Below are positions 1 through 64,000 of a DNA stretch of 64,000 nt, piece by piece. The first letter of the stretch is position 1, and every line of letters starts with the position of its first letter. Under the pieces are notes generated by a model, which saw only the letters and a program-made list of their open reading frames with translations, searched no databases and was not told where the DNA came from. The DNA is from Xiphophorus maculatus (lineage: Eukaryota; Chordata; Actinopteri; Cyprinodontiformes; Poeciliidae). The position numbers and the translations under genes are program-made. The stretch is from NCBI RefSeq assembly GCF_002775205.1, contig NC_036447.1:7552501-7616500 (forward strand), in the 5' to 3' direction.

Positions 1-720
1 AGTGATGAAGGCACAATTTCAGGTTTAAATAACGAGTCTGACATAGGCACAATCGCTGGCACTGACCAAGACTATGAGGGTGGAGGGATGATTGATGTCA
101 TGGGTGGACAGGAACCAAGAAAGGGCAAAACGAGGCAAAAGGGGAAGAGAGGTGGAGAGGTGAAAGAAGGAGGTAAACGTGGAAAAGGAGGCAAGATGAG
201 AAAATCACGTAGACGTGGAGAAGGAAGCAAGATGAGAAAATCACGTAGACGTGGGAAAAGAGGCAAGATGAGAAAATCACGTAGACGTGGAAAAGGAGGG
301 AAGATGAGAAAATCACGTAGACGTGGAAAAGGAGGGAAGATGAGAAAATCACGTGGACGTGGGAAACGAGGCAAGATGAGAAAATCACGTAGACGTGGGA
401 AAGGAGGCAAGATGAGAAAATCACGTAGACGTGGAAAAGGAGGCAAGATGAGAAAATCACGTAGACGTGGGAAAGGAGGCAAGATGAGAAAATCACGTAG
501 ACGTGGAAAAGGAGGCAAGATGAGAAAATCACGTAGACGTGGAAAAGGAGGGAAGATGAGAAAATCACGTAGACGTGGGAAAGGAGGCAAGATGAGAAAA
601 TCACGTAGACGTGGAAAAGGAGGCAAGATGAGAAAATCACGTAGACGTGGGAAAGGAGGCAAGATGAGAAAATCACGTAGACGTAGAGGTGGGAGGCGTA
701 GAAGCAAGAGAAGGGGGTAG
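1..720 (+). CDS. Last exon of a D-type secreted protein with basic repeat tail (5' part outside window)
   Basis: The window opens inside the final coding exon; the reading frame is open from base 1 and stops at 718-720. The first 180 bases encode an acidic, Gly/Ser/Thr-rich linker, followed by a basic segment and 14 copies of a 12-residue unit of the type GKGGKMRKSRRR. Outside the tandem units the sequence is almost identical to 27,128-27,811, the end of gene D, so this is a recent paralog whose secretory and core exons lie left of the window. By analogy with gene D the full protein should have a signal peptide, a deaminase-fold core lacking catalytic residues, and this cationic tail. The tail has 14 units against 13 in D. 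The function is unknown; binding of nucleic acid or other polyanions is inferred from composition only. Confidence 0.8.
   Translation, partial: SDEGTISGLNNESDIGTIAGTDQDYEGGGMIDVMGGQEPRKGKTRQKGKRGGEVKEGGKRGKGGKMRKSRRRGEGSKMRKSRRRGKRGKMRKSRRRGKGGKMRKSRRRGKGGKMRKSRGRGKRGKMRKSRRRGKGGKMRKSRRRGKGGKMRKSRRRGKGGKMRKSRRRGKGGKMRKSRRRGKGGKMRKSRRRGKGGKMRKSRRRGKGGKMRKSRRRGKGGKMRKSRRRRGGRRRSKRRG
181..690 (+). repeat. 36-bp coding minisatellite, 14 units
   Basis: The motif AAGATGAGAAAATCACG recurs exactly every 36 bases from 193 to 661 (14 copies). The strand is almost purely A and G except for the CACGTAGACGT stretch of each unit. Units differ mostly by one base (GGAAAAGG or GGGAAAGG, GGC or GGG, GGA or AGC). 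The period is 12 codons, so unit gain or loss keeps the frame. Confidence 0.95.
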
Positions 721-859
721 ATAGCTAACAGTGCATAACAATCTGCTTTGCCAAATTTTGAGCAACAAAAACATTTAACATTTGTTTAAAAAATCAGGTA
801 CTTTGCAAAAGTGTTTTTACTTCATTTAATCTGATGAAACCATTGGCTTTGTCTGGCCA

Positions 860-989
860 AATAAACATAATTCATTTATCTGTATTGACATGATTTATTT
901 GAAAGGATGCTGTCGTGTTTTGCTTTTCTATATAACAGAATTCCAACTATTTATGTGGAACCTTGATATTTTTGCTACTTTTGATTAAA
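860..989 (+). terminator. 3' untranslated region with polyadenylation signals of the D-type gene
   Basis: AATAAA lies at 860-865 and an ATTAAA variant at 984-989. In the paralogous copy after gene D the second site is a canonical AATAAA. Transcripts probably end near 1,005-1,015. Confidence 0.5.
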
Positions 990-1039
990 GTTTGCTTTAG
1001 CATTTTAATGTCTCTTTCTGTCCATCATACTTTAACTCA

Positions 1040-1112
1040 CATGTGTCAAACTCAAGGCCTATGGGCCAAATCTGGCCCACCATAGCTTTTTATGTGGCCC
1101 TCTAGATCTGTT
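1040..1112 (+). repeat. Dispersed repeat beginning with an ACATGTGTCAAACTCAAGG-type end
   Basis: This sequence, also at 28,128-28,203, matches from memory a very common teleost interspersed repeat end (matching GGCC-rich middle, then TATGTGGCCC). A degraded reverse copy is visible near 34,340-34,420. It is probably the end of a non-autonomous hAT-type element. Confidence 0.5.
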
Positions 1113-1114
1113 TA

Positions 1115-1395
1115 AATAACCCAAGTTACTTTTGACAGGTCTTTAATTAGTTTATAACGTTTTTTGCTTTTTGTTTATTGAGTTATTAAAAATAAGAAGT
1201 TGCAGAGTAGAAGTAGAGTCAATATTTTTGTTTTCATGTGTTTCAGGTTTTTGTTCTGGTTAAATAATTAGTACAGTAATGTTTGTGTGGAAAAATAATA
1301 AAACTTATTGCACAGATCATCCATTTCTATTGATGAAATCCACATTCTTAAAAATTGGTTCTTGTTTAACTGTGATGTACCCGCCTAGTTTGGGA
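1115..1395 (+). repeat. Segment derived from intron 2 of an A/B-type gene
   Basis: The block starting CCAAGTTACTTTTGACAGG is shared with 28,207-28,495 and, more diverged, with intron 2 of gene A (about 6,585-6,740) and gene B (about 11,200-11,450). Its place after a D-type gene shows that intron DNA of one subfamily was moved next to the other during cluster expansion. Confidence 0.65.
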
Positions 1396-1399
1396 TTGG

Positions 1400-1692
1400 A
1401 CCAAATATCAGGCCTGTCACAATAACAAATTTTCCTGGACGATAAATTGTTCCAGACGTTATTGCGATAAACAATAATATTGTTGTTTTGAGACCATTTT
1501 TAAGTAATATGATGGTAATGGCAAAAACACAAGAACACATTCCCAAAGATCAGCAACCTTTAAATTCTAATGAACATTTAATACAGGAACTGGAAGACAT
1601 TTTAAATATCCAAAATAAGTAAACAAAACAAAAAATATAAAATGAATTTTGGAGTCTTTCTAAACAAAATTGTCCTTAAAAAAAAGGGTTAG
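1400..1692 (+). repeat. Interspersed repeat with GACGATAAATTGT core
   Basis: A short, partly palindromic teleost repeat: GCCTGTCACAATAACAAAT, then GACGATAAATTG, ATTGCGATAAAC and a longer tail. Other copies are at 28,505-28,785, 35,580-35,760 (partial), 61,760-62,310 and, reversed, about 63,470-63,960. There is no coding capacity. It is likely a non-autonomous DNA transposon. Confidence 0.6.
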
Positions 1693-2824
1693 TGTCGTGT
1701 TCTGTGTTTTCTGTGTGTTAATTTCGAGTTTTCAGTGTCTCTGAGTCTCTTCGTTGTCCTGTTCTCCCCTTGATTGTTCCCAGGTGTGTCTCGTTTCTGT
1801 GATTACCCTCCCGTGTATTTAATGCCACCTGTGTGTCTGCGTCTCTGTCTGGTCCTCGTCGCGTGTTGTGTGATTTCTGTCTGCCCGTTCATTTGCCACG
1901 CTATCTTTCTGTTGCTACCAGTGTGAGCCCTGGTTTCCGCTGAGCTGTGCCACCAGAATCTTTGTGGACTGTTTTTGAACATTTTTCAGTATTAAAATTA
2001 CCATCTTTACCTATCCTGGGTCTACAGCGTCTGCCTCACCACCCCTCAACACCACCGTTTCATGACAGAAGGACCCGAACAGAAAGTACGGTGAGGCGCG
2101 CCTTTTTTTCTCTCTCTCTCTCTCTCTCATCATGGACCCAGGGATATTGAGAAGAACCGTAAAGGACTATGTCGAGGAGGTGGCAAGGCCATACTCCGCC
2201 CGTCACCGCCTGAACATAGCCACACGGTTGGTGATTATGCTGGACTCCTGGATCCCGCGACTTCCGCACCTGGGTCTGGGGGGTTGCAGCAGGAGGCAGA
2301 GGGGGAGCGCCTGACGGCAATCGCCGTGCTGAAGGGTAATCCTCTGTCTCCCAAGCTGCACAGTCTCTCCGCCAGCCCAGACCCCGAGGCTTCGCTCCGG
2401 CACCCCCCCGCTGCCGGCTCCGAGGCTTCGCTCCGGACTTCCTCCACTGCCAGCTCCAAGGGTCCGCTCCGGACCACTTCCGACTCTCAGCGTTCCTCCC
2501 GAGACCGAGACCCTCAGTGTTCCTCCCGAGATCCCGACCCTCTGCGTTCCTCCTGAGACCCCGACCCTCTGCGTTCCTCCTGAGACCCCGACCCTCTGCG
2601 TTCCTCCCGAGACCCCGACTCTGGGTGCACGTCGTCGCTGTCTGTGGGCGGCCCCCCGGGTGACCGCCGGACCACCTCCGGACCACCTCCGTGGTTCCCG
2701 CCTCCTTTGCCTCCGCCTACCCTGTGGGTAGTTTTTTGTTGTTTGTGGACTCTTGGCCCTTCCTGTGCCTCCGCCCACCCTGTGGGTCGTTTTTTGTTGT
2801 TGTTTCTGGACTCTGAACTGACTT
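1693..2824 (+). mobile_element. Fossil Gypsy-like LTR element: one LTR plus partial gag-like interior
   Basis: A candidate LTR runs 1,693-2,067, opening with TGTCGTG and closing with CATGACA. It is followed by a GGACCCGA stretch seen after LTRs of common fish Gypsy elements, a CT-rich tract and a GC-rich interior that starts with a short gag-like reading frame. The interior contains about 31-bp GC-rich repeats (about 2,494-2,620). No second LTR and no pol region are present, so the copy is broken and mostly deleted. It sits exactly where the 1-1,692 block stops matching its paralog. It is old enough to be decayed but younger than, or contemporary with, the cluster duplications. Confidence 0.6.
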
Positions 2825-3520
2825 GAAATACCGCACATGGTCACATGATATTTTAGGGGTTTTTAAAAGATACATTTGTAAAAAAATTTCTATATTTCTT
2901 TTTTTTCTGTAGTCTGGTTGTGAGAATCCCATTCAACAGTAAAACTAAGACGTATGATATCAGCATATCCTATGTCTTATTCTCATTATTAATTATTAAT
3001 GAGAAATAATTATTTGTCCTTATTTATGAGAAATAATGAAGAATTATTTCTCATTATTCACGAGAAATAATATTAACTTTTTTGATTTTAGCAAATGGCT
3101 GCAATGAAACAAAGAGTGAAAAACTTAAATAGGTCTGAATACTTTCCGTTCCCACTGTACCTGTTTAGTATCTTATCTTTGTTCAGGGCCACTAAAGGGT
3201 CGACGGATCCGCGTTTCATTCATGCATGACTTGCAGTCAAGCACAAATTTGCATTTCATCACCATGTATAGAAGCACTATTACAGCCTCCTACTAATTTC
3301 CTCAGAATGTTTTAGAAGCAGAAGTGCAGAAAGAGATGAACAAACCATCTTTTTTAATCTCTGTATCTTAATTTCCATCTATAAGTTAGAATGAGGGTCC
3401 AAAACTGGTTTTGGTATTTCTCAACATCTTGGGTTCTCAAAGGACTTTTCAGAATTAAGGTTGAGAAAGTCATCTGTTCTTGCATGATTAGTTTCAAAAG
3501 AGGTGAAAACTGGTCACACA
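2821..3520 (+). repeat. Duplicated block also present at 13,667-14,353
   Basis: About 700 bases match 13,667-14,353 nearly throughout, including the TTATTTCTCATTATT palindromes and a Tc1-like end (GGTCTGAATACTTTCCGTTC at about 3,131-3,150). It contains no gene. It marks one junction of the segmental duplications in the cluster. Confidence 0.85.
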
Positions 3521-4236
3521 CTCAGAAACACAGCACCGACTTTATCGCTAACAGAATAGCATGTTTCTGAATTCCTGATTTACAATCAACCAGGTGTGGC
3601 AAAGTTTATAAAAGAATCATTTCCTGAAGGAAGTGCATAAGAGCCAAAGTCAAGATATGTTCTGCATAATTACAGTTAAATCTGAAAGGGGAAACATCTA
3701 TTTATGGGAATCTTTATGGTTCCCATAAAGATTCATAAAGCTTTTGGTGGATTTAATTTTATATGTTTTTTTTAATGATCTTTGGTGGATTTAATTTTAT
3801 ATGGGTTTTTTTAATGCCTAACACTGCGTCTAAATTCAACCTACCCCGTCGCTTTAAAGCACTTTGGACCCGTGTCCTTAGGTTTATTCAGCCATTTATC
3901 AATGCCTGTCATTTAACAAGCTGTGAATAATTAAGTGAAAGAACTTTCCATTCTGTTGTGACTTACACTTATATGTGGTTAACATATTTAACCTGATTTT
4001 AACATTATTGTACATAACTACAAAAGGGTGAAGTGAAATTTAAGTGCTAAGCATGATTTATTTTGGAGAGCGGAAGTCTTTTATTTTGAAGAATATTTAA
4101 CAGGACATTGTTTTTTCTTTTGTCATATCTGGCCTTCTGTTGATTTTGGTTGCTAGGTTACAAACAGCCGTTGCGGTTAGCATCTGTCGCCATTTTTGCT
4201 CAATAAAAACTGAACAGAAACATGTTTGCTTTTCAT
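3521..4236. other. Intergenic, no gene recognised
   Basis: AT-rich sequence with a local direct repeat of TTTGGTGGATTTAATTTTATATG near 3,740-3,805. I see no exon, RNA gene or intact mobile element. Confidence 0.5.
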
Positions 4237-4335
4237 TCGGTGGGTACAGAATCCAGAAATTGTACTCAAGAGTAGCCATACTTCAAAATGAAATTACTCA
4301 AGTAAAAATAAAAAGTACAGCTTAGTAAAAATACC
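4237..4335 (-). repeat. End of an ACTTGAGTA-type interspersed element
   Basis: GTGGGTACAGAATCCAGAAA followed by ATTGTACTCAAGAGTAGC and ACTCAAGTAAAAATAAAAAG is the inverted counterpart of 5,548-5,707. This is a frequent teleost repeat. The pair could be the two ends of one element enclosing gene A's promoter, or two separate insertions. Confidence 0.5.
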
Positions 4336-5085
4336 CTACGCGTATTTTTGTTCTATTTTTTAAAAAAAAAGTTACTCAAATGCAACTAGTTACTACATAA
4401 CTCTAGGAAAAGACGATGCATCTCTCTAACTTGACTGAACCTCAAAACAAATCAGTTTATTGTCTTCCAGTCATTACAGGAAGCAGCAGAAGAATTTCCC
4501 AGGTGTTTCTGCCGCCATCTTTGCTCATTTAGCTCAGCCTCTGAGCTCCTGCATCAACAGCAGTAATGACATTAGGAAAGACTTAAGGAAATGTACGTTT
4601 CCATCTGTTACAAATGTATTTTACTGCATTTTATTCAAGAGATATCTGAACAATTGTATAATTTTAAACTACTGGGTGGTTTGTTAAAATCAATGCAAAA
4701 GCTATAGAAAGTAAAATGTTTCTGGCTGAAAGTAAGCAATGGAAAGATGGTGAGACAAATTCGTAAATAAAATAAACCCAACTTGGATAACTTATTTTTC
4801 ATGTTTGATTGTTTTTAGACATAAATATGTTGTGCAGGGACTGCAGGAACTCATCCCTCAAACTTGACCATTTATTTTTTTGTGTTACATTTTATTATTA
4901 GACTCTCCAGGGCTGTATAATAACAGAAACAAAAAACTTTGCAGATGTAAAGACAAATACACACCTGATTAAGGATTTCAAAGCTGCCCTCTAGCTGTAT
5001 TGAACAGCAGGTGTCTCCACTACTTCATGTCTGGGTTCAGTACAACTCCAAGGTCACATGTCTCTTCAGGGTAAAACATCCTTCT

Positions 5086-5399
5086 TATATAAATGCAGTT
5101 GTAGTTTCAGCTTCTTTAGTGGAAACACAGAGGGAAGGAAAGAGCCGACAGAACCATCAGGTAGAAATTTGTTTTTGAAGATTTTTAACAGATCACCACT
5201 GCTTGGTTTCAGACTAAGCTGGACTTCGGTCCTGTTTTGTTGCAAAATGAAATATCTAAAAGTATTTAAAAAGAAATAAGAGACTTACTTTGACTATTAG
5301 AATCTCTACTTTCTTCTCAACATTCATGACAGGTAAAATTAGTAATAAGTGTTTTATGTGTTTTTGTCTTCTAACAGATCAACACCTGAGACAACAAAG
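5086..5399 (+). promoter_or_regulatory. Probable promoter and two untranslated leader exons of gene A
   Basis: TATATAAA at 5,086-5,093 is followed by a likely leader exon ending at 5,160 (ACCATCAG then GTAGAA) and a second small leader exon 5,378-5,399 (acceptor CTAACAG, donor GTAAGT). Genes C and D show the same arrangement: TATA box, two short untranslated exons, then a third exon starting exactly at ATG. That shared layout is the main support. Confidence 0.5.
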
Positions 5400-5539
5400 G
5401 TAAGTTTTTCCATTTGGTCCTCCAAACATGAGCAGGTCTTGTTACTTATATGAATTACTGTCCTTGAAATACCAAATTTCCACTTAACTTCATATTTTGG
5501 TATGTCTGATGATGTAATTTTAAAATATTTAATAATTGA

Positions 5540-5707
5540 TGTTTTGATTAGTTACTCGATACTTGAGTAGACTTTTACCAAATACTTTTGTACCCTTATT
5601 TGAGTAATTTCTTGGACGGCTACTTTTTACTTTTTGTTGATTAAAAATATGTGAAAGTAGCGCTACTCTTACTTGAGTACAATTTTTGGGTACTCTGCCC
5701 ACCTCTG
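5540..5707 (+). repeat. ACTTGAGTA-type element end with CACCTCTG terminus
   Basis: The sequence runs from TACTTGAGTAGAC to TACTCTGCCCACCTCTG, the reverse of the CAGAGGTGGG terminus typical of a common teleost hAT-like repeat. A related, internally interrupted copy lies at about 15,440-16,075, and remnants at 43,930-44,035 and 45,995-46,080. Confidence 0.55.
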
Positions 5708-6206
5708 GTGATATATACAGTCGTTACATATTACAGAACTTAAATAGCCATACCTGAGCTGAGATTGTGTTAATATGTGATTGAAACTGTGAAAAACAGA
5801 TGATTTCAAATGGATTGAAAACCTTAAAACTTTGCGTTGTCTTTTTTAACTTTTTTCACACTTTAGGTAGTTATTCAAACTCTGACATTTTCAAATAAAT
5901 ATATCTCCAAATAAAACAAAAGTTATGAGACCTAGTATTTGATATGTTTTTCAGTGAGTGATTTAATATCTTAAGTAAAATACTGTTACGCAGAAACTGT
6001 TAACTTCAGACAGAGTCAGTATTTAGCATAAATTAGATCCCACAAGCTTGGAAAAATACCACACCCAAATGTTTGGAGAGTCCTGTAAGTGGATGCAAAA
6101 TAAGATTTAACATCAGCCATAGATATTCTAAGCGTACATGAAGCAAATACATTTATTTCAGATAAATGTTCACTTTTGTCTAGTAAAAACACTGAACTGT
6201 TTTCAG

Positions 6207-7571
6207 ATGGGTTGCCTGTTCTTGATGGTGCTTTCACTGACTGTGTTGCTGCTTGATGCAAACAATTTCCCACCTGTAAACATGGGCCGACTACAATATG
6301 CAGTTTCACAAATCTTGAATCGGTAAGTTGAACTTCTTTATTTTTGTAGTAAAACTGGCTGTCAATTGATTCCAGTATTTAACTGGGTATAATTAATCAT
6401 GTTTCTAAAATATGTCTGTGTTCTTCCTCAGCTACAGACCAATCTATGAGGTTGAAGGTCAAAGGTGCGCAAGTTACAACATTCATGATTTTTGAGTTCA
6501 TCTAAACAACAGAACAGTTTGGAACTTACAAAAAAAGAAGTGACATTTAATCTGTCATTTTAATTTCAAATAATAAAAAACCTAAGTTACTTTTGACAGG
6601 TCTTTAATTAGTTTATAACATTTTTTGCTTTTTGTTTATTGAGTTATTAAAAATAATAAGCTGCAGAGTAAAAGTCAATATTTTTGTTTTCATGTGTTTT
6701 AGGTTTTTGTTCTGGTTAAATAATTAGTACAGTAATGTTTGTGTGTTTTAGTAAAATACACAAAAAAAAATAGGGTTGGTAAAGTTGTGAATTTATTCCT
6801 GACATTGTTACATCTGATGTTTTACACACTAATCAGATTTCCATCTAAATCGACTGTCTGTTTTTGTGTTCAGTACATTTTTCTGTTATTTCTTTTGACA
6901 GGAAAACCCCCATGTTCAGTGTGGTTGCGAGAATCCCGTTCAACAGTGAAACTAATCAGTATGATATCAACCAAGTCACTGATGATGCCAATAATGTAAA
7001 GGACACCATTGTAGGTTGTGAGGTTTACACTGGAACAAATATACTGGCAGCCACAGTTTTAAGATGGCCTGATGTTGTGGATCAGTGTCCGGATGGACGT
7101 GTTCAGTGGCCTATAAGAAGCCAGGCTACAACTTGGGCGGACGCGTACTGTCAGAATACGAGGTCATTTAATGAAGGCAGAGCTGAGCATGCAGAGTATC
7201 GTATTCTGCAGAACTTGGATACTTGGCTCAACAATCAAAATATGGGACAAGACCTGTTGCTTTTTTACGCCTTTGGTTCTCCATGTACTGCAACATGTAC
7301 AAACAGAGACAGTCCCTATAATATTCTGAGTCCCTTGACAGGCTATGTAGAGTTTAACATAGTGTTTGTGTTTTCTAAAGTGCACCAGCCTAGAAATGTC
7401 ATTATGTCTCCAGACGTTCTACAGGATGCTCTGAAGAACCTGGGGGGAACAATCGGTCTGGACCGCATATTTCGTTGTGATAGAGTGAATGGTAGGATAA
7501 AATGTGTAAACTGTAAAGATAATGAAAATGTTGCTGGGTGGTGTTATGATGATAATCAACCGCCAGCCTAA
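6207..7571 (+). CDS. Gene A: secreted AID/APOBEC-like cytidine deaminase homolog
   Basis: Three coding exons, 6,207-6,322, 6,432-6,464 and 6,902-7,571, join in frame to 272 residues. The ATG directly follows the acceptor TTTTCAG, as in genes B, C and D. Residues 1-18 or so form a hydrophobic signal peptide with no later membrane segment. The zinc-deaminase signature is complete: H146-A-E148, 28 residues, P177-C178, three residues, C182, with Ser before PC and hydrophobic strands DLLLFY and FNIVFVFSKV around it. This spacing falls within the APOBEC range. A C-terminal motif C242-x8-C-x2-C-x9-C264 follows. The family resembles the secreted novel AID/APOBEC-like deaminases (SNADs) reported from fishes; that assignment is from memory. 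The substrate is unknown. Polyadenylation signal AATAAA at 8,020. Very close paralog of gene B. Confidence 0.8.
6585..6740 (+). repeat. Intron 2 block shared with the flanks of D-type genes
   Basis: This stretch of gene A intron 2 matches 1,120-1,280 and 28,210-28,370 almost base for base, with slightly more divergence in gene B intron 2. It shows the origin of those flanking copies. Confidence 0.7.
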
Positions 7572-8019
7572 AAAGGCAGAGGGTAAACAGTAGATGGGGC
7601 TCCCATGATTCATTACATGAACTTTAGCTTTGCAGGAACATGAGGTTTATTTTTAAAATAATATCTAAGTATTTGTTAGTCAGCTGGGTCCATGTCCAGT
7701 CTAGCTTCATTTGAATCTAACCCAAGCTATTAGAAATTAACTGATTTCACTGACCAAGAAATTTTGATAAAAACTGCATTTTATATTTCCTCAGGTCGTT
7801 TTTGTGTGATATTAAAGTTTAATTTATGATCTGAAATATTAAATGTGCATTAAAAAGAAAAAAAAGAATTTTCTGAGAAAAAAAACTTTTCTACAGTGCT
7901 TTGTATGTAAATTTTTGTGAGATTTGATTGCAGAGTTATAATCAGAATTTATTTTTATTGATCCATAATATATTCACAATAATGATGTACTTAATGGACT
8001 TCAATTTTTCTTCTGTCAT

Positions 8020-8025
8020 AATAAA
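8020..8025 (+). terminator. Polyadenylation signal of gene A
   Basis: AATAAA followed by GCTTTGCTCAGCATT; the same site and context occurs after gene B at 13,330-13,335, so the 3' untranslated regions were duplicated with the genes. Confidence 0.65.
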
Positions 8026-8349
8026 GCTTTGCTCAGCATTCACACTGTTTTATATTTATTTTTGTTCTTTTTGAAACAAGTTTCTCATTGTATCACAACA
8101 AAGTAAAAATTTGCAAAGTTTTGACCAAGAAGAAAAAAAACATCAAACACATTTGACAAAAAAAAAACTACATCTATTTTTAAAAAAGCGAAGATCTTTA
8201 TTATCTTTACAAAAATGCTTCCTGTAGTGCTACTGATTGCTACAGGAGGCATTCATAAATCAGTTTTCTGCCTTTTACTTTCGTTCCCTTTTACACCAAA
8301 AGTATTAAAACTTTTGCCAGGTTGTCGTTCCACTGTTGGTGCTCTAACA

Positions 8350-8765
8350 CATCTACGGTGGGTACGGAAAGTATTCGAAGCACCAGGGGCGCCGCAAGGA
8401 ATCTTGGGCCCCATGACAAAAAATAAAAGTGTCCCCCAACCCACCTGTGCAGCGGCTGTTACAATTTCTTGAGTCTATCTGACCTATCAAAAGCGTCACA
8501 ATTTTAAAGGGTTGCAACTGCCTTACTTTCTTTGGTTCAATACTGATACTAACACAATATTTACTGCTCGTGAATTTTACATGAAACAGTCTGCATACAG
8601 TATGCAAGTAGGTTGCTTAAATTTTTTTCTATTAGTTTTAGATTACTGATATCTTATACGGCACCCCTGCAAAGCACATTACATTTTTCATTCTTTGTTT
8701 CATCACAGCCATTTGGTAAAATCAAAAAAGTGCATATTATTTCTCATGAATATACACTCAGCATC
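8350..8765 (+). repeat. Tc1/mariner-like repeat end split by a hAT-type insertion
   Basis: TACGGTGGGTACGGAAAGTA and, after the insertion, TTTGTTTCATCACAGCCATT then CATGAATATACACTCAGCAT belong to one teleost repeat whose relatives are at 3,083-3,160 and 13,560-14,003. The two halves are separated by the element at 8,394-8,669. Confidence 0.5.
8394..8669 (+). mobile_element. 276-bp non-autonomous hAT-type element with target-site duplication
   Basis: It opens with CAGGGGCGCC and ends with the inverted complement CGGCACCCCTG. It is flanked by near-identical 8-bp direct repeats, CGAAGCAC (8,386-8,393) and CAAAGCAC (8,670-8,677). Eight-base duplications and CAGGGG termini are hallmarks of hAT elements. 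Its left 260 bases match the start of the larger element at 41,139. There is no coding sequence. Confidence 0.75.
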
Positions 8766-9010
8766 ATCTGATAATGAAACAGCCTTTATTATCAGTACAG
8801 TGATCATTGAAATACATAGGATATGTTGAAATAATCAAGCTGGAAAACACCAAGGGCAGCCTTCCTGAACCTCTGTTTGGTTATGCCTATCGCATGGCAG
8901 CTCCTCTCTGGGGAAGAGAGAAAACATCCCTCCCTGCCCAACAAACACACTGCTAATATATTTTTAATAACAATTGTTTCACCCAAAACAGAAAATGGTT
9001 AAAAAAATAA

Positions 9011-9430
9011 TTAAAGCTGCAGTTTTTAACTTCAATTACTTAAAAAAACAACATATTTGTCAAAACTATCACAATGTTGTGACAGTACGATATAAGAAAG
9101 ATAATCTGTGGAAAAAAAGGAGCTCCTCTGCCTTCTTCTATGGGCTTTATGTCATCTATAGAAATACACTGCTCTGTTTAAAACAACCAATCGGAACCAG
9201 GAGGAGGGTCTTAGCACTGTCAACCGCCCTTGTGTACGTGCCACTAACACCCTCCATTTTACCCGAATGCTCAGGCTATTATCATAGCTACTGATAATGG
9301 CAGATAAACAGTTTTACTGGAATGGTAGATTTTTCTCTCCATCATTACCACATTGAGGAGCAAGTACACAAGATTGATTGACAATGCAAAGACCCTCCTG
9401 CTGGCTCTGATAGATTTACTGCTCGTAAAA
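9011..9430 (+). mobile_element. MITE-like repeat (TTAAAGCTGCAGT end), right end missing
   Basis: It starts TTAAAGCTGCAGTTTTTAAC and contains CAACCAATCGGAACC and GGAGGAGGGTCTTAGC. Relatives are at 41,496-42,049, about 60,725-61,267, and a piece at 14,425-14,515. The far end, expected to be CTGCAGCTTTAA, is not seen here. Confidence 0.6.
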
Positions 9431-10674
9431 CTGGTGCACTCACATCTGACGTTTCCTTAAAGCGTTGTTTCCTCTGATTATGTTCACTTTATCAACACCT
9501 TTACTCCTGACACAAAGAGAAAACATCAGAAGCGTCTTTACAGCACGAAAAGGTAAAGATTTTTGTTACGAACATTTCTGTTAAGATGTTATTTAAGTCT
9601 TACTTCACTATAAAAGCCAATTCACTGGACATCCGAATATCTAAAATTGCCCAAATTAACAAATTATTTTAATGTTAAATTTGCACTACACCCCCCAAAA
9701 GCCTAGTTGTTAAAGATATTTCATTTTAGAATTAAGATTTTCATTTTTATGTCATAACATGGACGACTGTAGGGGATACAGTATTTTTGTATGTAGAAAA
9801 AATACCTTAGCATTACTTCCTTGATACGTAACATTTATCATTGCTGTACCTGATGAAGCAGTGCAGTTAGTTGTTTTGTGTATTTTTAATTGTTTAGATA
9901 CCTGTAATGTGATGAAGATTCTGTCTCTTTAGCGTTTTCTTCAGATTTGGATTTATTTTATCAAGACTAAAATCTTCAGATGAAGCACATTTCAAAAATC
10001 AGCTAACATAAGAAATACAAAAAACTAATTTTAAATGAAAATTTTATCTGCTATGGAAAAAAACCTGCCACATCTAACTATAGACTTTAAAAACTGGTAG
10101 CAACATTCTTGGCGTCAACAAATGTAAACCAAAAAAAAAACTAGCAACCTGTTTGCATTGCTGTAGATGAATGTTTCTTGATTTATGCCTTGAAAGTTGT
10201 TTCAAAAATAAGGTTGTTCTTACTTTCTTGATTTTTCTGCTTTTTAAAACTTTTCTTTATTCCACCAACTGAAATATTTTTAAGCTGACATTAAAGTCCA
10301 CCCAAATAATCCCATAATAATAATGTGAAAAAGCATAAATGTGAATCTTGCCCCATCTCATGCCATTGATCTCCTGTAATTACAATTTTAAATACTTGTC
10401 ATCACAATTTTAGTAACAGAACATCTCTCCAGAGTACACTGTCATTGGAAACATGATTCTTCAGTCTGATTGTCTTATCACACAATGAAACAAGGACCTG
10501 TTGTTCTGAAACACTGACATGTTGATGGATACAGATATTTAATTTTGAGAGATTAACTAAGAATTTTTAGGAAGATACTGGCTTTTGAGAAATGCAGTTT
10601 TGCAAATGTTTTGAGATGAAAAATGGTAACTTCAGACACTGTCAGCCCTCTTCCCCCATTAAACTCTCTGTACA
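9431..10674. other. Upstream region of gene B, no clear exon
   Basis: AT-rich. CACGAAAAGGTAAAG at about 9,544-9,558 could be the donor of a leader exon for gene B by position, but no TATA box as clear as those of A, C and D is visible. No other feature recognised. Confidence 0.35.
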
Positions 10675-10806
10675 GTGAATCCACTAAGTGAGCGTGATGT
10701 TAAACTTTAAATGTTAAAATAAGACATTTAAATCAAAGGTAAACATAAATGTTCACTTTTGTCTAGTAAAAAATACTGAACTGAAAATGAACTGAACTGT
10801 TTTCAG

Positions 10807-12762
10807 ATGGGTCTCCTGTCCTTCATGGTGCTTTCACTGATGCTTTCACTGACTGTGTCGCTGCTTGCTGCAAACAGTTTCCCGCCTGCAGTGGACGAGG
10901 CCCAGCTAAAAAATCTAGTTTCACAAGTGTTGAATCTGTAAGTTTAATTTCTTTGTTTTCTGTAGGGAAACTGGATGTAGACAGATTTCTTATGTTTCAC
11001 TGGGTGCAATTAAAAATGTTTCTAAAACATGTCTGTGTTCTTCCTCAGCTACAGACCAACATACGAGTTCAATAATTCTATGTAAGTTACAGCATGCTTG
11101 ATTTTTAATATACAAACAACCGAATACTTTGGAGCTGCAAGAAAAGAGGGGACATTTAATGTGTAGTTTAAATTTCAAATAGTAAATTACAGAAATAACA
11201 AAACTTACTTTTTATGATAATTTTTAATTCTTAATTAAGTTATTAAGCATAGTAGGCTGTAGCATAGAATCAGTGTCAATACTTTTAGTTTTTATGTGTT
11301 TCTGCTTTTCATTCTGATTAATTACTAAAGCAATCTGTGTATGAAAAATAATAAAACTCAATAGATAATCAATTCCCATTGATACTTAAACATCAACTGT
11401 TAAACTGTAATTTATTTGTCTGGTTTGGCATTGGACTGGACCAAACATCGATCTACATGGACTGTTTATAACATTTTTTTGATCTTTAATTTATTCTTTT
11501 TACATTTACAGTGAAATTTATTACAGTACTTCCGATTGTTTACACACATACTGGTACTTGAGTCACAACGACCACAACATGCACAAAGCCCCTGAAGCAA
11601 TTCTGCCACAAGCATAATTCCTGCTTTACTCTGAAATTGCAGTTTTAAAACACACATTTTTCAAAACACTGCACACAGTTTTCTGCATTTGGGACAATTT
11701 TCATGAGGAAAATCTATTGTTTCTAAATTTCTAAGTCAATTGCCCTTAACTTAGAATTATTAAGGGCATGTAGGCCTTCTGGACCTACTTGGGCGCACAA
11801 GTCCGCTCATGATGCGCCCCAATAGACGCCTCCCTGGGTGTTTGTACAGATCGACACTGTAAAATACACTATAGGTAAGATACAAATACCAAGCTTGGTC
11901 AAGTAGTGAATTTATTCCTCACATCTTTCTGTCCTATGTCTGATATTTTGCACACTAATCAGGTTTCCATATCATTTGATTGTCTGTTTTTGAACTGTGT
12001 TCAGTAATTTTTTCTGTTATTTCTTTTAACAGGAAAACCCCCATGTTCAGTGTGGTTGCGAGAATCCCGTTCAACAGTGAAACTAATCAGTATGATATCA
12101 GCCAAGTCACTGATGATGCCAATAATGTAAAGGACACCATCGTAGGTTGTGACGTTTACAATGGAACAAATATACTGGCAGCCACAGTTTTAAGATGGCC
12201 TGATGTTGTGGCTCAGTGTCCGGATGGACGTGATCAGTGGACTATAAGCAGCCAGGCTAGAACTTGGGCGGACGCGTACCGTCAGAATACGAGGTCATTT
12301 AATAAAGGCACAGCTGTGCATGCAGAGTATCGTACTCTTCAGAACTTGCGTACTTGGCTCAACAATCACAATATAGGACAAGACCTGTTGCTTATTTATG
12401 TCTATGCTTCTCCATGTGCTAAGAGATGTACAAACAGAGACAATAAGGGTAATATTCTGAAACTCTTAACAGACTACGTAGAGTTTAACATAGTGTTTGT
12501 GTTTTCTAAAGTATTCAAGCCTAGAAATACCATTATACCTCCAGAGGATCTACAGGATGCTCTGAAGAACCTGGGGGGAACAATTGGTCTGCAACGCATA
12601 TTTCGTTGTGATGAAGTGAATGGTAGGATGAAATGTGTAAACTGTAGTAATAATACTGGAAATATTACTGGGTGGTGTTATGATGATAATCAACAGCCTG
12701 GCAAAAAAAGGCAGGGGGTAAACAGTAGGTGGGGCTCCCATGATTCATTACATGAACTTTAG
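10807..12762 (+). CDS. Gene B: secreted AID/APOBEC-like cytidine deaminase homolog
   Basis: Three coding exons, 10,807-10,937, 11,049-11,081 and 12,033-12,762, join in frame to 297 residues, with the same borders and phases as gene A. A signal peptide ends near LLAA (residue 22). The catalytic signature is H151-A-E153, 28 residues, P182-C183, three residues, C187. The C-terminal motif is C247-x8-C-x2-C-x10-C270, one residue longer in the last loop than in the paralogs. The stop used by gene A is bypassed by a frame change near the end, adding about 20 residues. Differences from gene A cluster around the PC-x3-C loop (AKR against TAT) and are mostly amino-acid changing. Polyadenylation signal at 13,330. 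Extracellular enzyme by inference; substrate unknown. Confidence 0.8.
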
Positions 12763-13329
12763 CTTTACAGGAACATGAGTTTAATTTTTAAAATAATATC
12801 TAAGTATTTGTTAGTCAGCTGGGTCCATGTCCAGTCTAGCTTCATTTGAATCTAACCCAAGCTATTAGAAATTAACTGATTTCACTGACCAAGAAATGAT
12901 GATGAAAACTGCATTTTATATTTCCTCAGGCTGTGTTTGTGTGATATTAAAGTTGGTTTCACAATCTGAAATATTAAATGTGAATTAAAAAGAAATAAAT
13001 GAAATCTATGATTTAAAAAAAAAACGTTTCTGCTGTACTTTATATGTATACTTTTCTAACATTTGATGTCCTTAATTGTAAATAATTAAATAATTACTTA
13101 ATTATTATTGTATTAGTAATTACTGTACTTAAATAATTACTTAAATTAAAATGTACACATTTGTTTGGTTTTAAAAAGCTGTTGGTATAAAATAACCCAG
13201 ACTATTAAATGTATTCATTTCTTGAAATTGCAGAGTTACTATCAGATTTTATTTTATTGATTCATAATATATTCACAATAATGATGTATTTACTGGACTT
13301 TATTTTTTATGCCTTTATTTTCCCTTCAG

Positions 13330-13335
13330 AATAAA
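13330..13335 (+). terminator. Polyadenylation signal of gene B
   Basis: AATAAA in the same GCTTTGCTCAGCATT context as gene A. Confidence 0.65.
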
Positions 13336-13559
13336 GCTTTGCTCAGCATTGAGTCTGTTTTATGTTTATTTCTATTCTCGGGGAACAACTTCCTGACCTT
13401 ATCATAATAAAGTAAAATTTTGCAAAGTTTTGACCAAGAAGAAAAACCATTAAGCACATTTGACAAAAAAAATCTATTTAAGAAATAGATTTTAAGAAAG
13501 GCTGAGGTCTGAAGTGTAGTCAGTTTGTCAGTGTGCTTCTTGTGCTACTGATTTGCTAA

Positions 13560-14003
13560 AATTAAAAAATGTTTGGATTATTTCTCATGAATCTGCACTC
13601 AGCATCCCATCAGGACAGAAAGAACTAGAAATGTAGACATTTTTGCAAATTTATTAAAAAAGAAAAACTGAAATACTGCACATGGTCACGTGATATTTTA
13701 GTTTTTGTTGCGTTTTGTTTTGTAAAAAAATTTCTACACTTCTTTTTTTTCTGTAAAGAAACAGTAAAACAGTAAAACTAAGACGTATGATATCAGCATC
13801 TCCTATGTCTTATTCTCATTATTAATTATTAATGAGAAATAATTATCTGTCCTTATTTATGAGAAATAATGAAGAATTATTTCTCATTATTCACGAGAAA
13901 TAATATTAACTTTTTTGATTTTAGCAAATGGCTGCAATGAAACAAAGAGTGAAAAACTTAAATAGGTCTGAATACTTTCCGTTCCCACTGTACCTGTTTA
14001 GTA
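13560..14003 (+). repeat. Tc1/mariner-like hairpin repeat
   Basis: Left part TTTCTCATGAATCTGCACTC and TTTTTGCAAATTTATTAAAA, right part AATGGCTGCAATGAAACAAA then GGTCTGAATACTTTCCG with CACTGTAC. This is a widespread fish repeat pattern recognised from memory. The interior carries the TTATTTCTCATTATT palindromes at 13,810-13,915. Confidence 0.5.
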
Positions 14004-14353
14004 TCTTATCTTTGTTCAGGGCCACTAAAGGGTCGATGGAACCGCGTTTCATTCATGCATGAATTGCAGTCAAGCACAAATTTGCATTTCATCACCATGT
14101 ATAGAAGCACTATTACAGCCTCCTACTAACTTCCTCAGAATTTTATAGAAGCAGAAGTGCAGAAAGAGATGAACAAACCATCTTTTTTAATCTCTGTATC
14201 TTAATTTCCATCTGCAAGTTAGAATGAGGCGGCAAAACTGGGTTTGGTATTTCTCAACATCTTGGGTTCTCAAAGGACTTTTCAGAATTAAGGTTGAGAA
14301 AGTCATCTGTTCTTGCATGATTAGTTTCAAAAGAGGTTAAAACTGGTCACACA
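13667..14353 (+). repeat. Duplicated block also present at 2,821-3,520
   Basis: See the partner block; here it follows gene B's 3' region and continues into sequence absent from the partner. Confidence 0.85.
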
Positions 14354-14424
14354 CATACAAAAATTCACATACTGACATCAACTCATCAAGTTATGAACAT
14401 AAACTCCAGCAGCATATCTACCTC

Positions 14425-14515
14425 ATGTTATACTGTCACAACATGATGACAGTTTTAACAAATATATAAAAAAAGTATTTTTGTTAAAGTTACTTACTGC
14501 AGCGTTAAGGTCCAA
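14425..14515 (+). repeat. Right-end fragment of the 9,011-type MITE
   Basis: CTGTCACAACATGATGACAG, TTTTAACAAATAT and TTACTGCAGCGTTAA match the right end of the copy at 41,496-42,049. Confidence 0.55.
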
Positions 14516-15440
14516 TGTGCATTGTTTTATTATCAAATCTACGTAAAAATTAGTTTTATAATTTAAATAGCATAGCTTAAGATGGAATATCTTGAAACAT
14601 GTCAAATAATCCTAAATATCATTATTATTAAGTATATAAATCCCAGAAATTTTAACTTATTTCTGCAATTTAATCAAAATAACAATTTCCCAATGTGTAA
14701 GATTGGGAAATAATCTCACATATTAAGATTATTTTAAAATTATGTTATTATTTTAAAACTTTTAACATTTTCAGAAAAATTTGAATCAGTTTGTTACTTC
14801 ACTAGTTAAATAGATCCCATGCCTTGTCTTGTTACTAAACAGCTGATTTATTGATTTACCATTATAATAAACCTGGTACTCATAACAAAAAACTGTCTCA
14901 TTAGAAGACATTGCATTTATATACATCACTGTTTGCTCAAAATGAAAACATAAAACTACAGGATTACAAAGGGACTATGACGGTAAATATTTCAGTCGAT
15001 TAAAAATGTAAATAACCACAGAAGTGTAAAACCAGAAACGACTTCATAGTACTTATGCAAATACTATAGTAGCAGAGAAGATATAAAGATCTCTGTTTTT
15101 AAGAGAAAAAAAAATCTGTCCATTATCAATAGTCTATGTAAAAGACAAAAGAATCAGGACTTAAAAACTTGAGATGGGGGTGAAAAAATCAAAAACTGTC
15201 TAGAGACAGGAGAGAAGCAGAATGCTTCAGATGAGCATCAACAGATGAACAAACAAAAAGTACAAAAATCATTAAAACCCCCCAGTTATACAGGGAAATA
15301 AGAAAATTAGTCACAATTATATAAAGTTTGAAAGCTTGTCTGATTTTTTCTTACTTTTATGAATTATCAAAATTTCCACTTAACTTTATATTATGGTCCA
15401 TTTGATGACGTCATTTTTAAATATTAAATGATTGCTAATT
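14516..15440. other. Intergenic, no gene recognised
   Basis: Very AT-rich, with stops in all frames at short spacing; no exon, RNA or repeat I can name. Confidence 0.5.
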
Positions 15441-16075
15441 CGATCATTTACTCAGTACTTGAGTAGACATTTTACTAAATACTGTTTTCTCTTTGTTAGA
15501 AAAATTATCCTCCTGTTCATTTACTCATGAGTTTATTTTACAAGTTATGTTTTCATATTATTCTTTTCATATTATTACTCTCATATTATTCTTCTTTTTA
15601 TATTTACTTAACTTCTCTTTCTTTTGTAGTATATTATTAACTTTGTTTAGGATGTTTGCTTGGAAGCTAAAAACGTTAAACATTCATGTGTTATTAGTTC
15701 CATATGTAACTGATTAGTTGTGGTCAGCCACATGCCCTTGTAAGGGCATGTCCATAGGAGGTTCCAGAATGTAAAGACGGTTGGTCAATTCTCTGTGTGA
15801 CTGTGTGAAGAAGCCCAACCTCCTTTTTCTATACAATAAAGAGAAATGCAAAGAAAGAACTGGCAGAATTGAGTCCAGACAGTGTTTGACAGCGATTCGT
15901 CGCGTCTGTTCTCAATTCTCCTATTCTGCAGAAAAGAAATTAAAAGAAACCTAATCTCTGTCTCTGGCCGATTCTTTGCAGGTTATGACAAAATAAACCT
16001 ATCACTCTTAATTGAGTAATTTCTTGGATGGCTACTTTTTACTTTTACTTGAGTAAAACGTTTACTTTACCCACC
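15440..16075 (+). repeat. ACTTGAGTA-type element copy, interrupted by a 0.5-kb insertion
   Basis: TACTTGAGTAGACATTTTAC before about 15,490 and TTGAGTAATTTCTTGGATGG after about 15,995 together match 5,548-5,640. The intervening segment is foreign to that element. Confidence 0.55.
15494..15992 (+). mobile_element. Possible solo LTR fossil inside the ACTTGAGTA repeat
   Basis: A roughly 500-bp insertion that starts TGTTAG and ends ATGACA. In its second half it has a promoter/polyadenylation-like stretch (CTATACAATAAAGAG), followed by a GC-richer region. These are the proportions of an LTR. There is no internal coding region nearby. Family and age are not determinable by eye; target duplications are unclear. 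Confidence 0.4.
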
Positions 16076-16839
16076 ACTGCTTTCATTTAAATGTTTTGTG
16101 GGTGAAGGTTAAGGGGTCATAAAGTTCAATAAATGTCTTTTTAAAACCGAAAGACAGAAGAGGAGCAAAAATATATACACAACAGAGAGTAAGGAACATA
16201 CTTATCAACTGACAGCTGTAGGAACTGATTCTGTTTGTCTATTCTTTGCAGGTGCAAAGCAACAACTCTGGTAAATAACCTTCAGAGTTTTAAAATGTTC
16301 AATCATCCTCTTCAGAAAATTATTCAGTTTAATTTCAATTCAGTTTTTACTTTCAATCTATCATCAAATCTTGCTTAGTTTACCTCAACTTCTTTGGTAA
16401 TCATTCAAAAACAAACAAACATGATGAATGCAGATAAAAGATCTTTGTGAAAATGTGTTTTGTACCACAGCTTTCTTGAAGGTCATTACCTCATGACGAA
16501 GCATTTCACAATTCATATAGAGGGAAACTGCAGCAACATGCCGTTCTCCGTGCAGAGACAAAAGAAGAAATGAACATGTTGCAAAAGCAGCAACTTAATT
16601 AAAAGTCATGCATGAATTTTCTACATATCATCCAACTGTCGACATAAAACCTACTCTGATGTTGAAATATATATTAGAAACTTTAAATTAAAATATGTTT
16701 CTGCTAAAGAAGTATACACTCCAAAACAAGTTTTTAGTTTTTATTTGACTGATGATAACAAAACTAAATGCAATCAAAAACAACCATTAAGCATCATAAA
16801 TGATGTATGTGAGAATGTGGCTATTCTTACTTTTTTTTT

Positions 16840-16985
16840 GCCAGTTGTTTGTTGATTCTTGCGTTGTGTGTGAATTGTGAGACAGTTATTTTTTTGTTTT
16901 TGGGCATGTGCACCGACTGATGGCACCCTTTGAATTTCGTTGTCCTTGTGACAATGACAATAAAGATTTATCTTATCTTATATCA
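16840..16985 (+). mobile_element. Short L2-like LINE 3' tail
   Basis: GAATTTCGTTGTCCTTGTGA followed by CAATGACAATAAAG and ATCTTATCTTA is a common LINE 3' end. It is absent from the paralogous block at 30,100, so it inserted after the duplication. Confidence 0.55.
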
Positions 16986-17469
16986 GTTTTTTGTGGTCAA
17001 ACCACTCCGCAAATAATTGGTGTAAATGTACATTTACATATAGATGTGAAAAATTTTTAATAATTCAGTTCTTTCAAAAGAAATGTTCACAAAATGATTT
17101 CCCGTTGTTTTATCTCTGCAATAGAAAAATATTTAAATGCTTTTAAACAGCAAATTTGTTTTACTCATTGCAGGCATCAACAAATAAAAATGAATTTAGG
17201 ACATTATGCACAGTAACTGATCAAAATATCTTCCGCTAGACAGTTATCTCAGTCATTCACCAGTTTCTTACATCAGTCGTCCAGCAGTTAAATGTTTGAG
17301 AAGTTTCATGTTTGTAAAGCTTTTGTAATCGTCCATGTTTGGGTCATGGACGATTCTCAGTTGTTGCAGTGTCCAATTCTGCTTTAGCTTAATAATTATT
17401 TCTATGGAAAAAGGTCTCATATTTTCCTTAAGCTCCTTCAGGTGATGGAGAGTTAAGGCCATACTGAAA

Positions 17470-17730
17470 AATTAAAAAGCAAAATGACAAGAATAAAGTT
17501 ATAAAATCACAAGAATAAAGTTGAAACATTAGAATTAAGTTGTATGAGACTAAAGTCACAATATTACAAGAATAAAATAATAAAAGAATAAAGTCATAAT
17601 ATTACAAGAATAGTTTTAATGTTATGACTATTCTCATAATATTGACTTTATTTTTTTAATTATTTTAACCTTATTATCGTACAACATAATTGTCCTAATG
17701 TTACTACTTTATCCTTGTGATATATATATA
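17470..17730 (+). repeat. Palindromic AATAAAGTCA-type repeat
   Basis: Repeated ACAAGAATAAA and TCATAATATTAC words face their inverted complements (TATGACTATTCTCATAATAT), giving a large hairpin. The copy at 30,600-30,910 has about 75 extra bases of the same words, indicating slippage or unequal exchange. Confidence 0.6.
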
Positions 17731-17799
17731 TATATTTTTTTTTTTCTTAGCTTAGCCCTAACACTCTGCTGTCCTGATGCCCAGTTTAATTAATGGTGG

Positions 17800-18080
17800 A
17801 TTTTATTATGGCGAGTAGTTCAGGTCTGGCTGCAGAAAAACTTCCCCACATCATGACATTTCCAGCGCTGTGCTTCACAGTTGGTATGAAACGTTTTTGC
17901 TTTTTTCCTGCGTTTGATTCATGCCATGTTCTCTGATCTGGGATGCAAATAAATGATTTTAGACTCAGCTGTCCAAAGAACAGTGTTTCTAAAAAGCTGA
18001 GTTAGGTGGTTTGGTGTCAACCACCAAAACCTTTTTGTTGTTGCATTTATTTCCACATTCAAACAAAAATATAGAAATAG
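17800..18080 (-). repeat. Degraded dispersed repeat, also at 30,985-31,250
   Basis: CCCCACATCATGACATTTCC, GTGCTTCACAGTTGGTATG and CAGCTGTCCAAAGAACAGTG resemble a degraded DNA-transposon-derived repeat common in fish. No intact reading frame. Confidence 0.35.
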
Positions 18081-18327
18081 ACAAAAGTGTGTATTAAGAT
18101 GTAGCTTCACACAATCTGTTTCCTAGATCTATCTTTTTCAATCTTCCACCAATAAGCCAACTAATATAATATTTTAAATGACTTACATTTTCACAAACTT
18201 CGAATACTCAAATGTTCTGAATCATTTTCACATTAACTCCTGTTTGCTTTCTTATCTACATGACAGGAAGGTAGTGAAAAATAACATTTCGTCACATACC
18301 GATACAAGCTCCAGCATGGGTTTGCTG

Positions 18328-18573
18328 TGACTCAGAGGTTCCTATAAAATAAAGCTCTTCAATGTGCCACGCTCATCAACAAGTGGACAAGTGGAGCAGA
18401 AAACCTCTGAACTGCATCTGATAAAGGTAGAACATTTAATAAAAACACTTCTTTTCACTCTTTAAATTAAAACTGGTTACTGTTAAAAATAAACAAAACA
18501 GAGGGTAAATCTTATTTGTTTTAATCTTTTAGGGCACCTGGACCAGCGAATTCAGCTGGCTGCAGAAAGGAAG
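18328..18573 (+). promoter_or_regulatory. Promoter and two leader exons of gene C
   Basis: An AP-1 consensus TGACTCA (18,328-18,334) lies just upstream of TATAAAA (18,343-18,349). A leader exon ends at 18,426 (GATAAAG then GTAGAA); a second spans 18,533-18,573 (acceptor TTTTAG, donor GTGTAAT). Both sites and both exons are preserved in the second copy (31,507-31,744). Stimulus-responsive expression is a possibility from AP-1 but is not shown. Confidence 0.55.
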
Positions 18574-18775
18574 GTGTAATAATTTTTAAAATATTTCTTT
18601 ATTATGTAATAAAACAAAAAGCCTATCTGTAAAATAAGCATCTACAATCTCAAATTAATTGTCAGTTTCTTACAATGCAATACTAAAATATAAATTTAAA
18701 ACATTTCTTTTGCTACAGTGGTTAGCTTGTTATGTGAATTCAGATCATTTACTTTGTTATTTTTTCTTTGCTCAG

Positions 18776-21190
18776 ATGAAAGGCCTGTTCTGGGTGACTG
18801 TGGTCTTCTTCCTGTCTGTTGAAAACACCTCGGCTGCTGTAGACCAGAAATGGCTTACAGATATTGTGCAAACCATCAAGAATAAGTGAGTAATTGAGTT
18901 GCTTTGTTTTACCTATAAGCTGCAGAAGTACAGAAAGTGAAGCATAGAAAACCATGGCCTTGAACTGATATGAAAATGTGTCAAATGAAACACATTAATG
19001 AAATTTGTAGAACCAGATACAGAACATCCACTCCTCATCCTCATGAACCACTTTAGAAAATACTCAAGCTGTGAGAAAAAGCTTGAGATCCAGACGTAGA
19101 AAGGGACAAATGAATTTGATGCATTTTGTTATGATGTAAAGCACTTTGAAATGCCTTGCTGCTGAAATGTGCTATACAAATAAAATTTGATTGATTGATT
19201 GATTGATTATCTTTAAAGACTTGTTTGTAATATGGCTCTTTTTGTTTTGTACAAACTCCAAAAAGGGGCACATTCCCCAGCTCACCAATGACTTTTTACC
19301 AATGGCCCCTTACACATAATACTTTAGGAAACACTTGCATCCTTTGTTAAAATAACTCTCTATAGTGACAACTGACTTGTGCTCTACAGGGTTCAGAGTA
19401 AGCAGATATGATCCATAATTTTTTTAACATTTCTTTCATTATTAAGACTGTAGTTTTAATATCAAAGACTCAGCCTGATGCTTCACTTGGATTCTACAGT
19501 TTTGCTAAAGTGAAGCCTCTGCAGAACAACTGAAGGCTCATTTTAAACCGTTTTATAACCCGAAGTAAAAACAACCTTTTCTCTGCCATTACCTCCGGTT
19601 TTTGGTTTATAATCCACAAATACCAGTATGAAAAACCAGTGGACCTAGATGCCAAAGGAGAAATACTGTGTGCTATATTAGTATTAGTATGTTATATAAA
19701 AGACAAATGTCTTGTTGTTAACTACTGTTCAGAAACCATTTGCTGCATTTTTGTTGTTGGTTGTGCAGGAGGCTCTGCTTCTGCTTTACAAAGATGTGCA
19801 GTCATATTATTGTGCATGTGTTTGCAACCATTTTCACATGCAAGTGTAAACCTTGAGCAGCAGCTTATTTGGATTTAAAGTGACAAGAGGCCCTAAACCA
19901 ACTCATTCTGAAAGGAGCTGAAAATAGGCAGAACTGATCAGGCTAAAATCTCATTATCCAACAATGATTTTGTGCAATAAATTTCATGAACATGTTTTGT
20001 TTGGCCCATAGACCTATCCTAACCTGTTCAAGGACAGGTCTTTTGTAAAAACCTTCTATCTTATTCCAATGTTTTACACTAAAACTAATACTGACAGCTG
20101 TGAAATGTTTTCTTGTGACAGGTATCAGTTGGGTGACACTTCCAGTTGGGCTGTAAATATACCACAGAACCAAGATCCAAGCCATCTGATGGAAGTTCTG
20201 CAGGAAGACCCACCAGATGCAGTGAAAATAGCAGTTTCAAAGAGTGACGTGTATCAAGGCAAAAGAATGACAGTATCAACACAGTCAGTTGCAATACCCC
20301 ATGTGTTAGAGAAAATAAAAGTCAGCCAAACAGGAAACCAGGGCAACACCATCATAATCTATTCTGAAAAATACCAAAATATAAATGAGAATGGCATTGC
20401 TGCCAACATTAACAAAATCATTCATAGTTGGGGACGTTACGCCTTTGTATTTTCCAAAGTAGTTGATGTTGCTGATGCTGGGATACCTGCCAGGGCTGAG
20501 CTCTTTAAGCAGCAGGAACTTTCCAAATTTGGGCTAGAAAATATATTTCGTTGTTATGAACCTGGTGGTTCTTTCCAGTGCACAAGCTGCGGCTCTGTTG
20601 AAAATGTTGCTCCTTCTTGTCTTGTAAACACACCACCATCAAATGACGTCACAGAGTTGGAAAAACGCAGATTTAAAGAAGCTAGAGGAGGTGGAAGAAA
20701 GAGGAGAGGAGGAAGACGTAGGAAAGGTGGCGAGGTGAAGGGAGGAGGAAGACGTAGGAAAGGTGGCAAGGTGAAGGGAGGAGGAAGACGTAGGAAAGGT
20801 GGCAAGGTGAAGGGAGGAGGAAGACGTAGGAAAGGTGGCAAGGTGCAGGGAGGAGGAAGACGTAGGAAAGGTGGCAAGGTGAAGGGAGGAGGAAGACGTA
20901 GGAAAGGTGGCAAGGTGAAGGGAGGAGGAAGACGTAGGAAAGGTGGCAAGGTGAAGGGAGGCGGAAGACGTAGGAAAGGTGGCAAGGTGAAGGGAGGAGG
21001 AAGACGTAGGAAAGGTGGCAAGGTGAAGGGAGGAGGAAGACGTAGGAAAGGTGGGGAGGTGAAGAGAGGAGGAAGGCGTAGGAAAGGTGGGGAGGTGAAG
21101 GGAGGAGGAGGAAGACATTCAGGAGGCAATGTGGGAACAGTAAGAACATGTAAAATGCGTAAGAAGGTGGGAGGAGGAAGTAGTATTTAA
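18776..21190 (+). CDS. Gene C: secreted deaminase-fold pseudoenzyme with GRRRKGGKVKGG repeat tail
   Basis: Two coding exons, 18,776-18,885 and 20,122-21,190, join in frame to 392 residues. The ATG follows acceptor CTCAG. A signal peptide covers about residues 1-21. The core (38-205) aligns with genes A and B at AVNIP, the FVFSKV strand and the motif FRC181-x8-C-x2-C-x9-C203. About 40 residues before the active site are missing. H97 is followed by VL instead of AE, and no PC-x3-C remains, so catalysis is not expected. From residue 224 the protein is a Gly/Arg/Lys tail with 11 units of 12 residues. The small exon of A and B is absent. A frame-preserving stretch of the same composition continues 39 codons past the TAA. 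Polyadenylation signal AATAAA at 21,413. A cationic extracellular ligand-binding or antimicrobial role is only inference. Confidence 0.75.
19134..19206 (+). mobile_element. Short SINE/LINE 3' tail in the gene C intron
   Basis: AAGCACTTTGAAATGCCTTG, CTATACAAATAAAATTTG and a GATT microsatellite are a common fish retroposon tail. It is missing at the matching point of the paralogous block (about 32,297), which is an empty-site comparison and shows insertion after duplication. Confidence 0.65.
20711..21109 (+). repeat. 36-bp coding minisatellite of gene C, 11 units
   Basis: GACGTAGGAAAG recurs every 36 bases from 20,714 to 21,038, with a variant unit at 21,074. Unit consensus encodes GRRRKGGKVKGG. 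The strand is almost pure purine. The period equals that of gene D's array, but the consensus differs. Confidence 0.95.
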
Positions 21191-21412
21191 GGTGGCAATG
21201 TGGGAAAAGGAAGAAGACGTGCCAAAGGAGGCAAGAGGGAAAGAGGAGGAAGACGTGCAAAAGGTGGCAGGTCAGGAGGAAAAAGAGGAAGATGTGGAAA
21301 AATGTCATAGGGTAAAAGGAAAAGGTCATATGAAATATGGTAGGGTGAAAACAGGCCAAATATCTAAAACCAGAAAATAAGAACAAAAAGCTGTCATGGG
21401 TTTTGAGGATAC

Positions 21413-21418
21413 AATAAA
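21413..21418 (+). terminator. Polyadenylation signal of gene C
   Basis: AATAAA about 220 bases after the stop codon. Confidence 0.6.
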
Positions 21419-21949
21419 GCAGCTTTGAAACCAACAAAGTATTGACCATTCTTAATTTTTAAAATCTAATACATTCAAGTAAAAAAGTTATTTTCAATAA
21501 AATAATGTTGCCATATATGCCTATTTTTTAAAAAGCAATTGAACATTGTGTTACAATTGAACATTGTAACACATTGTTTGCCTGCATTAAAAGTAAAAAA
21601 ATAAACTTAAAAATGTGTTGTTTGTGGTTTTGTACAGAAAACTACTTAGCCTTGCTTTTGTACATGTAAACAGTTTTAAAATGTGTGTAAAACCTAACAG
21701 AAACTGTTCACTGCAATAAGAAAAGCAACTATTTTGTAATTCTATTGCTTTAGAATGAATAGCATTGGTGTTGTCTTGTCACCTGGGTTTTAGCTAGTCA
21801 CAGCCATAAAAAGTACCAGGGACTAATGTACTATAGATCAAATTCCTGTGGGAAGAAGTCAGGTGCAGTATGAGGTTGGTGGCAATAGCAGGGACCAATG
21901 CATGCTAATTCTGGGCATTGCAAAAAGGTTTTTGAGTCAAAGGTTTTGG

Positions 21950-22780
21950 GTGCTATCTTGCTAGATACCATGTATCTAGCAAGAAAGACACGTAAGTTGT
22001 GCTTCTGGGGGCAGTAATGTTTGTCTGGAGAAAAATGAATCTACCAGGAAGGTTGTGATAAGGAGGAACAGCTTCCCCAAATTGAATCTGAGCTTTGCTG
22101 GCATGGGATGCCCATAGCAGACGTGTGTTCGAGCACAAGGTGGTTCAAACGTGTATTTTGTATCCTGTCATTGGTCTACTGGTCGATTTTGTAATCATCA
22201 GACTTGTGGTATTAGTTCATCTAAGGACCGAGCTATCAACTGAACACCACCTGTTAGTGAGTTTCATCAACTGGCAGGGAGGCTATGGGCAGACCTGGGT
22301 CTTGTTTGTGAAAACAACGAGTAGTGGAAGTTATCAAGCTAAAGAAGGAAGTCTTCAGGGCTTCGCTGGGGATTCCTGAAACAGCTGGCAGGTATGGTCA
22401 GACGACCTGCAGCTTCTGTGGTCAAGGAGGCAAGAATGTAGGAATATGAGGAATTTAGAAAAACTTTTGTTTGACAAACAAGGAAATTCTGTAACTTAGA
22501 AAGAAAAATAGGTTTGGTTTTTTGTTGGGGCTGAAGCCAATGAGATGACAGAAGTCACTGAGGGAATCAAAACAAATTACCGGCACCTAGTTGGTAAAAG
22601 ACATGCTGAAGGCTCTGGACATTGTGGGGTTGTTGGTGTTGACCTGCCCTTGCAGTGTTGCATGTGGGACCAGGACAACATTTTCAGTGGTGATGGTCCA
22701 AACTTTCAAGAAAGGTATCAGAACAGTGTGCTCCAACAATTCTCATGCAGGGCAGTGTGCCTTGAGGACCAGGGTTGGGA
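21950..22780 (+). mobile_element. Decayed LINE fragment: end of endonuclease, start of reverse transcriptase
   Basis: Short translated pieces in shifting frames match a common fish LINE: FEHK..QT and ELSTEHHLLVSFINWQGG (endonuclease end, about 22,125-22,280), then ALDIVGLLVLTC and FKKGIRTVCSN (start of the reverse transcriptase, about 22,610-22,735). Stops and frameshifts are frequent, so it is an old, dead copy without either end. Clade uncertain; an RTE-like element is my best guess. Confidence 0.6.
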
Positions 22781-22830
22781 AATACTGCATTACACCACTT
22801 CTGCTACATTTAACATATAAACAGGGACAT

Positions 22831-24030
22831 TAGCCTTTCTTGCACGTGTTGTACTTGTACTTAACAAACTGCACTACACGCACTTCATTAAGTATTCGGG
22901 TGTTGCCTTAATTTGAATCTCTTGAAGTAAGTTGATTGTGATATCTCCGCTTCTGTTTTCTGGAAGTTGTGAACGATATTATTCACAGTTGTTTTCAAGG
23001 GATATTCTTTACATCCTGACGTCATGCATAACTTGAATGACACAATGACCCGCAATGAAAATAAATGTTCAAGTTGAGATTCTGAGCCGTTTTTTGGAAC
23101 CACCACAGCAGTATTGCAAGCCGGGTCAAACTAAGTGTTGCACAAAATCAATTTCTTTCTCCAGCCTTGCCCTTCACATATTGTAATCCTTCAAAAAATT
23201 ATCTTGTATATTTTTAATGTAGTTGTAAAGCTAATCATTTAAAGCAGCATTCATATAAGAATGTTTTTTGACATCTAGTATGAGGGTGATTTTATGTTAA
23301 ATCTGTTGATTCTACAACACACATTTAGAGTTAATTGAGTAATTTTTAATCAGCATGGAGATTAAACTGCTTTTCTAAACAACCAACATGCACAAATGCA
23401 GAAGTTTAATGCAGCCGTTGTTGCATTTTAGGACATATTTTGCTGCATCACATGCATTCTGACTGATATTAGTAAAACAAGCGATGTGCAGTAATACTGA
23501 AGGTTGCGATCAACAATATGTTGATATGGACAATATCATGTCAAAGCTGATCTGATGGATTGAGATCTGCTGACTAGAAAGACCACTGAAGTATAATAAT
23601 CCTATTGATATATTCCATGCTTTAAAACTTCAAACACATAGCAGATCTGTGAAAATGTCGGGTAATAATATATGCAAACTTATGACCATTAACACTTTGG
23701 TGCAAGGACGCCTTTATTGAATGATTTGCAAATGTATTGCTTTAAGTGAAATACTTTTACACCTTTTTAAGTTCCTCTTCCCTGAGTTAAGTGGTACAAA
23801 ATACAAATAATTGAAAGAGGATTATTCATCGTGCATATATTCTTATTACACCAAATATACCAAGACCCTGAGAAGGAGTATGATAAAAACTTTTTTTTCT
23901 TGCTAAACACAAGTAAGATATTTTTGAGCAATCCATTATTTTAGCACAATTCTAGTAAATGCCTCTATCAATGCTTTAGCCGATTCAAGTGTGATAGGTT
24001 TGGCCAAATTTGCAGGCGTTGTTCAATGAG
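22831..24030. other. Intergenic between genes C and D, no gene recognised
   Basis: AT-rich with no exon-like open stretch beyond about 70 codons and no named repeat. Confidence 0.5.
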
Positions 24031-24050
24031 GTGTTCATTTCCTGTTCATA

Positions 24051-24482
24051 CATATAATAAAAAACGCTTCCTGTCCGAGCATCACTATAGAAGAACTGGC
24101 AATAGCACCCAGAAAAAGTGGACGACTCCTTGTGCATCTAAACGAGAGGTAACAATAAAAAAAAATAACTGTTTTATTATTATAACAATGTAACAATTTC
24201 TTGACTAAAAATGCACAACAGCTTGGATTATGTTTGAGTTGCATACTCATTATTTGTGAAAAAATTAGAAAGCTTTCAATTGCAAAAAAGTAGTTTAAAA
24301 TGTCATACATTTTTAACCAATAACTCAATTTGCCATTAAATAAATAATCTCTACTACAGCTAAATGTGGTTTAACAGGAGTAATACAATATTTTTTTAAA
24401 ATTTTGAACTATAAAACCTTGTATTTTTATTTCATGTCATCAGACTTGGAGCTGGCAGATTCCTCTGGAACTCAGCAGGAAG
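24051..24482 (+). promoter_or_regulatory. Probable promoter and two leader exons of gene D
   Basis: A TATA-like CATATAATAAAAAAC lies at 24,051-24,065. A leader exon ends at 24,148 (ACGAGAG then GTAACA). A second leader exon spans 24,444-24,482 (acceptor CATCAG, donor GTAAAAC) and resembles gene C's second leader exon (CTCAGCAGGAAG against CTGCAGAAAGGAAG). The layout matches genes A and C. Confidence 0.5.
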
Positions 24483-24715
24483 GTAAAACTATCAATTTAT
24501 TTATATTTTCAAATTTATTTGATCAGGGACAAGACATCCCTGGTCAAGATTTTTAAAGGTTAACCTCTAAAACTGATGAGACAAAGAAACCTATTTAAAA
24601 CTAACGGTAAAATGATACTTGTATTTACATATCAAAGTATAATCATTGCATCACTTGTCATGAACTTGGTTACATGATTTTATTATTTTCTTAATGTTGG
24701 ATTTGATCCATTCAG

Positions 24716-27700
24716 ATGGCTGTCCTGTGCTGGGTGGTTCTGGTTCTGGCCGTCTTCCTGTCTCCTCAATGCAGTCTAGCCGCTGTAGACGAGGCCTGGC
24801 TAACCGACATTATACAAAATCTCAAAAATGAGTAAGTTTTAAATCAGTTTTCATTGTTTCTTGTGTCTTTTATCCTCAAGAATATGGGATTGCATCAACT
24901 TATTTACAGGTTATTTGTAATTCAATTTGTTGAATTAAAAAACCAGAGCAGTAGCGATGCAGAGCCAACTTAGATGCTTGGATTTTGCAAGATCGCTGCA
25001 AAAAAGGCTACAGAGTGCACTGAAAAGCATCATAAATTATTATTTTAGGGAAAGTTAAAATTATATAGAGTGACTCTCTCAATTGAAAAACAAAAATAAT
25101 AAAACTAATATAGAAAAAGGGTCAGTGATTGCGTTTCTATCAACTTTTTTTTAACTTGCATTTTGAAATATTGCATTAGAAAAGGAAATGTCAAAATCCA
25201 AAATAACTTGCTCAATTTCACAAACAAATTTTTTACACTCCCTTTTAGTTCTTTCTGGCTTTTCCAAAACAGAGTTAATGTGCTAAAAGATAGACAGAAA
25301 CACATATGCTGAATAAGTTCTGACATAACGTACTTTATGATTCAGGCAAAAGAGTTGCAGTTCTTTTGTACAGATTTTGTGTAAGAGCAACAATTTAGCC
25401 ATAAAAGGCCAGAAGGTGACAGAACATTATGCTGAGTTGGATACGTTCTGCACTTAAAATCACAACAATCATTTTTAATGGTTTATTATCTGTCTTGCTT
25501 TGTCCACACTCCATTTAACTTCAAAGAAGATAGTAATTAAATCACCTACAGTGTTTTGGAGAATCGTGGCTTTAGTCACACTCTGGCCAAATGCCACTGC
25601 TCTGATGCCACTGTACTGCACCTGAATCAAATGAGTTGCTTACAAAAACCTGCTGACATGCTAAGGAGGTAATTAAGCCTTGTGATTGAGATGTTGAAGC
25701 AGGGATGCATCCAAAGTTGTAGGACAGAGGCACTGGAAATGTAGACCCCCGCTCTGGATGATACACCTCATTAAGATTTTAAGATGTTACTTTAATTGAC
25801 GTTTCCGCCACCTGGTGGCGTCACGTGGTATTTCAGAACTTTCATGGACTTATAATTTTTTATTTTTTTAGCAAGTTTGGGCAGAGATTTGATTAACACA
25901 GGAATCTGGGAAGGATCAGCTTTATTATTATTTTTTTTTATTTAGCTCATTTCTTACAATAAACAACCACTTAATTTAGTCCTTGCTATACCATTGTTGA
26001 TATAATTATGTTTTAAAAAATACAAAGTGCTTTTTAAAACACTTGATTTTGTTTGATAAATATTTTTGATACTTTTATTAATCTTTTTCATGCTAAAAGT
26101 AAGTATTTTGAAATAACTGTGTTATGTGCATCAGTTTATCAGGGTCATTAAATTTCTGCCCAAAATTAAAAATTGTTGAGATCAAACTCTGAAATTTTCT
26201 GTAAAAAAAAAAAAAAGGGAGAATATTACAAAAAAATAGTTTTGAAACTCAAAAATTTCTAAAAAATTTCAGTTTTTCAAACAAATTTTTGACTTCTGGA
26301 ACTGTACAATGATCCTTGTCATACATTATAGCTTTGCTATGTAGAAATGACAAAAAAAACTCATCGATGGTAGTTATTGTAATGATAATAAACAATTTAA
26401 AAGCAATATAAGCAAATTCATTTTAATATAATGATAACTTGTAGTTTGCAGGTATTTGCTGCAATAAAATGCAATTGTCAGACTGACTCAAGGTTTTTTT
26501 ATCTTGTCAAATTATCAGCTGATATGAACTGGAATATTGATCATTTTTGTGTGTCTTTTTGATAGGTATGAATTGGGTGACAGCTACAGTCTGGTTGTCA
26601 ACCTCCCTGTGAACCAAGACATAAGCAGTCTTGCAGAAGTTCTTAAGGATGACCCTGCAGATGCAGTGAAACAAGCTATTTCAACGGGTCAAGGGTACCA
26701 AGGCACGAGGGTTGTTGCAGCTGCCCAGTCTGGAGCACTGGCCCATGTTCTAGAGAAAATACAGCCCCTCATAAAAAGCAGTGATGGCAACGTCCTCATC
26801 GTCTACTCTGAAGGCTACCCTGATGCAAATGGCATTGACAACAAGATCAGTAACATTGTTCAGAACTGGAAGAGTTATGCTTTTGTGTTTTCTAAAGTAG
26901 CTGATGTTGCTGATGCTGACACGCTTGCGAGGGCTGCAATGTTCAAAGAGCAAGAGGTTTCAAAGTTTGGGCTTGAAAACATATTCCGTTGTTATGAGCA
27001 AAGCGATTCTTTTCAGTGCACAAACTGCAAAGCAGGCGATAATGTTGCACCATCCTGCGTTGCAGATACAATGCAATCAGGTGCCAACGAAGAGACAGCA
27101 GTAGGTGCCACAGAGCCGCCTACAGGAAGTGATGAAGGCACAATTTCAGGTTTAAATAACGAGTCTGACATAGGCACAATCGCTGGCACTGACCAAGACT
27201 ATGAGGGTGGAGGGATGATTGATGTCATGGGTGGACAGGAACCAAGAAAGGGCAAAACGAGGCAAAAGGGGAAGAGAGGTGGAGAGGTGAAAGAAGGAGG
27301 TAAACGTGGAAAAGGAGGCAAGATGAGAAAATCACGTAGACGTGGAAAAGGAGGCAAGATGAGAAAATCACGTAGACGTGGGAAAGGAAGCAAGATGAGA
27401 AAATCACGTAGACGTGGAAAAGGAAGCAAGATGAGAAAATCACGTAGACGTGGGAAAGAAAGCAAGATGAGAAAATCACGTAGACGTGGGAAAGGAAGCA
27501 AGATGAGAAAATCACGTAGACGTGGGAAAGGAGGCAAGATGAGAAAATCACGTAGACGTGGGAAAGGAGGCAAGATGAGAAAATCACGTAGACGTGGGAA
27601 AGGAGGCAAGATGAGAAAATCACGTAGACGTGGAAAAGGAGGCAAGATGAGAAAATCACGTAGACGTGGAAAAGGAGGGAAGATGAGAAAATCACGTGGA

Positions 27701-27811
27701 CGTGGGAAACGAGGCAAGATGAGAAAATCACGTAGACGTGGAAATGGAGGCAAGATGAGAAAATCACGTAGACGTAGAGGTGGGAGGCGTAGAAGCAAGA
27801 GAAGGGGGTAG
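24716..27811 (+). CDS. Gene D: secreted deaminase-fold pseudoenzyme with acidic linker and GKMRKSRRRGKG repeat tail
   Basis: Two coding exons, 24,716-24,831 and 26,566-27,811, join in frame to 453 residues. Signal peptide about residues 1-22, then AVDEAWLTDI shared with gene C. The core (40-205) keeps VNLPVNQD, FVFSKV and FRC181-x8-C-x2-C-x9-C203. At the active-site position H99 is followed by VL, and the PC-x3-C cysteines are absent, so it should not be an active deaminase. Residues about 205-247 form an acidic Gly/Thr/Ser/Asp/Glu linker not present in gene C. The rest is basic with 13 twelve-residue units. Downstream AATAAA near 28,076. The nearly identical exon at 1-720 belongs to a paralog. 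Cellular role unknown; secretion and polyanion binding are inferred. Confidence 0.78.
25560..25800 (-). repeat. Dispersed repeat in gene D intron
   Basis: CCTGAATCAAATGAGTTGCT, GAAGCAGGGATGCATCCAAA and GGACAGAGGCACTGGAAATG match a frequent teleost repeat that often contains CTGCAGGACAG. No coding capacity. Confidence 0.45.
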
Positions 27812-28783
27812 ATAGCTAACAGTGCATAACAATCTGCTTTGCCAAATTTTGAGCAACAAAAACATTTAACATTAGTTTAAAAAATCAGGTACTTTGCAAA
27901 AGTGTTTTTACTTCATTTAATCTGATGAAACCATTGGTTTTGTCTGGCTAAATAAACATAATTCATTTATCTGTATTGACATGATTTATTTGAAAGGATG
28001 CTGTCGTGTTTTGCTTTTCTATATCACAGAATTCCAACTATTTATGTGGAACCTTGATATTTTTGCTACTTTTGAATAAAGTTTGCTTTAGCATTTTAAT
28101 GTCTCTTTCTGTCCATCATATTTTAACTCACATGTGTCAAACTCAAGGCCCATGGGCCAAATCTGGCGCACCATAGCTTTTTATGTGGCCCTCTAGATCT
28201 GTTTAAATAACCCAAGTTACTTTTGACAGGTCTTTAATTAGTTTCTAACATTTTTTTGCTTTTTGTTTATTGAGTTATTAAAAAATAATAAGTTGCAGAG
28301 TAGAAGTAGAGTCAATATTTTTGTTTTCATGTGTTTTAGGATTTTGTTCTGGTTAAATAATTAGTACAGTAATGTTTGTGTGGAAAAATAATAAAACTTA
28401 TTGCACAGATCATCCATTTCTATTGATGAAATCCACATTCTGAAAAATTGGTTCTTGTTTAACTGTGATGTACCTGCCTAGTTTGGGATTGGATTGGACC
28501 AAATATCAGGCCTGTCACGATAACAAATTTTCCTGGACGATAAATTGTTCCAGACATTATTGCAATAAACAATAATATTGTTGTTTTGAGACCATTTTTA
28601 AGTAATATGATGGTAATGACAAAAACACAAGAACACATTCCCAAAGATCAGTAAACTTTAAATTCTAATGAACATTTAATACTGGAACTGGAAGACAGTT
28701 TAATATCCAAAATAAGTAAACAAAACAACAAATGTAAAATGAATTTTGGAGTCTTTCTAAACAAAATTGTCCTTAAAAAAGGG
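27128..28783 (+). repeat. Duplicated block matching 1-1,692
   Basis: The two blocks match from the linker codons of the D-type exon through the 3' untranslated region, the ACATGTGTC repeat, the A/B intron-2 piece and the GACGATAAATTG repeat. They part at 1,692/28,783, where the left copy meets a fossil LTR and this one meets an inverted B-type gene piece. Confidence 0.9.
27308..27775 (+). repeat. 36-bp coding minisatellite of gene D, 13 units
   Basis: AAGATGAGAAAATCACG recurs every 36 bases from 27,320 to 27,752. Several interior units carry AGC or GAAAGC where the left-edge paralog has GGC, while the first and last units agree between paralogs. Confidence 0.95.
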
Positions 28784-28910
28784 TTAGATGACACCAAACT
28801 GAAGACTTTTATCTTAAAATTTAAACTGCACATTAAATGTCCCCTCTTTTCTGTCAGCTCCAAAGTATTCTGTTGTTTGGATATTAAAAATCAAGAATGC
28901 TGTAACTTAC

Positions 28911-29184
28911 AGAGAATTATTGAACTCGTATGTTGGTCTGTAGCTGAGGAAGAACACAGACATGTTTTAGAAACATTTTTATTGCACCCAGTGAAACATA
29001 AGAAATCAGTCTAAATCCAGTTTCCCTACAGAAAACAAAGAAGTTAAACTTACAGATTCAAGACTTGTGAAACTAGATTTTTTAGTTGGGCCTCGTCCAC
29101 TGCAGGCGGGAAACTGTTTGCAGCAAGCAGCGACACAGTCAGTGAAAGCATCAGTGAAAGCACCGTGAAGGACAGGAGACCCAT
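28911..29184 (-). pseudogene. Inverted partial B-type deaminase gene (coding exons 1 and 2 only)
   Basis: On the minus strand, exon 1 is 29,184-29,054 (131 bases, same length as gene B) and exon 2 is 28,943-28,911 (33 bases), with acceptor and donor sites kept. Exon 1 is open and encodes MGLLSFTVLSLMLSLTVSLL, one change from gene B. The inverted homology runs from about 28,812 to 29,320, matching gene B 10,675-11,177. The third exon with the catalytic domain is missing, so no enzyme can be made from this copy alone. It could still give a short secreted peptide if transcribed. Confidence 0.8.
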
Positions 29185-30599
29185 CTGAAAACAGTCCAGT
29201 TCATTTTCAGTTCAGTATTTTTACTTGACAAAAGTGAACATTTATGTTTACCTTTGATTTAAATGTCTTATTTTAACATCTAAGGTTTAACATCACGTTC
29301 ACTTAGTGGTTCACTTAGTGGACAGCTGTAGGAACTGATTCTGTTTGTCTATTCTTTGCAGGTGCAAAGCAACAACTCTGGTAAATAACCTTCAGAGTTT
29401 TAAAATGTTCAATCATCCTCTTCAGAAAATTATTCAGTTTAATTTCAATTCAGTTTTTACTTTCAATCTATCATCAAATCTTGCTTAGTTTACCTCAACT
29501 TCTTTGGTAATCATTCAAAAACAAACAAACATGATGAATGCAGATAAAAGATCTTGCGAAAATGTGTTTTGTACCACAGCTTTCTTGAAGGTCATTACCT
29601 CATGACGAAGCATTTCACAATTCATATAGAGGGAAACTGCAGCAACATGCCGTTCTCCGTGCAGAGACAAAAGAAGAAATGAACATGTTGCAAAAGCAGC
29701 AACTTAATTAAAAGTCATGCATGAATTTTCTACATATCATCCAACTGTCGACATAAAACCTACTCTGATGTTGAAATATATATTAGAAACTTTCTTTTCC
29801 TCCCTGGTTCAGTTAAATTAGAATAAGTTGCATCCAAGTGAAAGTTGTTTTGTTTTTTTTATTAAAATATGTTTTCTGCTAAAGAAGTATACACTCCAAA
29901 ACAAGTACGTTATAAATCCTAACAAAACCCAATATGTAATCCTATATCTCTTGACACTACTGTACACTTTTCTTATTACTGATGGAAATTCACAAAACAT
30001 GCGGTGAATTAATGAAGAAGCTGCTATCAGTTTTGCACACATGAAATGGTGACCACAATGGTGAGACCAAAGAGAAGTTTTTAGTTTTTATTTGACTGAT
30101 GACATCAGTTTTTTGTGGTCAAACCACTACGCAAATAATTGGTGTAAATGTACATTTACATATAGATATGAAAAATTTGCAATAATTCAGTTCTTTCAAA
30201 AGAAATGTTCACAAAATGATTTCCCGTTGTTTAATCTCTGCAATAGAAAAAGATTTAAATGCTTTTAAACAGCAAATTTGTTTTACTCATTGCAGGCATC
30301 AACAAATAAAAATGAATTTAGGACATTATGCACAGTAACTGATCAAAATATCTTCCGCTAGACAGTTATCTCAGTGATTCACCATTTTCTTACATCAGTC
30401 TTCCAGCTGTTAAATGTTTGAGAGGTTTCATGTTTGTAAAGCTTTTGTAAGTCGTCCATGTTTGGGTCATTGTTATGTTGCAGTGTCCAATTCTGCTTTA
30501 GCTTAATAATTATTTCTATGGAAAAAGGTCTCATATTTTCCTTAAGCTCCTTCAGGTGATGGAGAGTTAAGGCCATACTGAAAAATTAAAAAGCAAAAT

Positions 30600-30910
30600 G
30601 ACATGAATAAAGTTATAAAATCAGAAGAATAAAGTTGAAACATTAGAATTAAGTTGTACGAGACTAAAGTCACAATATTACAAGAATAAAATAATAAAAG
30701 AATAAAGTCACAATATTACAAGAATAAAATCGTACAAAAATAAAGTCATATTATAAGAATAAAATCATAAAAGAATAAAGTCATAATATTACAAGAATAG
30801 TTTTAATGTTATGACTATTCTCATAATATTGACTTTATTTTTTTATTATTTTAACCTTATTATCGTACAACATAATTGTCCTAATGTTACTACTTTATCC
30901 TTGTGATATT
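30600..30910 (+). repeat. Expanded AATAAAGTCA-type palindromic repeat
   Basis: Longer version of 17,470-17,730 with extra AGAATAAAATCATAAAAG-like units. Confidence 0.6.
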
Positions 30911-31506
30911 ATTTTTTTTTTTCTTAGCTTAGCCCTAACACTCCGCTGTCCTGATGCCCAGTTTAATTAATGGTGGATTTTATTATGGCGAGTAGTTCAG
31001 GTCCGGCTGCAGAAAAACTTCCCCACATCATGACATTTCCAGCGCTGTGCTTCACAGTTGGTATGAAACGTTTTTGCTTTTTTCCTGCGTTTGATTCATG
31101 CCATGTTCTCTGATCTGGGATGCAAATAAATGATTTTAGACTCAGCTGTCCAAAGAACAGTGTTTCTAAAAAGCTGAGTTAGGTGGTTTGGTGTCAACCA
31201 CCAAAACCTTTTTGTTGTTGCATTTATTTCCACATTCAAACAAAAATATAGAAATAGACAAAAAAGTGTGTATTAAGATGTAGCTTCACACAATCCGTTT
31301 CCTAGATTTATCTTTTTCAATCTTCCACCAATAAGCCAACTAATTTAATATTTTAAATGAATTAAATTTTCACAAACTTCAAATACTCAAATGTTCTGAA
31401 TCATTTTCACATTAGCTCCTGTTTGCTTTCTTATCTACATGACAGGAAGGTAGTGAAAAATAACATTTCATCACATACAGATACAAGCTCCAGCATGGGT
31501 TTGCTG

Positions 31507-31744
31507 TGACTCACAGGTTCCTATAAAATAAAGCTCTTCAATGTGCCACGTTCATCGACAAGTGGAGCAGAAAACTTCTGTACTGCATCTGTTAAAGGTA
31601 GAACATTTAATAAAAACACTTCATTTCACTCTTTAAATTAAAACTGGTTACTGTTAAAAATAAACAAAACAGAGGGTAAATCTTATTTGTTTTAATCTTT
31701 TAGAGCAGCTGGACCAGCGAATTCAGCTGGCTGCAGAAAGGAAG
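31507..31744 (+). promoter_or_regulatory. Promoter and leader exons of the truncated C-type copy
   Basis: TGACTCA (31,507-31,513), TATAAAA (31,522-31,528), leader exon ending at 31,597 and a second leader exon 31,704-31,744, all as in gene C. Nine to twelve bases of the first leader are missing relative to gene C. Confidence 0.5.
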
Positions 31745-31946
31745 GTGTAATAATTTTTAAAATATTTCTTTATTATGTAATAAAACAAAAAGCCTATCTG
31801 TAAAATAAGCATCTACAATCTCAAATTAATTGTCAGTTTCTTACAATGCAATACTAAAATATAAATTTAAAACATTTCTTTTGCTACAGTGGTTAGCTTG
31901 TTATGTGAATTCAGATAATTTACTTTGTTATTTTTTCTTTGCTCAG

Positions 31947-32056
31947 ATGAAAGGCCTGTTCTGGGTGACTGTGGTCTTCTTCCTGTCTGTTGAAAACACC
32001 TCGGCTGCTGTAGACCAGAAATGGCTTACAGATATTGTGCAAACCATCAAGAATAA
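31947..32056 (+). pseudogene. Truncated C-type gene: signal-peptide exon without the main exon
   Basis: The exon encodes exactly the same 36 residues as gene C's first coding exon (MKGLFWVTVVFF through QTIKN) and keeps acceptor and donor. The homologous block ends 404 bases later, and no deaminase-like or repeat-tail exon follows before COMMD1. The gene is therefore broken at its 3' side. Identity with gene C suggests a very recent event. Confidence 0.8.
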
Positions 32057-32461
32057 GTGAGTAATTGAGTTGCTTTGTTTTACCTATAAGCTGCAGAAGT
32101 ACAGAAAGTGAAACATAGAAAACCATGGCCTTGAACTGATATGAAAATGTGTCAAATGAAACACATTAATGAAATTTGTAGAACCAGATACAGAACATCC
32201 ACTCCTCATCCTCATGAACCACTTTAGAAAATACTCAAGCTGTGAGAAAAAGCTTGAGATCCAGACGTAGAAAGGGACAAATGAATTTGATGCATTATCT
32301 TTAAAGACTTGTTTGTAATATGGCTCTTTTTGTTTTGTACAAACTCCAAAAAGGGGCACATTCCCCAGCTCACCAATGACTTTTTACCAATGGCCCCTTA
32401 CACATAATACTTTAGGAAACGCTTGCATCCTTTGTTAAGATAACTCTCTATAGTGACAACC

Positions 32462-32640
32462 AGTGTTGGGTAGTAACTGATTACATGTAACGACGTTATG
32501 TAATTTAATTACAAAAAAAGAGTAACTGTAATTCGTTACAGTTACAATGAGAAAATATGTAATTCAGTTACAGTTACTTCCGAAAATATTAAGAATTACA
32601 AATTTAGTTACATTTTTAAAAAAATATGAACAAAAACCTT
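32462..32640 (+). repeat. GTTAC-rich dispersed repeat
   Basis: CAGTGTTGGGTAGTAACTGA followed by ACATGTAACGACGTTATGTA and several GTTACAGTTAC words is a frequent teleost repeat end. It abuts the end of the duplicated block at 32,460 precisely. Confidence 0.6.
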
Positions 32641-32689
32641 TGCGAAATATGTAATGATATTGTTATTGCTTTGCGCCCGATTTTGACGT

Positions 32690-33960
32690 TTCCAGCCTTT
32701 GCATTTGATCGAACTCCTCCTAGGGATTTCGATTGATCGGCTTCAAACTCGGTCAGTCTGATCATAAGGCATTTTTGATTTAAAGTTATCAAAACGGTGA
32801 CTGTACGAGCTTGCTGAAGGGGGGTTACCAGGGGTCAAAGTTCACCTACTCATCCTGCACAGAAACTCACAGAGACACCAAACTTTCAGTTATTGATCAT
32901 CATTAGGTGTCCTAAAAGACCCTGTGGGGAAATTATGACATCGCTTAGGCCACGCCCCCTGAGAACAGGAAGTGTCATGTTTTACCTTGGACGGTCGCTA
33001 TCTTAGCCCTTTGACCTAATCAACATGAAACTGTGTCCAGAGACAGAAGACATGTTGGTGTGTTGTGGATTCAAGCCCTGACCGGCTGCAATGAAGCAGC
33101 TGGGTGTGGCGGCGTGGCGAAGTGACCTGTAACGCCGATGCCATACGTTTGTTTCTAGATTCCACATGTTTCGACCGAGGTGCACCAAACTTGGCCTGAG
33201 TGATGCTGGTGTGATGCCTGAAAATTCTATGTCATCATATTATGACGTGATATTCTGTGTTAAACAGAATAAACAGTCCATGTTCGTCATTTGTAGGGCA
33301 ATGCTGCCCTCTGGTGTCGAATTACTGAAATAATGAAACGTTTTCAGTAATTCAACACCAGAGGGCAGCATTGCCCTGCAAATGAAATACTTCGATTTTG
33401 TATTACACAGGAAAAAATGAAAAATTTGTATTTCTAACACAAAAACTCACAGAGACACCAAACTTTCAGTTATTGATCAGCATCGGGTGTCCAATAATAT
33501 CCAATGGTCAAATGATGACATCACTTAGGCCACGCCCCCTGACAACAGGAAGTCTCGTATTTTACTGTGAACGGTCGATAGCTTCTGCACCAAACTTGGC
33601 CTGAGTGATACTGGTGGGATGCTCGTCGATCCTACGTCATCATATTATGACGTCATCTAAGCCCCGCCCCCTCAGAACAGGAATTGCTATTTCTTTCCTT
33701 GGAAAGCTCTGTTTATGGCTCTCTTGACCTAATCAAGATGATTCGGATGATAAATTCTGTCAATGCTCGCTGCTGGCTGAACCGTGTGGGCGTGGCCAAA
33801 TGGTGAATATCAGTCCCTCGCCATATGCATACGTTTGGCTCTAATTCACACATAGATCATCCGATTGGCGCCAAACTGGATATGTATGACCTTTGTTCAC
33901 CTCTAAAGAGCCCAACGGGTTTGAAATGTAATTTGATTCTAGACTAAGCACTAAGTTCGC
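32690..33960 (+). repeat. Dispersed repeat with internally duplicated units
   Basis: AACTCACAGAGACACCAAAC with TTTCAGTTATTGATCA occurs at about 32,865 and 33,441, and GGCCACGCCCCCTGA at about 32,950 and 33,528, with a third diverged unit near 33,660 (GCCCCGCCCCCTCAGAACAG). Spacing of about 575 and 130 bases shows tandem, uneven unit duplication. No reading frame longer than 70 codons. Confidence 0.6.
33288..33385. repeat. Near-perfect palindrome with about 45-bp arms
   Basis: GGGCAATGCTGCCCTCTGGT (from 33,296) faces ACCAGAGGGCAGCATTGCCC (to 33,376) with matching inner arms and an 11-base loop; outer bases TCATTTGTA and TGCAAATGA extend the stem with one mismatch. Only one or two mismatches are seen in total. 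A related CAGAGGGCAGCATTGCC occurs once more at about 46,691. Confidence 0.85.
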
Positions 33961-34149
33961 TTAAATATTATGTTATCAAGCAAATCATTGCAGTTTATAT
34001 CTGTTTACTGCCAACTTATATCAATTAGTCCCTCCAGTTTCTTGAGAATTATCATGGAATTTCATGCAAAATCAAATTCATGCACTTTTTTTAATACATA
34101 ATTGCGTTTATTGCAGATTTTTCTCAAACAATTGTCAAAAACTTTCTTA

Positions 34150-35400
34150 CTTGTACTAAACAGCTGCCTCAGCCTTGATTGATGTCAGATTGTAGTTTAT
34201 AATCCATACGAGTGATAAAAAGTCGCATTTACCATCATAAATAAGCGCAAATATTTCCAAATTAGTACCACAAACACTGAAAAGATGTTGAATAATATTT
34301 AATTTTAAGAATTTAAAAATGTGAACAGGTTTTATCAATACATTCCGGCACAACCGGCCCTTTAAGAGAATTCATGATCGTGACTTGGCCCAAAACAAAA
34401 ATGAGTTTGACATCCCTGCTTTAACTGCTTCACTTTTAAAGTAAGAGTATTTGTTTGCTCAAATGTAATATTTCTGTCAGAAAACAGTTCTTCCTTATAC
34501 ATGCGCTTATAAAATACAGTAATTAAATTCAAACCATCATGGTGTATAGGTTTTTGTTGCCTCCTTAATTTAAATATTTCTACCTGAGGTCATCACTCGT
34601 CTCCTCTACAGCAAATACCATCACTGAGCTCATGTCCGTCTCCTTCAACCCTTGTCTGTGTTGTTCTCTGCTAAGTCATATGGTCAAAAACGCATTATAT
34701 TAAAATTATAGATCTTAATACAGTTTAAAAATAAATAAATAAAATTATCGCTTGGGGTTAAGTAGCTGTTCTCTAACTTCCACCTAATGTTAGACCGACC
34801 TGTTGCCTTTGCCTGTCTGTCCTGATTCTTCATCTTCTCTTCATCCTCACAGCTGAATGACATTAATTTTGTGTTGAGAAGGTTAAAAAGACAGAAGTCA
34901 AACCACAATAAAAAAGTGATCAATAGGATAATATTTGTGGGAAATAGATAGGGCATGCAGATATTGGCAGTCTAACAATTTGCTTTGCCAAAAAAATGCA
35001 TCCCCCTGCTAACTTAGAGAAATAAAGAGTTAAGAGGGATTTCACCTATTCGACATAATCACACTTGTTCTCTGAGCTGAAGGTATGAGTTTCATATCAA
35101 CAGGACAAACCAAGGGGATGCAGATATTGACAGGCTCAGAAATTTAAATGCATCCCCTCCTATATAGTAACACTGGACAGTTAAGGGTGATATAAAATTT
35201 TCTACATAATGGGTCTCTGTTTTCTCATGCATTAAACTATTACGGTTTTAAAAGAAAAAGCGGGGAATTGTAAACCACTAGCAGAGAACATATTCATCAG
35301 AAACTGACTGTAAAACGTTCGACTCCTTTGTCACAATAAAGGTGTCAAAACCGTATTTATTTCAATTCATCAGCAAAATAAAACCCACCATTTTAGGGCT
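34150..35400. other. Intergenic, no gene recognised
   Basis: Mostly unique AT-rich sequence. A decayed ACATGTGTC-type repeat end lies near 34,340-34,420, and two similar GATGCAGATATTG boxes at about 34,953 and 35,115. No exon supported. Confidence 0.45.
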
Positions 35401-35869
35401 TACATTAAGCTTAATAAGCATTAATAATGTGGTGTTGACAAGGCCTTAAGTCTGTGGAAAGAAAAATAACTGAGAAAACAAAAACAGTTGAAATAAATAA
35501 TGTAGTAGAAACAGAAAATGACAAACAGCAGCATAAATACAAACAAATCACAATAAATCAGTCTAAGCCTTTCCATAATCAATGCCATAACCATGGTAAT
35601 GCTAAAATGATGCAGGAAAACATTCTCAAAAATCAATAAACATTAAATTCTAACATTTAACACTGAAATTGGAAGACATTCAATTATCTAAAATAATTAT
35701 ACTAATAAAGAAAATATTTATGAAGTCTTTTTTTTTTTTTTTATTAAAAATGGCTAGATGAGGCCAAAGTACCAGACTGAAGAATTATCCAGTTTTTGGT
35801 AGAAAGAGAGAGAGGAAAAAAAAGATAAACTGAAGTCATTTTGATAAATGTCTTAAGTTCAGCATTTTA

Positions 35870-36720
35870 CTCCGTGGGCCAATGAAGGGCGAAATCCGAG
35901 ACAAAAACAAGATGATCCAGTAGGTTTCCTGAAGGACAACAAGACAGGTGCAGGTTTAAGGTCAATCCTTAACTCAGAATGAAATTTTCACTTTTTAAAA
36001 TCACGCAAATATCACTTAACAGCAAAATACCTGCAACATTTCTTGAGGAAGACTGCTGAACCCGATGGCAGGGTCGCTAAGGTCATCCATCAGCAGGGTG
36101 GCGATGAGGTTCTTTTCCGTTGTTGTTGGAGCAATGATCCAGGAGGGTTCCTCAAAGACAACAGGACAGGAGAACAGGTTGGGTGCAGGTTTAACCCTTT
36201 AACAACTCAATGAGTAGTCACTTTTTAAAAACTCACACTTGTAAATATCAAACAGCAAAATACCTGCAGCATTTCGGAAGAGTACCGAGACCGATGGTAG
36301 GGTAATTAACGTCATCCATCAGCAGAGGAGAGAGAGGGGGGCGGTGATGAGGCCTCTTCAGTCGTTGTTGGGGAGATGAGGGCCTTTTCCGTTGGTCGAT
36401 GGGGGTCCGATGAAGGGCGAAATCCGAGATGAAAAACCAGATGATCAGGAGGATTTCTGAAGACAACAGGACAGAAAGACAACATGGCTGCAAGTTTAAG
36501 GCCAAACCCTTTAACAACTCTGAAATCATCACTTTTCAAAAACTCAAAAGACCTCTTAAATAACAGCAAAATACCTGCAGCATTTCTTGAGGAAAACTTC
36601 TGAGCCCGATGACAGGGTCACTGAGGTAATCCCCTATTCCCCTGCTGATGGACGATGAAGGCCTTTTCCTTCGGTCATTGACGGGAACAGTCGGGACTTG
36701 GCTGGGTCAGTTGAGGTGAC
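35870..36720 (-). repeat. Tandem array of three uneven units (about 230-310 bp)
   Basis: GCAAAATACCTGCARCATTTC recurs at about 36,022, 36,256 and 36,568; each is followed by CCGATGGCAGGGT- or CCGATGACAGGGT-like sequence and CATCAGCAG, and preceded by CAACAGGACAG or a close form. No coding sequence recognised. Confidence 0.7.
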
Positions 36721-36769
36721 CCACCCAAAATTGATACTGCAGTATTAATCGAAATTAATACCTCACCCA

Positions 36770-37570
36770 ACCGAAGGGCAACGCTAACCCCTTGCCCATC
36801 GGCAGGCGTCGTTCTCACACAAACCCCGCCGAAGGCAACGCTAACCCCTTACCCGTCGGCAGGGTTCGTTCTCACACAAACCCGACCGAAGGGCATCGCT
36901 AACCCCTTACCCGTCGGCAGGCTTCGTTCTCACACAAACCCCGCCGAAGGGCATCGCTAACCCGTTACCCGTCGGCAGGGTTCGTTCTCACACAAACCCG
37001 ACCGAAGGGCAACACTGACCCCTTACCCGTCGGCAGGGTTCGTTCTCACACAAACCCAGCCGAAGGGCATCGCTAACCCCTTACCCGTCGGCAGGATTCA
37101 TTCTCACACAAATCCAGCCGAAGGGCATCGCTAACCCCTTACCCGTCGGCAGGGTTCGTTCTCACACAAATCCAGCCAAAGGGCATCGCTAACCCCTTAC
37201 CCGTTGGCAGGATTCATTCTCACACAAATCAAGCCGAAGGGCATCGCTAACCCCTTACCCGTCGGCAGGATTTGTTCTCACACAAACCCGACCGAAGGGC
37301 ATCGCTAACCCCTTACCCGTCGGCAGGCTTCGTTCTCACACAAATCCGACCGAAGGGCAATACTGACCCCTTACCCGTCGGCAGGGTTCGTTCTCACACA
37401 AAGCCGACCGAAGGCAACGCTAACCCATAGGCAGGGTTCGTTCTCACACAAACCTGATTGAAGGGTAACCCTATCCCTTTGATACCTGTTTGTTAGGTTT
37501 GTTTTCACACTCACCCGACTGAAGGGTAACCCAAGCCTTTTACACTTTGGTCTGGCTTGCTTTCACACTT
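36770..37570. repeat. About 60-bp minisatellite with telomere-like CTAACCCCTTACCC core
   Basis: Some 12-13 units of the form TTCTCACACAAACCCGACCG, AAGGGCATCGCTAACC, CCTTACCCGTCGGCAGG, followed by two degenerate units to about 37,570. On the minus strand each unit has GGGTAAGGGGTTAG, reminiscent of the vertebrate telomere repeat and rich in G runs. Confidence 0.85.
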
Positions 37571-38029
37571 TTACTCTTTTGTAACCAAGTTCAGAACCAC
37601 ATTTCAAATACACTACCGTGTTTTTCTTGCATGTACCATTGTGCATAGAATGGATTGTCCCATTCATTGTACTCATTTGTTACCAAATTCCTTGAACTCA
37701 TCCGATGACTTTGTAACCTTTAGGATTGGTTACCGGAAGTAGCAAACTACATTTCCTGGCGTTGGATTCATGCTCCTGCCTTTCACAGTCTGAGGCCATC
37801 TGGTGTCTTCAGAGTCGTCATTCCATCTCAACAAAAACTGTTGATCGGCTTCTATATCTTCCCAGTCCATATACCATGTCCGAATACCATGTCCAAATCT
37901 TCCTGGTCCAAATACCATAGCTTCCCGGTCCATATACCATGTGGTGTTGACAATGCCTTAGATTCTCAACCACGAGCTCAAAACTATCATCCAACACCAC
38001 AGACACTGAGGATGCATGTGGTGACAGTG

Positions 38030-39240
38030 GAGTGAAAAAAATTCCCAGCAGGAAAACTCCCCCAAAAGAAAAAAAACTTCCCTTTAACAGGAAGATAAAC
38101 TGCAGTTATCAAACTTTGATTAGAAGTTATGTAAGCTGAAGCAGACACTCATACTGAAGATGTATGCTGATGTGGATAGAAAAAACTTCCCTTTAACAGG
38201 AAGACGTTCCAAATATATATATATAAATAAATTTTAAAAAGTGAACAAGGAACCAAGTAAGCTTAAGCAATGCCTCCTACTAAGGATCCATGTGGTAACA
38301 AGACTTTCCAGAAGACTTCCCTTTAACAAGAAGATTTTCCAAAATAAGGTTAACACTGCAGCAATTTCTTTAAAAGTTAAGTTAAAGCAATGACTCGTAC
38401 TGAGGATCCCATCCGGTGACAGTGGAGAGGAAAAACTTCCCTTTAACAAGAAGACTTTCCAAAAGAAGTTCACACTGCACCAATTTAAATCCAAGATACA
38501 CAAGTAAGCTTAGGCAATGCCTCAAAAATGCATGTAGTGACAGTAGAAAGAAAAAGCTTCCCTTTAACAAGAAGACTTTCCAAAGGAAAAGAAAAACGGT
38601 TATCAAACATTCATTAAAAGTTATGAAAGCTTAAGCAATATCTCATGTTGAGGATACATGTGGTCACAGTGGAGAAGAAAAACTTTGCTTTAACAGGTAG
38701 ACTTCCAAAAAGATGAATACTGCACCAATTACGTATATTCCATTATAAATAAGCTTAAGCAATGCCTCCTATTGAGGACCCACATGGTAACAACAATGGA
38801 AAAACTTCCCTTTAACAGGAAGACTTTCCAAAATAAGGTTAACACTGGACCAACTACTTAAATTAGTTAAAAGTTAAGCTAAAACAATGACTCATACTGA
38901 GGATCCGATCTGGTGACAGTGGAGAGGAAAGACTTCCCTTTAACAGGAAGACTTTCCAAAAAAAAAAACACTGCACCAATTATTTAATTTCATTAAAGGT
39001 AAAGTGAGCTTAACCAAGGCCTCCTACTGAGGATGCAAGTGGTGACTGTGGAGAGGAAAAACTTCCCTTTAACAGGAAGACTTTCAAAAAAAAAAAAAAG
39101 GCTAACACCTCACCAATTATTTAAATTGGTTAACAGTTAAGTAAGCTAAATCAATGCCTCATATTTAGGATGCATGTAGTGACAGTGGAGAGGATAAACG
39201 TCCCTTTAACAGGAAGAACCCTCCAGCAAAACCAGAAGTT
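38030..39240. repeat. About 120-130-bp minisatellite, about 10 units
   Basis: CTTCCCTTTAACAGGAAGAC or a close form appears at about 38,080, 38,186, 38,320, 38,440, 38,560, 38,690, 38,805, 38,935, 39,060 and 39,200. Each is accompanied by ATGCCTC, GAGGATCCATGTGGT-like and GTGACAGTGGAGAGG-like words. Noncoding as far as can be seen. Confidence 0.85.
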
Positions 39241-40334
39241 GGCTCTGTATGAAAGGCCATCTGTCACTACCCCCGGGGGATTTGAAAGGACAGAATAAAG
39301 AGAGAGAAAAAGAAAAAGAGCTGCTCCAGGAGTGCTTCTATTGGAGAAAAGAGAGTTAGTTGTAGTAAAAGCTGCTTTGGTGCTTTACCTATGAGAAAGA
39401 AATTATTTGCAACAAAAAGTCTGCCAGTTGCTTAGTCTAGGAGAGAAAATGGGTTAAAAACAAACAAATACTGAAGGACAGGTCCCAGTCCATCTTCTCC
39501 AGAAGGAAAACATGGAGTTCAGCTGAATACCTGCAAATAAGAGATGGTGGATTACAGTGTGAACATTACCTCTGTGACCTCCGGCCTGCAGCTCCAGCAG
39601 ATCCAGAAGAAATTAAGTCAGCTCCAGCAGATCTCTTTGTTGTCGTCCAGAAGAAATGAAATCGCATGACGAAAGTGCACGATGCCACGCATTGTTTTGG
39701 CGCAAAAATTAATCGGTTTTCACGTTTAAACGGAACGTAAATTTGTTTGACTTATTGAATTATTAAAGTATGGACCCTAAATTTCAAACTAAATATTAAG
39801 TAGGTACAAAAAAATAAAAAAAATATTTATGTTGAAATATAAAGACCTCATCTTCACCCAAAAACGTATTTGATATTCATTGGAAAGATAATTATCCTAA
39901 TGCTGCGATAATGTCAACATAGCCACATTATAATAGAAAGTAGGTATTTTATCAAGGTATAGTGGTATTTACAAAGCCTAAGATGACTCACTTCCTGCAA
40001 CCTCTAAACTGTTTTTGCCAAGTCCTTGGCACCCATCCTTCTTTTTACTGAACTGACTTCAGATTCTAGTTACACCTAAACCTCCATAGGTCACAAGACC
40101 ACAGCAAAGACAGAAGGATTTACAACATCAGAATCCTTCTCAGCTCATTGACTCTCAGCAGAGAATCAAACCAAACCAGGCCTAGCGTTGGCCTTCAACA
40201 AACAGCATTAGCATCAGCAGTGTAGCAAAACCCGCAACAGCTCCTACCCTGAGATGTCTTCTGGACCCGTCATTGGAACAGTTCTTTGACTTAACCAACC
40301 TTTGATGGGTTGGGCGGATCCGCCAGGCACCTTG

Positions 40335-40520
40335 TAGCGATTCCTCAGCTTGACGGAAGCGATCCTCAGCTTCATTAAAGGGATCCTCAGCTTGACGGAA
40401 GCGATCCTCAGCTTCATTGAAGGGATCCTCAGCTTGATTGAAGGGATCCTCAGCTTGATTGCAGTATATCCATAAACGATCAACTGCTAGCAATCCTCAG
40501 CTTGATTGTAGTATATCCAT
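40335..40520 (-). repeat. 21-bp tandem repeat (GGATCCTCAGCTTGATTGAAG)
   Basis: About eight 21-base units alternate between CTTGACGGAAG and CTTCATTAAAG endings. On the minus strand they read as a 7-residue repeat of the type AEDPFNQ inside an open stretch of 103 codons (40,493-40,182) that ends with a hydrophobic segment. Without splice signals, promoter or homology I do not call a gene. Confidence 0.8.
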
Positions 40521-41138
40521 AATCAATCAACTGTTAGCTCCAGGTGCCATTACATCTCCTCAGATGTTTCAGGGACGCCAGCAGCCTGACAAACCGCCGC
40601 TGAGAGGCCGTGGTCGAGTCTCTCCTTGTGTGCTGCTATGTTTAGACACACAAAAAAAGGCTTCACTAACGTAATCGGTGTAAAAAGATAAAAAACTTAG
40701 AATAAGGTATCCGAAAAATCAGGCCCAGCAGGATGGGCGTTGCCCGCCCACAGAGTCAACTGTGCCCTCCCTGGACTGGAAGCTGTTTGTTCTTACCACC
40801 TTAAAGTGGCCAACTCTCTGTTATTCCTATATCAATTTGATACAATAGGAGCGCCCGCACTTCCTATATCTGTGCCTCCTGTCACTTTTTTCAGCAGTTA
40901 AAACTGTTTGATCTGTTGTTAACACGTCGTAACCCGTTTTTCCGAACTGCTTTTAAACGCAACATGAGTGCTGCTAACACACCTTTGCAACAGCGAAGTA
41001 GACCTGCCATTGCAGTGCAGAGCTACTCGGGTGTGTATTAGAGTCATGGCAGCAAACCAGCAAAACGCAAAGAACTTTGCACATCCCCCCCACCCCCCAA
41101 ACTAACAGACCGAGTTCAGTAATGCTGCTGGATATAGG

Positions 41139-42709
41139 CAGGGGCGCTGCCAAGAATATTGGGCCCCATGACAAAAAATTAATTTAGGCCCCCCCACTCA
41201 GCTGCTGTTACAATTTTTTGAGTCAATCTGACCTATAAAATGCGTCACAATTTTAACGGCTTGCAACTGCCTTGCTTTCTCTGGTCCAATATTGATAACT
41301 AGCACAATATTTACTGCTCATGACTTTTACATACAGTCCACAGACAGTGTGCAAGTAGGTTGCTTAAATTTTTTCTATAAGTTTTAGTTTATTGAAATGT
41401 CTCTCCCCACGAGCAACAGTCATAGGCAACATGCAAAATATACATGAAGCAATCCAGACTTCTCAAAAAGTACTATGCAGTTGGATTTTATTCAAGTTGC
41501 AGTATATAACTTTAATAAAATTATGTTTTCTCCATATTTGTTAAAGCTGTCACCATGTGGTGACAGTTTGTTATGAGACAGATAATCTGTGAAAACAATC
41601 AATCTCCTCCACCTGCTCCCTGAGCTGCTATTACTGGCTAATGTAATGCAACGTTCTGACCAAAACAACCAATCAGAACCAGTAGGAGGGTCTTAGTGCC
41701 GTCAATCAACCTCATTCACTCACTGCTAAATATGCTAATGGTGGAGAAACAACTCATCATTACAGGAAAAATGTTTATTTGCTGTCATTAGCAGATATGC
41801 TAACTAGACTAAGCATTCACAACAGGCTGCGCTAGCTACAGCATAGGGATGAGCAGCCACATGAGATTGTGATTGACAGCACTAAAACTCTCCTGTCTCT
41901 GATTAGCTGTTTCTACATAGTACTGGGAGAAGGCAGAGGAAATTGATTTTTCACAGATTATCTCTCATGCCATAATGTCACAACACAATGACAGTTTTAA
42001 CAAATATTTTCAAAAATTGTTTTATAAAAGTTACATACTGCAGCTTTAATTTCACTTAGTAGAGGACGGGTCAGGAGGGACATGGGTTAGAGCTGCTGAC
42101 TGACTCATCTGTTGTTAAGTGGCAAAAGGTACAGGGACAAGCTCAATATATGAATATGTTGATAATTTCTTTTCTTAATTCATTAAATGCTAGTGAAAAG
42201 GAGGCAAACGGTAGCCTTTAGCTAAGCTAACTATGCTAAATGGTTGATAATCTCACACAGTCTACCCTCCTCTCTTGGAGAAAAACTGGGTTATAAATCG
42301 ACACTCTTGCCTTTTGCTCTCTCTCCCTCCCTCTATTTTTATTTATTTATTTTGAAAACCTGATTTTATCATTTTTCTTAGCAGCATAGTAACCGCCACA
42401 GTCGTTCTTGTTTTCTACTGACTGCTGCTGATCACCGTCACGGTCAAGCGCTCCAAGCAGGAACAACCATTTCATGCAGATCCAGGGGGGTGTTCAGGGC
42501 AAATATGAGCTTTTTGGCCTGGGAGGGTAACATTTAATTTTTACTGCTAAAAACAAGTTTAGAAAACACAATATAATTAATTTTGTAATTGACAGGGCCC
42601 CATTTTCTTTTTATTTCTATGACCAAAAAAAAATAATAATAAAATAATTGTGGAGGGCCCCCTGTTGGCCCGGGACCCTTGGAACTTGTCCTCCTATATG
42701 GCGCCCCTG
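41139..42709 (+). mobile_element. 1.57-kb non-autonomous hAT-type element with 8-bp target duplication
   Basis: Termini CAGGGGCGCTG and, inverted, ATGGCGCCCCTG are flanked by GATATAGG (41,131-41,138) and GATACAGG (42,710-42,717), differing by one base. The first 260 bases match the 276-bp element at 8,394. The interior has no transposase frame, and a different MITE (41,496-42,049) is inserted in it. GGGCCCC stretches lie inside both ends. Confidence 0.8.
41496..42049 (+). mobile_element. MITE (CTGCAGCTTTAA family) nested in the hAT-type element
   Basis: Starts GTTGCAGTATATAACTTTAA and ends CATACTGCAGCTTTAA, imperfectly inverted. It contains ACAACCAATCAGAACC and TAGGAGGGTCTTAG as in the copies at 9,011 and 60,725. 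The short 8,394 relative lacks it, so it entered the longer element secondarily. Confidence 0.65.
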
Positions 42710-42719
42710 GATACAGGTA

Positions 42720-45575
42720 ATGTTTGCTAAAGATGACTAGCTATCTAATACATGAATATGTAGACACCTCATTGAGCGCTGAGTCCATCTTGTATGTGGC
42801 AGTAGACTTGTTTCAACCGTTTTAAAATACAAACTGGATTAATTGGCATTACCTTTCACAGGTAAGAATAAAAGAAAACAATTTTTACAAGCAGAATTAC
42901 TTGACTTTGTAGCCAGAAACTAGCTTCTAAACAACAGAGAAATATTTCCTATGAAGCTAGATTGGCCCGAAGTAACCACTGATTATTATTTTCTTAGCAT
43001 AGCTAACATTTTCATGCTGTGTTTTCTAATGAAAACAGGAAGTTTCTAATGAATGCTTTAGCCTGTGTACCAGGACATCTCAGAACTCATTGGACTTCTC
43101 CCAGTTTAAGCAGCAGATTGAATCCCCATCTGTGACCAGTGTTCTCAATATAATATAAATAAATGTGTGTTTTATTGCACCCTTTTATTCTTTCACTTTT
43201 TGTGTATTTTAAAAGAAATATCTCAATCCGAAGTAATAGTGGATTAAGACAGTTTATGTAATGAAATAAAAAATTATTTACTCTGTTAGCTTTGTTTCCA
43301 CCCTATCTTTGCTGTCCATAACAGAGTTGACATATCATACTGTAATAAATATATTTTTCTGGGGAAAAAAAGTAAGAAAAAATATGTAGCAAATGTTTGA
43401 CAGTGACTGATTTATCAAAGTTTGTCTTTACAATAAAATATCTAAAAATAAAAGGAAATTATTTTTTTCTCCATATCTCGAAACATTAAATGTACATTAA
43501 ATTATGAAATCATGTAAATATGTTATTGAATAAAACACTGTACACGTGTGTGTCTGTTCATCAAAGTCAATATAAAAACTATTTATCAATCATTACTATC
43601 AAATAAAAACATTGTGCTCTTTATTCAGAAATCCCCCAAACCAATTAAATAACCACATCAAAAGTTAGGAACGCTGTCTTTAGTGCTTTCTTTGATTACC
43701 AGATATATTATTGTGTGAGACATAATGCGTCAGTGACGGGTATTAACTTAAAAGGCTTTGTAAAGTTCGGTCAATTTAATTTTTATTAGCTTTCTGGCAG
43801 ATAAGCCACGTTCAATATGGCGGACGCTGTGACGTATTGCAGCAATGGCCGACCCGCTCCATGGGGCGTCTACGTATGCTATATCTATACAGCATGTTAG
43901 CCTATAGACTACTGTTGTTGTTGTCTATGTTCAAAAGTGGGTAGTACTTGTTACATTAACTTGAGTAACTTTTTTGGAAAGGTACTTATAAGAGTAGTTT
44001 TACCGCAGGGTACCTTTTTGTTTTACTTGACTAATGTCATTATTGCTACGTAGATTCATTTTGCCCACCCAAAATAAGTCGATGCCCCCCTGTTAAACTC
44101 GTCTGGAGCCGGGGCTGCGAAAAATAACTTACCGAATAACCAACGTAGCGATTTCAAACATGGCGCTCCCGCGGCCTACTTGCCATCGCTGCAGCCTACT
44201 CGTAGGCCAAGTACAAGTCGCCAAACTAGGCCTCGATGAACACTGACACGATTTCAATCGGATCCAGTTTCAGTCATAAGGCTGGGCGTCCACTTCGGAT
44301 TCCGCGTCTTGGGATCAGAAAATATAATTTTTAATCCAGGTCCCAAAGTTCATGAATATCAGACCGACAGTTTCGTGTCTCTGAGCGGCCAGGTGCTAGC
44401 CACATCTTTTTTTTAAAAAAACACTCACGTAGAAACTGCGTCATATTTCTATCCAGCACGGCGCATGCGCATCACGCTCACTAATAACAACAATGGCGCT
44501 ATTCTGTTACCAGATTTTACATTTTCTAGTCCAAACACAGGGTAAAAAATAAACCTGTAAAACCTGCTCAACTGCAAAGAAACAGTAGGAATCTAAATCT
44601 CTTATAAAACACGTTAATAGTACTACATGTTTTTTTTTATTTTTATAATCTATCCCTAAAATATTTTTAGAATAATTCAGAGAAACAGCAAAATTTTATA
44701 TTTATTTTTCATAATGTAGGACTGAAGATTTTTTTTCAAATATTTTCAAAGTTTCAAAAGAACAAACTAATTTAGAGAAACAGTAAACATGTATTTATAT
44801 ATGCACATATATAACTATATTCATAGTTTTTAAAACTATATGAGGGATAAACTTGCTTTTTATGTTTTCAAAGCTTCATATCAAACTGCTGCTCCAGTAT
44901 GTCCTGACTCTTATGGAGAGTGAACAGTGTCAAATGACAATAAATAACTTATGTAATAATTATTTAAGTGTGTCATTAATTTATTAAAATTCTTCACTCT
45001 CCATAGACCTGTGTCTTTTTATCTGTCTTTTAAAAAATGTAAGTTTATTCATAAATTGCTTATTTAAAAATGTACAATAAAGTTTTGTAAAATAACTTTT
45101 TCTTTATATTTGATTCATTTACGCAAATATAAGTCCACAGATCTTACTTAAACATTCAGCTTGGATTTAATTTAAATGTAAATCATGAAATTCTTGTCAT
45201 TTTGATATTTCTTAACTAAGTACATTTTATTTACTGGTCAGAATCCAGAGCTGTGCAGATCAACTGTGATCTCTATAGAAAGAGAGACGTTCTGCCTTCA
45301 GCAAAACCACCAGTCAGATCCACTTTTCTGTCAAAATTTCTTTCATAGTTTTAACCACATTTATTATCTTTCAAGTCCCTTATTTAACTATAAACCATTT
45401 ACTTAAAGAAAGTTGTGAAATTGCAAAATCAAAACAGAATTTTCCTCCACTTTCCAATTTTTTCTAATGTGTTTTGAAAAATAAATCAACTTAAAATAAC
45501 AGTATAGCTGAACTGATAATGTGCTGTCTCTATTTTATTACGATACAATTAAATATTAAATGATCAGATATTATT
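42720..45575. other. Intergenic, no confirmed gene
   Basis: AT-rich. Two GC-richer stretches (43,800-43,880 and 44,085-44,500) contain ATGGCGGAC and ATGGCGCT words and one GCGCATGCGC site. An ACTTGAGTA-type repeat remnant lies at 43,930-44,035. No complete gene could be built. Confidence 0.45.
44461..44470. promoter_or_regulatory. NRF1-type palindrome GCGCATGCGC
   Basis: A perfect GCGCATGCGC, the core of the vertebrate NRF1 site. It lies 23 bases before an ATGGCG start whose frame stays open for 16 codons to a possible donor (CACAGGGTAAAA at 44,541). No downstream exon was found, so this may be a promoter remnant. Confidence 0.4.
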
Positions 45576-45579
45576 ATCA

Positions 45580-45940
45580 GGGGCTGCACAGTGGCGCAGT
45601 TGGTAGAGCTGTTGCCTTGCAGCAATTTGATTCCTGGCCCAGGGTCTTTCTGCACGGAGTTTGTATGTTCTCCCTGTGCATGTGTGGGTTCTCTCCGGGC
45701 ACTCCGGCTTCGTCCCACAATCCAAAAACATGACTGTCAATCTAATTGGTCTCTCTAAATTCTCCCTAGGTGTGAGTGTGTGTGTGTGCATGGTTGTGTG
45801 TCCAGTCTGTCTCTGTGATGCCCTGCGACCTGTCCAGGGTGAACCCCGCCTCTCACCCAGAACGTTAGCTGTAGATAGGCACCAGCACCCCTGCCGACCC
45901 CACTAGGGACAAGTGTGTAAGAAAATGGATGGATGGATGT
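45580..45940 (+). mobile_element. tRNA-derived SINE-like retroposon
   Basis: GGGCTGCACAGTGGCGCAGT begins the element, with TGGCGCAGTTGG as a good polymerase III A box. The B box region is degraded (GATTCCTGGCCC). The body has TGTATGTTCTCCCTGTGC and CCCTGCGACCTGTCCAGGGT, and the 3' end is a GGATGGATGGATG tail. This is a well-known teleost repeat structure. Confidence 0.75.
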
Positions 45941-46127
45941 TATTATCAATTTCTCTGTACTTATGGAGCCATTTCACAAAATGCTTTTTAACTCTTATTT
46001 GAGTAATTTCTTGGACGGCTGCTTTTTACCTTTATTTAAGTAAAAACATGTTGAAGTAGTGCTACTCTAAACTTAAGTATAGAATATTATTATCTTCACA
46101 CTCTATTAGTCAATCTGATACGCAATA

Positions 46128-46147
46128 ACTACAACTCCCACAATGCC
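46128..46147 (+). promoter_or_regulatory. ZNF143/SBS-type site in the COMMD1 promoter
   Basis: ACTACAACTCCCACAATGCC closely matches the ACTACAATTCCCAGCATGC consensus bound by ZNF143. It lies about 60 bases before the COMMD1 start codon, where this factor commonly acts at housekeeping promoters. Confidence 0.7.
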
Positions 46148-46204
46148 ATGCATCTGTATTTGACACGTGTGGCCTTCACACACTCATGTGACCCGCACGT
46201 AAAC

Positions 46205-49200
46205 ATGGCGGACGTGGAAGTAGCAAAATCTTTGAGCGGTTTACTGAGTGGAATAGCTCAGATGGTGTATTATAATAAAAGCGAAATTACGGAGGAGTTG
46301 CTGAAAAATGAGCTGTATCCGGAAATGCCGCAGGAGGAATTCAAAGTTTTGTTCGAAAAAATGAAAGGGCTCATAAAGGTAAGAGAAACATGTTTTCCTG
46401 TCTGCAGATACAAACGAACAGCCCAAAACAAGTATCTATGCATTGTCATTACTATTAAAGGTAGCGAAGAGTCTTTTAGTGTTAGAAAAACTCTTAATAT
46501 TAATGTTAAGATAATAAACTATTTGATTCAGGCTCAACATTAGTCTTGGCTTTTAGCCATTGACTGTAGTACGATTTTACTGCGCCCTCTTTAAAGCTAG
46601 CTTAAAATGAATGGTAAACGTTTTAGATATTATTTGTAAATTAACAACAAATAATGAAGTTATTTGCGTACCCCTGCTTCCTTTATTAATGGTTGTCAAC
46701 AGAGGGCAGCATTGCCTGCTAATTTAAACATTACAGCAACAGTTTTGCCTTTAACATCTGTCAGAGCTCAAGTTTACCTTTATTTAATTTTAGCATGTAA
46801 TTTCTTTTCTCATTAAGAGCAAAAGAACTGATGAGAAACATAAACAAAGTGACACACACACATGTGTTTGTAATTTAAAATATACAAAGGGGGTGGCAAG
46901 ATCTCAGAGACGTTTTTCTTTTTTTCTAATTTTTTGTTTCATTTAAAAAATGTTTAAACAGAGACAAGACTTAAAATAAAGTTGCATCTCCTGGATAGAA
47001 CTTTAGAAATTAACCATCAAGCTAATAATAGAAGTAAATATATTTAAAACTGACTGTAAAATACGGCTTCAATACAATCAACAGTTTAACCTGTAAAACT
47101 GCTATATATTAATAGTAATTTCATTACTGGTGGCAAACTATTCCAAATTTGGGATTCTTTTTAAATAATAAGGATGTTTCTTGAAATTATGTTTTGTCTG
47201 TCCAACTGGCAAAAAATGTGGTTTAAATGCAGAATTTGCATACATAAATCTTGAAATATAAGTCATTTAGATAACTGTTCTGTTGCGACACCTCCAGGCG
47301 CTGCAACCATCTTCTGATGTCTATTTATTTCTCATTTTGTACTATTTATTTCTTTATCTTTGTATATTATGTATATACACATAACCTGCATCTTAACTCG
47401 AGTCGAGCAAATCTCAATCTCGTTGTAATCTGTTGATGACAATGACAATAAATCTTATCTTATTTTAACAATTCTCTATTGATAAATTTTGCAGCTCTAC
47501 TATATTTCATGTAAACAATTTAAAGAACCACATAAAAAAAGAAGAATTTGATCTTTTTCTTGTAGCAGTCTTCTTAGAAAGGTGATTTTAGTTAGGATGC
47601 AATTGGAAAAGCCACAATAAACTTTGACTTTTTGTAGAGATTTGACCTTAAAAATAAACTACATTTTCTTACATTCTCTGATTACAGGATTTTCCCCCTG
47701 TGGTTTACTCGAGATAATGAGTTAATTTTCCGATTGTTTTCTCAAAATAAGTTAATTTCTCGATGGTGTTCTCGAGATAATAAGTTAATCTCGAGAATCA
47801 TGAGATGATTGGTGTGTCTTAAACATGTGTGTGTGTTTGAGAAAACCATCAGGAAATTAACACGTTTTCTTAAGAAAATTATTGGGAAAATGTATATGTG
47901 AAAAAGAGGATATAAACTCATTATCTCAAGAAAAGAATTGGGAAATTAACTTGTTATTTCGAGAAAATTAGCGGGAAAAATGGGAAATTAACTTATTTCA
48001 AGAAAATTAGCAGGAAAAATGGGGAATTAACTTGATATTTCGAAAAAACAATCGAGAAATTAGCTCATTATCTTGAAAAAACCATTGCGAAATAGTATCT
48101 GCGGAAAATGTCCACTCTTGGCTTGTGTAATTGGTTCATCAGGACATTCAAATGATTTTATTTCTTTTTAGAAAACAATTGAATACCTTGGTTTATATGA
48201 CTAAAGTATTTTGAAATTACTTTAGTAATATGTGGTCAAGTAAATATTGTATAGGGAGTTCTTCAGCTTGAATGTGCCAGAAAGGCTGAACAGAAATGAA
48301 CAGTGAAGTTGCAGAATTCAAACACCCATTCTGATCCTCGTTTTGCTCTCTTCGTGCTCTGAAGTCCATTGCCACGGCAGACATGGACCACGCCCAGCTG
48401 GAGGCCTTCCTCACAGCTCAGACCAAGAGACACGGTGGCAGCGGGCTGAGTGCTGAGCAGGCCACCGCTCTCTCTCGCTTCTGGAAGAGCCAGCGAGTAC
48501 GGGTGAGGGAGAGCCTGTTGGCTCAGCATCGCTGGGAGCCCACCCTCAGGGGCCTCTCCTGGAGAGTGGACCTCCAAACTGGTGACCGTTATGGGAACGC
48601 TGACCACAGAGGGCCAGTCGCCCTGATGGAGCTGGAGCTTGGCAGAGCTGGACAGGTTAGCATCACTCCAGTTTTACGAACATATCAGCAGAAAATATGA
48701 GGAATATTTATTTATATTTGTCTGAGGGCTGGGGAATATATCTGAAAACACACAGGCATTTCATATCAGTCAATATCAATAATTATTTCACTGCAAAAAC
48801 ATTGAATCTTACCAAGTATTTTTGGTCTAGTTTCTACTGCAAATATCTTATTACATTTGAAATAAGAGAAAACTGACTTGCAAGTAACTTTTCAACAAGA
48901 TATATGATCTCACAATAATAATCGACTTATTATTATGAGATAATAATAAGTCAATAAAATTATTGACTTATTATTTAAGTCAATAATTTTAATTATTGAC
49001 TTAAAATTATTGAATTTTAAGTCAACAATTCCTTAATATTGATGAAATACTACTAATTCCCGTGGCAGATTATTTCACTAAAAACATGGGGAAAATATTT
49101 TGTTATAAGTAAAATAATCTGCTAATGAAACTAGTACTTTTTTTAAATAATTTTTGTACAGTTTTGACTTAGTTACTGTTCTGAGGTTGCTATTCTTTCA

Positions 49201-51125
49201 GCAAATTGCCTTTTTTGAGTCTATACTCCTGTTAACAGTTAATCAGTTATTAAATTAGTTGATAATTACTTCAGTAATCAATTGATCATAACTAATTCAA
49301 TGAATTATTTCAACAATAGATGTGTTGTTTCTAGATCAAGTTTGATCTAAAATCTCAACTAAAATAACTTGTGTTTAACACAAAGATTACCCAAAGATCT
49401 GCATATTTATATGACCTGGATGCTAACTTTATTGTGATACATTTGGGCTACTGACATGGGTGAAACACAGGGAACATTCCTGGTTTTAGACAGCCTGAAT
49501 TACAGTAAACACAGCTGACAGACTGGCTATGAGCTGGATTAGAAGACAGATTTTATCATGGCTGGAGGCCTGGATCTGAATGTGATCAGATTACATGTCA
49601 ATTTTAATAAGCCTCAGCCCCATGACGAAACTACATTTGTTTCTCAATTTCACAGAAAGCAGCTTCAGAGGCTCTCCAAGACAAAAATCTCCCAGAGGTT
49701 AACCCCTCAAAGGAAATCCACAACATTAATCTAAAGTCAGGATTTATAAATTACTCATGTTCGTTATCGTAAATGACCAACAGAGGTCATGTTTTCCTCT
49801 GGTTTTTACATGGAGATGTCACCAGCTGAACATGGAATACTTATCATGCGGTTTTATTTACCTGGATATAAGTATTTTACCATTTTCCTAATCTTTGTTG
49901 TATTACAGCACTATGACATATAAATAAATACATTTTCAATAAGGTAATACGGATTATTTTTGCCTGTAATTTGTACATTAATTTAGCAGTATTATGGGCT
50001 TTGTTCATAATTACGGAGCTCCCTTAGGGACATGGAGAATTTTTTTTTCTTTTGCGTTCCCTTGCAAAACTTTTGATCAGTGTAATAATGTATGTTCTTT
50101 TGGAAATGCACCACAAACCTATGTGTAAAATAAATCAAATTTCAATCTGTTTTTTGCACTAAAAACTTAAGAGCATAGTTTTCACTGAGGCTTTTTAAAT
50201 GTGTATATATTTGAAATTTTAAATAGACATTTGTGGCTGTATACAAAATAGACCAGGGTGTATTTGCTTATTGCACAAAAGAATTTTCTTCCCCCATTAA
50301 CCACAGGGAGCTCTGTACATAATAACTAAAATAAACCATATAATTTTAATATATTTTATCATACATCCTATTTAATAACAGCAGCTGCGTTTCCGTTGAC
50401 CATATGATTACACAATTTGACTTTTCTAAAATGAATTTGCTTAATGGAAACATGCCAAATTTAAAAAATACAGAAAAAGTTTTTTGATTTAATGTCTTTG
50501 TGGTAAGATGAGGTGCTTTTTCATTGGAATTGGTTTTTCTTGCAAAACGGCAATGGAAACACTTTTTTCACACACAAGTCACAAGAGTGACATGATCAAC
50601 AACCTGATGTTGCCACTGGTGCAAAACACGAAAAAGAAGACAAGAGGAAGTGATAGGAGGATGATGGCGTGTTTTTGTTTTTAATTACTTACTTCGTGAA
50701 CAAATTTATTTACGTGCGATTTTTAATTGCATTTCTAATTTGATGGAAGCACTGCAATTAGAAAATAGGTTTTTCTCCGCAAAACTTTGCGCACATTTGT
50801 GACAGAAACGCGGCTATTGCATGTCTGCTTGTTTTGTTTCATCAATCTGATATGAATGTAGACACATGTAGCTCTGTCATGGGGCTGAGGCTGATATGTA
50901 ACTTATCCACTGATGAACAGATATACCACAGCTTTCTGCAAGGGAGTATTATAATAATATGTTTTCTATAGTAAAATAACTGTTCTTCCTTCCTCCTTTT
51001 TTCTTGTTTCCCATCAGGACTCTGAGTTTTTGTGTCTGGAGGTTGATGAGACCAAGGTGGACCAGGTGCTAAAGAAGATGGCTGACATCCAGGAGAGCAT
51101 AGACAGAATAGTTCACCGTACATAA
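46205..51125 (+). CDS. commd1: COMM domain-containing protein 1
   Basis: Three exons, 46,205-46,378, 48,365-48,655 and 51,018-51,125, give 190 residues, the length of human COMMD1. Signature parts are the N-terminal helical domain (KPLSGLL-like KSLSGLL, ITEELL, LYPEMPQEEF), SIATADMDHAQLEAFLTAQT, and the COMM domain from about residue 118 with LRGLSWRVD and ending in SEFLCLEVDETKVDQVLKK. In vertebrates COMMD1 is a subunit of the Commander complex with CCDC22 and CCDC93. It acts in endosomal recycling, copper handling and NF-kB turnover. The start is fixed by homology; the open frame upstream of it is ignored. Introns are 2.0 and 2.4 kb, far shorter than in human. Polyadenylation signal AATAAA at 51,461. 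Confidence 0.96.
47285..47465 (+). mobile_element. L2-like LINE 3' tail in COMMD1 intron 1
   Basis: TGCGACACCTCCAGGCGCTG, then TCTCAATCTCGTTGTAATCT and TGACAATGACAATAAATCTT followed by ATCTTATTTTA. Related to the tail at 16,840. Confidence 0.5.
47690..48100. repeat. Hairpin-forming repeat with GAGATAATGAGTTAATTT words
   Basis: Repeats of CTCGAGATAATGAGTTAATT in the left half face AAATTAACTTGTTATTTCGA-like words in the right half. This is a common teleost palindromic repeat. It lies within COMMD1 intron 1. Confidence 0.6.
48790..49140 (+). repeat. CACTGCAAAAAC-type dispersed repeat
   Basis: CACTGCAAAAACATTGAATC, ACCAAGTATTTTTGGTCTAG and GAAATAAGAGAAAACTGACT are typical of a frequent teleost repeat. 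A TTATTGACTTA palindrome cluster sits in the middle. COMMD1 intron 2. Confidence 0.55.
50382..50818. mobile_element. MITE-like element with AGCTGCGTTTCC termini
   Basis: GCAGCTGCGTTTCCGTTGAC at the left and GACAGAAACGCGGCTATTGC at the right are inverted with a few mismatches. There is no coding content. COMMD1 intron 2. Confidence 0.55.
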
Positions 51126-51480
51126 AACCCCAGAAAGTTTGTCACTCTAAGTTACTGGACCTTTGAGCAAGTCCAGCTGTATTTTCTGGTCAGAAAAGTG
51201 GTTTTATATCAGCCGGAGAGAAATGATTGTCTTCATTGGAAGATTACCTGTAAGTAACGGCACATTAGAGCAACGGCTCCAGCTTCATATAAACTATGCT
51301 GCTGCGGTTCCACAATCGCTTTTTTTTATTGCCAGAAATGCATCTGCTTTGAATTTGTTAACCAAATGATATGTTGTAATATTGAAAGAAGCAAATGTAA
51401 CACTTAACATAATATCATGTAATTTAGATGTTTTCTGTCTAAATGCAAGTAACTTTTTAAAATAAAAATGTAGTTGTCCA
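51126..51480 (+). terminator. commd1: COMMD1 3' untranslated region
   Basis: The region runs from the stop codon to an AATAAA at 51,461-51,466. Confidence 0.6.
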
Positions 51481-53480
51481 GTCAGTCTGCTCCTTGCTTT
51501 TGTGGGAGGTGTATCATTTCTTGGAGAAGAATCTGTGTTGCTGATAAGAACTGTGATGTTCTTCTGTTGTTTTTATATTATTGATCAGATAAAAGGCATA
51601 AAGATTATATACATTTAGGACCATGATGACATCAGTGAGTCCACCTGCTTTCTTATCAATTATTTATGAGTAGGAAAGAAAAACCTATAAACCTGCACAG
51701 TGTTTGTGTAACACTTCCTCTGTGACAGAACACCTGTTAAATCAACAGTTTAGTTTTTTTTTACCAGGATTGAATCTGAACGGTACTTTTAAGCTATTTA
51801 CTACTGTACCTAACAGATGTTTTTTTTTTGTCAAATAAACACAGTTAGTACAGAATCATTTATTACCAGATTAAACAAGTGTAGTTAAACAAAGTTGTGT
51901 TTATTTTCAACATATTTCTCTGAAACGTTTTAGGATATAGGTCAGGTTACACCAGAGTAGATCACAGAACTGTACGTATGAATCATATCTGACAAGCAAT
52001 AAACAGCTCCTGCAATAAAATCATAAGATTTTAAAAGCTAGGCTGTGTGAACTTTGTTCAGAGCACCCTATTGTTTTTACCAGTCATTATCCAACATCAG
52101 ATTGATTTAGCAATAAATAAGAAATAGTTACATTTCTGGAAGTATATCTTATCTGAGCTTTTCTTTGACTTGAAAAACTTTGTGAGATTTAGGGATATTT
52201 GCTTTTTTCCCCCTGTGATTGCCCTTTATTAACCCTAATGATAGGGATAGGGTTGCGACATGTCCTCCCGCTTGTTGCTGATTGTGTTGAGGGTAAAGTC
52301 TGCTTTTGCCGTCTGTGTACGGTCTGACCCACTGAGGCCTGTGATGGTTTGATAAGATTTCCAGAGGTGAGTGCCTTCTTGATTTACACCTTTGCTGTGT
52401 TTTTACTTTAGACATTGAAATGAAATTTCATTCATTATCAAAGAACAAACTCTCGGTATTCGAAGCTTTAAATGTGTTGTAGACTGAAATCATGTATGTA
52501 ACAGCAAAATGCAGTTTATGTGAGTATTTATTTTTTGAAAACATTTGGCTAACACTGCATATTGATTCATTCTAGCTTAAATAGACCCATATTCTATGAA
52601 CTACTGACAACATGTCTCTGAAATTCCAAGCAAAGATTTAGTATTTATTTGCAGAAAATGAGAATATTGAAAAGGATGCAGTGCTTTCAGACCTCAAATA
52701 ATGCAAAGAAAACAAGTTCATATTCATTTAGAAACAATAAAACTAATGTTATAATTCAGGAAGAGTTCAGAAATCAATTTCTGGTGGAATAATCAAGAGG
52801 TTTTCAATGGGGTTCAGTGCAGTGGGCTCTTACGTTTTTCCAGAGCTGTATATGTAGATGTTGTAAGTTTCACATTTGTCTCAGTCAAAGGTTGTGCTGG
52901 TGGCTAAATAAATACTTCTTTTTGAATTTCAAACTGTTTTAAAGACTCATTGAGTGTGGAATAATCCCCCTGAAGTTTGATCATTTGAAAGTATTGGAAC
53001 TTTTGAACTAGATTTGATCAAATGCAGTTCAAATTATATAAAAACATATTGAAATAGCCCTTTAATTCATCACCAAATTCATAATTAATTCATCACTCAA
53101 AGTCAATTAATTCATCACTCAAAGTAGATCTGCTACTGAAAGTTGAACTGCTACTGAATCATTACTATCCAGTAACAGTTCAAAGTTATATTTTATTGCA
53201 GTGCTTGAGCATAAAACGTAATTAAACAATAGGAAGCTCAAATTGAACCTCAAAATTTTACTGCCTGCAGCAATGACAGTGTGCTATATGGTGTTCAGAT
53301 ATGCAATTGCTTTATTGGAAAATGTTCCTGTTGATCTTCATGTCTTTTTCATTGCAACTGAACCCTTTTTATTGTTTAAGTTCCTAATGATTTAAATGTT
53401 TTAGCAGAAACAAATTTGAGCCAAATTGATGGATGTTGCATATTTTTCTTAATACAAGAAAATCAATTATTTGAAACCCA
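51481..53480. other. Intergenic, no gene recognised
   Basis: AT-rich spacer between COMMD1 and the b3gnt2 promoter; open stretches below 100 codons lack splice or homology support. Confidence 0.5.
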
Positions 53481-53481
53481 T

Positions 53482-53665
53482 AGTTGTCTTGCGATCGGAA
53501 GGTTGTAGGTTTGATTCCACATGTCAATGTGCCTCTGTGCAAATTGCCTACTGATCTGTATATAAATGCGTGCGTGGCTGCGACTGGGTGAATGTAGTGT
53601 AAAGCGCTTTGAGTGGTCAAAATGACTGGAAAAGCGCTATATAAGTTCAGTCCATTTCCATTTTT
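53482..53665 (+). mobile_element. SINE-like retroposon
   Basis: GGAAGGTTGTAGGTTTGATT (a B-box-like region), then GTAAAGCGCTTTGAGTGGTC and AAAAGCGCTATATAAGTTCA, ending in CATTTCCATT. A common teleost SINE 3' part. Confidence 0.65.
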
Positions 53666-53984
53666 CCATAATGCCATTCAATCTGCTAACTAGATTGATG
53701 GAAGGATTTTATAGCAACATTTCTGTTGTGAAGAAAAAAATAATCTATAATCTATAGATAATCTTTGCAATAAATTGTAACAGAAATTAAGCACATTAAA
53801 ATATGGAAACAATATGAATTGTTGCACAAAAAAAACTTGCAGATCTTGCATTGCTTAACTTAAAAACCTTTTGCCACACGACTGTTCTGCAGTTTAGCCC
53901 AGAGTCTCAAATAGTTTCAATCCGCCCCTGAAAAAAAATCCAGAGCACGTTGGAGCTTGAGAAAAACCGAACAAGGGAGGAGTC

Positions 53985-54197
53985 ACGAGGCGCAAGACAC
54001 AGGAAGGCAGGACGTAAATTCACAGACTACACTTACGGAGTGGCGGTAACAAAACTGTACGTTTGATTACGTTAGGTGACTGACATAGAGTTTATTATCC
54101 GATTTGGATTACTCACCATCTGGATCTACAGAACCACCGGCCGGTCCGGAGGTGGAATTGGGTCTGCGCCGAAGGAAGGCTAAGGAACCAACCACAG
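53985..54197 (+). promoter_or_regulatory. b3gnt2: Probable promoter and 5' untranslated exon of b3gnt2
   Basis: A local GC-rich island with CCGGCCGGTCCGGAGG ends in the donor ACCACAG then GTTGGTACC at 54,197. No gene lies between here and the b3gnt2 coding exon at 59,456, which begins with a clear acceptor (TTTTTTTCTAG). Untranslated first exons far upstream are usual for this gene family. The transcription start is not determined. Confidence 0.5.
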
Positions 54198-56100
54198 GTT
54201 GGTACCAAAACTAAACAATGCTTTTTATTTGTTCGGTTAGTTTACTATTTATAATGTTTAATATGTTTGTACATGAAGGTATTTAGAAACAAGGCCAAAT
54301 ATATATTTTTCCGTAACTCCAGTCGCGGATTTCAGCAAAAATCTATAACAAGTATTCATACCCTTTATATCTTTTTACAGTTTGTCACGTTGCAGCCGCA
54401 AAGTTTCATATATTCTATTACGAATTATTGTGAGAAACTGAAGGATAATCTGATAAGCTTGACGTGCGTATATCACCTTTTACTCCGATACCCTTAGATA
54501 AAATCCAGTGTAATCAGTTACCTTAAAAAGTCATTTAATTTTTAAACTGGTTCCACCAGTGTGTAATTTAACCTTAGCATAAGTCATCCTGTTCCTTGAA
54601 TTTGTCAGAGAGTAAGCAAATACGAAGAACAAGGAACAAACTATAGGGAATAAGTTTAAAGGTTAGATTATAAATCCCAAACTCTGAGCTTCTCTCTGCC
54701 TGCTGTTCAATCCATCATCTGTAAATGTTAAAGACTCAGCTGCTAATCTACCAAAACATGACCTTTCACTTAACAAGTAACTTTGTAACTCTGGGAAAGA
54801 TGTGAGAATCCACATCAGAGGCTGGAGAAGCAAAATAAATAAATAAATAAAAATCATTAGTTTTTCACTCCATGAATATGGCTTTTATGTAAGAGGTGAA
54901 AAAAACGAAACCATTGTTCAATAAAAAAAGCTTAAAATGTTCATCACTTTGAACACAGAGCTCTCTCAAGCATGGTGGTAACAAATGGAAAGGTTTAGAT
55001 CAAAGCAGTCAGAGTCCAGACTAAATATAATTAACAATTTATGGGAATATTTGAAAGTTGATGTTCATAAACGGTTTCTATACAATCTGACAGAACTTAA
55101 GATGTTTTGCTAAGAATGGACAAATATTACAGTTTCTAAATGTACAAATCTGGTGAAAGTACACCTGAAAAGATAGTTCCACAAAGTATTGACACTGGAG
55201 GCATAAATACAACTGCATGCCACACTTTTCAGTAGGGGAAGCACCATTATAAAACTTGGGCTGATATCTGATATAAATATTGCTGTTTTGGCTGATAACT
55301 GATATTTATGTACATCACCTATGTAGATAAATATATTTTTATATTTTACTCCTCATTTGACACCTTGAAACAAACAACCACATCGCTAACTTCACCACTG
55401 CTTCTCTGCTTCTGTTAAACTCAGATGTTACTATCAGCCCAGTTTTATTCAGTGGACTGATGCCAATATGTTACAAAATGACTAATATGCGTCTCTACTT
55501 TTCAACTTTTTCTTGTAAAGCAAATGAAAATAATTTTTGGTTCTCTGTCATCTTTACAGTTATGCACTTAAATGTGTTTATTTATCACATACAGTCCCAG
55601 TAAATTAAAGCTTGTGACTATAATGTGACAAAATGTGAAAAATTAGAAGACTTGAAATCATTTTACAAAGTGCATTACGGAGTTAGAATCGTTTTTTTTT
55701 TTTTTTTTTAAACTGAGGATTAGAGGTACAGAATATATTGAATCATAATCATCATTGCAATACCACTGTGTGCAACTGTTGGGTGCAATATTTGCACTAT
55801 TTAGTAAGATATTTTTAAGTGCCACACATACAAATCCTGCAGGCAGATAAAGTCTTTTTATCTGTTGAAAAGGCGACCTGCCCTCACTGCTGACACTTGT
55901 GTTTGTTGGCTTAGATGCTACAACTCACAAACAGTGATGTGGTCATTGTGAGTCACAAAAACGTAGATTAATATTATACCAGTAAGAGGTATAATGTTGC
56001 AATTATACTATTTACTGGTATTATGCAGCCCTACTGAGGAACTACTGGCCTATAACTCGTTTTGTGACATGTTGACACAAAGGTAAGCCATTTACTGGAG
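54198..56100. other. Probable b3gnt2 intron, nothing recognised
   Basis: AT-rich with poly-T and AAAT microsatellites (54,834-54,852, 55,690-55,710); no exon or named repeat. Confidence 0.4.
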
Positions 56101-56119
56101 CTACAGGCTTAGCAAAATA

Positions 56120-57485
56120 ATAAAATTAATAATAATATCAATCAATCTTTATTTCAGACACAAAAGAGGTCCATAGTAAAACAAAAAGAAAAGAAAAAAC
56201 AAAAAAGAAACATGACAGTCACTGAGCCACAAATAAATGATGACGCCAATGTTTCCACAATCTTGAGAAAAATCTCGCTGTACTAAAAACAGGGTTTACT
56301 AAAATTGCTATTATATTATTGTATGACACGGGTAATCTACACATACATTTATACATGAGATTCCTGAGCGCAGCTGCACATGTGGGAACAGCGTTATGTG
56401 CAAACATGTGGCTGGCACTGCTCCATCTAGGCACTTTGAGTAGGAGCCTCAGGCCATCATTGTATGCCACATAAAGTTTGTGCAGGCTACTTTTTTTATA
56501 TCTTCGCCATAGATGGGCTGTGTAAAATGAAGTACAAAAAACTTTAAAAAGAGCTACCTTCACAGAGGATGAACACATACCAAACTTTCTGATCAAAATA
56601 TTAGCCTGTGCATACATCATGCAATACTGCCTACTAATGTCACGATCATCAGATAGGTCATCAGTTATGTAATGTCCCAGATATTTAATTTCATTACATA
56701 TATTGAGGACAATGCCAGATAAAGAGAAGTCAGGGGTTATCAGATGCTTATCTGCTCTACTTCTAACAATCATGACATTGCTTTTCTTAGCGTTATATTT
56801 GACATCAAAATCACATCCATATTGGGAGCAGACCCTTAGTAATTGTTGAAGGCCAGCACTATATGGGCATAAGATTACCAAATCATCCGCATACATTATG
56901 TGATTGATTGTGCGGTCACCAACTACACAGCCTGTTTTACAACAATTCAGGCGCTTTGATAGTTCATCCATATAGATGTTAAAAAGGTAAGGGGACAATA
57001 TACTTCCCTGCCTTACTCCGTTACCAACATTAAACGAGTCAGACAATGAGTTACCCCATTTGACATACATTAGTTGATGACCATACCAATAGACCATTAT
57101 TCTAATTAGATATTTGGGTACACCTCTGCTTTCTAACTTGCAGAACAATTTTTGATGATTCACGCGATCAAATGCTTTAGAAGCATCAATAAAACACATA
57201 AATACTGTGGTGTTGCGCAAATTATACAACTCTAAAATCTCCTGTAGCACAAAAATACACATGTCTGTACCATGTTTGGGTTTAAAACCGAATTGATTAT
57301 CAGAGGTCAAAAGAAACTCTTCCAGCCTATTTAGAAGGACTCTTTCAAAAACCTTCGACAAACTACTATGGGTCGGTAATTCTCCAAGGAGCTAATCTTA
57401 CCCGCTTTGTCTTTAATAATGGGTCCCAGAATGACAGATAACATTGATTTAGGTAGCAGACCATGTACTAGACAGCCAGTGAAAC
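56120..57485 (-). mobile_element. 5'-truncated LINE with long reverse-transcriptase frame
   Basis: A minus-strand frame of 380 codons (57,361-56,219) carries reverse-transcriptase motifs in order: QFGFKPKHGTD, FIDASKAFDRVNH (motif A with catalytic Asp), GVRQGSILSPYLFNIYMDEL (motif B) and MYADDLVIL (motif C, about 56,882-56,893). Upstream, VLGPIIKDKAGKI and ENYRPI continue the domain in another frame, so a frameshift with a small loss lies near 57,360-57,375. The 3' side ends in AATCAATCTTTATTTCAG and AT-rich DNA at about 56,130. There is no endonuclease domain, so the copy is 5'-truncated and dead but fairly young. Jockey/CR1-like group is my best placement. Confidence 0.85.
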
Positions 57486-59455
57486 ACATAGAGTAATTGT
57501 TCTATTGAAAACACATATCCACCAGATAAATGAACAGATAAATACAAAACAAAAGGATCGGCCCAAAAATGACTTAATTAAGGAGAGGATTTCCTCCTCA
57601 CACAGGTAATGTGTTGCCTGAGATAATGCAAATAAGTAATGTTTTAATAAATAACCCTAAACAAATTACAAAACAATAGCTCCCAATGAGCAGCTGACAG
57701 CAGTTAGAGGCAGTTAACATTTGTAAAATTAAACATAGCTAAAATGGACAACCTTAATAATGATAACAGTTAAAGGCGTAAACAAAACATAGCAAAATTA
57801 CTCATGAAATACTGAATGTTATTAAATTTGCCGAAAGTATATGTTAAAATATAACATTTGTAAAGAAAGCTCAGATCTGATAACAGTTACAGACGGCAAC
57901 AGAAAAGGGGGGGAGGAGCTGTCATTTACCCGTTACTATGGTAACCAGCAGAACTTAAAACACCAATAAATGTCTGAAGAAACAACCTGTTGACTAAACA
58001 AAATAAATTTAAAGAATAAATAAACAAATTTTGACAATATTTCACATCTACAATATTGTTAACTAAAACCCTGTTACACTTAGACGTAACTCAGAAGATT
58101 TCCGAAAGTTGAAGATTTTTGACCCTGGAGCTTTTTCTAGAACATTTCTGAGATTAAATCTTAAAAGATTTTATTTTCTTTCGACAATGGCCTTAATACG
58201 CCGTTGTAATTTCCTCATGTGGTTTATGACTAGACCACACCACGAAACTTTCTAAAGGTAGTTTTGTGTCTGTATCTTTTTGCACTGAGTGGCATATTAA
58301 CAAAATAATTAACCCATTTAACATCAACATTTATGTTGTTTGAATATCAGCCCAACACGTCGAAGATGATGGCACATTTTGCTGGGTGTATTTAATAATA
58401 AATCACATTTAACTTTGAATAAACATTTACTAGGTCTACTGAGGATAATATGTGTGATGAATGATCACATTCACTTTAACAAAAACATTTCTTACTGCTT
58501 TATTGTTTACAGTTTGAATTCCTGATGGCTGCAGAAAAAACAGAAACAAGCTTCTCCTCGCTGCAGAGCATTCATGTGAAACCGGGGGTAATGTGATTGA
58601 CACCCACAACCAGCAAGCTGTCAGCCTATTCAGAGGTATGCAACAAGTTGGGCTACTCTTTGGTACAATACTTGCTCGGGGCACAGTCTGTACTGTAAGA
58701 AAATGTGTTTCTCTGAAGAAAAAGCACATCTATTATCTTGCAAAATTTATACTTTGTAACTTTTCCACATTTTATCATGTTACTGTTATCAAACTTCAAT
58801 GTGTTTGTTGGGACTATTTGTTATTGCCCAACACCCTGCTTAATTGTGACAAGTGATGAATTACTCTCTTGTGTAAATGTTTTACACTTTATTTGAATTG
58901 CACAGTTATGTAATAAAGTTCTAATATTTTACAAACTTTGTACTTATTACCTAAGATGGAGTAGCTTTCAACAAACAAGCAATTTCCTCTTGGGGATCAA
59001 TAAAGTATATTCTATTCTATTCTAATATTAATCCCAGCCATGTGGCCCCTTGCGTGTGCAGTCTAAGCCCACTGAGCCACTGCTGTCTGTAAAATGGTGT
59101 CATGTGCATGGCTGAATTGGAAACGTATGATTCCTGCTTGCCTGTCGTTGTTACGGAGAAAGTGGGAGGGATTAGAGAAGGGATGAGGAAAAATTGTTCC
59201 TGGGGAATTAAGAGGGAAAATGTGGCCTTGTATTCTGCAAGTTTAAGCTCTAAAACCAAACTTTGGAGGATCAAACTTCCTGTTGACCTTCTTGTTACAT
59301 ATTTCTCCCAATCCTTTCAAAGTGGGCTATTATGTTTCTGCATATTCCTATTCATTCTGCCTTTACTGTGAGTCTTGACATGGCACTCCAGTTCTTCTGG
59401 TTTTTCATTTATTTGCTGTTGTTTTAATTTATTAATATATTGTCTTTTTTTCTAG
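57486..59455. other. Probable b3gnt2 intron, no gene recognised
   Basis: AT-rich. A short LINE tail (TTGGGGATCAATAAAGTATA with TCTAT repeats) lies at about 58,990-59,025. No supported exon. Confidence 0.45.
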
Positions 59456-59470
59456 ATTCACGGTGCACAC

Positions 59471-60673
59471 ATGCCATTGGGCCGGAAGAAAGGAAAGGCC
59501 CTTTGCATGTTGATGATGATCAACATCTTGATCTGTGTTCTGGTGGGCGTTTCGTGGAAACTTGGGCATAAAGGCGATCCGAAGGGGATTCGGATTCCAT
59601 CCAAGAGGTTCTGGGGCCGAATGTTAATGAGCAAATCCTTCTGGAACAAGGAACAGCAGCGCTTGGACGTGATTAACAACCCGCTTATAAACTCTGAACT
59701 CTTTGGAGGCTCCTTCATTGCTCTGCCGGATTGGCTTAATGATACCGGACCTCTTGACCCATGTGAAGCGGATTACCGGGTCGCAAGGCAGGTTTTGGAC
59801 TACAACATTCTACCAAAGCGGTTCCAGGACTTTCTTTTACACATGCGCTGTAGGATGTATCCGATGCTGATAAACCAGCCCCACGTCTGCGATGAAAAAC
59901 CCTTCCTTCTGCTGGTGGTCAAGTCACTGATGCCGCATTTCGACCGGCGCCAGGCCATTCGCCAGACATGGGGACACGCTGGCTTCTTAGCCAATCGGAG
60001 TGTGGTGACAGTGTTCCTGCTTGGCAGAACTTCATCTGTGGACAACTTCCCCGACCTGCAGGAGATGCTAAACCATGAGGCAAAGCTTCACAAAGACCTG
60101 CTGCAGTGGGACTACAGGGACACATTCTTCAACCTCACCCTTAAAGAAGTCCTTTTTCTAGAGTGGTTCAGCACGCACTGTCCTCACGCTCAGTATATTC
60201 TCAAGGGTGACGACGACGTCTTTGTTAACACCTTACAAATCATTGACTTCCTGGGAGGCTTGTCTGAGGGCAAAGGCAAAGATTTGTTCATAGGTGATGT
60301 TATCAAGAATGCAGGTCCCCACAGAAACAGAAAACTGAAGTATTTTATCCCTGAGAGTGTATTTGTGGGGCAGTACCCACCCTACGCTGGCGGTGGAGGC
60401 TACCTGCTCTCTGGGGATTTAGCAATACGTCTTTCCAACATTTCTCAGGAGGTGGTCTTGTATCCCATTGATGATGTCTACACTGGGATGTGTCTGGAGA
60501 AGCTGGGCCTGGTGCCTAAAAAGCACCCAGGATTTAGGACGTTTGACATTGAAGAGAAGTACAGGGACAACCCATGCATCTACAGAAGCCTGATGCTGGT
60601 TCACAGTCGAACACCACAGGAGATGCTGGAGATCTGGCCGTGGGTTACTCACCCTGAGCTGAGCTGCCAGTGA
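59471..60673 (+). CDS. b3gnt2: UDP-GlcNAc:betaGal beta-1,3-N-acetylglucosaminyltransferase 2
   Basis: A single coding exon of 400 residues (human protein 397). It is a type II Golgi membrane enzyme of glycosyltransferase family 31 that adds GlcNAc to galactose in beta-1,3 linkage and builds poly-N-acetyllactosamine chains. A short basic cytoplasmic tail precedes the membrane segment at about residues 10-29. Family motifs are RRQAIRQTWGH, RDTFFNLTLKEVLFLEW, the metal-binding DDD (247-249, GDDDVFVN), YPPYAGGGGYLLSG and IDDVYTGMCLEKLGL (about 333-347), and it ends near FRTFDIEEK and MLVHSR. Four N-glycosylation sequons (NDT, NRS, NLT, NIS) are visible. The exon begins at 59,456 after TTCTAG, 15 bases before the ATG. 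It lies next to COMMD1, as in other vertebrates. Confidence 0.96.
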   Translation: MPLGRKKGKALCMLMMINILICVLVGVSWKLGHKGDPKGIRIPSKRFWGRMLMSKSFWNKEQQRLDVINNPLINSELFGGSFIALPDWLNDTGPLDPCEADYRVARQVLDYNILPKRFQDFLLHMRCRMYPMLINQPHVCDEKPFLLLVVKSLMPHFDRRQAIRQTWGHAGFLANRSVVTVFLLGRTSSVDNFPDLQEMLNHEAKLHKDLLQWDYRDTFFNLTLKEVLFLEWFSTHCPHAQYILKGDDDVFVNTLQIIDFLGGLSEGKGKDLFIGDVIKNAGPHRNRKLKYFIPESVFVGQYPPYAGGGGYLLSGDLAIRLSNISQEVVLYPIDDVYTGMCLEKLGLVPKKHPGFRTFDIEEKYRDNPCIYRSLMLVHSRTPQEMLEIWPWVTHPELSCQ

Positions 60674-60724
60674 CCTGTTTCAACTGGTTTTAAAGTTGTC
60701 AGATAATCTGCTTCATTTTATTGA

Positions 60725-61267
60725 GTATTTTAAATATGTTTTTACATATTTGTTAAAATGGTCACTATGCACTGAAATTATGAGATAATCTGAGAAAAAA
60801 TGTTTCCTTCTCCCAGTGCTCCCAGTTCTTGATGCACAAATACACAGCTCCATCAGAAATAACCAATCACAGCCAGGAGGAGGGTCTTACTGCTGTCAAT
60901 CATCCTCATATATGAGCTGCACTCACTCTCCCCCTTTCTCTCTGCTACCACAAAGGAGCATAATTGGTTATGCTAACTATGCTAATTAGCATAGCCAAGC
61001 AGTTTTTCTGTAACTGTAAGTTATTTCTCCAATATTAGCACACTTAACAGAACGTACATGAGGATGATTGACAGCGCTAAGATACTCCTCCTGGCTCTGA
61101 TTGGTTGTTTTTGACCAGAAACTGTGCTGATGGTGATTTTAGCTTAGAGAAGAGATGGAAGAAATTGATCTTTTCACAGACTATCCGTTATGCTGTACTG
61201 TCACGACAGCTTTAACAAATATGTAAAAAAGCATATTTTTGCAAAAGATACAAAATGCAGCTTTAAA
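60725..61267 (+). mobile_element. MITE of the CTGCAGCTTTAA family
   Basis: ATAACCAATCACAGCCAGGA, GGAGGGTCTTACTGCTGTCA and the end AAAATGCAGCTTTAAAG match the copies at 9,011 and 41,496. It lies just after b3gnt2 and may form part of its 3' untranslated region. Confidence 0.65.
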
Positions 61268-62540
61268 GTAATTATACTATTTTATTGATTTAAATAGGTG
61301 TATTTCATTAAAGTACAAGAATTAAAATGTTACCGTGTGAATTATTGGTTTTGTAATGAACTGGAGGAGGTGACTGAGGAGGATGAGGTCTGAGAACATC
61401 GCTAAGAATTTCCTATCAGTTGATATAGATAATTATTGATTATTGTTTTGTTTTAAATATCTGAAATACTGCCAAACTGGTGGCATGACCCTGATACTGC
61501 AGCTGTGCAAGTTACTCAACAGGTTGTTGCTAGGTAACCAAAGAGTGAATGAGTTAGTTGATACCATCAACCTTGGTCAGCTCAGCTAAAGCATTTACTC
61601 TGCTTACATCCCCCAGAATACCATGTGGTTCAGTTGAATTATTATACGGTCTGTCTATTGATATTGATCACAGGTTTATTGTTGTTGATTTATTTCCCGG
61701 CCCTAACGAGGCCTAAATAAAACACAACCAAAAACAGTAGATAAACAGAAATAAAAGCCACTTAATCAAAACCATAAATGAAATGGATTATGAAGTCTCT
61801 GTAAGCAAAACGGCCCTTCAAAAAATATTAATAATCATAAAGGACATAATCAAGCTCACTTTAATTATCATGTGGTTAATTGATTACCTGCTTATTGCAA
61901 CAGGCTTGATAAATAGGCCTATCATGAAAACAAACACTGCTGCATAATACACTGTCCCAATAATTATTGCGATAAATGATAATATCGTTTGTAAAGTAAT
62001 ATAATGATAAAGGCCTAATGCAAGTTTGTTCTCTTAGAGACTAATAAACTTTAATTTTGTAAGGAACATGTAACACTGGAACTGGATAATATTTCAAATA
62101 ATCAAAATAAAACATCACTCAACCAAAAACAATAAATAAAATTGAAATAACACACAACCGTAACTATAAATAAAATGAATTATGATGTCTCTGTAAGCAA
62201 AATTGCCATTGAAAAACTATTATTAATTGCAGTGGAAATTATTGAGATCATTATAATTTATTATGTGATTCGCTTTTTGCGACAGTCTTGGCTGTAAATG
62301 GTATTTTTATTGAATATTGTTGTTTTTGAATTCCTAAAAACTTTAATTAAAAAAAAGACAATTATTTAATTGTTGTATTTTACTTGTTTAAACAAGTAAT
62401 TCGACTAAAAACCTCAGGAGTACACGTGTAAAATTCCTAACTTACTAGTTGTGGAGTAAAGACGTCCATCTATCACCGGATCAAATTTGCAATACTACAG
62501 CGACATCTGCTGGACGGAATAATCCCAGCAGCCGGTAAAA
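61268..62540. repeat. Intergenic, largely GACGATAAATTG-family repeat (61,760-62,310)
   Basis: ATTATTGCGATAAATGATAA and ACACTGGAACTGGATAAT-like words identify the same family as 1,400-1,692. No gene recognised. Confidence 0.5.
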
Positions 62541-62687
62541 GGAAATTCAATTATCTAGTTGATGAGGTTCACCTGCGCGGACAGGAAAGGAAAAGGAGTT
62601 TGACTGAAACGGAGAAGTTTTCTTTGACTTGGTTATTTTTTTTCTTACTCGAATATAAAGTTGAACAGTAAAGGTAAAGGTAGTAAA

Positions 62688-62888
62688 ATGCCTAAAAGGA
62701 ACAGCTTGAACTTTCCAAGCAGGCTGCTGGTGTTCCTGTTGACATTTGGGAAACTTTGTGAAGCACAGGTTTGTTAAGGAGACATTCCTCCGAAAGCGGC
62801 TGGTTCTGGTGTAACTCTTCGTGTTACTGTATTTACACGACTGTCTGTTCTCCGCAGGGGAACACAGGAGGAGTCAACAGGCTTCCAG
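62688..62888 (+). CDS. First two coding exons of an unidentified signal-peptide protein (gene continues beyond window)
   Basis: ATG at 62,688 opens a 27-residue exon (to 62,768) encoding a typical signal peptide: basic start MPKRN, hydrophobic LLVFLLTFG, then CEAQ. It has a donor GTTTGT. A second exon, 62,858-62,888, has acceptor CTCCGCAG and donor GTGAGA and adds GNTGGVNRLP. The join is in frame. No further exon was recognised up to 64,000, so the rest lies beyond the window. A secreted or membrane protein is inferred; I cannot name the family. The upstream 150 bases are richer in GC than the surroundings, in keeping with a promoter. Confidence 0.5.
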
Positions 62889-64000
62889 GTGAGAAAATCA
62901 AGTTCTTGAACAGTTAGCATTTAGTAATTAACTTATGCAGTAAAAAATAATGTGCATAATTATCTGGTGTAAAAATACAGCTTTTTTTTAAAAAAAAAAA
63001 AAATACAGTAAAGTTTCTGTTTTATTTAAAGCGGGGTTTACAGTTTTATTGTTGTAAAAATCCATTCAGACTTTTTATTTTTTTTTATAACTGATGGCAT
63101 GTGGCATAAATCTGGTAATGTGTACGTACATCAAAAAGTAAAAATCAAAACTTTTTTTTACAAAAAGTAAAAAAGTAAAATCTGAATTCTCAAAGATTTG
63201 CGCAATAAATTCGGTGTCACGTGACGTTTGATGAGGGCAATATGTCTGAACAAGCGCATTATATGACCCATAGGACATTAAATTCATACCAACTAACAGA
63301 ATCTTAGGCTCCTGAAAATATTTTTTTGTTTTATTTTTAGCTAAATTTTAAAAAATGTGAAATTACGTCTACTACAGTAGGCTGTGATGTCTTGGTTGCT
63401 TTCCATCTTAACAAAGACTTATTTATCTCAAACCATAGATCTGGTGTAAGCCTGTTGCAATTAATCTATTAATTGCATAATGAAGTGAAAGGAGCTTGAT
63501 GATTTTCATTCTGATGATTACTATTTTTTGAAGGGCAATTTTGTTTAGAGACATAATCCATTTTATTTATGGTTTTGTGTAGTTTTTATTTCCATTTTAG
63601 TTATTTTGGCTGTCATGATAGTTAAAATATCTCCCAGTTCCAGTGTTCAGTGTTCTTTACAAAATTGTAGTTTATTGGTCTTTGAGAAAGGAAGTTTTGG
63701 TATTATCAAAATTATCACTTTACTAAATAATGGCAAAGTAATTTTTTCCCAAAAGTGATTTATTTTTCTTTTCTTTCTTTGGTAAAAAAAAAAAAAAGTT
63801 GGTGATTTATTTTAAAATTTATTTTTTGCCTAAATTATTTTCTGTCAAAAGATTTATTTAGTTTTTTGCTAAATGCACTTTTGGTGACAATTATTGAATA
63901 AAACGGTCTCAAAACAACAATGTCATTGCATTTTATCATCCAGTAACAGACCTACATATGTGACAATAATATGTATTGTCACATATAAATATTATGTAAA
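62889..64000. other. Intron of the preceding gene; contains a reversed interspersed repeat
   Basis: AT-rich, with poly-A/T tracts. At about 63,470-63,960 a reversed copy of the GACGATAAATTG-family repeat is seen (CCCAGTTCCAGTGTT, ACGGTCTCAAAACAACAATG). No exon found. Confidence 0.45.

Follow-up and report, generated by a model that had tools for sequence, protein, structure and literature searches.

Introduction

Secreted AID/APOBEC-like deaminase 1 (SNAD1) is a described protein family, represented in Pfam by PF18744 (PMC11004436, PMC9207270). In the available text of these reports, SNAD1 proteins are present in nurse shark plasma and their entry into infected cells is suggested (PMC9207270), and SNAD1 genes of carp respond to temperature and to infection (PMC11004436). 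RNA is proposed as the likely SNAD1 substrate, the genes consist of two to four exons, and the C-terminal cluster comprises three cysteines, compared with four in genes A to D below (PMC11004436). Two of the sequences analysed there, XP_042609327.1 and XP_014353512.1, are without the zinc motif (PMC11004436).

The window analysed here is a 64,000-nucleotide stretch of Xiphophorus maculatus DNA. Its plus strand carries a cluster of SNAD1-type genes, namely E (partial), A, B, C, and D, all of which lie before COMMD1. Genes A and B are SNAD1 genes of the active type. Genes C and D appear to encode secreted relatives with dead cores and long cationic repeat tails.

An earlier note had presented C and D as the best candidate for an undescribed system. 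That description is not supported, since the core belongs with the described SNAD1 family and rare members lacking the zinc motif are already in print, as the available text of PMC11004436 records. What appears to be new is the cationic repeat tail on a dead, SNAD1-derived core. The companion statement, that no described vertebrate protein was known to have this architecture, agrees with our literature and family searches, which returned none among the matches listed; Krishnan et al. 2018, cited for SNADs, lay outside their scope. A term search of the available text of PMC11004436 found no occurrence of "repeat", "lysine", or "arginine" and a single one of "tail", where it names a body part. 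The same kind of search in a second SNAD1 paper, PMC13402138, found neither "tail" nor "repeat".

SNAD1 Genes of the Active Type

6207..7571, plus strand: gene A, SNAD1, 272 aa; coding exons 6207-6322, 6432-6464, and 6902-7571; PF18744 E=2.4e-16
10807..12762, plus strand: gene B, SNAD1, 297 aa; coding exons 10807-10937, 11049-11081, and 12033-12762; PF18744 E=1.5e-14

Both proteins exceed the PF18744 gathering score of 25 bits (A, 60.7 bits; B, 54.9 bits), and alignments identify HAE and PC..C in each. The leader and the C-terminal cysteine cluster are kept in A and B, and the repeat tail is absent from both. Positive selection between the two genes was considered and rejected (dN 0.151, dS 0.096, dN/dS 1.58; Fisher p=0.10). 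Downstream of the cluster, two stretches that match the COMMD1 N-terminal domain, 46055-46540 (Pfam E 1.8e-18) and 48335-48697 (Pfam E 5.2e-18), are read as COMMD1, and a galactosyltransferase match (PF01762, 3.2e-42) at 59456-60670 is read as a B3GNT2-like gene.

Gene Models and Cores of C and D

18776..18885, plus strand: gene C, first coding exon; ATG and hydrophobic leader, phase 2 end before GTGAGT
20122..20620, plus strand: gene C coding exon 2, core part; very likely SNAD1-derived, without the HxE Glu and without PC..C; four C-terminal Cys
24716..24831, plus strand: gene D, first coding exon; ATG and hydrophobic leader, phase 2 end before GTAAGT
26566..27058, plus strand: gene D coding exon 2, core part; very likely SNAD1-derived, without the HxE Glu and without PC..C; four C-terminal Cys

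Genes C and D span 18776-21190 and 24716-27811, stops included, and the spliced models encode 392 and 453 aa that read through the full repeat arrays without a stop. The interval first proposed for the pair began at 20681, which lies inside the last exon of C; the real coding starts are 18776 for C and 24716 for D. Each gene has two coding exons, compared with three in A and B, and core and tail share the single last exon behind the leader exon. All four genes (A, B, C, and D) have a phase 2 intron immediately 5′ of a shared Tyr codon, and in each of them the ATG directly follows an AG. AATAAA signals are found at 21413 and 21496 for C and at 27951 and 28075 for D. A TATA-like pattern for C lies at 18343. 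For D, the only promoter pattern match is at 24410 and gives no convincing TATA box; no promoter is assigned to this gene because that position is taken to be inside an intron. The N-terminal hydrophobic leaders, each on its own exon in the gene models, support the view that both proteins would be secreted.

The C and D cores share 55.5% identity over 209 aa. Neither has the catalytic Glu of HxE or either Cys of PC..C, and the His depends on the alignment, with one alignment keeping H-x-x-E rather than H-x-E. About 42 residues are missing relative to SNAD1, 38 before the HAE helix and 4 at it. The four C-terminal Cys columns are invariant across A, B, C, and D. These losses support the prediction that C and D are catalytically dead, as deaminase activity is not expected without the Glu and the zinc Cys, and at the sequence level they bear out the earlier term "pseudoenzyme". 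Between the C and D cores, dN/dS is 0.302 for exon 2 (166 codons) and 0.330 when 203 codons are compared, with dS at 0.92-0.97, and replacement and silent changes in exon 2 differ (Fisher p=4e-9). Thus, the dead core has probably long been maintained as a protein. Core net charge is -11 in D and -2 in C.

Relationship to SNAD1

Common descent of C and D with SNAD1 is very likely, though both fall short of the PF18744 gathering score, because Pfam, profile-profile, and BLASTP matches are joined by the shared intron phase. The D core matches PF18744 at 7.8e-5 with 23.1 bits, below the 25-bit cut-off, and the match spans positions 147-212 of the 213 in the profile. At 16.2 bits, the C core does about as well against PF18744 as against the unrelated family PGM1_C_vert_fung (16.1 bits). 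With the tails included, the PF18744 scores drop to 18.7 bits for D and 13.7 bits for C. Profile-profile comparison of C plus D with A plus B gives a probability of 94.8 and an E-value of 5e-8 across 63 C-terminal columns, and BLASTP matches D to B at 1.4e-8 and D to A at 9.6e-8. C and D had been credited with a deaminase fold; by sequence their cores are very likely deaminase-derived, but the detectable match covers the C-terminal part of SNAD1 only. AlphaFold2 models of the D and B cores from the four-sequence alignment (pLDDT 39.8 and 42.3) were set aside as unusable.

Searches outside the window added no relatives. Against PDB by sequence at E<=1, the B core had 2 weak matches and the D core 7, none of which named a deaminase. 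In viral contigs, the B and D core queries hit 18 and 29 pattern stretches with no relative confirmed. A profile search of genome contigs with the four-sequence alignment gave 119 stretches and no relative in a collection without vertebrates, which is silent on other fish.

C and D resemble A, B, and the fish and shark SNAD1s, as the latter are described in the available text, in their leader exon, C-terminal cysteine cluster, and clustered genes (PMC11004436, PMC9207270). They also have the intron phase and FVFSKV and GL..IFRC stretches in common with A and B. Unlike SNAD1, they lack the HxE Glu, the zinc Cys, and about 42 central residues, score below the Pfam cut-off, and carry an added cationic tail of 176-190 residues. 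By description, XP_042609327.1 and XP_014353512.1 are like C and D in having lost the zinc-coordinating motif within SNAD1, and the term search of the available text found no cationic tail or repeat for either (PMC11004436). Gadiform AID, which has little or no activity, is similar in being a fish protein of AID/APOBEC type whose catalysis is lost and whose full-length gene is kept, according to the available text of PMC9795746.

Cationic Tails

The claim of long tails encoded by 36-bp purine minisatellites was confirmed by array calls from Tandem Repeats Finder and by the spliced frames. The array in C occupies 20706-21109 (11.2 copies, 97% matches) and that in D 27300-27775 (13.2 copies, 95% matches). 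A third array, outside the interval first proposed, lies in gene E at 173-684 (14.2 copies, 94% matches). Purines make up 31/36 positions of the consensus unit in C and 28/36 in D, counted by eye. Each unit encodes 12 Lys/Arg/Gly-rich residues, RRRKGGKVKGGG in C and SRRRGKGGKMRK in D.

20660..21187, plus strand: gene C cationic tail, residues 217-392, sharing its exon with the core; 20714-21109 holds 11 clean units; stop 21188-21190
27059..27238, plus strand: gene D acidic linker, residues 204-263; 12 D+E, 0 K+R, net -12
27239..27808, plus strand: gene D cationic tail, residues 264-453; array 27300-27775; stop 27809-27811
1..720, plus strand: gene E (partial), D-type 3′ end; acidic linker and cationic tail, stop 718-720; open frame from base 1; core outside the window

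The C tail contains 78 K+R, 5 D+E, and 66 G, for a net charge of +73, and the D tail 107 K+R, 4 D+E, and 43 G, for a net charge of +103. These tails make up 176/392 residues of C and 190/453 of D, consistent with the estimate that more than a third of each protein is repeat. Their placement directly after the four-cysteine motif applies to C, where the linker has 13 residues, but not to D, where 60 residues with a net charge of -12 intervene. Neither the D tail, the C tail, nor the D linker matched Pfam at E<=0.1. The two tails alone had 0 matches at E<=0.1 in NCBIfam, which serves bacterial and archaeal annotation, and the D tail had 0 matches among PDB sequences at E<=0.01.

Proposed Role

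C, D, and probably the partial E may be secreted pseudoenzymes derived from SNAD1 that have lost catalysis and bind polyanions through a disordered polycation tail, a reading to which we give an even chance. SNAD1 occurs in shark plasma and responds to infection in carp, which would place C and D outside the cell in an immune setting. Polyanion binding is favoured because it is the simplest job for a disordered polycation. The protein would be exported and its core would fold with disulfides. The long tail, at +73 or +103, would then clamp by charge onto extracellular polyanions, with microbial surfaces, virions, released nucleic acid, and heparan sulfate as candidates, and this would keep the core, plus any paired SNAD1 enzyme, at the target surface. 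In D, the acidic core (-11) and linker (-12) could partly shield the tail. Minisatellite turnover would lengthen and shorten the tail, so selection would see its bulk charge and length and not its single residues.

Several known proteins offer partial parallels. The N-terminal domain of APOBEC3G would work in a similar way, as an inactive deaminase domain whose positive charge serves nucleic-acid binding; however, APOBEC3G is intracellular, has two domains per chain, and carries its charge on the domain surface rather than in a repeat tail. AID is also intracellular, unlike the secreted-looking C and D. Histone tails, protamines, and the proform of eosinophil major basic protein (proMBP) are polycations like the tails of C and D but are without a deaminase-derived core. 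proMBP shields its basic part with an acidic one, and the linker of D might do likewise.

In its most specific form, the proposal describes a teleost class of extracellular pseudo-deaminases that join a dead SNAD1 core to a histone- or protamine-like polycation, continually rebuilt by minisatellite turnover. Such proteins would capture released or viral nucleic acid and carry or hold the SNAD1 enzymes of the same cluster. This version is improbable as a whole, and tethering of active SNAD1s, which would require C or D to pair with A or B, is its boldest element. If it were true, the two active-type genes would have next to them a dead, polycation-tailed paralogue as a concrete tethering or delivery partner, and the locus would be a case of charge kept by selection under constant replacement of the sequence by a minisatellite. 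Such a paralogue would bear on the way in which secreted deaminases reach nucleic acid.

Evolution of the Tail

The tail may alternatively be a tolerated by-product, in which a purine minisatellite grew in the last exon and selection acted on the SNAD1-derived core only. This is unlikely, but the variation within the arrays lends it some weight. Variants were counted after degenerate units at the array edges had been set aside, which left 11 units in C, 12 in D, and 13 in E. D and E together have 7 distinct missense and 2 distinct synonymous variants, compared with about 69:25 expected (binomial p=1.0), although the variants of the two genes overlap through common descent and are non-independent; for D-type units, missense changes are expected at about 69%, synonymous changes at 25%, and nonsense changes at 6%. 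C has 3 distinct missense and 3 distinct synonymous variants. Because unit variants fit neutrality, selection at the level of tail residues was rejected. D and E also differ in copy number, all-purine codons give only K, R, E, and G, and the array edges are decayed, with the stop of C preceding older units:

21191..21310, plus strand: decayed in-frame repeat units past the stop of C (array rows 21202-21301); TAG 21308-21310

These in-frame units suggest that the C array was probably once longer and that they are the probable remnant of an older array.

Other features of the tails argue against a by-product. The older-looking start of the D tail aligns with the C array over 53 ungapped bases, 43 of them identical, and its score of 56 is reached by 0/2000 dinucleotide shuffles (best 52) and 0/2000 codon shuffles (best 49). 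Two main D units score 42 against C, which 0/2000 shuffles reach (best 33). Given the homology of the two tail starts, the tail probably predates the C-D split and was later re-amplified from different units; this common start persists despite a core dS of about 0.9-1.0. Acidic residues are rare (5 and 4) though GAA and GAG are also purine codons. There are 0 internal coding-frame stops in the D and E arrays and the 11 clean C units, whereas each of the other two forward frames of C and D meets a stop roughly once per unit, with 10 and 11 stops over the 11 C units and 12 and 11 over 12 D units. Frame, acid rarity, and bulk charge thus seem to persist, and single tail residues do not look guarded.

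E is closely related to D, with 97.4% identity between 1-648 and 27128-27775 and 96.0% between 209-1692 and 27300-28787. The linker and first tail bases are identical at 172/172 sites in the in-window part of E, whereas the 3′ flank differs at 27/969 (Fisher p=0.025). Either selection or gene conversion may explain this conservation.

Possible Alternative Functions or Loss of Function

The tails may instead act as direct antimicrobial effectors that disrupt microbial membranes in the manner of cationic peptides or histones, with the dead core as a stable carrier. The very high tail charge with little acid, the secreted-looking leader, and the infection responses linked to the SNAD1 family in the available text of PMC11004436 are all compatible with such a role. 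The units are poor in hydrophobic residues, however: the D unit has one M and the C unit one V. Amphipathic insertion into membranes is therefore not evident, and we attach only a small probability to this explanation. Binding of polyanions by the charged tail remains the preferred reading.

It is highly improbable that C and D are non-functional, whether as pseudogenes of recent origin or as duplicates lying silent in a cluster that is unstable. Orphan exons and fragments do occur in the cluster, and a stop truncates the array of C, but both frames are intact, with splice sites and AATAAA signals, and the core dN/dS of 0.30 (p=4e-9) speaks for constraint. A peptide precursor, in which proteases would cut at an RRR cluster to release many short cationic peptides, has the slightest prospects and was rejected as a main idea in its furin-cut form: the RRR cluster recurs once per 12 residues in nearly every C and D unit, but by eye the repeated units lack the furin motif R-X-[K/R]-R.

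Other Features of the Window

Several minor observations concern the arrays themselves. Most C units (20706-21109) contain AAG|GTGAAG, which is near the splice-donor consensus and makes cryptic splicing-out of the array conceivable. By eye, RGKGGK occurs seven times in the D tail (27296-27763); we take this to be a sequence also present in the histone H4 N-terminal tail, and the low complexity of the repeat makes a chance likeness likely. Long antisense open reading frames over the arrays were rejected, as low-complexity repeats lie beneath them and no other feature favours them.

Two leader exons stand apart from any complete gene.

29053..29184, minus strand: orphan, inverted copy of a B-type leader exon; 97.7% over 44 aa
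31947..32057, plus strand: orphan second copy of the gene C leader exon; 37/37 aa identical

Around the B-type copy, 29315-28810 matches 10674-11181 at 95.5%. No core exon was found within the window 3′ of the C-type copy, which results from duplication of the segment 16211-19372 / 29321-32460; this segment includes the upstream region and leader exon of C, and its pieces are 95.8-99.6% identical. A fragment resembling the start of a SNAD1 core (SLVVRIPFNSKTKTYDIS) lies at 2911-2964 and is likely a decayed SNAD1 piece; the stretch around it, 2824-3521, is a 93% identical duplicate of 13669-14354.

Beyond the cluster genes, the minus strand at 40182-40496 contains a 104-aa open frame of acidic seven-residue repeats (NQAEDPF-like) over a 21-bp array, with no match in Pfam at E<=0.001. 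A 58-bp tandem array occupies 36765-37465 (12.2 copies, 89% matches), and a retroelement reverse transcriptase open frame (RVT_1, 4.4e-34) lies on the minus strand at 56219-57391.
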